A stretch of 44,943 bases of DNA from Holophagaceae bacterium (GCA_025358435.1 JANYJQ010000162.1:1-44943); one strand, 5' to 3'; numbered from the stretch's first letter, positions 1-44,943 are shown. Notes: generated from the letters alone by a model not told the origin. Program-made: numbers and translations.

Positions 1-125
1 CTTTTCTGGCCAGTGCGTTACGGCCCCTTATGTCGGTCGCAGGCCGACGCAGGGATCATCACAAGATGGCCAGCGCTTTTCTGGCCAGTGCGTTACGGCC
101 CCTTATGTCGGCCGCAGGCCGACGC
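1..125. repeat. Tandem 50-bp hairpin-forming repeat, two copies at 75-bp spacing
   Basis: Bases 1-50 and 76-125 are the same 50-mer with one difference (T at 37, C at 112). Each copy ends in a short hairpin, GTCGGYC-GCA-GGCCGAC, in which the single difference changes a G-C pair into a G-T wobble, so pairing is kept. Copy 2 is preceded by a further inverted repeat, TGGCCAG-CGCTTTT-CTGGCCA (67-87). A related element lies at 16007-16060. The first copy may be cut by the window edge. This looks like a dispersed intergenic palindromic repeat (REP/BIME-like) placed upstream of the first gene. Confidence 0.75.
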
Positions 126-141
126 GCCAGTTGCTGACTCG

Positions 142-1488
142 ATGACTAGCGGTGCCCTTGTCGTCACACCCATCCTCATTGGGTTCACGGCTTTTTTCGT
201 GCTGGCCGAGTTCTCGGCGGTGCGGGTAAGGCCGACCCAGTTGGAAGCGCTTGAGAAGACCGATTCCCGCGCCATTCTGGCGCTTAAGGTGCACCACGAG
301 CTGGGCCGCCACCTCAGCAGCATCCAGGTGGCCATCGCCCTGCTCACCATCGCCGTTGGGGCCACTGGCGAAGAAGCGCTAGTAAGGTGGTTTCACGAAC
401 TATTCGGCACTGCATTGCCATGGCCGCGCGCTGGTTGGCTGCTGGGCAGCATTTCCGGCTTTCTGCTCATCACAGTGTTGCAGGTAGTGCTTGCGGAACT
501 GGTGCCTCGCAGTATCGCCATCCGCCAAGCTACAACTTGGGCTTTGCGCACCGCCGCCCCGTTGCTGCTTTGGTCCAATTTGGTAAGGCCATTCACTTGG
601 GTTCTGCAGAGGTTGAGTCGTGGAGTGGTCTGGCTTCTCGGGATGAATTCCACCCTTGAACCCGAGGACGCGAACCTGCCCTCTGAAGAAGAGTTGAGGC
701 GCATGCTCGAACGCAGCCAGGAAAGCGGACAATTGGGACTTTCCAAAGTCGAGCTCATAGACAACCTTTTCGGATTCTCAAGGCGAACCATCAAAGAAAT
801 CGCCATACCGCGCACCCAGGTCATCTGTTTCGATTTGAACAGCTGCCTGGAAGAGAATCTGGTCCTGGCCCGCAGTTCGCCCCACACGCGCATTCCCCTT
901 GTGGATGGTGATCTCGATCGGGTGGTTGGAATCGTCCATTTGAAAGAGCTTCTTTGGGCGCTGCATGAGCGTGGCGGCGATGTGGACATCAGGGATTTCG
1001 CGCGTCCCGCTTTCCTGGTTCCGGAAATGAAGCTCATCCAGGACCTCCTGCTGGAATTCCAGCAGCAAAAACAGCATCTGGCTTTGATGGTGAATGAACA
1101 TGGCGGAGTCGACGGCCTGGTGACTCTGGAGGATGTTCTGGAGGAACTGGTCGGCGAGATCCAGGACGAATTCGATCGCGAAACGATCCAGCTCAGGAAG
1201 ACCCGCAGCGGCGCATGGCTGGCTCAAGGGTCGGTCACGCTTGAACAATTGGTGGATCACCTCAGTCTGAATCTGGCCGTCGAGGAAGGCTCCATCAGCC
1301 TGGGGGGCTATTTCCAGGAACAGCTGGGCCGTGTGTTGCGGGTGGGGGACGAACTGAAGATCCAGGGTTGGCGAATTCGGGTGCTCGCCATGCGGGGGCT
1401 GGCCCCCAGTCAGTTCCTCCTGAAACCCATGAAAGGAAACCAGACCGAAGGGAATGTAGAAAGCCATGCCGAAAACCCAAGTGATTGA
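142..1488 (+). CDS. CNNM/CBS-domain transporter family protein (HlyC/CorC-like)
   Basis: A 448-aa membrane protein of the CNNM/CorC family, whose members are linked to Mg2+/Co2+ efflux; the substrate here is unknown. The N-terminal third has about four hydrophobic segments (FFVLAEFSAVRV, IQVAIALLTIAVGATGEEA, a long stretch ending VLAELVPRSIAI, then a fourth). The motif ELVPRS matches the family's ExxPK-like signature. A cytosolic CBS pair follows (RTQVICFDLN; later VNEHGGVDGLVTLEDVLEELVGEIQDEFD), then a C-terminal CorC_HlyC domain (GSISLGGYFQEQLGRVL). The frame stays open upstream to base 13, but those codons are the hairpin repeat. I chose ATG 142 because the hydrophobic family N terminus starts there. 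Its 3' end overlaps the next gene by 23 bp. Confidence 0.88.
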   Translation: MTSGALVVTPILIGFTAFFVLAEFSAVRVRPTQLEALEKTDSRAILALKVHHELGRHLSSIQVAIALLTIAVGATGEEALVRWFHELFGTALPWPRAGWLLGSISGFLLITVLQVVLAELVPRSIAIRQATTWALRTAAPLLLWSNLVRPFTWVLQRLSRGVVWLLGMNSTLEPEDANLPSEEELRRMLERSQESGQLGLSKVELIDNLFGFSRRTIKEIAIPRTQVICFDLNSCLEENLVLARSSPHTRIPLVDGDLDRVVGIVHLKELLWALHERGGDVDIRDFARPAFLVPEMKLIQDLLLEFQQQKQHLALMVNEHGGVDGLVTLEDVLEELVGEIQDEFDRETIQLRKTRSGAWLAQGSVTLEQLVDHLSLNLAVEEGSISLGGYFQEQLGRVLRVGDELKIQGWRIRVLAMRGLAPSQFLLKPMKGNQTEGNVESHAENPSD

Positions 1489-2308
1489 CGGCTTCATCTT
1501 GACCGCTGGCTTGGGTACCCGGATGGGGACGCTCTCGGTTGTCCTGCCCAAACCCGCCTGGACCCTTTGTGGGAAGCCCTTGCTGCTCTGGGGTGCGGAA
1601 TCCATGCGCAGAGCGGGAATGGCGCATCTGGCCTGCAATGCACATCTGGATCCGGAGAAATTGAAAGAGGCGGTGGCAGGTTTTGAGGGCCTTCAGGTTT
1701 TGATGGAACCCCTTCTGATGGGCTCTGCGGGCGGCCTGCTCCATGTACGTGGAAAGGCCGCCGATCCACTCGCCGTATGGAACGGCGATGCCCTGGCGGA
1801 TGTTCCATGGGTGGCTTTTCGTGAAGCCCACCTGAGGAGCGGTGCAGACCTGAGCTGGCTCCTGGTACCGCATCCCGGCGGACCCTGGACGCAAGTGTGG
1901 CTGGATGAGCAGGGCCGTGTTCTGCCCCGGGGCAGAACGGGGCAGGGCCCCTATCTATTTGTCGGTGCGAGTTTCTGGTCGTCCAAGGCCTTGGCGCTGC
2001 TGCCGGAGGGTCCTTCCGACACCGGGGACCTTCTTCCCAGGCTCGCCCATCACGCGGGCGTGGTAGTCCCGCCTTTTTTCTGGCGGGAGATAGGCACACC
2101 AGATGCGCTTCTGGCCGCGGCGCAGGAACTCGCACCCGATCAGGAAGGCCGCATCCCCGGATGCTACATCCATCCAAGCGCGGTGCCTCAAGGGCAACTC
2201 CACCGCTGTATACTCGGCCCTGGCGCTCGACCGCATCCAGCCCTAGTGGATCAAGACGCCCTCTGGTTCGAGGAATCAGGGCATCAAGTGCGTCTTGGCT
2301 TAACCTGA
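1466..2308 (+). CDS. murU: Nucleotidyltransferase, probable MurNAc-1-phosphate uridylyltransferase
   Basis: A 280-aa GT-A-fold sugar-phosphate nucleotidyltransferase. The N terminus has the family pyrophosphorylase signature, ILTAGLGTRMGTL followed by LPKP, then an acidic metal site in VWNGDALAD. MurU charges N-acetylmuramate-1-phosphate with UTP to give UDP-MurNAc, which lets peptidoglycan sugar re-enter synthesis and bypasses the fosfomycin-sensitive MurA step. The assignment over other sugar nucleotidyltransferases rests mainly on the neighbour: an AmgK-type kinase starts a few bases after its stop, the pairing known from Pseudomonas. A mannose-1-phosphate or glucose-1-phosphate enzyme remains possible. 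The gene overlaps the end of the CorC-like gene by 23 bp, so the three genes are probably cotranscribed. Confidence 0.72.
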   Translation: MPKTQVIDGFILTAGLGTRMGTLSVVLPKPAWTLCGKPLLLWGAESMRRAGMAHLACNAHLDPEKLKEAVAGFEGLQVLMEPLLMGSAGGLLHVRGKAADPLAVWNGDALADVPWVAFREAHLRSGADLSWLLVPHPGGPWTQVWLDEQGRVLPRGRTGQGPYLFVGASFWSSKALALLPEGPSDTGDLLPRLAHHAGVVVPPFFWREIGTPDALLAAAQELAPDQEGRIPGCYIHPSAVPQGQLHRCILGPGARPHPALVDQDALWFEESGHQVRLGLT

Positions 2309-2318
2309 ACTTCTAGTG

Positions 2319-3332
2319 ATGGACCCCCGACTCTCCCGCGCCCTCGACCGATGGGCCTGCATGGATCCCCACCCACTTAGCGGGGATGCGGGAGCGCGCC
2401 AGTATGTCAGGGTGGCGCACCCTCAGCTAGGCACCGCGCTCGTGGTGCTTTACCCGCTGGATGAGCCGGGGAGAAACGATCCTGCCTACTACGAATTCCG
2501 GGCCATGCATGCCTACCTCGATCCCGTGATGCGGGTCCCCACCATCATCCAAACCTGGGATGAAGAACGGGTGCTGCTCGTCGAGGATCTTGGTGACGTG
2601 ACGTTGGAACGGCGCCTCATGGAACATCCCGAAGAAGAGCGGGCCTGGGCGGATCGCGCAGGCTGGCTCATGGCCACGCTATTGGGGCCCCTCACGGTGG
2701 GCGCCCCTCCCCATAGTTTTTTCATGGCCCGTACCTTCGATGAAGAAAAAATGGAATTCGAATGGGGCTATTGCCAGGCGAATTTTTTTCATGAGTTCTT
2801 GCAGAAGGACCCGCCGCGTTGGCTGGACCGGCTCATGGTGGAGATCCATGGGAGCCTGGCCCCAAGGGCTCAGTTCCTGGCCCATCGTGATTTCCATGTG
2901 CGCAATCTGATGGTGCAGGGCGACCGGCTGGTGGCCATTGATTTCCAGGACGCCCGCCGGGGCGCTGCCACTTACGATCTGGCTTCCATTCTTTTCGACG
3001 GTTACTGGGACTGGTCCAAGGAGGCCGGCAGCCTGCTGTCGCGCCATGTGCGGGAGGAGCTGGGCTGGTCTGACGCCTCGCTCTGGGAAGAACTGAACCT
3101 CACAGCCCTTCAACGCAATTTCAAGGCATTAGGCACATTCGGATTTCAGCTCATGAAATGCAGGAAGGCCCATTTCGCCCCCGCCATTCCACGCACGCTG
3201 CGGCATCTGCGCTCGCACTTCCGCCGACTCAACCATGGCGAAGGCGTGCTGGCCACTGAGAACTGGATGCGGATCGCGGAAAAACGTCTCTGGAAAGAGA
3301 ATGGCGACGATACTGCCGGGGCTTCGACCTGA
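2319..3332 (+). CDS. amgK: Aminoglycoside-phosphotransferase-fold kinase, probable MurNAc/GlcNAc 1-kinase
   Basis: About 337 aa with an APH (choline/aminoglycoside kinase-like) fold. The catalytic loop is HRDFHVRNLM, the metal-binding motif is IDFQDA (the DFG equivalent), and TYDLASIL follows, as in AmgK. AmgK phosphorylates the anomeric position of MurNAc/GlcNAc and feeds MurU. Start: GTG 2316 and ATG 2319 are in frame and adjacent; ATG is preferred. No strong ribosome-binding site is visible, so coupling to the murU stop 8 bases upstream is likely. The gene ends 6 bp from the convergent cobalamin adenosyltransferase gene. Family members without the MurU partner can act on other sugars, so the substrate is inferred. 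Confidence 0.75.
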   Translation: MDPRLSRALDRWACMDPHPLSGDAGARQYVRVAHPQLGTALVVLYPLDEPGRNDPAYYEFRAMHAYLDPVMRVPTIIQTWDEERVLLVEDLGDVTLERRLMEHPEEERAWADRAGWLMATLLGPLTVGAPPHSFFMARTFDEEKMEFEWGYCQANFFHEFLQKDPPRWLDRLMVEIHGSLAPRAQFLAHRDFHVRNLMVQGDRLVAIDFQDARRGAATYDLASILFDGYWDWSKEAGSLLSRHVREELGWSDASLWEELNLTALQRNFKALGTFGFQLMKCRKAHFAPAIPRTLRHLRSHFRRLNHGEGVLATENWMRIAEKRLWKENGDDTAGAST

Positions 3333-3338
3333 TTGAAA

Positions 3339-3893
3339 TCAGCTTGGATTCCACAAAACATCCGCGACGCCCGCCAAGGCGTTCTCAGCACGGGACAATG
3401 CGAATAGCCAGTCGCTGAGCCGGTTGATGTAGATCAGCACCTCCGATGGGATGCCTTCTTCATTGACCAGCACCACCACATCGCGCTCGGCGCGTCGGCA
3501 GACCGTCCGGGCGAGGTGGGCATAGGCGCTGGGAAGGGTCCCACCGGGCAACACGAACTGCCTCATGGGAGGGGCGAGCTGGGTCAGGCGGTCGATGTCC
3601 GCCTCCATGTCCGGCACATTCCAGGTGGGTGTAGTCATTTTTTTTTCAAGCTGGTCCAGATGACTGCTGGGGGTCGCCAGGATGGCGCCCAGGACGAACA
3701 AGTCGTGCTGAACCCGTTTCAGTGCATCATGCACTGCGGCTTTCTCGCTCACATGTAGGCTCAGCAGGCCGACGACGCTGTTGAGCTCATCTAGGGTGCC
3801 GTAAGCCGCGATGCGGCGATGGCTTTTCGTGACGCGGTCTCCACCGAAGAGGCCCGTCATGCCTTCATCTCCAGTGCGGGTGTAGATCTTCAC
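3339..3893 (-). CDS. pduO: Cob(I)alamin adenosyltransferase, PduO type
   Basis: A 184-aa ATP:cob(I)alamin adenosyltransferase, which makes adenosylcobalamin from reduced corrinoid and ATP. The N terminus has the family glycine-rich ATP loop, YTRTGDEGMTGLFGGDRV, followed by AAYGTLDELNS. The C-terminal half has RRAERDV and YINRLSDWLFALSRAEN, the conserved active-site helix. The start is GTG at 3893, preceded by a very strong Shine-Dalgarno sequence (AAGGAGGTG). It is the last gene of a cysK-pyrE-pduO operon, 24 bp after pyrE. No cobalamin-dependent enzyme or cobalamin riboswitch is seen in this window. Some PduO-type enzymes are annotated CobO in error; the CobO family is unrelated in sequence. 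Confidence 0.9.
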   Translation of the reverse strand: MKIYTRTGDEGMTGLFGGDRVTKSHRRIAAYGTLDELNSVVGLLSLHVSEKAAVHDALKRVQHDLFVLGAILATPSSHLDQLEKKMTTPTWNVPDMEADIDRLTQLAPPMRQFVLPGGTLPSAYAHLARTVCRRAERDVVVLVNEEGIPSEVLIYINRLSDWLFALSRAENALAGVADVLWNPS

Positions 3894-3917
3894 TCAGCAC
3901 CTCCTTGGCTCTGCCGC

Positions 3918-4547
3918 TCACTCGTAGAACTTGCTCCATGCCACCGTATCGCGGCGCCACTCCAGAAGGGCTGCTTGGTCGTGTGAATCCAGAATTCCAC
4001 TGGCCGTGGCTTCATTCGAGAGCTCTTCGAACGTAGAAAGCACCTGGAGCCCAACGCCGGCCGTTCGGAATGCCTCATCGGCCTGGGGAAGCCCGTAGCT
4101 GAAGAGCGCCAGAACTTCGAGCACGACTGCATCATCCCGTTGCAGGGCTTCCACACAATGCAGGCATGAACCGCCTGTGGAGATCAGATCCTCGATCAGC
4201 ACCACCCGATGGCCATCGGCATGCGGGCCCTCCACCTGCCGGCCCATGCCGTGCTTCTTTGGTTCTGGCCGGACGTAGACCATGGGCAGATTCAGACGAT
4301 CCGCAACCAGGGCTGCCCAAGGGATACCGGCGGTGCTCGTGCCGGCGATCAGCGTGGGGGAAGGTCCAGCAGCCCGCACCGCGAGCGCATCGGCAATGGC
4401 GCCACGCAACCCTGGATGCCCGAGAAGTTGGCGGTTATCGCAATAAATTGGCGACTTCAGTCCGCTGGCCCAGGTGAAGGGCGACTTTGGCGAAAGGCGC
4501 ACGGCACCTGCATCAAGGAGGGCCTTGGCGACATTCAATTCGCTCAC
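3918..4547 (-). CDS. pyrE: Orotate phosphoribosyltransferase
   Basis: A 209-aa enzyme that joins orotate to PRPP in de novo pyrimidine synthesis. It has the PRPP-binding signature VVLIEDLISTGGS and the N-terminal LSPKSPFTWASGLKSPIYCDNR block with the orotate-contacting lysine. The open frame continues far upstream, but the family N terminus begins at VSELNVAKALL. GTG at 4547 forms a GTGA overlap with the cysK stop, which points to translational coupling and fixes the start. The gene lies between cysK and the adenosyltransferase gene on one transcript. The operon mixes cysteine, pyrimidine and cobalamin functions, so it probably reflects packing rather than a shared pathway. Confidence 0.9.
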   Translation of the reverse strand: MSELNVAKALLDAGAVRLSPKSPFTWASGLKSPIYCDNRQLLGHPGLRGAIADALAVRAAGPSPTLIAGTSTAGIPWAALVADRLNLPMVYVRPEPKKHGMGRQVEGPHADGHRVVLIEDLISTGGSCLHCVEALQRDDAVVLEVLALFSYGLPQADEAFRTAGVGLQVLSTFEELSNEATASGILDSHDQAALLEWRRDTVAWSKFYE

Positions 4548-5497
4548 GGAAGGTCCAGTTCGGCCACAGGCTGTTTGCTCATGTAACGTTCGGCACCATC
4601 TGGGAATAGGGTCACGACGCGGCTTCCCTCGGCGAGTTCCTGAGCGATCTTGCGTGCAGCCCAAGCATTGGCGCCAGAACTTGGACCCACCAGGCAGCCT
4701 TCCTTTGCGATGAGTTCCCGGGCGGTCGCAAGGCTGTCCGCATCGGCCACATCCACGATTTGATCTGCGAGGCTGAGATCCAGGCTTCCCGGGATGAACC
4801 CATTGCCGATGCCCTCGACTGTCCACTCCGACAAGGGAGCGCCACAAAAAATGGAACCGACGGGTTGTACGCAAACGGCATGGATATTGGGGTTCAATTC
4901 CTTCAGCCGTTTTACAGTGCCCGTGAACGTACCGCCACTGCCGGCACCGATCACTACGGCATCCACGCGGCCCTCGAGCTGTTCCCAGATTTCTTCCGCC
5001 GTTGTGCGGTAGTGCGTGTTGGGGTTGCTGGGATTCTCGAACTGCTGAGGCACATAGGAATTGGGAATGGCCGCGGCGAGTTCAGCGCATTTGGCGATGG
5101 CACCTTTCATCCCCAGATCTTTTGGAATGAGCACCAGCTCCGCACCCAAGGCTTTCATGAGCATCATCTTTTCGCGGCTGTACTTCGTGGGCACGCACAG
5201 GATGCATTTGTAGCCCAGGGCTTTCGCTGCGATTGCCAGGCCTACGCCGGTATTGCCCGCGGTGGGTTCGATGATGGTGGAGATGCCGGGCTTGATCAGA
5301 CCCGCTTCCTCAGCGGCCACGATCATACCTACGCCAATGCGGTCTTTGACGCTGCCGCCGGGATTCAAGTATTCGAGCTTGGCAAAAATAACCCGATCGG
5401 GGGAAAAGCGTTTCAGACGCAGCATGGGCGTATGGCCCACCAGATCAAGAATGGAATCGACCGCTGGGGTCAACTGGCGGATGGCTGTATGGGGCAT
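4544..5497 (-). CDS. cysK: PLP-dependent cysteine synthase family protein
   Basis: A 317-aa fold-type II PLP enzyme of the cysteine synthase/cystathionine beta-synthase family, expected to make cysteine from O-acetylserine and sulfide. The PLP lysine sits in NPGGSVKDRIG, the substrate loop reads PTAGNTGVG (usually TSGNTG, here Ser to Ala), and the phosphate-binding loop is GAGSGGTFTG. VGPSSGANAWAA is near the C terminus. ATG 5497 has GGAGAAA upstream. The first gene of a three-gene operon, it overlaps pyrE by 4 bp. The TAGNTG loop is also common in cystathionine beta-synthases and O-phosphoserine-type enzymes, so CysM or a CBS-like activity is possible. Confidence 0.85.
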   Translation of the reverse strand: MPHTAIRQLTPAVDSILDLVGHTPMLRLKRFSPDRVIFAKLEYLNPGGSVKDRIGVGMIVAAEEAGLIKPGISTIIEPTAGNTGVGLAIAAKALGYKCILCVPTKYSREKMMLMKALGAELVLIPKDLGMKGAIAKCAELAAAIPNSYVPQQFENPSNPNTHYRTTAEEIWEQLEGRVDAVVIGAGSGGTFTGTVKRLKELNPNIHAVCVQPVGSIFCGAPLSEWTVEGIGNGFIPGSLDLSLADQIVDVADADSLATARELIAKEGCLVGPSSGANAWAARKIAQELAEGSRVVTLFPDGAERYMSKQPVAELDLP

Positions 5498-5582
5498 GGT
5501 TTCTCCGAACTTTTCATTCTAGAACCGAACACCGGCCTAGACGAGGCCTCATCCAGGATCAATCTCCAGGCTGGCCGCGTGG

Positions 5583-7460
5583 TCATTTCCGTTTGGCTTC
5601 GATCATCCCGCTAAGTCTTGCATCACCCTCATCGCCGACCTTGGCCATCAGCGTTTGGGCCTCAGCCAGGATGGATTCGCAGCGAGTCCGCATTTCATCC
5701 ACGAAGGCGCTGTCCTTGATGTCCTTCAAGTTGATCATCACGTTCCAGAGTCCACCCCGGACCCCCGTGAAAGCAGCCGCACAGCCCACCAACGCATCGG
5801 TCAGCGAATTGGGATTGCCCGCCTGGGCCACGCGATCCGCGAGCTTCATCGCCTCCAGGCTCAACTCAGCTGTGCTCAAAGGCACGGCGACAGCTGCTTT
5901 CAATCCAGCCTGCATGGCCGCGCTGCGGGCTTTCTTTTCGACATCCGTGCCTTTTGGCAGGCGCAGCGCTTCCATGTAGCCGTTGAAGGCATTGGTGTCT
6001 TCATCCACCGCCAGAATCAAGGCATCCTTCACCCTTTGCGCATCTTTCGCGATGGCGAGAAGTTCTCGCTCGATGGTCTTGGTGTGGGTTTTGCCCTGGG
6101 TCAGATTGGCCACCATGGATGCCAGCGCTGCGCCCATCGACCCCGCGAAGGCCGCGATGGAGCCGCCGCCCGGCGCGGGCGTATCGCGGCTCACTTCTTC
6201 GATGAAAGCGGCAGCGGGCATGGCCATCAGACCTTGGTCATGCCGTTTGGGCAGGCCGATCACCTTTTTTTCGATATCGAAAGGTGAAACATCGGAAAGA
6301 CCCATGGAGAAAATAGCCATTCTCAAAACATCTGCGACCGGCACGAAGGGTGATTTGCCCATGGCGCTCAGGTAGTGCAGCCCCGCGTTGTAAAGCGCTT
6401 GAAAGGGCACCAGACCCACGATCTCGCTCCCGGTGACCACGAGGCCGCGATCCAAAGCGAGCTGGCGAGTCGCATCCAGAACTGAATGGGGCGGAGTGGC
6501 ATGGTAGTCGGTCAGGTTGATGGAAAGCTGCGCGCGGCCGTATTCCTGGACCACCCACCCGATGGCCTTGCACTCGGTGAAGTAGCCGGCCCGATAGGCT
6601 CTTTGCCCAACGAGGGCTTCGACAGCTTCTATTGAGCCTGTGTCGATGTCATTGAGGATGAGCAGGTGGCGCAGCTCGTAGCTGTGCATCTGCCGGCAGT
6701 GAGTCTCCAGGGCGGCGAAATCCGGGGCATTGTGATCGCAATTGCCGCAGGGGAGACAATCCTTCTGATAGAAGACGATCTCGCCGCTGGAGTAATAGGC
6801 ATTGGTCTGGTTCCGGCGCGCCACGCGCCCCTTTTCGCGCAACTCGAATGCCAGGTCGGTCGCGTGATCTTTGACTTGGCTGTTCAAGGTGATGTTGAAT
6901 GCGATCAGGAACTCCCGGGCGCCGATGATCGTGGCGCCGGCCTTCGCGTTGAATTCAGCCGGTCCGTAATCTGGCGCCCAGTTTGGATCTTTTAGCTTAT
7001 GGGCCAGCCCTTCATATTCGCCTTTCCGGATCACGGCCAAGTTCCTGCGCTCCTCGGTTCTTGCGGCGGATTCATAAAGGTAGACGGGAATGCCCAGTTC
7101 GCTGCCCACGCGTTCTCCGAGCCGATCCGCCAGCTCAGCGCAATCGTCGAGCGTAAGGCCCGATACGGGTATGAAGGGGCATACGTCGGTGGCGCCCATG
7201 CGGGGATGGGCGCCGTGGTGGGTGCTCATGTCGATGAGGCGCGCTGCCGTCTTTATGGCCTGGAAAGCGGCCTCCAGGGCGGCCTCGGGATCGCCCACGA
7301 AGGTAACGACGGTACGATTCGTGGCCGCGCCAGGATCCACATCCATGAGCTTCACGCCCGGTACAGACTCAATGGCGTCGGTGATCTGCTTTATCTTTGC
7401 CAAGTCCCGGCCTTCGGAAAAATTGGGGACGCATTCGACAATTTTTTCAGCGTGCTGCAT
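5583..7460 (-). CDS. ftcD: Bifunctional glutamate formimidoyltransferase / formimidoyl-THF cyclodeaminase
   Basis: A 625-aa fusion acting at the end of histidine degradation. The N-terminal formimidoyltransferase half moves the formimino group from formiminoglutamate to tetrahydrofolate. The C-terminal cyclodeaminase half (from about residue 400) releases ammonia. The transferase has CVPNFSEGRD and STHHGAHPRMGATDVCPF with the catalytic His at residue 82, the same number as in mammalian FTCD. The cyclodeaminase has TPAPGGGSIAAFAGSMGAAL and NPNSLTDALVG. At 625 residues it is longer than the mammalian enzyme (541 aa). The extra length is largely an insert around residues 222-295 with Cys235, Cys238, Cys241, His254, Cys255 and His259, a possible metal site. 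ATG 7460 follows GGAG. No other hut gene is in the window. Confidence 0.92.
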   Translation of the reverse strand: MQHAEKIVECVPNFSEGRDLAKIKQITDAIESVPGVKLMDVDPGAATNRTVVTFVGDPEAALEAAFQAIKTAARLIDMSTHHGAHPRMGATDVCPFIPVSGLTLDDCAELADRLGERVGSELGIPVYLYESAARTEERRNLAVIRKGEYEGLAHKLKDPNWAPDYGPAEFNAKAGATIIGAREFLIAFNITLNSQVKDHATDLAFELREKGRVARRNQTNAYYSSGEIVFYQKDCLPCGNCDHNAPDFAALETHCRQMHSYELRHLLILNDIDTGSIEAVEALVGQRAYRAGYFTECKAIGWVVQEYGRAQLSINLTDYHATPPHSVLDATRQLALDRGLVVTGSEIVGLVPFQALYNAGLHYLSAMGKSPFVPVADVLRMAIFSMGLSDVSPFDIEKKVIGLPKRHDQGLMAMPAAAFIEEVSRDTPAPGGGSIAAFAGSMGAALASMVANLTQGKTHTKTIERELLAIAKDAQRVKDALILAVDEDTNAFNGYMEALRLPKGTDVEKKARSAAMQAGLKAAVAVPLSTAELSLEAMKLADRVAQAGNPNSLTDALVGCAAAFTGVRGGLWNVMINLKDIKDSAFVDEMRTRCESILAEAQTLMAKVGDEGDARLSGMIEAKRK

Positions 7461-7475
7461 GAAATCTCCAAACCT

Positions 7476-7754
7476 TTATTTTTTGCCGTAGAACTCTTGC
7501 TGTTCAGTGTCGAGGTCTTCGAAAATCATCATGTCGCCCTGAAGTCTCACTTTTGCCCGTGGGCCGCGATCAAGGCGGATGGATTGGTAGGGCGGGTCAG
7601 ACTTGATGGGTTCCTGATGAATCCCCTTGGTCTCGCGGAGCTGTTGTTCGGTACGGCTTTGGACCTTATCCACAAGGCGGCGAAAGGCAAGAATGGTCTT
7701 GGGATCCTGCGCTAGAAGCAGAAGGACGAACGGATCGGGAAACGAGGGATTCAC
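7476..7754 (-). CDS. Small protein of unknown function, partner of AbrB-like gene (possible toxin)
   Basis: A 92-aa protein I do not recognise. It has a hydrophobic N-terminal stretch (FVLLLLAQ), a basic middle and an acidic C terminus (FEDLDTEQQEFYGKK). It starts at GTG 7754 in a GTGA overlap with the upstream AbrB-like gene, so the two are translationally coupled. That order (DNA-binding antitoxin, then a small basic protein) is typical of type II toxin-antitoxin operons, and the end could be a RelE/ParE-like beta strand. No toxin active-site pattern can be pointed to. It lies 15 bp upstream of the formimidoyltransferase gene, so it may simply belong to that transcript. Confidence 0.55.
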   Translation of the reverse strand: MNPSFPDPFVLLLLAQDPKTILAFRRLVDKVQSRTEQQLRETKGIHQEPIKSDPPYQSIRLDRGPRAKVRLQGDMMIFEDLDTEQQEFYGKK

Positions 7755-8023
7755 TTCCTGGTCCGCTTTAATACCTTAGAGATGAGAACATCAAGATCCT
7801 CCGTGCCAATGGTACGGCCTTCCTTATAAGCCTTCTCTGAGGCGGCCGTCCTTGCACGGCTCTCGGGAGTTACGGCCCAGGCCTCGTGGATGGGGATGGT
7901 CAGGACGGGTGTAATCATCACGCGGCCATCAGCCAGTACTTCGACTTCGGCGGCGGTATTGGGTCCAATCGGCGCGTCCTTGGGCATGACGAAGCGTCTG
8001 CGGTTGTCTGAAAGTTGAAGCAT
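7751..8023 (-). CDS. AbrB/SpoVT-like small DNA-binding protein, possible antitoxin
   Basis: A 90-aa protein. Its first half resembles the AbrB/MazE swapped-hairpin fold: a basic strand (NRRRFVMPKDAPIG), then a strand-turn-strand with VEVLADGRVMITPVLTIP. The second half is helical and charged (IHEAWAVTPESRARTAASEKAYKEGR), as in antitoxins that wrap a partner. The frame opens at 8047, but ATG 8023 has AGGAG seven bases upstream and begins the family-like MLQLSDNRRRF, so it is the better start. Its stop overlaps the GTG of the next gene by 4 bp. It sits downstream of leuS. The antitoxin role is inferred from fold resemblance and gene pairing only. Confidence 0.55.
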   Translation of the reverse strand: MLQLSDNRRRFVMPKDAPIGPNTAAEVEVLADGRVMITPVLTIPIHEAWAVTPESRARTAASEKAYKEGRTIGTEDLDVLISKVLKRTRK

Positions 8024-8102
8024 TGGATTTCTCCTGAGTTCGCTCAAGGGGTCGATGTCCCAATGGGATTATGTTACATCGTTACACCGTAACTGATCAA
8101 TG

Positions 8103-10523
8103 TCAACCCTTGACAACAATGTTCACCAGCTTGCCGTTGGGTGGCAGGACAACCTTGACGATTTCCCTGCCTTCGATGTGCGGCCTTGCTTCGGCGCAGG
8201 CTAAAGCCGCCTCTCGGCGATCCCCTTCGGTGGCGCTGGCCGGCAGGGTGACGCGACCGCGCACCTTGCCATTCACCTGGACCACTACCAGGATTTCTTC
8301 TGCTTGCATCCATTCTTTGGAAGCTTCTGGCCACGCGGATTGCATCGCGAATCCAGCGCCGCCGAGCTGCTCGAACAGCTGCTCCGCGAGATGTGGCGCC
8401 ACCGGCGAAAGCATGCGGGTGAAGGCATCCAGCGCGTGCTGCATCACTGGGGCGCGGTGCGGGGAATCCAAGGGCAGATCACCCATGGCATTGATCAATT
8501 CCATGAGGCTGCTCACAACCGTGTTGAATTGGTACCGCATAGCCAGATCTTCGGTGATGCGGTGAATGGTCAGATGCAGCTTGCGCATCAGATCGCGTTC
8601 TTCGCGGGTGAGGAGTTCCTTGGCGGGTAATGGCTCTGCATTGGTTTTGTGCTCGTCGACCATGCGCGCGACACGCTTAAGGAATCGCGTGGAGCCTTCG
8701 ATGCCATCGAATCCGGTCCAGTCCAACTCCTTTTCGATGGGCGCGGCAAAGATCATGAACAGACGCAACGCATCGGCGCCGTACCGCGCCAGGACATCAT
8801 CCGGGTCCACAACATTGCCCTTGGACTTGGACATCTTGAAGCCGTCTTTCAGCACCATTCCCTGGCAGATGAGCTTCTGGAAAGGCTCATCGCAACTCAC
8901 CATGCCCAGGTCCCGCAGCACCTTATGGAAATACCGCGCGTAGATCAGGTGCATGGTCGCGTGCTCGATGCCGCCGATGTACAGGTCCACGGGCATCCAT
9001 GGATCCACAGCGGCTTTGTCGAAAGGCAGATGCTGGTTCTTCGGATCCAGGTAGCGCAGGAAGTACCAACTGGAATCCACGAAGGTGTCCATGGTGTCGG
9101 TTTCCCGCCGCGCGCCGCCTCCGCACACCGGACAGGTGGCATCAAGGAAGGATTTGGAGGTCATGAGGGGCGAAGGCCCCTGGCCGGCGAATTCCACATC
9201 CTCGGGAAGCCGCACGGGCAGCTCCTCTTCAGACACCGGCTGAACACCATGTTCGGGGCAATGGACGGTGGGGATGGGCGTGCCCCAATACCTTTGCCGG
9301 GAGAGCCCCCAATCCTTCAACTTGAATGTGACGGCGCCTTCAGCGCGGTCGCCCAGTTTGGCGATCATCGCCACTGTTGCATCTTGGCTGGCTAGACCGT
9401 TGAATTCCCCACTGTTGATCAGGGTCCCCGGTTCCCAAGGGTTGGCGCTTTCGATGACTTTCGGGATCGAAAGTTCATATTGCAGGGCGAACTCGTGATC
9501 GCGCTCATCGTGAGCAGGGACGCCCATGACCGCCCCGGTTCCGTAATCCATCAACACATAGTTCGCGGCGAATACAGGGACCCTTTCGCCCGTGAACGGA
9601 TGCACCGCCTGCAGCTGGGTGCGGTAGCCCTCTTTCACATCTGCCACCAGCCGCTCTTCACGGCTCTGGGCCTTGATTCGACCGCAGAAGGAGCGCAAGC
9701 CCGCATCACCGGCCGCCTGGCCCTCGATCAGTGGATGTTCCGTGGAGAGTGCCAGGAAATTGACGCCGAAAAGCGTGTCCAAGCGCGTGGTGAAGACTTC
9801 CACCTGGCCGTGGCCCACGACCTCGAAGCGCAGCCTGGCACCTTCGCTTTTTCCAATCCAGTGGCGCTGCATGGCCTTGACATTGTCGGGCCAATCGAGC
9901 TTGTCAAGGCCTGCCAGCAGTTCGTCGGCGTACTTGGTGATGGCGAAAAAATACTGCTCCAGGGACTTCTGGACGACCGGGTGCCCGGTGCGTTCATCCC
10001 TACCGTCCACCACCTGTTCGTTGGCCAGCACAGTGCCCAGAGCCTCGCACCAGTTGACGTTGCGCATGGCCCGGAAGACATCGCCGCGCTTCCACATTTG
10101 CAGAAATAGCCACTGGTTCCACCGATAGTAGTCGGGCAGGTAGCTGGCGATTTCCCGGTCCCAGTCATAGCTGATGCCGATCTTCTGGATCTGGGCTTTC
10201 ATGTCGGCGATATTTTGACGGGTCCAGATGGCCGGATGGATGCCGTTCTTGATCGCGGCGTTCTCGGCGGGTAGCCCGAAGGAGTCCCAACCCAAAGGAT
10301 GCATGACGGCCTTGCCCCGCATCCGTTGAAAACGCGCAATCACATCTCCAAGCGTGTAATTCCGGACATGCCCCATGTGGATTCGACCACTGGGGTAGGG
10401 CAACATCACTAAAATATAATAAGGTTGCCGATCGCCGACGGTTTCGCTTGAGATACTGAAAGCCCCTTTATCCAGCCATTTAGACCGGATGCCGGGTTCT
10501 TGGTTCAATGGGTCAAATGTCAT
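8103..10523 (-). CDS. leuS: Leucyl-tRNA synthetase
   Basis: An 806-aa class I aminoacyl-tRNA synthetase that charges tRNA-Leu. It has the HIGH-box variant HMGH in PYPSGRIHMGHVRNYT near residue 50, the WDSFGLPAENAA block, a CP1 editing domain in the middle (TTRLDTLFGVNF, NYVLMDYGTGAVMGVPAHDERD), a zinc-ribbon-like CPVCGGG, the DTFVDSSWYFLRY block and the KMSKSKGN loop. A C-terminal anticodon-binding region and a short terminal domain (VQVNGKVRGRV) follow. Length is normal for bacterial LeuRS. ATG 10523 has AAGGAG upstream. It is transcribed away from the giant lipoprotein gene across a 226-bp divergent region. Confidence 0.98.
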   Translation of the reverse strand: MTFDPLNQEPGIRSKWLDKGAFSISSETVGDRQPYYILVMLPYPSGRIHMGHVRNYTLGDVIARFQRMRGKAVMHPLGWDSFGLPAENAAIKNGIHPAIWTRQNIADMKAQIQKIGISYDWDREIASYLPDYYRWNQWLFLQMWKRGDVFRAMRNVNWCEALGTVLANEQVVDGRDERTGHPVVQKSLEQYFFAITKYADELLAGLDKLDWPDNVKAMQRHWIGKSEGARLRFEVVGHGQVEVFTTRLDTLFGVNFLALSTEHPLIEGQAAGDAGLRSFCGRIKAQSREERLVADVKEGYRTQLQAVHPFTGERVPVFAANYVLMDYGTGAVMGVPAHDERDHEFALQYELSIPKVIESANPWEPGTLINSGEFNGLASQDATVAMIAKLGDRAEGAVTFKLKDWGLSRQRYWGTPIPTVHCPEHGVQPVSEEELPVRLPEDVEFAGQGPSPLMTSKSFLDATCPVCGGGARRETDTMDTFVDSSWYFLRYLDPKNQHLPFDKAAVDPWMPVDLYIGGIEHATMHLIYARYFHKVLRDLGMVSCDEPFQKLICQGMVLKDGFKMSKSKGNVVDPDDVLARYGADALRLFMIFAAPIEKELDWTGFDGIEGSTRFLKRVARMVDEHKTNAEPLPAKELLTREERDLMRKLHLTIHRITEDLAMRYQFNTVVSSLMELINAMGDLPLDSPHRAPVMQHALDAFTRMLSPVAPHLAEQLFEQLGGAGFAMQSAWPEASKEWMQAEEILVVVQVNGKVRGRVTLPASATEGDRREAALACAEARPHIEGREIVKVVLPPNGKLVNIVVKG

Positions 10524-10749
10524 GATGCTCCTTGAAGTTCCCGTAAAACTGGCCTACACTTTGCTTGAACCAGACTCCAGGTGTTATCACCTCGGCACCC
10601 TTGCGGGTCGGCAATATTTTCATTTCTTAAAAAATACCATTGACACGGAGCTGGATTTTGGATTTTCTCTAAAGTTGCAATAGTGTTATCTTTCCCTAAA
10701 GCGTCTTCTCTTCATCTCAATCCTTCCCAATCCCCCTTTTGGAGGCTCT
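10524..10749. promoter_or_regulatory. Divergent intergenic region between leuS and lipoprotein 1
   Basis: This 226-bp gap holds the start signals of both genes. An AT-rich block around 10611-10680 contains a perfect -35-like TTGACA at 10640-10645 reading towards the lipoprotein, but no good -10 box is visible 16-18 bases further on. A GGAGG ribosome-binding site at 10741-10745 precedes ATG 10750, and AAGGAG precedes the leuS ATG on the other strand. No riboswitch or T-box structure was recognised. Confidence 0.35.
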
Positions 10750-13700
10750 ATGAACAACCCCAATCCGAAACTCCGGAATGCGCTCGGCATTTCGGCCCTC
10801 ACGGCGTTTTCGCTGGTGATGATCGGCTGCGGCGGATCGTCTTCATCCGCTCCCGTGGCCGTCAATGCGGCGCCCGGCAGTGTGACGATCAGCGGCTCGA
10901 ACACCGCTGTGACGGAACACGCGTCCATCTACAACCTGTCGGCTGTGGACCCCGAGAATGATGCGATCACCTTCAGCACCACTTCCACCGGCGCGACGAT
11001 CAGTGGCACCGTGCTGACCTTCCTGCCCCACGTCGTTGCTCCTGCCTCGGCTCCTGCGATCATCTCTGTCATCGCGACCGATTCCAAGGGCGCAGCTTCC
11101 CCCGCCAAGACTATCGCCGTTGTGGTCACCCCGAATGTGGCGCCCCACTTCAGCAGCACGCCTCCCACAGCGCCTATCGTTGTCGGCCAGACCCTGACCT
11201 ACACCCCAGTCTGCGAAATCGATCCTGAAGGTGACACGATCACCATCACCAAGACGAGCACAGCTGGTTCCTACACCTCTGGTGGCGCTTTCACCTACAC
11301 GCCCACCCTTGCAGACATCGGCCCCGTCACGGTCACCTTCTCGGCCAGCGACGCCCACACCGGCACCGCCACGCAGACCTTCACCTTCACGGTGGTCAGC
11401 AACAACACCGCCCCCCATATCGTCACTTCCAACATTCCCGATGTTCACCTGAACCACAACATCTCCCTCCAGTTCACAGCGACGGATGACGGCGTGGGTG
11501 GTCCTGCTCTGACTTGGGCGCTGGTAAGCCCCGTAGCGGGCTTCACCATGTCTTCCACTGGTTTGTTGACTTCGACCAACAGCACGCTTGGCGCCCGCAG
11601 CCTGACCGTCACTGTGACGGATGCCGGCGGCCTGACCGATACAAAGACCTACGCGACCAACTTCCTGGCCGATGGCCTGCCGAACTTCTCGACCCAGACC
11701 TACACGGAAACGGTGGGCGGCGTCCAGTTCTTCGATCCTTCCCGCGTCCGCACGACCATCGACAGCCGGTTGAAGTTCAACTGGTTGGACGTTGAGGCCA
11801 CTTCGGCTGAATTCTTCTCCAATTCGCCGGTCAACTCGATCAAAGGCTGGCGCGCGAACATCAGCGCCACGGACACAGAAGGCGATACGGTCAAGTATGC
11901 CGTCAAGCCGAACTCGGTCTTCCGTTTTGGCGTGCCCTACATCGACACCACCGCCGCCAACTACCCCGGCGTGGACGCGAACTCCGGCGAGATCCTGTGG
12001 ACTCCAAACCGCGGCCGTTACACTGGCCCCGGCAGCGACATCTCCTTGACCTCGGGTTTCAGCGGTCCTCTGGGTCACGATTCGACCGGCACAGATGTCG
12101 AAGGCGACTCTCTGGCCAATGTGCTTGATCCCGCCAACTGGTCGTTCACGATCGTGGCGCAGCAGTACATCGGTTCCGTAGCCACCTCCGGGCAGTTCAA
12201 CGAAACCACCCTGATCATCAAGGTCGAGCCCAATGATCGTCCCTACCAGGGCCCAGCCGACCTGATCTGGTTGGATGAGTCGACTCTGGCCGACCTGCTC
12301 CATGGCGTCTATTACGACGGCGGTTCCGCCGTTGCTGGCGTCGGTCGTCCCCAGATTCAGGAACCCCAGGCTTCTGATACCGGAGTGGTCCCCCACACCG
12401 ATGCCCCCACTTCCAGCTGGATCTGGGTCGTCGGCACCCCCGGCGGCACGAACTTCGGCAAGAACTGGAACGGCTTGAAAGATTACGGGCTCTTCGATCC
12501 CAACACCACCGCGCTCGATGGCCATATGGACGCCATCAAGATCGACTTCGGCTACCGGGCTGAAACCGATGCCAGCGCTGGCCATGCCACCGACCACCTG
12601 GTCAACGGTCCTCTGACCGGCCTCGTGTCCGGCACCCATTATCCGGCCCTTGATATCTACAACAACCTTCCGGCCGTCGACGCCGCGAACAGCTTGACCA
12701 ACGGTTTCTACAACCCCTGGATCGATGGCGCCACCGCCAGCCCAGGCAGCGAGATCGTATCTTGGGCCCCGATCCGCATCCAGTACACCCTTGGCCGCTA
12801 CATCGGCCAGAGCGCCTACAAGTTCGGCCTGGTGTCCGAGGATCAATACGGCCGCATGAACAAGGGCGAGAAGTCCATCTTCCCGATCTTCGGTACCGTC
12901 TTCATGTTCAACAGCCGCTATGTCTGGCTGGGTGACACGACCAAGACCTTGGTAACCGCTGCCTGGGATGCTGCTCCTCGCGGCACCTTCACAGCCACCG
13001 GCAACACCCACACCTCTGCACTCACCACTGACCAACGTTACGTCTTCAGCTACCTGCCCAAGGGCATCAGCAACAATGGTGACCTTATCCCCGGTCCTGG
13101 AACCGTTGGTTATAACGAATGGGTCGATCTGGACACCAACGCCACCTACGGCGCCAACCTTTTCGGCCGCAGTGATGGCGCGGGCGCCTTCGCCTCCGGC
13201 GTCAATACCAAAGCCATCCTGCCCCCAGCCCCTGCTTCCGGCAACTACTACAATGCCAGCGCCGGCGCATGGCACACACTTGACGGCCTGAATACCGGTG
13301 TCTTCGAGCTCGGCCCCACCTGGTACGAACCATACCCGGCCAACCCCCTCAATGAAGAACTGAACGGCCCCTCGCACGCGGCCGCGACCGTCGGCACCAA
13401 GGCCGGTGCTTCCCTCACCTTCGTGCAGTTCAAGGGCGGCACGCCCGATGGCACCGGTGGCGATCCAGTCAAGATCAATGTCACGGTGTCCGGCCCCTAT
13501 GCCGACAACACCGTCAAAGCCAAGATCGTTCCTTCCAACAGCCCCTACGATTTCTTCATCAACAACAGCAACAACTGGACTTCTGCGGCCGCCATCAAAC
13601 ACAGCAACGATGGCTACAATGCCCCCCGCTTCCTCAATACCCCCAAGCAGGGTGATGACTCCGAATTCACTCAGGCCATGCACCACTACTATGGCCAGCC

Positions 13701-15924
13701 CCAGAGCGAAGTTAACTATGCCTACATCGCTCCAGGCCGTGAAATCTGGTACTCCCCAGCCACGGAATGGACAGAAACCATTGGTGACTCCACCACGGGC
13801 ACTAGCGGCATCGGTGTCGGCCAGATCGACGTCCAGGCCCCACGCCTCCGCTTGAGCTACACATGGCCGTACATCGTGACCAACACCGCGACGGGCTACC
13901 TGTCCGCCGGCGCCCCCAATGTCTTCAGTGAGCAGGACGTGATGCAGATCGCGACGCCCAACCTCTCGGGCAACGCGCGCTTCTTCTTCACCGGCAACTA
14001 CCCGGCCGGGCTCGTCTTCAGCGGCGTTCCGATCGCCCTTCCGATCCAGGAACAGGGCGATGCCACCGACCGCAACTGGTTCGGCAAGTACGGCATCACC
14101 GGCGGCATCTCGGCTCCTGGCGACGTCACACCTACCGGCGTGGCGAATGCGATCACTCCGCCCTTCCAGCCCATGCACGTGGTGACGAACTCCATCTGGA
14201 TTCCCAACAACGCCGATCTGCACTTCAATTTCCCGAATTCCTACAACACCCCCGCCGGCGGTTCGGGTTACACCGACATCCCCTTCGTTGGCATCCGTGG
14301 ATACCTCGACGGTAGCTTGCTTCCCGCGCTGAACATGAACTCCACGCTCGCGCCCAATGCAGTGGACGTCAACCATCACTCTCACCAGATCACCTGGTTG
14401 ACGATCGGCAAGGGCCAAAAGTATAACGATGTGTCGCCCACGGGCAAGAAGCTTGACCGCAACGCCAACCCGGCCCTGCTCTCGACCACCTTGAACGACC
14501 GCATCTTCGCAGTGTGGATGAAGACGTCGCTCGCCAAAAATGCCAATGCCTATGGCGCCTGGGCCGGAAGTCAGTTGATCGCGGGTTCCTCCGTTGTCGC
14601 CAAGGGCGCCATCACCACAGCCCCCGCGTTCACGATGTCCCATGCTCCTGGTGCCCTCACTGACACCCAGGCCCAGATCTCCTTCGCTGTCAAGGACGGT
14701 CAGATCGGCGCAGCCAACCAGACGGTTACCGGCTCCACGGGCATCAGCCCTGATGGTTGGAAACGCCTTGAGTTCGAACTCCTGAGCAACGTCATGGGCG
14801 CACCTGCCCAGTTCGGCCTTTCAAGAGTCGTCAAACCCGTCCACCCGACCATCTTTGCCGGCGACACGAGCTTGATCACCAATGGCCTCTGGGACGGCAA
14901 CCTCCGCATGGATGACGGCATCGTCCGCGACAGCCTGGTGGTCTACGGCATCCGCGACCGCGGCACCAAGCCCCTACCGAACGACCGCACCTCCTACTCC
15001 AACCTGTTGGGTCAAGCCGGCATTGAACCCGGTGCTCCCGTACTCGCCCAGTGGTGGAACACCAACCCAGAAAACACCAAACCCGCGGGCCCCCTGCCAT
15101 GGGATATGCCCACCTCAGATATCGCTCTCACCTCGTTCCCAGCGGTCATCCAGGCTTTCGCCGATGAATGGCTGCCTAGCGCCGAATTCACAGAGGTGGT
15201 CGAGATCAGGCATAACTTCGTCGCCAAGGTCGTCGCTCCTGGCCTCAATGCCGCAGGCAATGTCATTCAGAAGCTCTACTTGGAACAGGGCGTGATCGCT
15301 CCCAGGGGCCACATCCTCCTGTCCCAGGCTGGTGGCATCAGGCCGGTGGTCACACCTGTCCGCCAGTTGGCCATCAACGATCTGAAGAGCAACCAGGCTA
15401 CCGGCGCAGTTAAAGTCGGCACCAAGCTCGACATCTTCAACGGCAACGCTGTCACGCCGGCTACCGGCAAGATGGCGGTCGGCGCGCCCGACTACAAGAT
15501 CTTCGACGGCAACAGCACTGCCGACTGGACCCTAAACGGCTACAGCAACTTGCAGTTGACTTGGCAGCCTGCTGTCAACGATCAGCGTCATCCCTCTGGC
15601 TACATCGCCACGGTCTACTTCGTCGAAAACAACGGCGGCGGACAGACCATCGCAACGCCAGTGGCTGAATACCGCATGGGCCACATCGGTGGCGTCGGCG
15701 CCCTGCAGACCCTGAACATGCCCCCACTGGTGTCCCTCACCAACGGTAAGGTTCCTAAGCCTCAGACCACCGCCTTCTGGGCTGTGAGTGTCCGCAATGT
15801 CTGGATCGAAGGCTCTGAAGGCAAGATGGGCCACAGCTTCGACATGGGCAAAGAGCCTTGGGGTACCCGCTTCCCCATGGCTTGGGCTGATTGCGTCTCT
15901 GGCGTATTCGTCGGCCGCTTCTAA
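10750..15924 (+). CDS. Giant Ig-domain lipoprotein 1 (novel family)
   Basis: A 1724-aa exported protein of unknown function. The N terminus is a signal peptide with lipobox (LVMIGC, lipidated Cys27), then a Ser-rich linker. Three cadherin/Ig-like modules follow at about 39-129, 130-218 and 219-306, with Ca-site-like DPENDAITF and DPEGDTITI. The first is very rich in Ser/Thr (23 of residues 41-120). The remaining roughly 1400 residues form a long core I cannot assign. It opens with YTETVGGVQFF and ends in FPMAWADCVSGVFVGRF, without a sortase, autotransporter or type IX signal. I count about 17 N-x-S/T sequons by eye. It is paralogous along its length to the lipoprotein at 18364. GGAGG precedes ATG 10750 and a strong terminator follows. 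A surface or periplasmic structural/adhesive role is a guess. Confidence 0.85.
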   Translation: MNNPNPKLRNALGISALTAFSLVMIGCGGSSSSAPVAVNAAPGSVTISGSNTAVTEHASIYNLSAVDPENDAITFSTTSTGATISGTVLTFLPHVVAPASAPAIISVIATDSKGAASPAKTIAVVVTPNVAPHFSSTPPTAPIVVGQTLTYTPVCEIDPEGDTITITKTSTAGSYTSGGAFTYTPTLADIGPVTVTFSASDAHTGTATQTFTFTVVSNNTAPHIVTSNIPDVHLNHNISLQFTATDDGVGGPALTWALVSPVAGFTMSSTGLLTSTNSTLGARSLTVTVTDAGGLTDTKTYATNFLADGLPNFSTQTYTETVGGVQFFDPSRVRTTIDSRLKFNWLDVEATSAEFFSNSPVNSIKGWRANISATDTEGDTVKYAVKPNSVFRFGVPYIDTTAANYPGVDANSGEILWTPNRGRYTGPGSDISLTSGFSGPLGHDSTGTDVEGDSLANVLDPANWSFTIVAQQYIGSVATSGQFNETTLIIKVEPNDRPYQGPADLIWLDESTLADLLHGVYYDGGSAVAGVGRPQIQEPQASDTGVVPHTDAPTSSWIWVVGTPGGTNFGKNWNGLKDYGLFDPNTTALDGHMDAIKIDFGYRAETDASAGHATDHLVNGPLTGLVSGTHYPALDIYNNLPAVDAANSLTNGFYNPWIDGATASPGSEIVSWAPIRIQYTLGRYIGQSAYKFGLVSEDQYGRMNKGEKSIFPIFGTVFMFNSRYVWLGDTTKTLVTAAWDAAPRGTFTATGNTHTSALTTDQRYVFSYLPKGISNNGDLIPGPGTVGYNEWVDLDTNATYGANLFGRSDGAGAFASGVNTKAILPPAPASGNYYNASAGAWHTLDGLNTGVFELGPTWYEPYPANPLNEELNGPSHAAATVGTKAGASLTFVQFKGGTPDGTGGDPVKINVTVSGPYADNTVKAKIVPSNSPYDFFINNSNNWTSAAAIKHSNDGYNAPRFLNTPKQGDDSEFTQAMHHYYGQPQSEVNYAYIAPGREIWYSPATEWTETIGDSTTGTSGIGVGQIDVQAPRLRLSYTWPYIVTNTATGYLSAGAPNVFSEQDVMQIATPNLSGNARFFFTGNYPAGLVFSGVPIALPIQEQGDATDRNWFGKYGITGGISAPGDVTPTGVANAITPPFQPMHVVTNSIWIPNNADLHFNFPNSYNTPAGGSGYTDIPFVGIRGYLDGSLLPALNMNSTLAPNAVDVNHHSHQITWLTIGKGQKYNDVSPTGKKLDRNANPALLSTTLNDRIFAVWMKTSLAKNANAYGAWAGSQLIAGSSVVAKGAITTAPAFTMSHAPGALTDTQAQISFAVKDGQIGAANQTVTGSTGISPDGWKRLEFELLSNVMGAPAQFGLSRVVKPVHPTIFAGDTSLITNGLWDGNLRMDDGIVRDSLVVYGIRDRGTKPLPNDRTSYSNLLGQAGIEPGAPVLAQWWNTNPENTKPAGPLPWDMPTSDIALTSFPAVIQAFADEWLPSAEFTEVVEIRHNFVAKVVAPGLNAAGNVIQKLYLEQGVIAPRGHILLSQAGGIRPVVTPVRQLAINDLKSNQATGAVKVGTKLDIFNGNAVTPATGKMAVGAPDYKIFDGNSTADWTLNGYSNLQLTWQPAVNDQRHPSGYIATVYFVENNGGGQTIATPVAEYRMGHIGGVGALQTLNMPPLVSLTNGKVPKPQTTAFWAVSVRNVWIEGSEGKMGHSFDMGKEPWGTRFPMAWADCVSGVFVGRF

Positions 15925-15950
15925 TACTTCTCAGATCCTCGCGATCGGAA

Positions 15951-15976
15951 AAGGGGCCCCTCGGGGCCCCTTTTTT
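15951..15976 (+). terminator. Rho-independent terminator after lipoprotein 1
   Basis: AAGGGGCCCC-TC-GGGGCCCCTT followed by a run of T gives a very stable GC hairpin with a U tract, 27 bp after the lipoprotein stop. It separates lipoprotein 1 from the downstream glycosyltransferase transcript. Confidence 0.9.
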
Positions 15977-16006
15977 AATGTCACAGCCAACAGTACAACC
16001 TGGGAG

Positions 16007-16060
16007 GCCGTTAGGCACTGGCCAGCGCATCTCTGGCCAGTGCTTAACGGCGCCTTGAGT
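16007..16060. repeat. Dispersed hairpin repeat, 19-bp stem
   Basis: Bases 16007-16025 and 16033-16051 form an inverted repeat of 19 bp around a 7-nt loop (CGCATCT), with a single G-T wobble and no other mismatch. Bases 16019-16060 match 67-108 at about 35 of 42 positions, so this is the same repeat family seen at the start of the window. There is no T run after the stem, and a separate terminator lies just upstream, so termination is not its obvious role. Confidence 0.8.
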
Positions 16061-16151
16061 TGGACGATCATCAAATTGACCCCGGTAGTTTGCTGCCGCT
16101 AAGTTCTTAGCTAAGCTTATGAATTCCTGAACCATCCGCGCCGGAGACCCC

Positions 16152-18245
16152 ATGGCATCAGATACCCTGACCGTAGTCGAACTTCACCAGCAGGGGACCC
16201 GCCTTCATCGCGAGGGCCGCTTGGCTGAAGCGGCGGAGGCCTACCAGCGCCTGCTCCAACTCGAACCGGGACGCGCCGACGTGAACGATTTGCTGGCGGT
16301 GCTGGAGCTGCAGCAGGGCCGCCTGCCCCAGGCCGAGGCTGCGGCCATGCGTGCCGTGGAATTGGATGGCTCCCGGGCCGGGTATCGGGCCAATCTGGGA
16401 ACCATCCTGATCCTAAGCGGGAAAGAAGACGAAGCTCACAAGGTCTGGACCGCCGCTCTGGCGCTGAATCCAGACAATGCAGCTTTACACCAGAATCTGG
16501 CGAAGGTGGAGATGAAGCGAGGCAACATGGATGCCGCTCTGGCCCACCTCGGCCGCGCCATCGAACAAGATCCCGATCTTCCGGCAATGAATGATTACCA
16601 ACGGAAAGGGATAGTGCGGCTGCTCGCCAAGCAGGGTGATGGCAGCGCGGTCCTGAGCGCAATGCAGGCGAACGTAGCAGCCAGGCCCGAGTCCCCAGAT
16701 GCCTGGGCCGACATGGGCGACGCCATGATGGGTTCTGGGGATCCAGATGGCGCATTCCAGATTTTCCAACATGTGTTGTCGTTGGCCCCGAGCCACCCGA
16801 GAGCCAACTTGGCGATAGCTGAGCGGATGCGCCAGGACGGTTTTCTGACCGGCGCCCTGGGGCGCCTGGACCAGGTGCTTTTCAAAGCCCCCAATCATCC
16901 ACGGGCATTGGCACTGCGGGGTCGCATCCTCATCGCGCAGGGACGAATCCATGAGGGAATGCAGGCTCTTGCTGCCGCCGTCAATCTGGACCTCACCCAG
17001 ATGGACGTGCATGATGCGGTCCTCTTTTTCATTCGGAACGACGAAACCCAGACCACGGCGACCATCCACCAAGCCCACGCCAAATGGGGCCGTTACGCCA
17101 TGTCCAGGGTGGCCCAGGCCCCGGTACGGACCCACGCCAATATCAAAGATCCCAAGAGGCGCCTGCGCATCGGCTACATCGGCCCCGACTTCCGCACCCA
17201 CGCGACCACCTTCTTCCTGGAACCCGTGTTGGAGCGCCATGACCACAGTGCTTTTGAGATCTTTGCCTATGCAGACGTGCCCTATCCCGATGAAGTGACT
17301 GAGCGGCTCAAGGGCCACTTCGACCACTGGCGATCCACATTGGGCATGGGAGACGAACAAGTGGCTGATTTAATCCAGACAGATGGAATCGATCTGCTGG
17401 TGGATCTGGCGGGACACACGACCCGCAACCGCCTCATGGCCTTGGCACTGAAGCCAGCGCCGGTGCAATTGCATTGGATAGGTTATGTGAGCACCACCGG
17501 GCTGCCCACCATCGACTACCGGATCAGCGATGAGCACCTGGACCCGCCAGGGGCCGAAGCATTAAGCGTCGAAAAAATCTGGCGCCTGCCCCGCACCCAC
17601 GTTTGTTACCGTCCCCTGCCCAACGCTCCCGATCCAGGCCCGCTGCCCGCCCGCGCCAACGGTTTTATAACCTTCGGCTGCCTGTCCAACATGGAGAAGA
17701 TCTCGAACAGCATGGTGGGAGCCTTCAGCCGTATATTGGCGGAGGTGCCGGGTTCACGACTGCTATTGCTTGGGTCTTCCACGGCGGACACCCAGACCCG
17801 CGCGGGCTGGATCGACCGGCTGGAGCAGGCCGGCATAGCTCCAGAGCGGGTGCAGTTCCTGCAGCGTGCGGATGCCATCGCGGATTACCTTGCCTACTAC
17901 CGGCAGTTGGATATCGCATTGGGTCCATTCCCCATGGTGGGGCTCACAACCGTCTGCGAATCCTTCTGGATGGGGGTTCCGATGCTTTGCCTTGACTACT
18001 GGGATGTAGTCAAAGCGGGCCCAAGCATCCTGATCAACCTGGGTCTTGAGGACTGGGTGGCGCCTGACAAGGATGCCTACGTCCAGAAGGCAGTGGCCTT
18101 CGCCGCGGACCTCGATGCCCTTGAAACACTTCGGGGAAGCCTCCGGGCGCGCATGGAAGCCTCACCCTTGCGGGACGAAGAAGGTTTCACTCAGGAATTG
18201 GAATCGGCTTACCGTGCGATGTGGACTTCCTATTGTGAAGGTTGA
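16152..18245 (+). CDS. TPR-containing GT41 glycosyltransferase (SPINDLY/OGT-like) A
   Basis: A 697-aa cytoplasmic protein with no signal peptide. Residues 1 to about 310 are tetratricopeptide repeats (for example EGRLAEAAEAYQRLLQLEPG). About 335-690 is a GT41 catalytic region like O-GlcNAc transferase: RIGYIGPDFRTH with His350 in the place of the OGT active-site His, IDLLVDLAGHT, PAPVQLHWIGYVSTTGLPTIDYRISD split over 437-460, Lys516 in the UDP-binding position (NMEKIS), and GLTTVCESFWMGVPML. Family members transfer GlcNAc or another hexose from nucleotide sugar to Ser/Thr, some to Asn. Start ATG 16152 follows GGAGA. It lies between the two giant lipoproteins, 118 bp before the second with no clear terminator between, which suggests they are substrates. 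Flagellin or pilin targets are alternatives. Confidence 0.88.
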   Translation: MASDTLTVVELHQQGTRLHREGRLAEAAEAYQRLLQLEPGRADVNDLLAVLELQQGRLPQAEAAAMRAVELDGSRAGYRANLGTILILSGKEDEAHKVWTAALALNPDNAALHQNLAKVEMKRGNMDAALAHLGRAIEQDPDLPAMNDYQRKGIVRLLAKQGDGSAVLSAMQANVAARPESPDAWADMGDAMMGSGDPDGAFQIFQHVLSLAPSHPRANLAIAERMRQDGFLTGALGRLDQVLFKAPNHPRALALRGRILIAQGRIHEGMQALAAAVNLDLTQMDVHDAVLFFIRNDETQTTATIHQAHAKWGRYAMSRVAQAPVRTHANIKDPKRRLRIGYIGPDFRTHATTFFLEPVLERHDHSAFEIFAYADVPYPDEVTERLKGHFDHWRSTLGMGDEQVADLIQTDGIDLLVDLAGHTTRNRLMALALKPAPVQLHWIGYVSTTGLPTIDYRISDEHLDPPGAEALSVEKIWRLPRTHVCYRPLPNAPDPGPLPARANGFITFGCLSNMEKISNSMVGAFSRILAEVPGSRLLLLGSSTADTQTRAGWIDRLEQAGIAPERVQFLQRADAIADYLAYYRQLDIALGPFPMVGLTTVCESFWMGVPMLCLDYWDVVKAGPSILINLGLEDWVAPDKDAYVQKAVAFAADLDALETLRGSLRARMEASPLRDEEGFTQELESAYRAMWTSYCEG

Positions 18246-18363
18246 GGCTACTTTTCGCGCTCAAGGCTGACTCTTCGTTGTACTGGAACCGGGGTTCTTC
18301 CGCTAATATGAAAGGTTGCGGTGGGATCACTCTCCCGGTTGCACCCATCGTTTGGAGGATTCC

Positions 18364-21300
18364 ATGCCGCTGCGCCCTGTCCGGTTCTTCATCCCGGTCT
18401 GCTTCGGATTGGCAGCGCTCGCAATTGGCTGTTCCAGCGGCGCCAGCGCCCCACCGCCTCCTGCCGCTCCGAACCACGCGCCGACACCACCGGTCATCAC
18501 AGGCCCGGACTCGGCTATTCAACGTCATCCGGTCACCTACACCCTGGCCTCTTCTGATGAAGATGGCGATGCCATAACGTTCTCGAGCAGCACCACGGGC
18601 GCCACCATCAGCGGCACCCACCTGACCTTCCAGGCTGCCGCCGCTGGGCCACAAACCCTGCAGGTTACCGCCCAGGACACCAAGGGCGGCGTATCCGGCC
18701 CTTCCAGCAAGACCATCCAGGTCGCTGCGAATGGCGCTCCAACTTTCACCAGTCCCGCATCCACCGTGTTCACTAACGTGAACAGTGGGAATCCACCGAC
18801 CTACACTTACATTCCCACCGCAACGGACCCCGAGGCAGACGAGGTAGTTTTTGGCTTGGTGGCTGGCAGCGTCGAGCAGGCAGTGGACTACCCGGGCACC
18901 ACCGGCACCTTTGCGGGCGTCGCCGACAGCATCATCAGTGTCATCAATCCAGGTGCGACCAGCGCCAATTTTGCAGTTTCATCGCAGGTGCCAGCCGGTG
19001 CCATCGCCAAACGCACCCGGTTGAAGGTGCGGGCCCAGGACCGCCTGCCCGGCAGTGCGGAACTGCTGGGGGCGCAGACGGATCTCACGGTCACGATGAC
19101 GGTGTTCGGCAACAATTTCCCTCCGGTCATACAGGCTTTCACGCCGCCCCAGGTGCGGGTGAACCACCCCGTGACGGGGGCGCAGCTCAGCGCCACGGAC
19201 CCCAATTCAGACGTGTTGACCTGGTCGCTGGTCAGCGTGGTGCCTGCTACTGCGGGTATCGCCATCACTGCATCCGGTATTTTGTCCTGGAACCCCGTAG
19301 CAGATACTGCCGCCCGCACCGTCGCGGTCAAGGTTTCGGACGGAAGGGGTGGAGAGGATCAGAAAATTTTCACGTGGACGCCGCAGCCGGACACATTGCC
19401 GTTCTTCACGCCTGCCCCCGCCTACACCGAGACTGTTGGCGGCGTGGCCATGCACGAGCCCCTTGTGCAGCGGGCCAAGATTTTGTGGCGTGAGCGGTTC
19501 AACTATTCGGACCCCCTTGCCACGGACGCGGAGTACCTCACAAACTCAGCATCTACTCTGCTCTCCACGGGCTGGCGTGCGTTTCTCAAAGCGGTGGATG
19601 CGGAATCGGACCCGATCCGCTTCATGATCAAGCCGGGATCGGTCTATCGGTTCGGCGCGCCGTATTCAGCCACCGGGAGTCCCAACTACCCCACCATCGA
19701 TGCCGTCAGCGGGGAGATAACCTGGAAACCCAATGGACTCCCGGGCGGCATCGGCAACCCGGGCGGGGACGCGGTCTCAGCTGCCGGTGATCCGCCCAAC
19801 TGGTCTTTCATCGTGATGGCCCAACAAACGTTGGGCGGTCAGCCTACACCAGGTTTTGCCGCAGAGACCACGATGAACATCCGTGTGCTGCCCAATGATG
19901 TTCCGACGATCGGACCGTTGCAGGAGTTCATCGGTGCCAGCACTCCGATTTCTGGCGTATCTGTGGGGGGCGGCAGTGGAACCGGATCCCCAGGACGGCC
20001 TTCCATTCTGGGGGTGCAGTCCTCAGATACGGAGAGCCCGAGCGCCCCAGCCAAGTTCATTTGGAAGGTTATGGGTCCTGGCCTGCCCGATAGCCCCGGC
20101 GATGATTATGGAATCTGGGACACCGATTCCATGGCTACGGACGGCCATCAAGATGCCCTGCAAATTGACCTGGGGACCCGCGCCATCGCCGCAGACGGGC
20201 AGGTGAGCGGGGCGTTATCCGGGCTGCGATCGGGCACGCATTTTCCGGCTGTTGATAGCACCGGGAATCTGCCTGGCGTGCTCCCCTTGGAAAGCTTGAA
20301 TTTCAGTTTCTACAACCCATGGATCCAGGGGCCCTATAGCCCTGGAGTAGTCACCGTAGGATGGGCCCCGGTCCGCACCCAGTATCAGCTCGATCGCTAT
20401 TTGGGCGGCGGGCAGTATGGTTTTCCCCTGATTGTGGAGGATCAGTACGCCAAGGCCTCGGCCCTGGAATTCCGCGTGGGACCCATAGAGGGGTCAGTCC
20501 GTTTCTTGAACCACCGGATACGCCAACGCAGCGATACGTTAGCGGATGCCTATGTTGCGAAGGGGCTGTTCACCGCAGCCGGGAATACCGTCACTGGCGG
20601 GAATGCCTATGTCTTCAGCTACCTCCCCGAAGGTTTCAGCGTGGCCCCCCAGAAACAGGAATCCGCGACGGGTATCCTGACCTACGGGAGCCACCTCCTG
20701 GGGAATGCCGTCGCCGGTCAAGGCGCGCCGGCCAGCGGATACTACTATTCGCTTGGGGATCCTAGCCCCACGGCGGGGAATTGGCTCACGCTGGATGGCT
20801 CACGGAACGGGGCCGACCGCCTCTATCCCCCAAATCCTTTGAACGAGACTCTTCATCCCGCCGCTCACGCTGCGGGCATGGCCGCGAGTCCCGCCAGCAC
20901 TACCGTGAGCCTGGTGCAGTGGGCCACCCCCGGCGACGCCGGGGGCACTCCCGTCCGAAGGACCCTCACTGTGTCGGGCCCCTACGCTGACGGAATGGCC
21001 TGGGCGCGTTCGGTGCCTTCCAATGCGGGTTATCTCTTTGTAGTGCCTTCGGTGGCACGGCCCTGGTCCGGCGATGGCATCATCACCCCCAGGCAATTGG
21101 GCATGCCCGATTTTTCCCGGCGCTGGATCTGGGGGCGCGCGCAGTCAGATGTGGACGTCCACGCGCAGGTGGCAGGCCGACCTGTGCTATTTCCCCAGCT
21201 AACTGTTCCTGCCGTCAACGTGGACAACCTTGGAACCTTCTTCACGCATTGGGCAACACTGCGGCTCACCTTTTTCTGGCCCCAGACCATTTCCCAGAGC

Positions 21301-23193
21301 GCCCCGGGCTACCCGGTGGTTGGAAGCTCCAACTCCTTCCAGGAAACCGATCTGATCCAGGTAGCCACTCCGAATCTGAGCGGCAATGCCCGTTTCTTCG
21401 TCACGGGCAACACCCCCGGTGTCAACCCTCCGGGCTTCGATAAATCCCCCTTGAACTACTTCGGCAAGTACGGTTTCACCACTGCGCCGTCAACTTACAG
21501 CGGGACTGGCGCTTTGCGGACCACGCACCCCCACCAGCCTATTCATGCGGTGACGAACTCTCTGTGGGTGCCCAACAACTCTGACGGTCGCAACCAGCTT
21601 CCCAACGCCTACACAACGCCCGTTGGCGGGGGCCAATACTGCGACATCCCCTGGGTGGGGATCCGCGGCTATCTGGCACCAGCGGCAGCGGAGCCTCTCA
21701 CCCAGATCTTCGTCGATACAACCTTCCGGACGGATGCAACCCAGGCTGTGGCCTCCCAACTTGCGGTGGCTATCAATCCAGCCAATCCATCCCTCACAGG
21801 CTTCCCGGAAGACGCCAGTGCCAATCCCGCCCTTCTGGACACTCCCACCTCCAAGGACCGAATCATGTTCCTTTGGATGAAACAGGCCAGCGGAGGCATC
21901 GCCAACGCCTATGGCGCCTGGGCCGGATCGGTGGTCACCGAGGGTACCTCTCCTTCAGTGCATGGTGGTGCAACGGTGCTCGGCCAGCCCCTTACCATGG
22001 GCCCCTTCGTCTCCAACCCCTTCGCGGAAGTGCTGTTCGCGGGATCTGACAACCTGGCCACCCAGCCAATCAGCACGGGGACGGGTATGAAGGCCTGGCG
22101 GCGGGCCGCATTCGAGGGTCTTGCGGATCTCATGGGGGCTCCATCGGCTCCAAACCGCCCGGCGCGTGTGCGGGTGGCAGATCCTTCCTCGGATTCCGCT
22201 GCATCCGGGCCAGGTACAACCGCAGCCCAGTTCGATTCCGGGGCGGCCACCTATGATGGCATCCCCTCGAACACCTTGGTTGTCTACGCTCTCAAAGACC
22301 GTTCGAAGACATCTGAATCTGGCGTTCTGGGGGAAGCCGGAATTGAGCCTGGGAGCCCCATCCTGGCGCAATGGTGGAATACGGGACACACCGACATCAA
22401 CGAAACCGATTTCCCGGGCGTGATCCGGGGCTGGTCCGACACATGGCTGCCCCCGGAATTCACGGAGGTGATCCATTTGAGCCACAGCTTCGTCGGCAAG
22501 GTGCAATTCCCCGATCAGGGACCTTCGGATCTGGTCGCGAAGGTGCTGCTGGAGGCCGGAGCCGTGCTTCCCAAGGGACACGCACTGCTCACGGATCCGG
22601 CGGGCCGGGGGCCGGTAATCACTCCTGTCCGTCAGATCCAGGTGGCCGACCTTAAAAGCAACACCGCCTCTGGGAATCTGGCCTTTGGCACACGCCTGGA
22701 TCTTTTCCTTGGAAGCGCAATGGAGATGGTCCATGGTGGGCCTACTGGAGGAGCGCCCTCATTCAAGCTTGAGGATGGCAATGGGACCGGCACAGACCAT
22801 CGTCTCAGCGCGTTCTCCACCTTCATGATTTCCTTCCAACCCAGCGCGGCGGACCCCCGACCACCCTCGGGCTATGTCGTATCCCTCTACCGCGTCACAG
22901 CCTTGGGGACGAGCGTGCCCCGCACTAGCCTGGCCTTGTTGCGGGAGGTGCACATGGGGCACCAGGGCAGCGCGGGGGCGGTCCAGCGGCTCTTCCTACC
23001 CAGCTTTTCTTCCATGGGCCAAACCATCCCCGGAGATAGCCGGGCGTTTGTCATCAAGGTGCGGGCTCTATGGCAGGAAGGTGATGAGGGGGCTACAGGT
23101 ACATCTCGCGACCTTGGGAAAGCACCATTCGAGAAGCGGTTTCCCATGGCTTACGCCGATGCCCTCAGCGGTGTATTCGTGGTCGCTTACTGA
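18364..23193 (+). CDS. Giant Ig-domain lipoprotein 2 (novel family)
   Basis: About 1609 aa, paralogous to lipoprotein 1. The signal peptide and lipobox end in ALAIGC (Cys23), followed by a Pro/Ala linker. Ig/cadherin-like modules cover about 40-122, 123-250 and 251-340, then YTETVGGVAMHEP opens the same long unassigned core. Shared blocks include TPNLSGNARFF, VTNSLWVPNN, VGIRGYL, NAYGAWAGS, GEAGIEPGSPILAQWWNT, PPEFTEV and SGVFV near the C terminus. It has fewer N-x-S/T sequons than its paralog (about 8 by eye). The frame is open 16 codons further upstream, but ATG 18364 begins a proper signal peptide and has GGAGG at 18354-18358. It is flanked on both sides by GT41 genes on the same strand. 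Function unknown; a surface or periplasmic structural role is inferred. Confidence 0.85.
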   Translation: MPLRPVRFFIPVCFGLAALAIGCSSGASAPPPPAAPNHAPTPPVITGPDSAIQRHPVTYTLASSDEDGDAITFSSSTTGATISGTHLTFQAAAAGPQTLQVTAQDTKGGVSGPSSKTIQVAANGAPTFTSPASTVFTNVNSGNPPTYTYIPTATDPEADEVVFGLVAGSVEQAVDYPGTTGTFAGVADSIISVINPGATSANFAVSSQVPAGAIAKRTRLKVRAQDRLPGSAELLGAQTDLTVTMTVFGNNFPPVIQAFTPPQVRVNHPVTGAQLSATDPNSDVLTWSLVSVVPATAGIAITASGILSWNPVADTAARTVAVKVSDGRGGEDQKIFTWTPQPDTLPFFTPAPAYTETVGGVAMHEPLVQRAKILWRERFNYSDPLATDAEYLTNSASTLLSTGWRAFLKAVDAESDPIRFMIKPGSVYRFGAPYSATGSPNYPTIDAVSGEITWKPNGLPGGIGNPGGDAVSAAGDPPNWSFIVMAQQTLGGQPTPGFAAETTMNIRVLPNDVPTIGPLQEFIGASTPISGVSVGGGSGTGSPGRPSILGVQSSDTESPSAPAKFIWKVMGPGLPDSPGDDYGIWDTDSMATDGHQDALQIDLGTRAIAADGQVSGALSGLRSGTHFPAVDSTGNLPGVLPLESLNFSFYNPWIQGPYSPGVVTVGWAPVRTQYQLDRYLGGGQYGFPLIVEDQYAKASALEFRVGPIEGSVRFLNHRIRQRSDTLADAYVAKGLFTAAGNTVTGGNAYVFSYLPEGFSVAPQKQESATGILTYGSHLLGNAVAGQGAPASGYYYSLGDPSPTAGNWLTLDGSRNGADRLYPPNPLNETLHPAAHAAGMAASPASTTVSLVQWATPGDAGGTPVRRTLTVSGPYADGMAWARSVPSNAGYLFVVPSVARPWSGDGIITPRQLGMPDFSRRWIWGRAQSDVDVHAQVAGRPVLFPQLTVPAVNVDNLGTFFTHWATLRLTFFWPQTISQSAPGYPVVGSSNSFQETDLIQVATPNLSGNARFFVTGNTPGVNPPGFDKSPLNYFGKYGFTTAPSTYSGTGALRTTHPHQPIHAVTNSLWVPNNSDGRNQLPNAYTTPVGGGQYCDIPWVGIRGYLAPAAAEPLTQIFVDTTFRTDATQAVASQLAVAINPANPSLTGFPEDASANPALLDTPTSKDRIMFLWMKQASGGIANAYGAWAGSVVTEGTSPSVHGGATVLGQPLTMGPFVSNPFAEVLFAGSDNLATQPISTGTGMKAWRRAAFEGLADLMGAPSAPNRPARVRVADPSSDSAASGPGTTAAQFDSGAATYDGIPSNTLVVYALKDRSKTSESGVLGEAGIEPGSPILAQWWNTGHTDINETDFPGVIRGWSDTWLPPEFTEVIHLSHSFVGKVQFPDQGPSDLVAKVLLEAGAVLPKGHALLTDPAGRGPVITPVRQIQVADLKSNTASGNLAFGTRLDLFLGSAMEMVHGGPTGGAPSFKLEDGNGTGTDHRLSAFSTFMISFQPSAADPRPPSGYVVSLYRVTALGTSVPRTSLALLREVHMGHQGSAGAVQRLFLPSFSSMGQTIPGDSRAFVIKVRALWQEGDEGATGTSRDLGKAPFEKRFPMAYADALSGVFVVAY

Positions 23194-23286
23194 TATAAAA
23201 ACAGGTTGAAACCCGCCTCCGTGCTGGATTCCGTCGAGGTTTGGCATGGATGGTGAACAGCTGGCAGCCAGGGTTGGAGGGACACG

Positions 23287-25152
23287 GTGATTTCGCTTGA
23301 GGCCGCCCTCGATGCGCTTGCCAGGAACGATAGCGCCCTTGCAGAGAGCATCCTGGATTCGATCCTCCATAAAGAGCCAAGACATGCGGGGGCTCTGTGT
23401 CTGCGGGCTGACATCTGCACCCGGAGAGGGGAAATCAAATCCGCGTTTGAAAACCTTGCCAGGGCTTTGGAACTTGAACCACGGAATCCGATGATCCATT
23501 TCACGGTGGGCCGGGCCTTCGAACGCGCGGGTCATCTTGAAAGGGCCGAACCCGCCTATCGGCACACAGTGGAATTAGCGCCCGGGCTGGTCGAGGCGCA
23601 TAGCCGCTTGGGGAATTGTCTGCTCGAGTTGGGCCGGAACCGGGAATCACTGGAGGTCCTGGGTCGTGTGCTGGAATTGCGGCCCGGCCATGCTGCGACC
23701 CTCAATACCATGGGCGATGCGCATCGGGGAATATTCCAGATGGAGGACGCGCGCCGCTGCTATGAAGCGGCTCTGGCTGCGGAACCACAGTCCGGCCGGG
23801 GGGAGTTGCGGATCAAACTTGCAATGCTGGTCCCAGCTCTGTGCGGTCCCGGGGAAATCACGAAAGTCCGCGCCCGCTATGCCTCGGAAGTGGCGCGCGT
23901 GGAGGCAGACCCACCCCTGATCCTGGATCCGGTGAATGAAGTTGGCTGCACATACTTTTTTCTGTCCTACCACGGTCTGGGCGATAAGGATTTGAACGTA
24001 GCCACATCGCGGATGTTCGAGAAGGCCTGTCCATCGCTCCTCTTCACCGCGCCCCATTGCGGACAGACGCGCCAACCGGGCCGACTTCGAATTGGGTTCA
24101 TTTCCCAGAATTTCCGCAACCACAGCATTGGACGCTCCTCTAGAGGAATCATCGCGAAGCTCGATCCAGCCCGTTTTGAGAAGACGGTCTACTTTTTTCA
24201 TGAGCCCAATGATGAATTCGGTCTTTTCATCCGCGATCAAGCTGAGCATGCGGTGGTGCTTCCTCTTGATCTGGATTCCGCTCGGCGCCGAATCGCCGAA
24301 GACCGATTGGACATTTTGTATTACCAGGACATAGGGATGGACCCCATGACCTATTTCCTGGCCTTCGCCCGCCTCGCCCCCCTGCAGTGCGTGCGCCACG
24401 GACACCCAGATACCACCGGCATCCGCAACATGGACTGGTGGATCTCCTGTGCAGGTTTTGAGCCTGAAGGGGCGGAAGCCCACTACAGCGAGCGTCTGGT
24501 GAAGCTCCGCGGGATTGCCGCGCCCACCTACTATTTCCGGCCTGAATCCCCCGAGGCCATGAAGACTCGCGACCAGTTTGGCCTCGAACCCCACGGACGG
24601 CTTTACACTTGTCCCCAGACCCTATTCAAATTTCATCCGGATTTTGATTCCACACTGGCGGGAATCCTGCGCGGCGATCCCGAGGGCCGGCTCGTGCTCA
24701 TCGCCTCCAGACATGAGGCTCTGACACAGGCTCTGCTGCGGCGATTCGGCCAGGCGATGCCGGATGTGGCGGACCGTGTGACTTTCCTGCAACCCATGCC
24801 CCACCTGGATTTCATGAGTCTCCTGGCGATCTCGGATGTCATCCTGGACACCACCCATTTCTGTGGAATGAACACCTCGCTGCAGGCCTTTTCCCTTGGA
24901 GCGCCAGTGGTGACGTTGCCGGGCGATTACCAACGCAGCCGTCACACGGCTTCCATGTATTGGCACATGGGGATCGATGCCTGCATCGCCAAGGATGGCG
25001 ATGATTATGTGAGGATCGCCCTTCGCCTTGGGCTTGATCCCGCCTTCCGTGCGGGGGTGCAGGCCGACATCCGTGAGCGTTGTGGCGGCCTCTTTGAGAA
25101 TCCACAGGTCGTTCAAGAATTCGAGCGTGTCTTTACCGAGGCCTTTACCTGA
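23287..25152 (+). CDS. TPR-containing GT41 glycosyltransferase (SPINDLY/OGT-like) B
   Basis: A 621-aa protein without a signal peptide. Residues 1 to about 170 are TPR units (AGHLERAEPAYRHTVELAPG and neighbours). From about 265 comes a GT41 region: RIGFISQNFRNH with His279, LDILYYQDIGMDPMTYF, CVRHGHPDTTGIRNMDWW, Lys448 in LFKFHPDFD, DTTHFCGMNTSLQAF and GAPVVTLPG. It shares the fold with the GT41 at 16152 but is clearly divergent in the acceptor-facing parts, so the pair may differ in sugar or target. It begins with GTG 23287 after GGAGG and lies 93 bp behind lipoprotein 2 with no obvious terminator, so 16152-25152 may be one transcript. Substrate is inferred from context only. Confidence 0.85.
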   Translation: MISLEAALDALARNDSALAESILDSILHKEPRHAGALCLRADICTRRGEIKSAFENLARALELEPRNPMIHFTVGRAFERAGHLERAEPAYRHTVELAPGLVEAHSRLGNCLLELGRNRESLEVLGRVLELRPGHAATLNTMGDAHRGIFQMEDARRCYEAALAAEPQSGRGELRIKLAMLVPALCGPGEITKVRARYASEVARVEADPPLILDPVNEVGCTYFFLSYHGLGDKDLNVATSRMFEKACPSLLFTAPHCGQTRQPGRLRIGFISQNFRNHSIGRSSRGIIAKLDPARFEKTVYFFHEPNDEFGLFIRDQAEHAVVLPLDLDSARRRIAEDRLDILYYQDIGMDPMTYFLAFARLAPLQCVRHGHPDTTGIRNMDWWISCAGFEPEGAEAHYSERLVKLRGIAAPTYYFRPESPEAMKTRDQFGLEPHGRLYTCPQTLFKFHPDFDSTLAGILRGDPEGRLVLIASRHEALTQALLRRFGQAMPDVADRVTFLQPMPHLDFMSLLAISDVILDTTHFCGMNTSLQAFSLGAPVVTLPGDYQRSRHTASMYWHMGIDACIAKDGDDYVRIALRLGLDPAFRAGVQADIRERCGGLFENPQVVQEFERVFTEAFT

Positions 25153-25174
25153 GCGGCCGCTTCTTGCGTGGGGC

Positions 25175-25846
25175 CTACTTCGATAAAACGAACCGGATGT
25201 CGACCTGCCCGCTGGAGGTTATCGCGCCTCCTCCGCCCCCGGGATAGATGATGGAACCGGTTAGCGTCCCATCGGAGGCGATGTTCCGAAGAGCCCAGAG
25301 GGAATAGGCGGTGAACTTGATCTCGGGCCGTGCGGCATCGGGAAGCTTAGGGTCCAGGGTGGGGAAGGGTTGGCTGAGCATGAAGCGAGCCTCTTCCTTC
25401 GCCTCAGTATTGGCTGCGGGCAGGAGGGTTTTTTTCGCCAGACCCTGCACGTAGAGGGAACCTACGGGATAGATGCTTTGTCCCCGTGCGCGAGCCATGA
25501 ATCGGATCGTTCCGATGGCCTGGAGCTTGTTCCCTGTGAATTCGATTTCCTCCATGACGCCTTTCCTCAGAGTGGAGGATTTCATGGAGAGCTTTGCGGT
25601 GCCCTTCTCGGCGGCCTTGGGATCAGCCACAAAATCGAAGGTCACCAGCCCGGACGGTGCAGTCACCTCTGAGAGGTTTCCTGGAATGCTGTATTCAAAT
25701 GTCTCAGAGGTCCGGATCTGGGCCATCTTTGTGTTCGCCTTGTGGTTGAGGCTGCCCTGGATGTGGAGGACGCAATGGGTGGACGCCGGTTTCGCCGGGG
25801 CCGGCTGAGCTATGAGGGTGAGGAGCATCGGAAGTAGGAATTGCAT
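25175..25846 (-). CDS. Secreted protein of unknown function
   Basis: A 223-aa protein with a cleavable-looking signal peptide (MQFLLPMLLTLIAQPAPA). The mature part is mostly beta-strand-like with many alternating hydrophobic residues and a glycine run (YPGGGGGAITSSGQ) near the end. I do not recognise the family. Two in-frame ATGs are present at 25852 and 25846; GGAG lies too close to the first and at proper distance from the second, so 25846 is preferred. It is the last gene of a three-gene minus-strand operon with two M16-like proteins, 27 bp behind the second, and is probably a periplasmic partner. It converges on the GT41 B gene. Confidence 0.7.
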   Translation of the reverse strand: MQFLLPMLLTLIAQPAPAKPASTHCVLHIQGSLNHKANTKMAQIRTSETFEYSIPGNLSEVTAPSGLVTFDFVADPKAAEKGTAKLSMKSSTLRKGVMEEIEFTGNKLQAIGTIRFMARARGQSIYPVGSLYVQGLAKKTLLPAANTEAKEEARFMLSQPFPTLDPKLPDAARPEIKFTAYSLWALRNIASDGTLTGSIIYPGGGGGAITSSGQVDIRFVLSK

Positions 25847-25873
25847 GGGCATTCTCCGGGTATAGGTTTGGAT

Positions 25874-27187
25874 CTATTTAGAGGTGGAGGGCGGGTTCTC
25901 GGCGCCTGCTTGGTACTCTATGGCCAAGGTCTGCAGACGGTTGAGCTTCAATTGCTCCTTCACCCAGGTATGGAAGCGCTCTGGGGCAAGGGCCCTAAGA
26001 TCGGCAAGGAAGGTGGACTTTCCATCTGCCAAAGCGGCTTCCTGAGCCCTTTCGATGGCGGAGGAAAGGCGGGATTCTTCACGGAGGATGAGGGCTTTTC
26101 GCAGAAGTTCGAATTCCGCTGGCTGGATCCCATTGGTCAGTAAGGCGTGCAGCCATTCTTGAAGCTGTGCACGACAAGCTACGGTTTCATTGGGAAGTGG
26201 CGCCGCCGCAAAACCGAGAACCGCAGGAAGGATGGTTCCGCCCTGGGTGCAAATGGCTTTGACCGCATTTTGCAAACTTCGGGGGTCTTGCGCGGCCCGC
26301 CATGCTAGCCACTCCCCTGCAAGGGCCAAGGATGCTGAGCGCGGGCCTGAGTGCATGGCCAACCCCAAGGCGAAGGCTTGCCGATTGCCGTAGGCCGGGG
26401 CCTTGATCGTCGCAGCGCGCGGACCTTGGTCGCTCCGTGGAACCAACGTTTCCGCTTCCGCGCTGGTGGACGCCCAGTCCCGCAGGCGGCTCTCCACCCA
26501 TTCGCGCACCACCTCGAAGGGCAGTGGTCCGGCCAGAAGAACCTTCATGCGTTCAGGCCGGAGGAGCTCTTTCTGTGCTGCGATGACCTTTGCGGGCTCC
26601 ACGGCGTCGATGGCTTCCAGAGGGGACAGACCGCCGCGGCCTTCACCCCTCGCCCAGTCGACGAACAGGACCTGAATGCGCTCCAGTGGCTGTTCCAGCA
26701 GGGTGGACTGCCGCCGCACGGCCAATTCCTTCTCAAAGTACAGCCGATCCGGTGCCACGAATGGGGAGCGGAGCAGATCCACGGTGAAGCCGAGAATCGT
26801 CTCAAGATGCTGGGGGTCAGTGTGGAGCCGGAGGGAGAATGAATCGGGGTCTTCGAAGAATTCGGGACTTGTGCCCAATCGTTCCAGTTCCTTCGAGAAA
26901 TCGCGGAAATTCATCGCCGCAGTCCCACCTTCGCCAATCAGACGGAATCCAAAAGAGAGGGCAAGCCCACTTCCTTTGGTTTGGGGCAAGTGGGAGACAT
27001 CAAAATCAATCCGCATTTCCGTTCCCGAAAGCATGGCGTCACGGCAGTAGGCGACTTTGAGACCACTGGGAAGGCGGAACACCATGGGAGCGTCAGGGAT
27101 CCCTTCGGGGCCAGATTTAGGCCCCGCATGGAGAAGCCCGACGGCCAAAAGGACGATTGAACAGATTCGATGCGTCGGGTGCATCAT
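25874..27187 (-). CDS. Exported M16-like protein B, apparently non-catalytic
   Basis: A 437-aa protein with a signal peptide (about 1-21, ending LLHAG), then a pitrilysin/insulinase (M16)-type fold inferred from FRLPSGLKVAYCRDA, the helix FSKELERLGTSPEF, RLHTDPQHLETILGFTVDLLRSPF and a second half-domain with ALGLAMHSGPRS. The zinc motif HxxEH expected near residue 77 is replaced: GLALSFGFRLIGEG stands where active enzymes have GLAHxxEHxxF. It should therefore not bind zinc in the usual way and may serve as the partner subunit of an M16 heterodimer. The ATG overlaps the stop of the upstream M16-like gene by 4 bp (ATGA). The adjacent partner also lacks the motif, which is unusual. Confidence 0.72.
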   Translation of the reverse strand: MMHPTHRICSIVLLAVGLLHAGPKSGPEGIPDAPMVFRLPSGLKVAYCRDAMLSGTEMRIDFDVSHLPQTKGSGLALSFGFRLIGEGGTAAMNFRDFSKELERLGTSPEFFEDPDSFSLRLHTDPQHLETILGFTVDLLRSPFVAPDRLYFEKELAVRRQSTLLEQPLERIQVLFVDWARGEGRGGLSPLEAIDAVEPAKVIAAQKELLRPERMKVLLAGPLPFEVVREWVESRLRDWASTSAEAETLVPRSDQGPRAATIKAPAYGNRQAFALGLAMHSGPRSASLALAGEWLAWRAAQDPRSLQNAVKAICTQGGTILPAVLGFAAAPLPNETVACRAQLQEWLHALLTNGIQPAEFELLRKALILREESRLSSAIERAQEAALADGKSTFLADLRALAPERFHTWVKEQLKLNRLQTLAIEYQAGAENPPSTSK

Positions 27188-28905
27188 TTCTTCCCCTCTC
27201 CTTGCGGTGCCGCAAGTCGTTTTTCCAGCTCCATCAGCATTTTCTTTTTACCCTGCAAGGGGAGCTGCCGGATTTGGATCATCTGGGTATCGACTGCTTC
27301 ATCGGCCTTGGTGGAATTGGGATATTGCCGACCGATGAGCTCCCGGAGTTTCTTCCTCAAGGTTTCATCGATCTGCTTGGATTCGGCGGACTGGGCTATA
27401 TCCGATGGACGCCGGATGATCGAGACGGTGCGATTGGATTCGATCAAGTACTTCTGCGCGACCTCCCGGACCATTTTGCCGGTCACCTTCTCAAGACGGG
27501 CAATGCGGTGGGTGAAAACCGCCGGATCCCCTCCGTCGATCCAAGATTTCGAAAGAGCTTCCGCCAGCAGGGAGGGGTCATCCAGGGTCTGTAAATCCTT
27601 CGCTTTCGCCAAGGCTATGACCCGTTCAAGTTCGTCCGGTGAAGGTGGCTGCTCACGGATCTGTTCAATGGCACGGACGACAGCCGCTCCAAGATCCCCA
27701 GCCCCAGTCTCTCCTTTTGCCTGCACTGTGATGCTGAAAAGGCCCGGCTGTAGGGCTCCGATGTTTCCGGAGTCCACTCGCAGAAAACTAGCGATATGCA
27801 GCGAGTCCACTAAGTCACGGTGCAGTCGGCTGGTCGTGCCGGTTCCCAGCACACCCGCCAGCATCTCTAGGGCAGGTTGGTCTGGATGCCCAATGCCCGG
27901 CACGTGCCAAGCCACTTGGAAGGCTGTTGCTGGTGCATTGATTTCCAGGATGACCCTGCGTTCGCCTTTCTGTGCAGGATCTTCGGCGGGTTCTCGCGTG
28001 GAAAGGGAAGAGGTGCGCCATACCCCGAAACTCCGTTTCAGCGCCGGTTCGATCTCCGACCAGTCCAGGTCCCCTACGAAAGTGATTGCAATCTGCGAAG
28101 GTAGAACCCAACTCTTTCTGAAAGCCTCTACATCCATCCATCGAAGGGCGGCGGCCTCCATCGGCCACCCTTCCACAGGGCGCCCATAGGGGTGGCTGAG
28201 GAAAGCGGTTGCGGAAGTTGTTTCGGTTAAACGGGCTAACGAATCGGGGCCACGGAGTTCAAGGTCCCCTTCCATCATGCTGCGGAGGCTTGTAAGCAGG
28301 ACGGGATTTGAAGCCATCAATCGTCGGGATTCCGCTTGGCACCAAGACTCCATCCCTGATTTCTGGAATCTCGAGGTGACTATGATTCCTTGATGGGTTG
28401 CGACGACGGTCGGTGGGAAGGCGAGGGATTCCGGCAAAGGCAGTGGGGGGTCAGCCCTGTGGAGCATGGTGTTCCATTCCACCGGTAGTTTTGCAAGCTT
28501 GGCTTTAATCTCTTCGTGTACTGGGCTGGCAGGGGGCTCTGGTGCTCCCCGGAGGTGCGCTTGGAGACGCTGGTCACGTTGTCGGGCTTCCTCGCTGGCC
28601 AGAGCGTCCAGTAGGGATTCCTCGCGGGCTGCGAGGGCCTGCGCCTCTGCCAGGTGGTTCGGAGCCAGCAATCCTTGTTCAATAACCCTGGCAAAGAGGG
28701 CAGCGGTACCCGAGGCGCCTTGAGGGTCGCCGATGGCCCCTCCCTTGAGGGCGATTTGGGAATGGATGAATGGACTTGTCTTGTTCTGGACCAGGAACAC
28801 AGTAATACCGTTGTCCATGACCTTGCGCTGGACCTGGAGTTCCCCTGCCGACGCCCAGATGGCTGCAGTCGCGCACACCCATCGCACGATCGGGTCGATT
28901 CTCAA
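27184..28905 (-). CDS. Exported M16-like protein A, apparently non-catalytic
   Basis: A 573-aa protein. The start is taken as TTG 28905, because AAGGAGGTG lies 5 bp upstream and a signal peptide begins there (IVRWVCATAAIWASAG); the frame is open to 29148 but that part is not signal-like. The body matches the M16 subfamily with a long charged insert between its first helix and strand: MDNGITVFLVQNKTSPFIHSQ (broken here at two segments), a DPQGASG turn, the insert with ALASEEARQRDQRLQAHL, HPYGRPVEGWP and a second domain with TAFQVAWHVPGIGHPDQPAL. The HxxEH that should follow the turn is replaced by ALFAR (about residues 69-73). First gene of a coupled three-gene operon with M16-like B. Confidence 0.72.
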   Translation of the reverse strand: MRIDPIVRWVCATAAIWASAGELQVQRKVMDNGITVFLVQNKTSPFIHSQIALKGGAIGDPQGASGTAALFARVIEQGLLAPNHLAEAQALAAREESLLDALASEEARQRDQRLQAHLRGAPEPPASPVHEEIKAKLAKLPVEWNTMLHRADPPLPLPESLAFPPTVVATHQGIIVTSRFQKSGMESWCQAESRRLMASNPVLLTSLRSMMEGDLELRGPDSLARLTETTSATAFLSHPYGRPVEGWPMEAAALRWMDVEAFRKSWVLPSQIAITFVGDLDWSEIEPALKRSFGVWRTSSLSTREPAEDPAQKGERRVILEINAPATAFQVAWHVPGIGHPDQPALEMLAGVLGTGTTSRLHRDLVDSLHIASFLRVDSGNIGALQPGLFSITVQAKGETGAGDLGAAVVRAIEQIREQPPSPDELERVIALAKAKDLQTLDDPSLLAEALSKSWIDGGDPAVFTHRIARLEKVTGKMVREVAQKYLIESNRTVSIIRRPSDIAQSAESKQIDETLRKKLRELIGRQYPNSTKADEAVDTQMIQIRQLPLQGKKKMLMELEKRLAAPQGEGKK

Positions 28906-29325
28906 AGATTCACCTCCTTCTCTTCGTGGGCGGCACCCTTCAAAGGTTCCAGTTCTTGCCTTGGAAAGGAATGGCCGCGTGTCCTTAACTGACCTGATTG
29001 CTGCGGGAAAGGAATCCAGCGCGACGATTGAACCTTTTTCAAGGGTTGCTCTTAACTTTACAACACTCCCCCTGTAGACAGCAGGCGGATACCTCGAAAT
29101 GGCCCCGTCGCATCGGATGGCCTCGAAAACCAAGCAGAGCATGTCCAATATTTCCAGGAATGCAGGATTCTCCGCTCCACACGGATAAGGGTGGCAGGAT
29201 CGGCCGCAAGCCCCTGTTGCATCCCTCGAGAAGGGGACTGGAATCCACCCCCGCGGCCACTGATCATCCTCGACCTGTTTTCAGGCTAGGATGAGGGTTG
29301 GGGCCATTCGCCCCTGGAGAGAATC
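28906..29325. other. Divergent intergenic region, 420 bp
   Basis: No convincing gene is seen between the M16-like A start (minus strand) and the TPR protein start (plus strand). The minus frame remains open through part of it but lacks coding character. Both promoters should lie here. A TTGAAC at 29026-29031 is the best -35-like hexamer on the plus strand, but its -10 partner is poor. No hairpin of note was found. Confidence 0.4.
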
Positions 29326-29958
29326 ATGGCTACAAAGAGGCCCGGCCTACAGAATGCAACCCCGCGGCCTTTCCGGAAGGATCCTGCCACGGCAGGCGCC
29401 CTGGATTCCGCCTATAAACTTCAGAAGGCAGGGAGTCTGCAGCAGGCGGAAATGCTCTACCAGAAAGTCCTCGCCGCGGAACCAGGAAACCCTTTTGCAG
29501 TTTATGCCTTGGGCACCATCGCCCTGAACCGGGGCGACATGGGCATGGCTGCTTCGCTGCTTCGCCAGGCACTGGCCTCAGGCTACACAAGCGAAACCGT
29601 ATATACCCACCTGGGTATCGCCCTCCAGTCTTTGGGCCACATGGATGAAGCCATGGAACTCTACCAGGTTGCGGTGAAGCGGGATCCCCAGAACCCGCGC
29701 TACCACTCCAACATGGCCGTGTTGCTCGCACAGAAGGGTGATCAGGAAGGAGCTTTGAAGGAAGCTCATAAGGCAATCCGGTTTGATCCAAAATTCGCTC
29801 CAGCCTATGGCAACGCGGGCGCTTTCCTTGAAACACTGGGGCGCTACGAAGCGGCTGTTGAGATGTTCGAGAAGGCGCTGCAATTGGATCCAGCACTGGA
29901 GCAGGCCCGCCAATCCCTAGACGCGCTGCGGAGAAAGGTAGCGGCGAAGAGCATCTGA
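29326..29958 (+). CDS. TPR-repeat protein
   Basis: A 210-aa protein made almost wholly of tetratricopeptide repeats: AGSLQQAEMLYQKVLAAEPG, then four more units ending with YEAAVEMFEKALQLDPAL. The N-terminal 25 residues are basic and Pro-rich, with no signal peptide, so it is probably cytoplasmic. The repeats resemble the TPR part of the nearby GT41 enzymes, but no transferase domain follows. It could be an adaptor for the glycosylation or surface system, or the remnant of a third such gene. It is convergent with the methyltransferase gene downstream. Function is not determined by the sequence. Confidence 0.8.
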   Translation: MATKRPGLQNATPRPFRKDPATAGALDSAYKLQKAGSLQQAEMLYQKVLAAEPGNPFAVYALGTIALNRGDMGMAASLLRQALASGYTSETVYTHLGIALQSLGHMDEAMELYQVAVKRDPQNPRYHSNMAVLLAQKGDQEGALKEAHKAIRFDPKFAPAYGNAGAFLETLGRYEAAVEMFEKALQLDPALEQARQSLDALRRKVAAKSI

Positions 29959-30102
29959 TTCTCCAAGCTGCGGTGTCATGTTCCACCGGCGAGATATTGA
30001 CGGTTCACCATAGCCATAGGACCCTCGCGCATCCAAATTCCGCGGAGGTGGAGGGTTTTCCATCCGGTGTTTTGAGCCCTAGGGAAGGAAGAAAGGCAGG
30101 GA

Positions 30103-31623
30103 TTATCCGAGGAGGAGCCCATGCTGCAGACACCAATCCAGGAAACGATGAACTTGAGTGGTGGCGTTGCTGAGTTGTAGCGAAGGATCCACCTGGGGAC
30201 TGGCCGGAATGATCCCATCCTGGAGGGCCATGCTTGCCAGTTCGGCCACGGTCCGAGTCCCATCGATATGTGGAATTAAACGACAGAAGTCTTTGTGGAC
30301 ATTTACGGGGTAGTGGTCGAGGTTGGTGAGGCAGTCTGTGGAAAGGGCCTGATAGCGTGCCACAGGGCTGACTATCGGCTGATCCCCTCTGCTCTTCGCC
30401 ATCTTGGCCAATGATTGAAGTAGATCGATGTGCCCCTTCTTCCAAAGCTCCAGGAGTCGTTTTGCGAAGTGGTGGTCGTCATCTTGATATCCGGCCTCCC
30501 TACCTCTTTCCATCAGTGCTTTGACCTGGATTCCGTGCGGATAGCTCGCCTCCATTGCCAGAAGGGCGGTGTTCATGGCTGACGGAGCAATGAAGAGTCC
30601 CCCTTTCCCACCAATATCTATATAGCGAGTCGCCCCGGGAACGGGAGACGGGCCAGGAGTAGGGTCCTGCCTGAGGAAGGACACTGCCCACATGTCTCCT
30701 AAGCGAAGGGGTGCGGTGGTGGGATCCAACGAAATGTCTTTCCGGCACAAAAGGCTTTTCCGAAAAGTCCGGGTCCGAAGGAAATCGGACATTTGCTCCT
30801 TCCAGACGGGGTTGTCCTCGACCGTTGTGAACGGAAGCGCAGCAGGCCATTCATCTTGGATAAGTGCGTTGATTTCTGCATCAGCAAGGTACTGCAGGCC
30901 ATGAGCCGAGGCCAGGTCCATGAATTCCTGGAAGTATATTGGCTGATTCGTGATTTCAAGAAACTCATGGCGCAGATAAGAGTCAGACTCTTTTTCCATA
31001 TCCTGCAGACTCTTTTGCAGGGAGGCTTTCCGGCCGGTATCCAGCATTGGCGACTGGGCAATCAGGGTTGCAAAGGCCCGAGCTTTGGAGATTTTATTTT
31101 TTTCCTCTTCGTTCTCTGATGCGAACTTCATCATGTCTCTCACCCAGAGGTTCTGGTACCAACCTGGGAGCGTGTTGTAGCTGAGATAAGCGATACCAGC
31201 TGGGGAAAGATGATCACGGCAAATTTGCAGGATCTTCTGTTGCACTTCAGCTGGCACCCAAGCGAATACGCCGTGAACCAGGATGAAATCAAACAAGCCG
31301 GATTCAGGGTCGAATTCGGTGAGGTCCTGATGGCGGAATTCAATGTTTTCGATCCCCAGGGTCGCCGCGGTTTTCTGCGCTTGGCGAATTTGATCTCGCG
31401 AAAGATCGATGCCGAGGAATCGGGCCCCGGGATTTCGATAGGCAAGCGATACCAAATTCATGCCTGGCCCACAGCCAAGTTCCAGCACCCTGCAGGTCTC
31501 CACAGGCGGCGGGGTCATCCCGAGCAATACCCCGATGGAATGCAGCCTGTCGATACGAGTATGGAAATGGCTGACAGCTGGATAGGCAATGAGGTCATAG
31601 GATGCTTCAAGATTTGAATTCAT
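30103..31623 (-). CDS. Class I SAM methyltransferase with regulatory-type C-terminal region
   Basis: 506 aa. The N-terminal third is a Rossmann methyltransferase with motif I VLELGCGPGMNLVSLA, an acidic residue in FLGIDLSRDQIRQA, and FDFILVHGVFAWVP. The rest fits the family that carries a methyltransferase regulatory domain: YNTLPGWYQNLWVRDMM, then a long helical region, then a C-terminal piece with IPHIDGTRTVAELA that resembles a small winged-helix unit. The frame opens at 31677, but ATG 31623 begins the typical SYDLIAYPAVSH N terminus. A perfect inverted repeat lies 22 bp upstream. Substrate unknown; the related proteins are often annotated without one. Nearby glycosyltransferases raise sugar O-methylation as a possibility. 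Confidence 0.8.
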   Translation of the reverse strand: MNSNLEASYDLIAYPAVSHFHTRIDRLHSIGVLLGMTPPPVETCRVLELGCGPGMNLVSLAYRNPGARFLGIDLSRDQIRQAQKTAATLGIENIEFRHQDLTEFDPESGLFDFILVHGVFAWVPAEVQQKILQICRDHLSPAGIAYLSYNTLPGWYQNLWVRDMMKFASENEEEKNKISKARAFATLIAQSPMLDTGRKASLQKSLQDMEKESDSYLRHEFLEITNQPIYFQEFMDLASAHGLQYLADAEINALIQDEWPAALPFTTVEDNPVWKEQMSDFLRTRTFRKSLLCRKDISLDPTTAPLRLGDMWAVSFLRQDPTPGPSPVPGATRYIDIGGKGGLFIAPSAMNTALLAMEASYPHGIQVKALMERGREAGYQDDDHHFAKRLLELWKKGHIDLLQSLAKMAKSRGDQPIVSPVARYQALSTDCLTNLDHYPVNVHKDFCRLIPHIDGTRTVAELASMALQDGIIPASPQVDPSLQLSNATTQVHRFLDWCLQHGLLLG

Positions 31624-31644
31624 AGACACCTGATCGATCGAGAG

Positions 31645-31672
31645 TCCAGCGTGGACGATAGGGCACGCTGGA
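31645..31672 (-). promoter_or_regulatory. Perfect 9-bp inverted repeat upstream of the methyltransferase
   Basis: TCCAGCGTG at 31645-31653 and CACGCTGGA at 31664-31672 are exact reverse complements with a 10-nt spacer, 22 bp before the methyltransferase ATG. It could be an operator or an mRNA hairpin near the ribosome-binding site. No terminator-type T run follows. Confidence 0.5.
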
Positions 31673-31818
31673 GCCAAAGGTTGCTGGACGAGCCGATGGG
31701 CGACGGCGAGCCGGACGAAATGGCGAGTAGATGAGAAAAGCGTAGCTTGGGGGTGTGATCGGAGCCATCGCCTTCTTGGTGGCCGTGTCGGGCGATCATT
31801 GCACGACTCTCCTTTCTC

Positions 31819-32949
31819 TTAGCGAGAGCCTTGTCCGGGGTCACCCGGATTGTGTTTCCCCCGCACCAGCTGTCCGCAGGCCCCGGCCACGTCCTGACCC
31901 CGTGAGCGGCGCACGCTGACGGTGAGTCCGGCTTTGGATAGGATCTGGCAAAGCTGGCTGATGCGCTCTTCGGAGGGCGGCTCAAAGCCCGAGCCCTCGT
32001 GCGGATTGAAGGGGATCAGATTGATCTTGGAGGGGAATGCCCGGGCGAACCGGGCCAGGCGCCGCCCGTCCTCCAAACTGTCGGTCACGCCGCTTAACAG
32101 CACGTATTCCAACGTCACGCGCTCCTTCTTTTCAAGGGGGAACCTCGTCAGCACATCGGCCAGGGCCGCTAGATTCCAAACGCGGTTCACCGGCATGATT
32201 CGCGAACGGTATTCATCGGTGGTGGCATTCAAACTCAAGGCCAGCCGTGGCCGTTGCGCATAGGTGGCCAGGCGTTCAATGCCGCTCACGAGGCCAGAAG
32301 TGGAAACCGTGATACGCCGGGGTGAAAGGCCAAGACCTTCCTTATCCGTGAGCATGCGGAAGGCTTTCATCACGTTCTCCAGGTTGTGGAGCGGTTCGCC
32401 CATGCCCATGAAAACCAGGTTCACGGGTGTCACGCCTGAATGTCCGTGCGCATTGAGCATGGCCACCACCTGGCCAACGATTTCACCTGCGGAAAGATTC
32501 CGGACGATGCCCATCTGGCCCGTCGCGCAGAAGGTGCAGCCCATGGCGCAGCCCATCTGGCTTGAGAGACAAAGCGTCGTGCGGTTTCGATAGGGCATGT
32601 AAACGCCCTCCACCTGCTTGCCATCCGAAAGGCGGAAGGCGTGCTTGGTCGAGCCGTCCTCGCTGTCTATGGTTTCGGTGATTTCGGGCCAGCGCAATTC
32701 TACGGTGGATTCCAACTGCTTCCGGAGGGAATGGGGCAGATTCGTGAAGTGATTCCAGGCGAAAAAACGATGCCTATGCAGGCCTTTGAAGATTTGATCT
32801 CCCCTGAACGCGGGTTCACCTAATGTCTCGAGCCAAGCGCTAAGCTCTTCACGATCCATCTCCGTGGGGCGAATTTGGGCGGAAGAAAGCTCTGGAGCGG
32901 GACGGTCCCAGACCTGCTCTCTCGGTGCCCCGCCAGCCGTCACGATCAA
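31819..32949 (-). CDS. rlmN: 23S rRNA (adenine-2503-C2)-methyltransferase RlmN
   Basis: A 376-aa radical SAM enzyme that methylates C2 of A2503 in 23S rRNA (and A37 of some tRNAs). It has the 4Fe-4S motif CAMGCTFC (Cys134, 138, 141), the upstream conserved Cys127 in TLCLSSQ, FMGMGEPLHN, TVSTSGLV, LALSLNATTDE and the second catalytic Cys in the GACGQL segment near the C terminus. Start is uncertain. TTG 32949 overlaps the upstream stop by 4 bp (TTGA); ATG 32859 begins the usual family N terminus but has GGAG directly against it, so I keep the upstream start. It is the downstream gene of a run that includes a small unknown gene. Confidence 0.95.
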   Translation of the reverse strand: MIVTAGGAPREQVWDRPAPELSSAQIRPTEMDREELSAWLETLGEPAFRGDQIFKGLHRHRFFAWNHFTNLPHSLRKQLESTVELRWPEITETIDSEDGSTKHAFRLSDGKQVEGVYMPYRNRTTLCLSSQMGCAMGCTFCATGQMGIVRNLSAGEIVGQVVAMLNAHGHSGVTPVNLVFMGMGEPLHNLENVMKAFRMLTDKEGLGLSPRRITVSTSGLVSGIERLATYAQRPRLALSLNATTDEYRSRIMPVNRVWNLAALADVLTRFPLEKKERVTLEYVLLSGVTDSLEDGRRLARFARAFPSKINLIPFNPHEGSGFEPPSEERISQLCQILSKAGLTVSVRRSRGQDVAGACGQLVRGKHNPGDPGQGSR

Positions 32950-33215
32950 TCCAGCGCAATGCGAAAATTCCGCAGCAGCGCTTCATCTTCACTTGAAAAA
33001 TCAGCGGAAAATTCAGGCGAGAGGGGTCGGTGGCCATGATCGTCATCCTTGGCGGAATGCATGGTCACCATGGCTTCAAGCGAAAGTGAAAGGTCGAAAC
33101 CGGCTGCCTGGATGTGCGTCGTCAATTCTCGGCAGCGGTCATCCAGCACCATGGCGCTGACCAGGGCTTCTCCCAATTCCCCCACAAGACCGCGGAGCTC
33201 TTCAGGAATATCCAT
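32946..33215 (-). CDS. Small acidic protein of unknown function
   Basis: An 89-aa protein with no family I recognise. It is acidic, helical in its first half (IPEELRGLVGELGEALVSAM), and contains histidines and aspartates in a short central segment (KDDDHGHRP). ATG 33215 is chosen over the ATG four codons upstream because GGAGGG sits at proper spacing before it. Its stop overlaps the rlmN start by 4 bp, so translation of the two is probably coupled. No signal peptide, membrane segment or cysteine cluster beyond a single Cys. Confidence 0.65.
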   Translation of the reverse strand: MDIPEELRGLVGELGEALVSAMVLDDRCRELTTHIQAAGFDLSLSLEAMVTMHSAKDDDHGHRPLSPEFSADFSSEDEALLRNFRIALD

Positions 33216-33247
33216 GGCGCCCTCCATGGATCATTGTATGCCCTGGC

Positions 33248-33487
33248 CTAATCCAGGCTGAACCAGGTCCTGATATGCCTGAGCCAGAGCTCCCGTAGCA
33301 GCGACTTCAGGGCAGGCGTGCGGGGGTCGCTGGATTCATTGGCCCGGGATCCCATAAGATCGACAGGCCGATGCACCAGATCCGGTTCGCGTTTGGGGAT
33401 GATGTCCGTATCACCGTAATCGTTGCGCGGCTGGACTGTGTGCCAAGCCGCTGGGACGAGACAACCATCTTGAAGGGTGCCTGTGGA
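33248..33487 (-). other. Unexplained open stretch following the ThiE-like stop, possible remnant or readthrough
   Basis: Immediately after the TGA of the ThiE-like gene the same frame runs open for 79 codons to a TAG at 33248-33250. The translation is well mixed and charged (for example QPRNDYGDTDIIPKREP, then LKSLLRELWLRHIRTW), which looks like a real protein end. There is no ATG near its beginning; the first ATG would leave only about 36 codons. It may be the tail of a decayed gene, a TGA readthrough extension, or chance. It fills most of the 272-bp gap between the ThiE-like and small acidic genes. Confidence 0.3.
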
Positions 33488-34048
33488 TCAATCCCAGGAT
33501 TGGCGGAGGGCTTCCACCACGCGGGCAGGATCGGGTGCCTCCATGAGTGCGCGGATGAGAGCGATGCCGTCGAGTCTCGGATGGCGAAGCGACATTGAAT
33601 TTGCAGGGGAGATGCCACCCAGGGCCAGGACACGTGGTCCTGGGGGGATTCCCTCCAATGCCTGATGAAGCCCCTCCACACCCCAAGGAGCGCCCTTTCC
33701 TGGAACGGTGAAGATGGGTCCCAGCAAGAGTTGCCGGCACCCAATCCGTGGTTGGATCTGGCCCTCTGAATGGATGGGACGGGAAAGCAATACCGCTCCG
33801 GGTGGAACTTCCGGGTAGGCTTCCGGCGCGTGCAGCCCGCAGCCCGCCGCCAGGGCGACGTCCAGGCGTCCATTCACCCACAATTCCATCGTAGGCGCGA
33901 GGTCCTGCACCCGGCGAGTGAAATCCAGCAGGGGAGCAGTTTCGAGCTGCTTTTCGCGGATCATGAAGCCATCAATGCCCGAACCGAGAATGGTCTTCAA
34001 TCGGGTCTCCACGAATCCGCGGCCGGAGCTGATCGCGAGAATGAACAT
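33488..34048 (-). CDS. ThiE/TenI-like thiamine phosphate synthase family protein
   Basis: A 186-aa TIM-barrel protein of the thiamine phosphate synthase/TenI superfamily. The barrel start is MFILAIS, the substrate-loop remnant is MIREKQ (QLREK in ThiE), LWVNGRLDVALAAGCGLH matches the family's NDRxDxALaxgadGvH, LLGPIFTVPGKG matches GPIFxTxTK, and VLALGGI is the phosphate-binding end. It is short and several catalytic positions are altered, so a TenI-like or otherwise divergent role is as likely as thiamine phosphate synthesis. It starts 16 bp after the arsenite transporter on the same strand and may be on the ars transcript. No other thi gene is present here. Confidence 0.75.
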   Translation of the reverse strand: MFILAISSGRGFVETRLKTILGSGIDGFMIREKQLETAPLLDFTRRVQDLAPTMELWVNGRLDVALAAGCGLHAPEAYPEVPPGAVLLSRPIHSEGQIQPRIGCRQLLLGPIFTVPGKGAPWGVEGLHQALEGIPPGPRVLALGGISPANSMSLRHPRLDGIALIRALMEAPDPARVVEALRQSWD

Positions 34049-34064
34049 GGATGAAGTCTAGCCG

Positions 34065-35156
34065 TCAGTCCGGCTTCTCGCTGGGGCAACAGCCCGCGGC
34101 TTCGATGCGGAGTGTGGAATCGACGAAGTATTTCCTTTGAATCCACAGTGCCACGCTCACCAGGCCGATCAGTACTGGCACTTCCACCAGCGGCCCGATG
34201 ACCGCGGCGAAGGCTGCGCCATGGGCGATGCCGAAGGTGGCTACGGCCACCGCGATGGCCAGCTCGAAATTGTTGGAGGCGGCGGTGAAACTCAGAGTCG
34301 CGCTTTGCGGATAGGTCGCCCCGGCCTTCTTTGATAGCCAAAAGCTCACCAGGAACATGACCACGAAGTAGATCAATAAAGGAATTGCGATGCGCAGCAC
34401 ATCCAATGGCAGCTTAACGATGGTCCCGCCCTTGAGGCTGAACATAACGACGATGGTGAAGAGCAATGCTATGAGTGTGATGGGGGAGATCTTCGGCACG
34501 AAGACGCGGTGATACCAATCTAGCCCTTTGAGCTTTCCGAGGGTAAACCTGGTGAAGAAGCCCGCTGCGAAGGGCACGCCGAGATAGAGTCCCACGCTCT
34601 TGGCGATGTCCAGGATGGTGATGTTCACCACCGCGCCCGGCAGGCCGAGCTTTGCGGGCAATACGGTGATGAAGAACCAGGCGTACACGCTGAAGAACAG
34701 CACCTGGAAGATGGAGTTGAAGGCCACCAGCCCCGCGCAATATTCCGTGTCGCCCTTGGCGAGATCGTTCCACACGATGACCATCGCGATGCAGCGGGCC
34801 AGGCCGATGAGGATGAGTCCGATCATGTATTCGGGCCTGTCCCGCAGGAAGAGTACCGCAAGGCTGAACATCAGCAATGGCCCGATGACCCAATTCTGGA
34901 GCAGGGATAGACCGAGCACTTTTTTATTTTGAAAGACGAGGTGCAGTTCCTCGTATTTCACTTTTGCCAGAGGCGGATACATCATCAGGATCAGGCCTAC
35001 GGCCAGGGGGACGCTGGTGGTGCCCACGTTCCAGGCGTTGATGGCCCGGTTGAAGGCGGGCACCGCATATCCCAGCAAAACTCCCAGGCCCATGGCCAGG
35101 AAGATCCACAGCGTCAGGAATCGGTCGAGGAATGAGAGCCGTTTGGCATCGGTCAT
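34065..35156 (-). CDS. acr3: Arsenite efflux transporter, ACR3 family
   Basis: A 363-aa inner membrane permease with about ten hydrophobic segments that exports arsenite using the proton motive force. Family landmarks are the conserved transport Cys in [20 protein letters not shown] (split: IGLARC, then the WNDLAKGD loop), [11 protein letters not shown], and [16 protein letters not shown]. The C terminus ends with an added Cys pair ([11 protein letters not shown]), not a usual ACR3 feature to my knowledge and echoed in ArsR and ArsM of the same operon. It starts 7 bp after arsM. Controlled, by inference, by the ArsR encoded upstream. Confidence 0.95.
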
Positions 35157-35163
35157 GCCAGCC

Positions 35164-36003
35164 TCAGTTGGGTTTGCGGGCGCTGATCAGGGCGCTGGTG
35201 ACGAAGTCTCCGGGGGACATTCCGTTCGGAAGTTCCTTCAGAATCTCGGCGTGAAGCGGATCCGAAGGATCAAGCATCGCGTCGATGGCGTCTCCGTGGG
35301 TTTCAATGGACAGTCCTTCAAGGCCGGCTTCCATGGCCATGCGCTCCACGTCCGGCAGCAGCGAGGCTCCGGCGATGCAGCCCACGTAGGCCGCGACCTG
35401 GGATTTCACGGAGTCAGGCAGGGGTCGCAACAGTACGAGATCCGAAATCGAAACCCGGCCACCGGGCCGCAGCACCCGGGCGATCTCACGCCAAACGGCG
35501 GGCTGATCCGGGCTCAGGTTCAGCACACAGTTGGAGATCACCACATCAACCGAGGCATCCGGCAAAGGCAATTGCTCGATCTGCGAAAGGTGGAAGGTGA
35601 CGTTGTCCAGGCCCGTGCGGCGGCGGAACGAAGCAGCGTTGGAGCGGGCCTTGGCCACCATCTCGTGGGTCATGTCCACGCCGATGGCCTGTCCCGTGGC
35701 GCCCACTTTAGAAGCGGCGATAAAGATATCGGACCCCGCGCCGCTGCCGAGATCCAGCACCGTTTCACCAGGCTTCAATGAGGCGAGCCCCGTGGGGTTG
35801 CCGCAGGAAAGGCCAAGATTGGATCCCTCTGGAATCGCAGACAGTTCAGCGGCGGAATAACCCAGGGCAAGGGCCAGTGCATCGCTCTCGGCACCGCCGC
35901 CGCAGCATCCAGAGTTGGGGCCACAGCAACTTCCGCCGCCGGAAGCAATTCTGCCATAGGCATCGCGGACGATGTCGTGGATGGAATTAGGGAGGAGGGT
36001 CAT
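35164..36003 (-). CDS. arsM: Arsenite S-adenosylmethionine methyltransferase
   Basis: A 279-aa cytoplasmic methyltransferase that converts As(III) into methylated arsenicals. SAM motif I is [15 protein letters not shown]. Conserved As-binding cysteines fit the family: Cys67 in GLSCGNPT and Cys209 in AYVGCIAG; Cys159 in [10 protein letters not shown] is also typical. The N terminus adds a Gly/Cys-rich patch with two vicinal pairs, Cys26-27 and Cys33-34 ([16 protein letters not shown]). ATG 36003 has AGGAG upstream. It lies between arsC and acr3, all on one strand, so arsenate reduced by ArsC can be either methylated or exported. Confidence 0.95.
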
Positions 36004-36033
36004 GGTGGACTCCTATAGAAGGTTGGGAAAAAA

Positions 36034-36456
36034 TCATGGGTGGTTGCCGGCCCAGTGCTGCATCCGGTGGTTCAAGTCATCCCGCACCCTTCGGAAGTGA
36101 CCGAGGATTTCTCGTTCGGAACCAAAAAATAGGGCCGGGTTCGGAAGGCCCCAATGCTCGTGGGTGATCGTTCCCGGCAATACCGGGCATCGGTCCAGGG
36201 CATCACCGCAAAGAGTCACGACCGTATCGAAGGAATCCAGGGGATGCCCGGCGGAGATAAGATCTTCAATGGTTTTAGAATGGAGGTCGGTCGGCAACTT
36301 TCCGCCTTCCCCCATCACCTGGAGCATCACTGGATTGAGCCCGTGCGCCTCCAGACCGGCAGAATGTACCTGCCAGGCGGGCCGGAGGCGGCGTAAGAGA
36401 ACCTCGCCCATTTGTGATCGGCAGCTGTTGCCGGTGCAGAGGAATAGCACCTTCAC
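36034..36456 (-). CDS. arsC: Arsenate reductase, low-molecular-weight phosphatase type
   Basis: A 140-aa thioredoxin-type arsenate reductase that turns arsenate into arsenite. The P-loop is CTGNSCRS (CX5R, catalytic Cys7) and the relay cysteines are Cys83 and Cys90 in TLCGDALDRCPVLPG, as in the Staphylococcus pI258 family. FDTVVTLC and HWGLPNP are also conserved. It begins with GTG 36456, whose TGA-sharing overlap (GTGA) with a 20-codon upstream ORF suggests translational coupling. Second gene of the ars operon after arsR and its leader. Confidence 0.93.
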   Translation of the reverse strand: MKVLFLCTGNSCRSQMGEVLLRRLRPAWQVHSAGLEAHGLNPVMLQVMGEGGKLPTDLHSKTIEDLISAGHPLDSFDTVVTLCGDALDRCPVLPGTITHEHWGLPNPALFFGSEREILGHFRRVRDDLNHRMQHWAGNHP

Positions 36457-36515
36457 TTTGCCACCCGATGGGCCGCAAGGATCTCTGGGACATTGGGTTT
36501 GAGTAGGCCTTGCAT
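36453..36515 (-). CDS. Leader peptide ORF coupled to arsC
   Basis: A 20-codon ORF in a different frame from arsC. It has ATG 36515, a GGGGA motif seven bases upstream, and a stop (TGA) that overlaps the arsC GTG start by four bases. The peptide begins MQGLLKPNVPEIL and ends in VAK. Good start signal, correct spacing and exact overlap argue for real translation, probably to deliver ribosomes to the weak GTG start of arsC. It has no cysteine, so direct arsenic sensing by the peptide is unlikely. Confidence 0.5.
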   Translation of the reverse strand: MQGLLKPNVPEILAAHRVAK

Positions 36516-36547
36516 GAAATATCCCCTAGAGAAGATGGTTTGATCGG

Positions 36548-36563
36548 TTCGAAAAAAATCGAA
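36548..36563. promoter_or_regulatory. Probable ArsR operator, copy 1 (arsR-arsC gap)
   Basis: TTCGAAAAAAATCGAA is an inverted repeat (TTCGA, six A, TCGAA) identical base for base to the copy at 36942-36957 upstream of arsR. It lies between arsR and the leader ORF of arsC, which suggests a second regulated promoter for arsC-arsM-acr3. A-tract-spaced dyads of this kind suit a winged-helix ArsR dimer. Confidence 0.65.
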
Positions 36564-36581
36564 ATAGACTCAGAAAAAAAA

Positions 36582-36887
36582 TCAGCAGCAGCTTTTTCCC
36601 CCTGAGCAGCAGTCCTTCCAGACGTAATCGCAGAGTGCGCGCAGGGCCTTGAAATCGCACCGGTAGAGCAGGAAGTTGCCCGAACGTTCGACCTTGACGA
36701 GGTCCGCATCGCTCAGGGTGGCAAGATGGTGGCTCAAGGTCGATGCGGGAATGCCCACCTCAGCTTGGAGATCCCCCGCCGGAGTGCCGGCCTCCGGCCC
36801 CTTGACCACGGCACGGAGAATGGCCAACCGCACGGGGTGGCCCAGGGCCGCGAGCCGTTCGGCATTGCGTGCCAGCAACTTGGGCAT
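36582..36887 (-). CDS. arsR: ArsR-family arsenic-responsive repressor
   Basis: A 101-aa winged-helix repressor of the ArsR/SmtB family. It has LAALGHPVRLAILRAVV, the recognition helix ASTLSHHLATLSDADLVKVERSG (in two parts) and a wing with GNFLLYRCDF. The As(III)-sensing cysteines appear to be in the C terminus, which reads DCCSGGKSCC (two vicinal pairs), rather than in the classic CVC motif of the alpha-3 helix. ATG 36887 has GGAGG at proper spacing. A dyad upstream of its promoter and an identical one downstream suggest that it represses itself and arsC-arsM-acr3. Confidence 0.92.
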   Translation of the reverse strand: MPKLLARNAERLAALGHPVRLAILRAVVKGPEAGTPAGDLQAEVGIPASTLSHHLATLSDADLVKVERSGNFLLYRCDFKALRALCDYVWKDCCSGGKSCC

Positions 36888-36905
36888 GGCGTCCTCCAGA
36901 AACTA

Positions 36906-36957
36906 ATTCTAATATTCTCGAAACAGATCGCAAGGGATTATTTCGAAAAAAATCGAA
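36906..36957 (-). promoter_or_regulatory. arsR promoter with ArsR operator copy 2
   Basis: Reading on the minus strand, the 16-bp dyad TTCGATTTTTTTCGAA (36942-36957) is followed by TTGCGA (36928-36933) and, after 16 bp, TAGAAT (36906-36911), a fair -35/-10 pair ahead of the arsR ribosome-binding site. The dyad starts at the base next to the stop codon of the aldo/keto reductase gene. The operator is exact; the promoter boxes are a proposal. Confidence 0.6.
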
Positions 36958-37962
36958 TCAGTTCCCAAGCAGGCCCTTCAACGTTTCGACAGACACTATC
37001 GGCAGGCCCATCACCAGGGCATTCTCGTCCACATGCGCCTTCCGGCCCATGCCGCACAGGGCGGTCGTCACGCCGGGGCAGGAGCGGGTGAATTGCAGGG
37101 CCATCTGGGCGGCCGTGGCGCAGCCGGGGAACAGGTCGGCCAGAGCGGCGCGCTGGCTTTCCAGCTGCCTGAGGATGCGCCCTTGCATGATGCTCGCGCT
37201 GATCTGCACCTGGATGCCCGCAGCCCGGCAGGCCTCCAGCAGCGGCATCTCACGGCCTCCAAAGAGCTGTGTGGGGGCAAGGAAGGCCTCGGGCATGGCC
37301 AAGTTCAGGGGGGCCTGGATCCATCGGAAATGGTGGTCCGTCCCGCCCACTTCCCCGGCGACGCGCAGGAGGTTTTCCAGGCTCAAATGTTCATCGGAGT
37401 CCGGCGGCACACGGAAACCATTCCAGGTGGCGCAACCATAGGCTTTGATGCGCCCTTCCCGCACGAAGCCCTCGCAGGCCTCGAAGGCCTTCCTCATGGC
37501 CTGGTCGAAGGCCTTGGGACCCAGCTCCGGCCGCTGGTGCTCGGGGTTGTGGAGGTGGAAGAGGTCGATGGTGGACACCCCGAGCGCGCCGCAACTCATT
37601 TCGAGCTGGTACGAGAGGTACTTCGGTGTCATGGCGTGGCAACCACCCAGGACTTCAGTTGGCGTGAGGATTCCCGGCTCGGCCAGCACCCGCCGAAACC
37701 AGTCGTGCTGGGATTCTTCGGTGATGCCGTCGCCCATGGGCAGGTAGCCCGCCTTGGTGCTGATGAAGAAGTCGTCCCTGGGCAGCTCCGCGAAAGCCAG
37801 GCCCAGGGCCCGCTCGCTGCGCCCGCCGCGGTAGTTGGCGGCGGTGTCGAAGACGGTGCCGCCGGCCTGGAAGAAGGCCTGGGCCGCCTCAACGTAGCGG
37901 GTGTCGGTGGCCGGATCGGGAGACCCCAAGTAGGTTCCGAGTCCCAAGGAACTGGGGTGCAT
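36958..37962 (-). CDS. Aldo/keto reductase
   Basis: A 334-aa NADPH-dependent oxidoreductase with a TIM-barrel fold. The catalytic tetrad is visible: Asp and Tyr in FDTAANYRGGRSE, Lys in ISTKAG, His in LFHLHNPEHQ. The C-terminal part has a cofactor-binding end with GVTTALCGMGRKAHVDEN. Substrate is not predictable. It ends one base before the ArsR operator, is on the same strand as the ars genes, and could read through into them, but the operator suggests that arsR has its own promoter. Start ATG 37962. Confidence 0.88.
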   Translation of the reverse strand: MHPSSLGLGTYLGSPDPATDTRYVEAAQAFFQAGGTVFDTAANYRGGRSERALGLAFAELPRDDFFISTKAGYLPMGDGITEESQHDWFRRVLAEPGILTPTEVLGGCHAMTPKYLSYQLEMSCGALGVSTIDLFHLHNPEHQRPELGPKAFDQAMRKAFEACEGFVREGRIKAYGCATWNGFRVPPDSDEHLSLENLLRVAGEVGGTDHHFRWIQAPLNLAMPEAFLAPTQLFGGREMPLLEACRAAGIQVQISASIMQGRILRQLESQRAALADLFPGCATAAQMALQFTRSCPGVTTALCGMGRKAHVDENALVMGLPIVSVETLKGLLGN

Positions 37963-37983
37963 GAAGGCTCCTCGCTCTTCGCG

Positions 37984-38919
37984 CTAGCTATCGAGCTCTT
38001 CTTTCAAATCGCGCTGACCCATTTCCACCAGGCGTTCCCGGGCCCGTATGGCCCACTCGCCGGTGGTATAACTCTCCACCAACTTCTGATAGAAGCCCCT
38101 GCTTTCCTCACGGTACTTGACGACTTCCTCTTTTGAAAACTTATCGAAGTCCAACCTGTAGCGAGCGAGATCTGAAGGGCTAAGTTCCGTGAAGTCTCTC
38201 TTTTGGAACTTGGCCAGGAACTCCTTGTTGAATTGGGCGAGGACTTCCTGCGAAACGAATTTCTTACGCAAAGCTTCGCCCAGATAGAAATAAGCCCGCT
38301 CCCGATCCACATATTCCGGGTAGGTCTGGAGCAGCCCTTTGAGGCGATTTTCCGCGGCTGGGTAGTTGTACGCGTTCACGTAATAGACACCCACCAGCAG
38401 TTCGTGTTCGGAGATTCGCCTCCAGCACTGGGTCACCTTGCTTTTTGCCTGTTCCGCATAGGAGGACCCCGGGCTTTCCTTCAGGAGCTGCTGGAATGTC
38501 TCCAACGCTTTTTTGGTTTCCGCTTGGTCCCGATCGGCAGACTCGATAGACGCGTAATGGCAAAGGGCAATGTGATAAAGCGCGTAGTCTCGTTTTTCAC
38601 TGCGAGGGAAATAGTTCAGATAGCTCTGGTATTCAACCTGGGCTTCAGGGTAGTTGTTGGTGGACCCGAAGAAATAGCTGTCTGCCAACAGGAGCTTGGC
38701 TTTTGGGAATTCAGGCGTGGAGGGCAGGTATTCCTCGATCAGTCTTAGATCGGCCCGGCCCTGCTCCCACTTTCCCTTGCGGAGCAACGATTCGCCTTTG
38801 GCCAGTAATTCAGGTGCCGTCTGTCCCTGTATTTTGTCCACGACCTTGGGCTTACGGCAACCGAGGCCCGCTCCCATAAGCAGGGCTAACGTCAATGAAA
38901 TGCGAAAGAATCGGTTCAT
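37984..38919 (-). CDS. bamD: BamD-like outer-membrane assembly lipoprotein
   Basis: A 311-aa lipoprotein. The signal peptide ends in a lipobox, LMGAGLGC, with lipidated Cys21. TPR-like helical repeats follow: LLAKGESLLRKGKWEQGRADLRLIEEYLP, then FPKAKLLLADSYFF and YPEAQVEYQSYLNYFPRSEKRDYALYHIALCHY (each a standard BamD element). BamD is the essential lipoprotein partner of BamA in inserting outer-membrane proteins. The C-terminal third (from about 215) is a charged helical extension beyond the usual length. AGGAAA precedes ATG 38919. Another TPR lipoprotein of the YfiO type would look the same. Confidence 0.82.
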   Translation of the reverse strand: MNRFFRISLTLALLMGAGLGCRKPKVVDKIQGQTAPELLAKGESLLRKGKWEQGRADLRLIEEYLPSTPEFPKAKLLLADSYFFGSTNNYPEAQVEYQSYLNYFPRSEKRDYALYHIALCHYASIESADRDQAETKKALETFQQLLKESPGSSYAEQAKSKVTQCWRRISEHELLVGVYYVNAYNYPAAENRLKGLLQTYPEYVDRERAYFYLGEALRKKFVSQEVLAQFNKEFLAKFQKRDFTELSPSDLARYRLDFDKFSKEEVVKYREESRGFYQKLVESYTTGEWAIRARERLVEMGQRDLKEELDS

Positions 38920-38960
38920 AGGTTTCCTAGAGACGGGGTGGTGGACAAGCTCATGGACTA

Positions 38961-39956
38961 TTAGACAGCAATCGCTGGAGGTGATGGATCGGGAGCTGCT
39001 TCCATGGACATGGGTGCGTTGGCGGCATTCCAGGTTCGATACCTGGTTTCCAACCAGGGCTCTACCAGAGCTTGGGCCTCGGCCCGATGGATGTCATGGA
39101 AGATCTCATGATAGAAGCCATTCATCCGGTGGCGCTCTAGAAGTCCTGGGTTGATTGAAGACCAGACCGCTTCTGCGCCATCGGGGTCCACCACCGTATC
39201 TGAGCATGCCTCGAGGAGTAGCATGGGGCGGTCCAGTTCCGACCCGAAAGCCAGCAGCTCTTCCCGGCCTTCCTGGATGGCTGCCGGAAACGCGGCGGTC
39301 ACTCGGCGATGGCAGTAGGGGTCCGCCCAGTAGCGCTGCACCAGCACTGGATCCGAACAGACAAGGTTCTTGTTGCCGGGGAGATCGATGGATAGGTGGG
39401 GGGCCAGGCGGAAGAGCACCGAACCCACCAATTTCATCAACCCAGCCCTGGGCCGCAGGCTCACGGCAGGGCTGCTCAGGATAAGTCCTTCCAAAGAGTC
39501 GGGATGCCATAGGCAGGCAAGCATCGCCACCAATCCTCCGAAGCTATGGCCCAGGACGATTTGGGGAAGAACCGGCAAAGAGAGCACTGGGACTTCATCC
39601 ACGAGACGTGGATGGGCGCCAATCCGCGTTGCATCGTAAAGGCGCTCCTGTTGCAGGAAGAGTGCGAAATCATCGGCAAAGGGCTTGATGCCAGTGGCAT
39701 CTCCGCGGATGCCTTCGGACCTGCCGAAACCGGCGTGGTCCATGCTTGAAATGGACCAACCTAATGAATGAATCCACTTGGCGGTGTGCCGGTACCGCTC
39801 GCCATGTTCGCCATACCCGTGGCAGAACACCACGCGGCCCTTGGGCGCTGGATGCTCCCAGCGCGCGTAGGCCAGCTTCAAGGAGCCATGACCTTGAAAG
39901 GAACCCCGTTCAGAGGGTTCCAGGTCGCTGGGCAATACGGTGAGAGTTTCGGCCAT
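38961..39956 (-). CDS. Alpha/beta hydrolase, monoacylglycerol lipase/lysophospholipase-like
   Basis: A 331-aa cytoplasmic hydrolase. VVFCHGYGEHGERYRHTAKWI gives the oxyanion loop and the typical HGxGEHxxRY of monoglyceride lipases (here shown in part), MDHAGFGRSEG is the second family block, and GHSFGG holds the nucleophile Ser. The likely Asp is in LLLEACSDTVVDPDGAE and the His in NGFYHEIFHDI. No signal peptide; the C terminus is a Pro/Ala-rich tail. It is divergent from prfB, with less than 100 bp between them. Substrate is inferred as a monoacylglycerol or lysophospholipid. Confidence 0.85.
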   Translation of the reverse strand: MAETLTVLPSDLEPSERGSFQGHGSLKLAYARWEHPAPKGRVVFCHGYGEHGERYRHTAKWIHSLGWSISSMDHAGFGRSEGIRGDATGIKPFADDFALFLQQERLYDATRIGAHPRLVDEVPVLSLPVLPQIVLGHSFGGLVAMLACLWHPDSLEGLILSSPAVSLRPRAGLMKLVGSVLFRLAPHLSIDLPGNKNLVCSDPVLVQRYWADPYCHRRVTAAFPAAIQEGREELLAFGSELDRPMLLLEACSDTVVDPDGAEAVWSSINPGLLERHRMNGFYHEIFHDIHRAEAQALVEPWLETRYRTWNAANAPMSMEAAPDPSPPAIAV

Positions 39957-40048
39957 CCCACCAGAATACCGCGCCAGACAGGACCCACCGAGCCTTGTAG
40001 AATGAAGGGTTGCCTTCGCGTTGAATGCAGAGGGCCCCAGGATGCCGA

Positions 40049-41155
40049 ATGGACTTTGAAACCCTCATCAGGGCTAAGAATGAACTTGAGCCCCGCGTGC
40101 GCCAGTTGGCGGCGCATTTGGACCCCGACCGCAAGGCTTTGGAGCTGGAGCAGATCGAGGAAAAAACAACGGCGCCTGGGTTCTGGGATGATCCTGAGGC
40201 CGCCAAACCGCTGCTGAAAAAGCGCGGGGTGCTTGGCGGTGACATTGCACTGGCGAAAAAACTGAACGCCGGGATCGAGGATCTGGAAACGGCTCTTGAA
40301 CTGAGCCGCGAGGATCCTGAAATGCTGGACGAGGCCGAAAGCCTCGAAGGTTCATTACGCAAGAGTGTGGAAGATGCCGAGTTGCGCATGATGCTCAGCG
40401 GCGATCTGGACAGCAACAACGCCATCGTGGCCATCGCGCCCGGCGCCGGCGGCACCGAGAGCCAGGACTGGGCCGCCATGCTCCTGCGCATGTACCTGAG
40501 ATTCTGCGAACGGAAGGGCTGGCCCACAGAAATGCTCGATTACCAGGATGGGGAAGAAGCCGGCATCAAAGGCGCCACTTTCCTGGTCACGATGCCCTTC
40601 TCGTACGGGTATCTGCGGGCCGAGGCTGGCGTGCATCGCCTGGTGCGAATCAGCCCCTTCGATTCCGCCAAGCGCCGCCACACGAGTTTTGCCGCCGTTT
40701 ATGTGAGCCCCGAACTGGATGACACCATCAACGTGGACATCCCGGAAAAGGACTTGAAGATCGATGTGTTCCGCGCATCCGGCGCCGGCGGCCAGCACGT
40801 GAACCGCACGGAATCCGCTGTCCGCTTCACCCACCTGCCCACGGGCATCGTCGTGAGCTGCCAGAACGAGCGCAGCCAGATCAAGAACCGCGCGACGGCG
40901 CTAAAGGTGCTTCAAGGCCGGCTCTACGAACTGGAACAGCGCAAGTTCCTGGACAAGGTAGCCGCGGCCTCGGGCGAAAAGTCAGATGTGGCCTGGGGTT
41001 CCCAGATCCGAAGCTACGTGTTGCAGCCCTACCAGATGGTCAAGGACCATCGCACCGGCGAGGAGACCAGCCAGACGCAAAAGGTCCTGGACGGCGATAT
41101 CGATGCCTTCATCCGGGCCCAGCTGCTGGCGAAATCGCTGAAGAATGAGAGTTAG
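40049..41155 (+). CDS. prfB: Peptide chain release factor 2
   Basis: A 368-aa release factor that reads UGA and UAA stop codons. It has the RF2 recognition tripeptide in RISPFDSAKRRH and the peptidyl-hydrolysis motif GAGGQHVN. The frame opens 8 codons earlier, but ATG 40049 with AGGA upstream matches the family N terminus (MDFETLIRAKNELEPRV). In many bacteria prfB carries an in-frame UGA and a +1 frameshift near codon 25; here the gene is continuous, so this autoregulation is absent. It is followed 15 bp later by the P-type ATPase gene. Confidence 0.97.
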   Translation: MDFETLIRAKNELEPRVRQLAAHLDPDRKALELEQIEEKTTAPGFWDDPEAAKPLLKKRGVLGGDIALAKKLNAGIEDLETALELSREDPEMLDEAESLEGSLRKSVEDAELRMMLSGDLDSNNAIVAIAPGAGGTESQDWAAMLLRMYLRFCERKGWPTEMLDYQDGEEAGIKGATFLVTMPFSYGYLRAEAGVHRLVRISPFDSAKRRHTSFAAVYVSPELDDTINVDIPEKDLKIDVFRASGAGGQHVNRTESAVRFTHLPTGIVVSCQNERSQIKNRATALKVLQGRLYELEQRKFLDKVAAASGEKSDVAWGSQIRSYVLQPYQMVKDHRTGEETSQTQKVLDGDIDAFIRAQLLAKSLKNES

Positions 41156-41170
41156 AACGCGAATGCGCGG

Positions 41171-43630
41171 ATGAAATCCCACTGCGACCTCTGCCTTAGT
41201 CCCATCGCCGAAGGCCGGGCCAAACGAGTGCTCCATGGCGCGGAGTACGAGTTCTGCTGCCCAGGCTGCGCTACGGTATTCGGCATCTTGGGCGTCGAAG
41301 AAGCCATGCGGCAGGGGCCGCGCTTCAAGGGTGCGGTGGCTGAATCAGAATTGCCGCCGGGTCCGTACCTGGAACTCTGGCTGAAGGTCGAGGGCATCGC
41401 CTGCGGTGCCTGCGCACCGCTCATCGAAGGCATCCTTCAATCCCGCCGGGGCGTCGTGAAAGCTGTGGTAGAGCCCATCTCCGAAGTGGCCCAGGTGCTC
41501 TACGCGCCGAGCTTCGCCGGGAAGGATGATATCGTCGCGCACATCAGCAAGCTCGGTTTCCCGTCCCGTGAATTGGCAGGACCGCTGGATGAAGGGGACG
41601 AGACCCAGAGTGTCCATCATTCGGTGCGGCTGCTGCTGGCCATCGTGCTTGGTGCCAACGCCATGATGAACGCCATGGTCATGTACGCCACCTTCGCCCA
41701 CGACCAGGGCATCGAATGGATATCGGATCTCGTCTTCCAATCGCGCATCTACGACAAAAATCCGATGCCCATGATCGTGCGGGACACCTTCACCTGGACC
41801 ACAGGGTTGGCGTCTCTGCCGGTGCTGCTCTACTGCGGTTGGCCCATCATCGCCAATGGCTGGCGCCGCATCCGTCTGGGCGCGCCTAATACCGATTCAC
41901 TGGTCGGCTTCGGCGCGGTGATGGCCTTTCTCGTGAGTCTGTATGCCTCTCTGGTGCTGCACACGCACCATGTCTACTTCGATACGGCCTCCATGCTGGT
42001 GAGTCTGCTGGTCATCGGCCGCGCCATCGAGGGCGGATCCAAACGCAAGGCCCGCATGGCCGTTCATGGCCTGCTCCAGCTTTCCTCCAAGGGGGCTGAA
42101 AAATGGGACGGCTCCATATTTCAATCGGTGTCCATGGAGCAGGTGAGGGTCGGAGACCGCCTTCGGGTCAAGCTGGGGGAGCGCATTCCAGTAGATGGCC
42201 GAGTTCTCACCGGAGATGGTTGGGTCGACACTTCAAGCCTCACCGGAGAGCCGAAGCCTCTTGAGGTTGGCCCCAGCAGCACGGTGTTGGCGGGCACGTT
42301 GTTGAGCGGGGGAATGCTGGAATTGGAAGCCCAGGCCGTGGGCTCCGAAACGCGATTGGCTCAGGTGGTGCAACGCGTGCGCCAGACCTTGGCCGCCAAA
42401 CCCCCGATCCAGCTCCTGGCGGATCGTATCGCCGCGGTCTTCATGCCGGTTGTCATCGCGCTGGCTCTGCTTGCGGGATTCCTGGCCTATGCCCACCACG
42501 AGCCATTGGTGCAATCGCTCATGGCTGGCATCGCCGTGCTCGTGGTGGCCTGTCCCTGCGCCCTAGGCATCGCGACGCCCATGGTCCTGGTCGGCGCAGT
42601 CACGGAATGCGCCAAGCGGGGATTGCTGCTGCGCAGTGGTGAGGTCCTGGAGCAGGGACCGAAGTTGAAGGCCTTTGTATTTGATAAGACTGGAACGCTA
42701 ACCACCGGGCGGCTGGATTTCACCGGCACACGACTGGATGGCATAGCCGAAGACGAAGCGCTGATGCTGGCGGCGTCCTTGGAGGAGATCTCCACACACC
42801 CCCTGGCGGAACGGCTGTTTCGCGAAGGTGCTACACGCGCCCAGGCCTTGAGCCTGCGGCTTCCCGACGTATGGAATCGCGAGGTGCATCCGGGCCTTGG
42901 CGTCAGCGGCCGTTTCAAGGACCAGCGCGTGCTGATCGGCCGGCCGTCCTGGTTGAAGGCGCAGGGCATCGAAGCCATTGAATCCTGGTGGTCGGGAGAC
43001 GGGCTGCGGGGGTCGCTGGTCATGTTCGCCGTAGGGGACCGCGCCGTTGCGCTGTGGGGGCTTGGCGATACCGTGCGCGTGGAAGCCGCCGCCAGCATAC
43101 GTTCCCTGCATCGCCTGGACATCGAGTGTTGGCTGCTCAGCGGGGATCGCATCGAGTCCTGTCTCGACGTCGCCGCCCAGGTGGGCATCGCCCCTGAACA
43201 CGTGATCGGGGAAGCGCTGCCATCTGAAAAAGCGGAGCGGCTCGCTGGGATTCAAGCCAGCGTGGGGCCTGTGGCCATGGTGGGCGATGGCATCAACGAT
43301 GCGGTGGCGCTTTCCCAGGCCGATCTCGGCATCGCCATGGGCAGCGGCGCCTCCGTGGCCCTGGAAAGCGCGGGCCTGGTGCTGGTGCATCGCGATCTTC
43401 GCCGCTTGCCGGTCTTCCTGAAACTCTCGCGCCTGAGCTTGCACCGCATCCGCCAGAACCTGGGCTGGGCGCTGGGTTACAACATCGTTTTGGTCCCGCT
43501 GGCGCTTGCCGGGTACGTGCATCCGATCTTGGCGGCCACAGCTATGATGGCCAGCTCAGTCAGTGTCGTGTTGAACAGCGGACGCAGCTTGAAAGTGGAC
43601 ACGCCCAAGCGGGATTTGGAAAGCACCTAA
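41171..43630 (+). CDS. Heavy-metal P1B-type ATPase, FixI/CcoI-like (probably copper)
   Basis: An 819-aa inner-membrane ATPase. The N terminus carries a Cys-rich metal-binding domain (Cys5, Cys8, Cys29, Cys30, Cys33) seen in FixI/CcoI-type pumps, then an HMA domain with CGAC (Cys78, Cys81). Eight transmembrane helices are expected. The transport site is CPC (Cys461-463), the phosphorylated Asp505 is in DKTGTLT, SLTGEPKP is the actuator loop, HPLAERL holds the nucleotide-binding His and MVGDGINDAVAL the hinge. CPC plus this N-terminal domain suggests Cu+ delivery for cytochrome oxidase assembly, but no cco genes are in view, so a detoxifying CopA role is also possible. It follows prfB by 15 bp. 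Confidence 0.93.
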   Translation: MKSHCDLCLSPIAEGRAKRVLHGAEYEFCCPGCATVFGILGVEEAMRQGPRFKGAVAESELPPGPYLELWLKVEGIACGACAPLIEGILQSRRGVVKAVVEPISEVAQVLYAPSFAGKDDIVAHISKLGFPSRELAGPLDEGDETQSVHHSVRLLLAIVLGANAMMNAMVMYATFAHDQGIEWISDLVFQSRIYDKNPMPMIVRDTFTWTTGLASLPVLLYCGWPIIANGWRRIRLGAPNTDSLVGFGAVMAFLVSLYASLVLHTHHVYFDTASMLVSLLVIGRAIEGGSKRKARMAVHGLLQLSSKGAEKWDGSIFQSVSMEQVRVGDRLRVKLGERIPVDGRVLTGDGWVDTSSLTGEPKPLEVGPSSTVLAGTLLSGGMLELEAQAVGSETRLAQVVQRVRQTLAAKPPIQLLADRIAAVFMPVVIALALLAGFLAYAHHEPLVQSLMAGIAVLVVACPCALGIATPMVLVGAVTECAKRGLLLRSGEVLEQGPKLKAFVFDKTGTLTTGRLDFTGTRLDGIAEDEALMLAASLEEISTHPLAERLFREGATRAQALSLRLPDVWNREVHPGLGVSGRFKDQRVLIGRPSWLKAQGIEAIESWWSGDGLRGSLVMFAVGDRAVALWGLGDTVRVEAAASIRSLHRLDIECWLLSGDRIESCLDVAAQVGIAPEHVIGEALPSEKAERLAGIQASVGPVAMVGDGINDAVALSQADLGIAMGSGASVALESAGLVLVHRDLRRLPVFLKLSRLSLHRIRQNLGWALGYNIVLVPLALAGYVHPILAATAMMASSVSVVLNSGRSLKVDTPKRDLEST

Positions 43631-43747
43631 ATCCGGTCGCCCTCCATCGAAGAAAAAAAGCCACGAAGGTGCACGAGCGCTACACGAAGGTATTAGTTCC
43701 TGTGGCTTGGTGGCTGCCTTTGCCGGACTGCATCGCGTTTCATTCAG
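43631..43747. other. Convergent gap with a possible decayed ACGAAGG-type repeat
   Basis: The 117 bp between the ATPase and the membrane protein contain AGCCACGAAGGTGCACGAGCGCTACACGAAGG (given here as its three spaced ACGA units at about 43660-43690), which looks like a worn tandem of a CACGAAGG word. No terminator hairpin is clear. The interpretation is tentative. Confidence 0.25.
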
Positions 43748-44299
43748 CTATGCGTCAGGGTTCGCCTTGCTCCCGTCCCCTGCGTTTCCTGCCGTTTTCA
43801 TTGCGATGGCTTCCTGCTCATCCTTGGGCAAGCGCCAGACCCAGCGCCCGGTGGCACGATCAAAAATATCGAAACAGCAGAGCCAGTTCAGCAAGCCGGC
43901 GATCATCACATAGCTCGCTCCGTATTCCTGGGTGAGGTTGCGGATCGGCTCTGTCCCCTGGCCACCGAAAGCCCAGGCGAAAACGCCATAGATCGGCCCG
44001 ATGCCCACTGTCGCGCCTGCGCCCAAGGTCGGCATCCACTCGAAAGGGTCGAATTTGGGGACGAACACGCCGCCGGGTATGCCAGCGCCTGCGCCGGCGG
44101 AGAGCTGCATCCAGGCGAGCACGGAGAAGAGCACCGTGATGCCGAAAAGAATCTTCGCGCGGCCTTTCTCACCGATCAGCCAATAGCCCAAGCCCGGCAC
44201 CAGCCAATTGCCGAGCAACGGCTTCCATGAAGCCCGCAAGGCCTTTTGTTTTCGAAGAGGAAGGGGGAGGTTCGGTAGTTTCGGAGTGTCAGCAGCCAT
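43748..44299 (-). CDS. Small multi-pass membrane protein of unknown function
   Basis: A 183-aa inner-membrane protein with about four hydrophobic segments. The start, WLVPGLGYWLIGEKGRAKILFG (a hairpin seen in TM2-like and related small membrane families), is followed by LFSVLAWMQLSAGAGAGIPGG, a Gly-rich segment (TLGAGATVGIGPIYGVFAWAFGG) and a last helix with MIAGLLNWLCCFDIFDRATG. No enzymatic motif is visible. ATG 44299. It lies downstream of rpsR beyond a good terminator, so it is likely a separate transcript. Confidence 0.7.
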   Translation of the reverse strand: MAADTPKLPNLPLPLRKQKALRASWKPLLGNWLVPGLGYWLIGEKGRAKILFGITVLFSVLAWMQLSAGAGAGIPGGVFVPKFDPFEWMPTLGAGATVGIGPIYGVFAWAFGGQGTEPIRNLTQEYGASYVMIAGLLNWLCCFDIFDRATGRWVWRLPKDEQEAIAMKTAGNAGDGSKANPDA

Positions 44300-44325
44300 G
44301 TCTCAAGGGTAGCGGAAGGCCAACA

Positions 44326-44349
44326 AAAACGCCCCTGAAGGGGCGTTTT
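44326..44349 (-). terminator. Rho-independent terminator of the rpsF-rpsR operon
   Basis: AAAACGCCCC-TGAA-GGGGCGTTTT is a perfect 10-bp stem with a four-base loop, 18 bp after the rpsR stop. On the minus strand it runs into TTTTTG, a typical U tract. The stem is symmetrical and may act in both directions. Confidence 0.88.
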
Positions 44350-44367
44350 CTAGAGAAATAATTGAGC

Positions 44368-44631
44368 CTAGTCAGTAGCGAAAGGCAGCAAAGCGATGTT
44401 GCGGGCCCGTTTGATGGATTCCACGAGCATGCGCTGGTGGTTGGCGCACACGCCGCTGGTGCGGCGGGGCAGGACCTTGCCGCGCTCGGGCGTGAAGCCC
44501 TGCAGGGTCTTGATGTCCTTGTAGTCGATGAGCACGGATTTCTCGACGCAGAACTTGCAGAACTTGCTGCGCCGGCCGCTAAATACCTTCTTCTTCTTGG
44601 GTTTGCCTTTTGCGTCAGGTCGCTTCTTCAT
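44368..44631 (-). CDS. rpsR: Small-subunit ribosomal protein S18
   Basis: An 87-aa ribosomal protein that binds 16S rRNA next to S6. It has a basic N terminus ([16 protein letters not shown]), the [11 protein letters not shown] block and [21 protein letters not shown]. Four potential zinc ligands are kept, Cys25, Cys28, Cys62 and His65, so this is the zinc-binding (C+) form. The ATG shares one base with the TAA stop of rpsF (TAATG), as expected for a coupled rpsF-rpsR operon. A terminator follows. Confidence 0.97.
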
Positions 44632-44943
44632 TATGCCACCTCCTCTGGGGGACGCTCTTTGATGCCAGCGGCGGCCTTGCGCTTGCCTTCGCGGTCGAAG
44701 CGGGCCTTGCGGCGGGCCGCGGACTTGGCTTCGACATCGAGGCGCACGCTCATGAACTTGATGACCGCGTCGTTGTTGCGGAACCGGCGCTCCAGCTCAG
44801 CAATGAGCTTGGGGCCGGCGTTCATCTCGAACAGGGTGTAATACCCTTCCGAGAATTTCTGGACTTCGTAGGCCAGCTTTTTGCGGCCCCACTTGTCGGT
44901 TTTGAGCAGTTCGCCACCCTGCTCGGCAATGATCCCCTCGTAC
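44631..44943 (-). CDS. rpsF: Small-subunit ribosomal protein S6 (5' end outside the window)
   Basis: The C-terminal part (about 103 codons) of S6. The visible frame reads [30 protein letters not shown] (given as two standard S6 blocks, [18 protein letters not shown] and RKKLAYEV), then [10 protein letters not shown] and [16 protein letters not shown]. It has a longer, basic C-terminal tail ([19 protein letters not shown]). The start lies beyond base 44943. Its stop overlaps the rpsR ATG by one base. Confidence 0.95.

Follow-up and report, generated by a model that had tools for sequence, protein, structure and literature searches.

An inserted GT41-lipoprotein-GT41 block behind a resident giant lipoprotein gene in a Holophagaceae genome, with possible protein glycosylation

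Two giant lipoprotein genes and two GT41 glycosyltransferase genes alternate on one strand of a 44,943-nucleotide stretch of Holophagaceae DNA (the window). Comparison with related genomes indicates that a resident lipoprotein gene, LP1, is followed here by an inserted block of three genes, GT41A, a second lipoprotein gene (LP2) and GT41B. The best explanation, put forward tentatively, is that GT41B from this inserted block glycosylates LP2 and perhaps the resident LP1 as well. The finding is real, yet it is not a conserved system, and, as judged from sequence, dedicated protein glycosylation is possible but unproven. The window is contig C185 of source genome G000 (2.4 Mb, 76% complete, 211 contigs), and its closest named relatives are Holophagaceae/Acidobacteria MAGs. 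Its own genus, g1, comprises G000–G004, and G008 belongs to a sister genus, g5.

The order LP1, GT41A, LP2, GT41B on the plus strand at 10750–25152, described in the first-pass annotation, was confirmed by ORF calls. LP1 and LP2 are indeed paralogs (42–43% identity across ~1,500 aa), and each has a signal peptide ending in a lipobox-like Cys, as in Sec lipoproteins (MIG-C27 in LP1, AIG-C23 in LP2, these being the predicted lipid-bearing residues). Both GT41 proteins lack a signal peptide and retain the conserved His and Lys, also as first described. None of the four genes has a broken frame, and their GC content and codon use are ordinary for the contig. To the left lie genes for a CNNM/CorC-type transporter, FTCD, PALP and leuS, and to the right a TPR gene, rlmN, a peptide-release-factor gene and a P-type ATPase gene; both flanks are syntenic in G001–G004 and G008 as far as the contigs of these relatives extend. 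No tRNA or structured RNA was found within the window as an integration site. Between GT41B and the right flank, a small protein gene (25175–25828) and two M16-peptidase-like genes (25874–29148), all on the minus strand, probably belong to the variable segment. The product of the former shares merely 29–33% identity with that of the small gene behind the lipoprotein gene in relatives, and M16-like genes are absent from the corresponding interval of G002, G004 and G008. The two M16-like genes and a methyltransferase gene (30103–31677), with unusual codon use, also break the ancestral order of the interval.

The resident gene can be read as a single self-contained unit in the leuS–rlmN interval, with its own promoter region, leader and 3' terminator. 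The leuS-LP1 intergenic segment (10524–10749, plus strand), with the putative promoter region and a GGAGG ribosome site, is conserved across the genus. In a five-allele DNA alignment of this segment and the first ~200 nt of LP1 the mean column identity is 83%, and the upstream region and leader are nearly identical in G000, G002, G003 and both alleles of G004; the leader is conserved throughout the genus. LP1 itself (10750–15924, plus strand, 1724 aa), delimited by ORF, Pfam and alignment, consists of the leader (residues 1–26), the lipid Cys27, cadherin/Big_9-like modules to about residue 320 and an uncharacterised core of ~1,300–1,400 aa. Directly 3' of its stop codon are a GATC-box and a GC hairpin, AAAAGGGGCCCCTCGGGGCCCCTTTTTT, which form a predicted intrinsic terminator (15938–15985, plus strand; fold −26 kcal/mol, z −4.2) that was detected by reading and folding after the automatic terminator scan had missed it. 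The same signature lies 3' of the syntenic lipoprotein gene in G002, G003, G004 and G008 and is absent downstream of LP2. Because this strong terminator separates LP1 from GT41A, the four genes are predicted not to be a single operon.

Behind its conserved promoter and leader the body of LP1 appears to have been replaced or to have diverged fast, since it is only 33–39% identical to the lipoproteins of G003, G004 and G008, although leuS of G000 and G003 is 88% identical. The lipoproteins of G003, G004 and G008 are 59–69% identical among themselves. Set against 10524–10900 of the window, loci L062, L064, L066 and L070 keep the promoter and leader and have a very different mature body, a body-replacement pattern of surface proteins. 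Elsewhere in the same genome, an unlinked secreted protein of 1,255 aa (L069, 4649–8416) carries a ~190-aa Ig-type module 66% identical to residues 38–230 of LP1, which suggests a recent module exchange between surface proteins.

We interpret GT41A-LP2-GT41B as an insertion beyond the resident terminator, seen only in the window genome, because LP1, like its syntenic counterpart in relatives, has the terminator signature behind it and LP2 does not. The inserted block is bordered on its left by a REP-like palindrome with 19-bp arms (16007–16051; 16000–16062 folds at −41.5 kcal/mol, z −5.7). This palindrome is dispersed and common to the genomes of the genus, with further copies in the window at 6–24 and 81–99 and elsewhere in G000 (C170, C117), G002 (C1) and G003 (C114, C145, C80). 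In G008 the interval is contained in one 112-kb contig and reads PALP, a single lipoprotein gene, a small gene, a TPR gene, a gene for an Ig lipoprotein of ~831–832 aa, and rlmN. No GT41 gene occurs in this complete lipoprotein-to-rlmN locus, the nearest being about 8 kb from the lipoprotein gene, past rlmN and on the opposite strand. At the right junctions of G004 (C60) and G002 (C24) the last lipoprotein gene is followed by flank genes without a GT41 gene, and the G003 contig stops within the lipoprotein terminator; the interiors of the locus in G002–G004 are broken in assembly, and a GT41 gene could sit in such gaps. Among the 20 other GT41 genes of G001–G004 and G008, none adjoins a gene for the lipoprotein core. 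The search of related genomes for co-occurrence, suggested at the outset, therefore found lipoprotein homologues without a GT41 neighbour at all readable junctions, and a conserved lipoprotein-GT41 pairing is contradicted by the whole locus of G008 and the right junctions of G004 and G002.

LP2 (18364–23193, plus strand, 1609 aa) was assigned the ATG at 18364, which is preceded by a GGAGG ribosome site, in place of the TTG at 18316 where the mechanical ORF begins. For both lipoproteins, Pfam returned short Big_9/cadherin-like matches confined to the first ~320 aa, so that the Ig label first given to them holds for this part and is not established for the rest, and the core of ~1,300 aa has no matching family in Pfam or NCBIfam. 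Across 396 genomes of the phylum the core was matched only in genus g1 and in G008, the remaining matches covering the Ig-like N-terminus only, and a scan of GTDB species genomes for the core returned only four contigs, from three genomes already in the set. The core thus appears to be an undescribed, narrowly distributed family, found in two genera. AlphaFold2 models of the core from two runs with five-row alignments had mean pLDDT values of 27 and 36, too low to yield a fold. Ser/Thr-rich modules or Asn sequons had been proposed as the glycosylation targets, and neither is in excess. Ser plus Thr make up 18.0% of LP1 and 17.4% of LP2 (18–22% in lipoproteins without a GT41 neighbour), and the sequons number 18 in LP1 and 8 in LP2 against 18.2 and 9.2 expected. 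Enrichment of either kind was accordingly rejected as a signature of glycosylation.

GT41A (16152–18245, plus strand, 697 aa; SPINDLY-like) and GT41B (23287–25152, plus strand, 621 aa) were assigned by Pfam and by tree as TPR proteins with a GT41 catalytic domain. Pfam Glyco_transf_41 matches GT41A with 129.1 bits (E 2e-37) and GT41B with 86.5 bits (E 1.7e-24) at a gathering cut-off of 25, and multiple TPR models match both N-termini. The conserved residues are His350 and Lys516 in GT41A and His279 and Lys448 in GT41B, equivalent to OGT H498/SPY H495 and OGT K842/SPY K665, respectively. Three conserved pocket positions that are Ser, Asp and Tyr in most relatives are occupied by Ala, Gly and Met in GT41A. 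The Ala follows the catalytic His (the SPY Ser496 position), the Met stands at the SPY Tyr744/OGT Cys917 position, and the Asp of the LD-FP motif is missing in GT41A only among 46 catalytic domains. Substitutions S496A and Y744A lower the activity of SPY significantly (PMC9715652). GT41A might be impaired or might accept a different donor. The catalytic site of GT41B looks intact, with the His-Ser, the Lys and the conserved Asp all kept and a Phe at the SPY Tyr744/OGT Cys917 position. In a tree of the 46 domains GT41A falls within the main clade of the family (best relative 48% identical in the catalytic domain), and GT41B, on a long branch, falls in a separate, well-supported clade shared with other families of the phylum (30–35% identity). 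We regard the two as unrelated acquisitions of separate origin. Duplication of a lipoprotein-GT41 cassette, copied once, was ruled out by their placement in different well-supported clades. Of the dedicated system first proposed, the predicted cytoplasmic TPR-GT41 enzymes and the paralogous lipoproteins stand; a dedicated, conserved pairing does not, LP1 being a separate unit and the GT41 enzymes differing in origin.

How might such a locus work? The leuS–rlmN interval of the genus holds a single giant, abundant-looking surface lipoprotein gene (LP1 in the window genome) with its own promoter, leader and terminator, and behind it, in the window genome, stands the inserted GT41A-LP2-GT41B block. 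LP2 and GT41B would be transcribed together, as their 93-bp gap without a terminator suggests. In the cytoplasm, the TPRs of GT41B could bind unfolded LP2, and perhaps LP1, and, ahead of Sec export and lipidation, the enzyme could use a soluble nucleotide donor to attach a simple sugar to Ser/Thr; analogues of this proposed step are the action of HMW1C on HMW1 (at Asn) and of FlmG on flagellin. GT41A would be a further enzyme whose donor pocket has changed, or else a copy that is non-catalytic or degenerating. LP2 is favoured as a substrate by the lack of a detected flagellin and by its position tightly between two unrelated GT41 genes. Against this, the link between GT41 and lipoprotein traces to one event, in a single MAG that is 76% complete, and gene position by itself cannot settle the substrate.

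O-glycosylation of LP2 by GT41B is, in our estimate, the likeliest single function, but it stands level, short of an even chance, with the view that the block is accessory cargo in a variable spot between leuS and rlmN, and that the targets of GT41A and GT41B are different surface proteins, pilins or glycans, without any special tie to LP1 or LP2. The interval has here also gained the M16-like genes and the methyltransferase gene with low codon scores, relatives hold other genes in it (for example, that for the separate 832-aa Ig lipoprotein) and have no GT41-lipoprotein link, and the GT41 genes of g1 occur in many unrelated contexts; two unrelated GT41 genes on the same strand around one lipoprotein paralogue are nevertheless a tight arrangement for random cargo, and, with flagellin undetected in the genus, no alternative target stands out. 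Large secreted neighbours of GT41 genes in G001, G003 and G004, considered as analogous substrates, proved to be propeller-type hybrid histidine kinases. A weak second case of a GT41/Ig-type neighbourhood was seen in G004, where a GT41 gene is two genes away from that for a 946-aa immunoglobulin I-set protein (L105, 40–5191). A more ambitious and rather unlikely reading is that GT41A-LP2-GT41B is a transferable module for cytoplasmic glycosylation, its two unrelated OGT-like enzymes adding two different sugars to a giant lipoprotein ahead of Sec export and lipidation.

Flagellin, the alternative target of the GT41 enzymes considered earlier, does adjoin GT41 genes in another sister genus, g4, together with fliD, fliS and nucleotide-sugar genes (flagellin was confirmed by Pfam for G032 and G043, the remaining g4 neighbours being named from sequence resemblance). 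Several g4 loci (L190, L191, L193–L196), with up to three GT41 genes in tandem, are candidates for FlmG-like flagellin glycosylation. In g1, each of the five genomes has 2–9 GT41 genes, and no flagellin (Flagellin_N) was detected in G000–G004, G000 being 76% complete. GT41 enzymes present where flagellin is undetected probably have another target. GT41A and GT41B could then be former FlmG-like flagellin enzymes, kept after loss of flagella and acting on general surface targets with the lipoproteins as some of many, and GT41A does lie in the same broad clade as the g4 enzymes. We consider this improbable: the catalytic domain of GT41A is only about 38–42% identical to theirs and clusters apart from those of the flagellin-linked enzymes, and GT41B is placed elsewhere in the tree, in a clade that includes other families. 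In G003 (L092, 7914–9776) and G055 (L197, 2786–4030), members of two genera, a GT41 gene with nucleotide-sugar genes nearby is almost identical, which we ascribe to recent transfer or MAG contamination. Finally, although the MAG is fragmented and the assemblies of G002, G003 and G004 break at the lipoprotein locus, an artefactual join of unrelated segments is very improbable, because relatives share the flanks at either end of this 45-kb contig, and the four genes have intact frames and a composition ordinary for it.

Precedent exists for modification of exported surface proteins by cytoplasmic GT41-type enzymes, HMW1C being encoded beside its substrate (PMC7591256; PMC3983070). HMW1C and ApNGT resemble the present enzymes in the GT41 fold, in a gene adjoining that of a large exported surface protein, and in cytoplasmic action before Sec export, as would apply here, but HMW1C has an AAD domain (PMC3983070) where GT41A and GT41B have TPRs. 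The window locus, moreover, has no TpsB partner gene, sequons occur at chance, and the scores for the NCBIfam NGTferase equivalog (26.6 bits for GT41A, 52.2 for GT41B) do not reach the cut-off of 1000. FlmG of Caulobacter crescentus is a cytoplasmic O-glycosyltransferase of flagellins (PMC7591256), similar in its substrate-binding N-terminal part, OGT-like catalytic domain and action before export, and similar to the g4 enzymes in its association with flagellins. Its target is, however, exported by the flagellar route, whereas the neighbours in the window are Sec lipoproteins, and G000–G004 have no detected flagellin substrate. The best solved-structure relative of GT41A is the protein O-fucosyltransferase SPINDLY (E 5.5e-100). 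GT41A shares the catalytic His and Lys with SPINDLY and TtOGT/XcOGT, but the SPY residues Tyr744 and Ser496 are Met and Ala in GT41A and Phe and Ser in GT41B. The bacterial OGT homologues XcOGT and TtOGT are without a demonstrated bacterial protein substrate (PMC9715652; PMC4683255). Short N-terminal stretches of LP1 and LP2 resemble bacterial Ig/cadherin-repeat lipoproteins (Big_9, Cadherin_4/5), whereas the core lies outside described families.

Searches of the open-access literature turned up no work on GT41 enzymes of this bacterial family, or on a GT41 enzyme modifying lipoproteins. To our knowledge, few natural substrates have been described for bacterial OGT-like GT41 enzymes beyond flagellins and HMW-type adhesins. 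If the transferable-module reading were true, the module would have joined a locus at which relatives have no GT41 genes beside the resident lipoprotein gene. The lipoprotein core is an undescribed family in which a strongly diverging body follows a conserved promoter and leader. LP2 and GT41B form the most testable candidate enzyme-substrate pair, and this genus, which combines as many as nine GT41 genes in a genome with giant surface lipoproteins and undetected flagellin, is good ground on which to look for new substrates.
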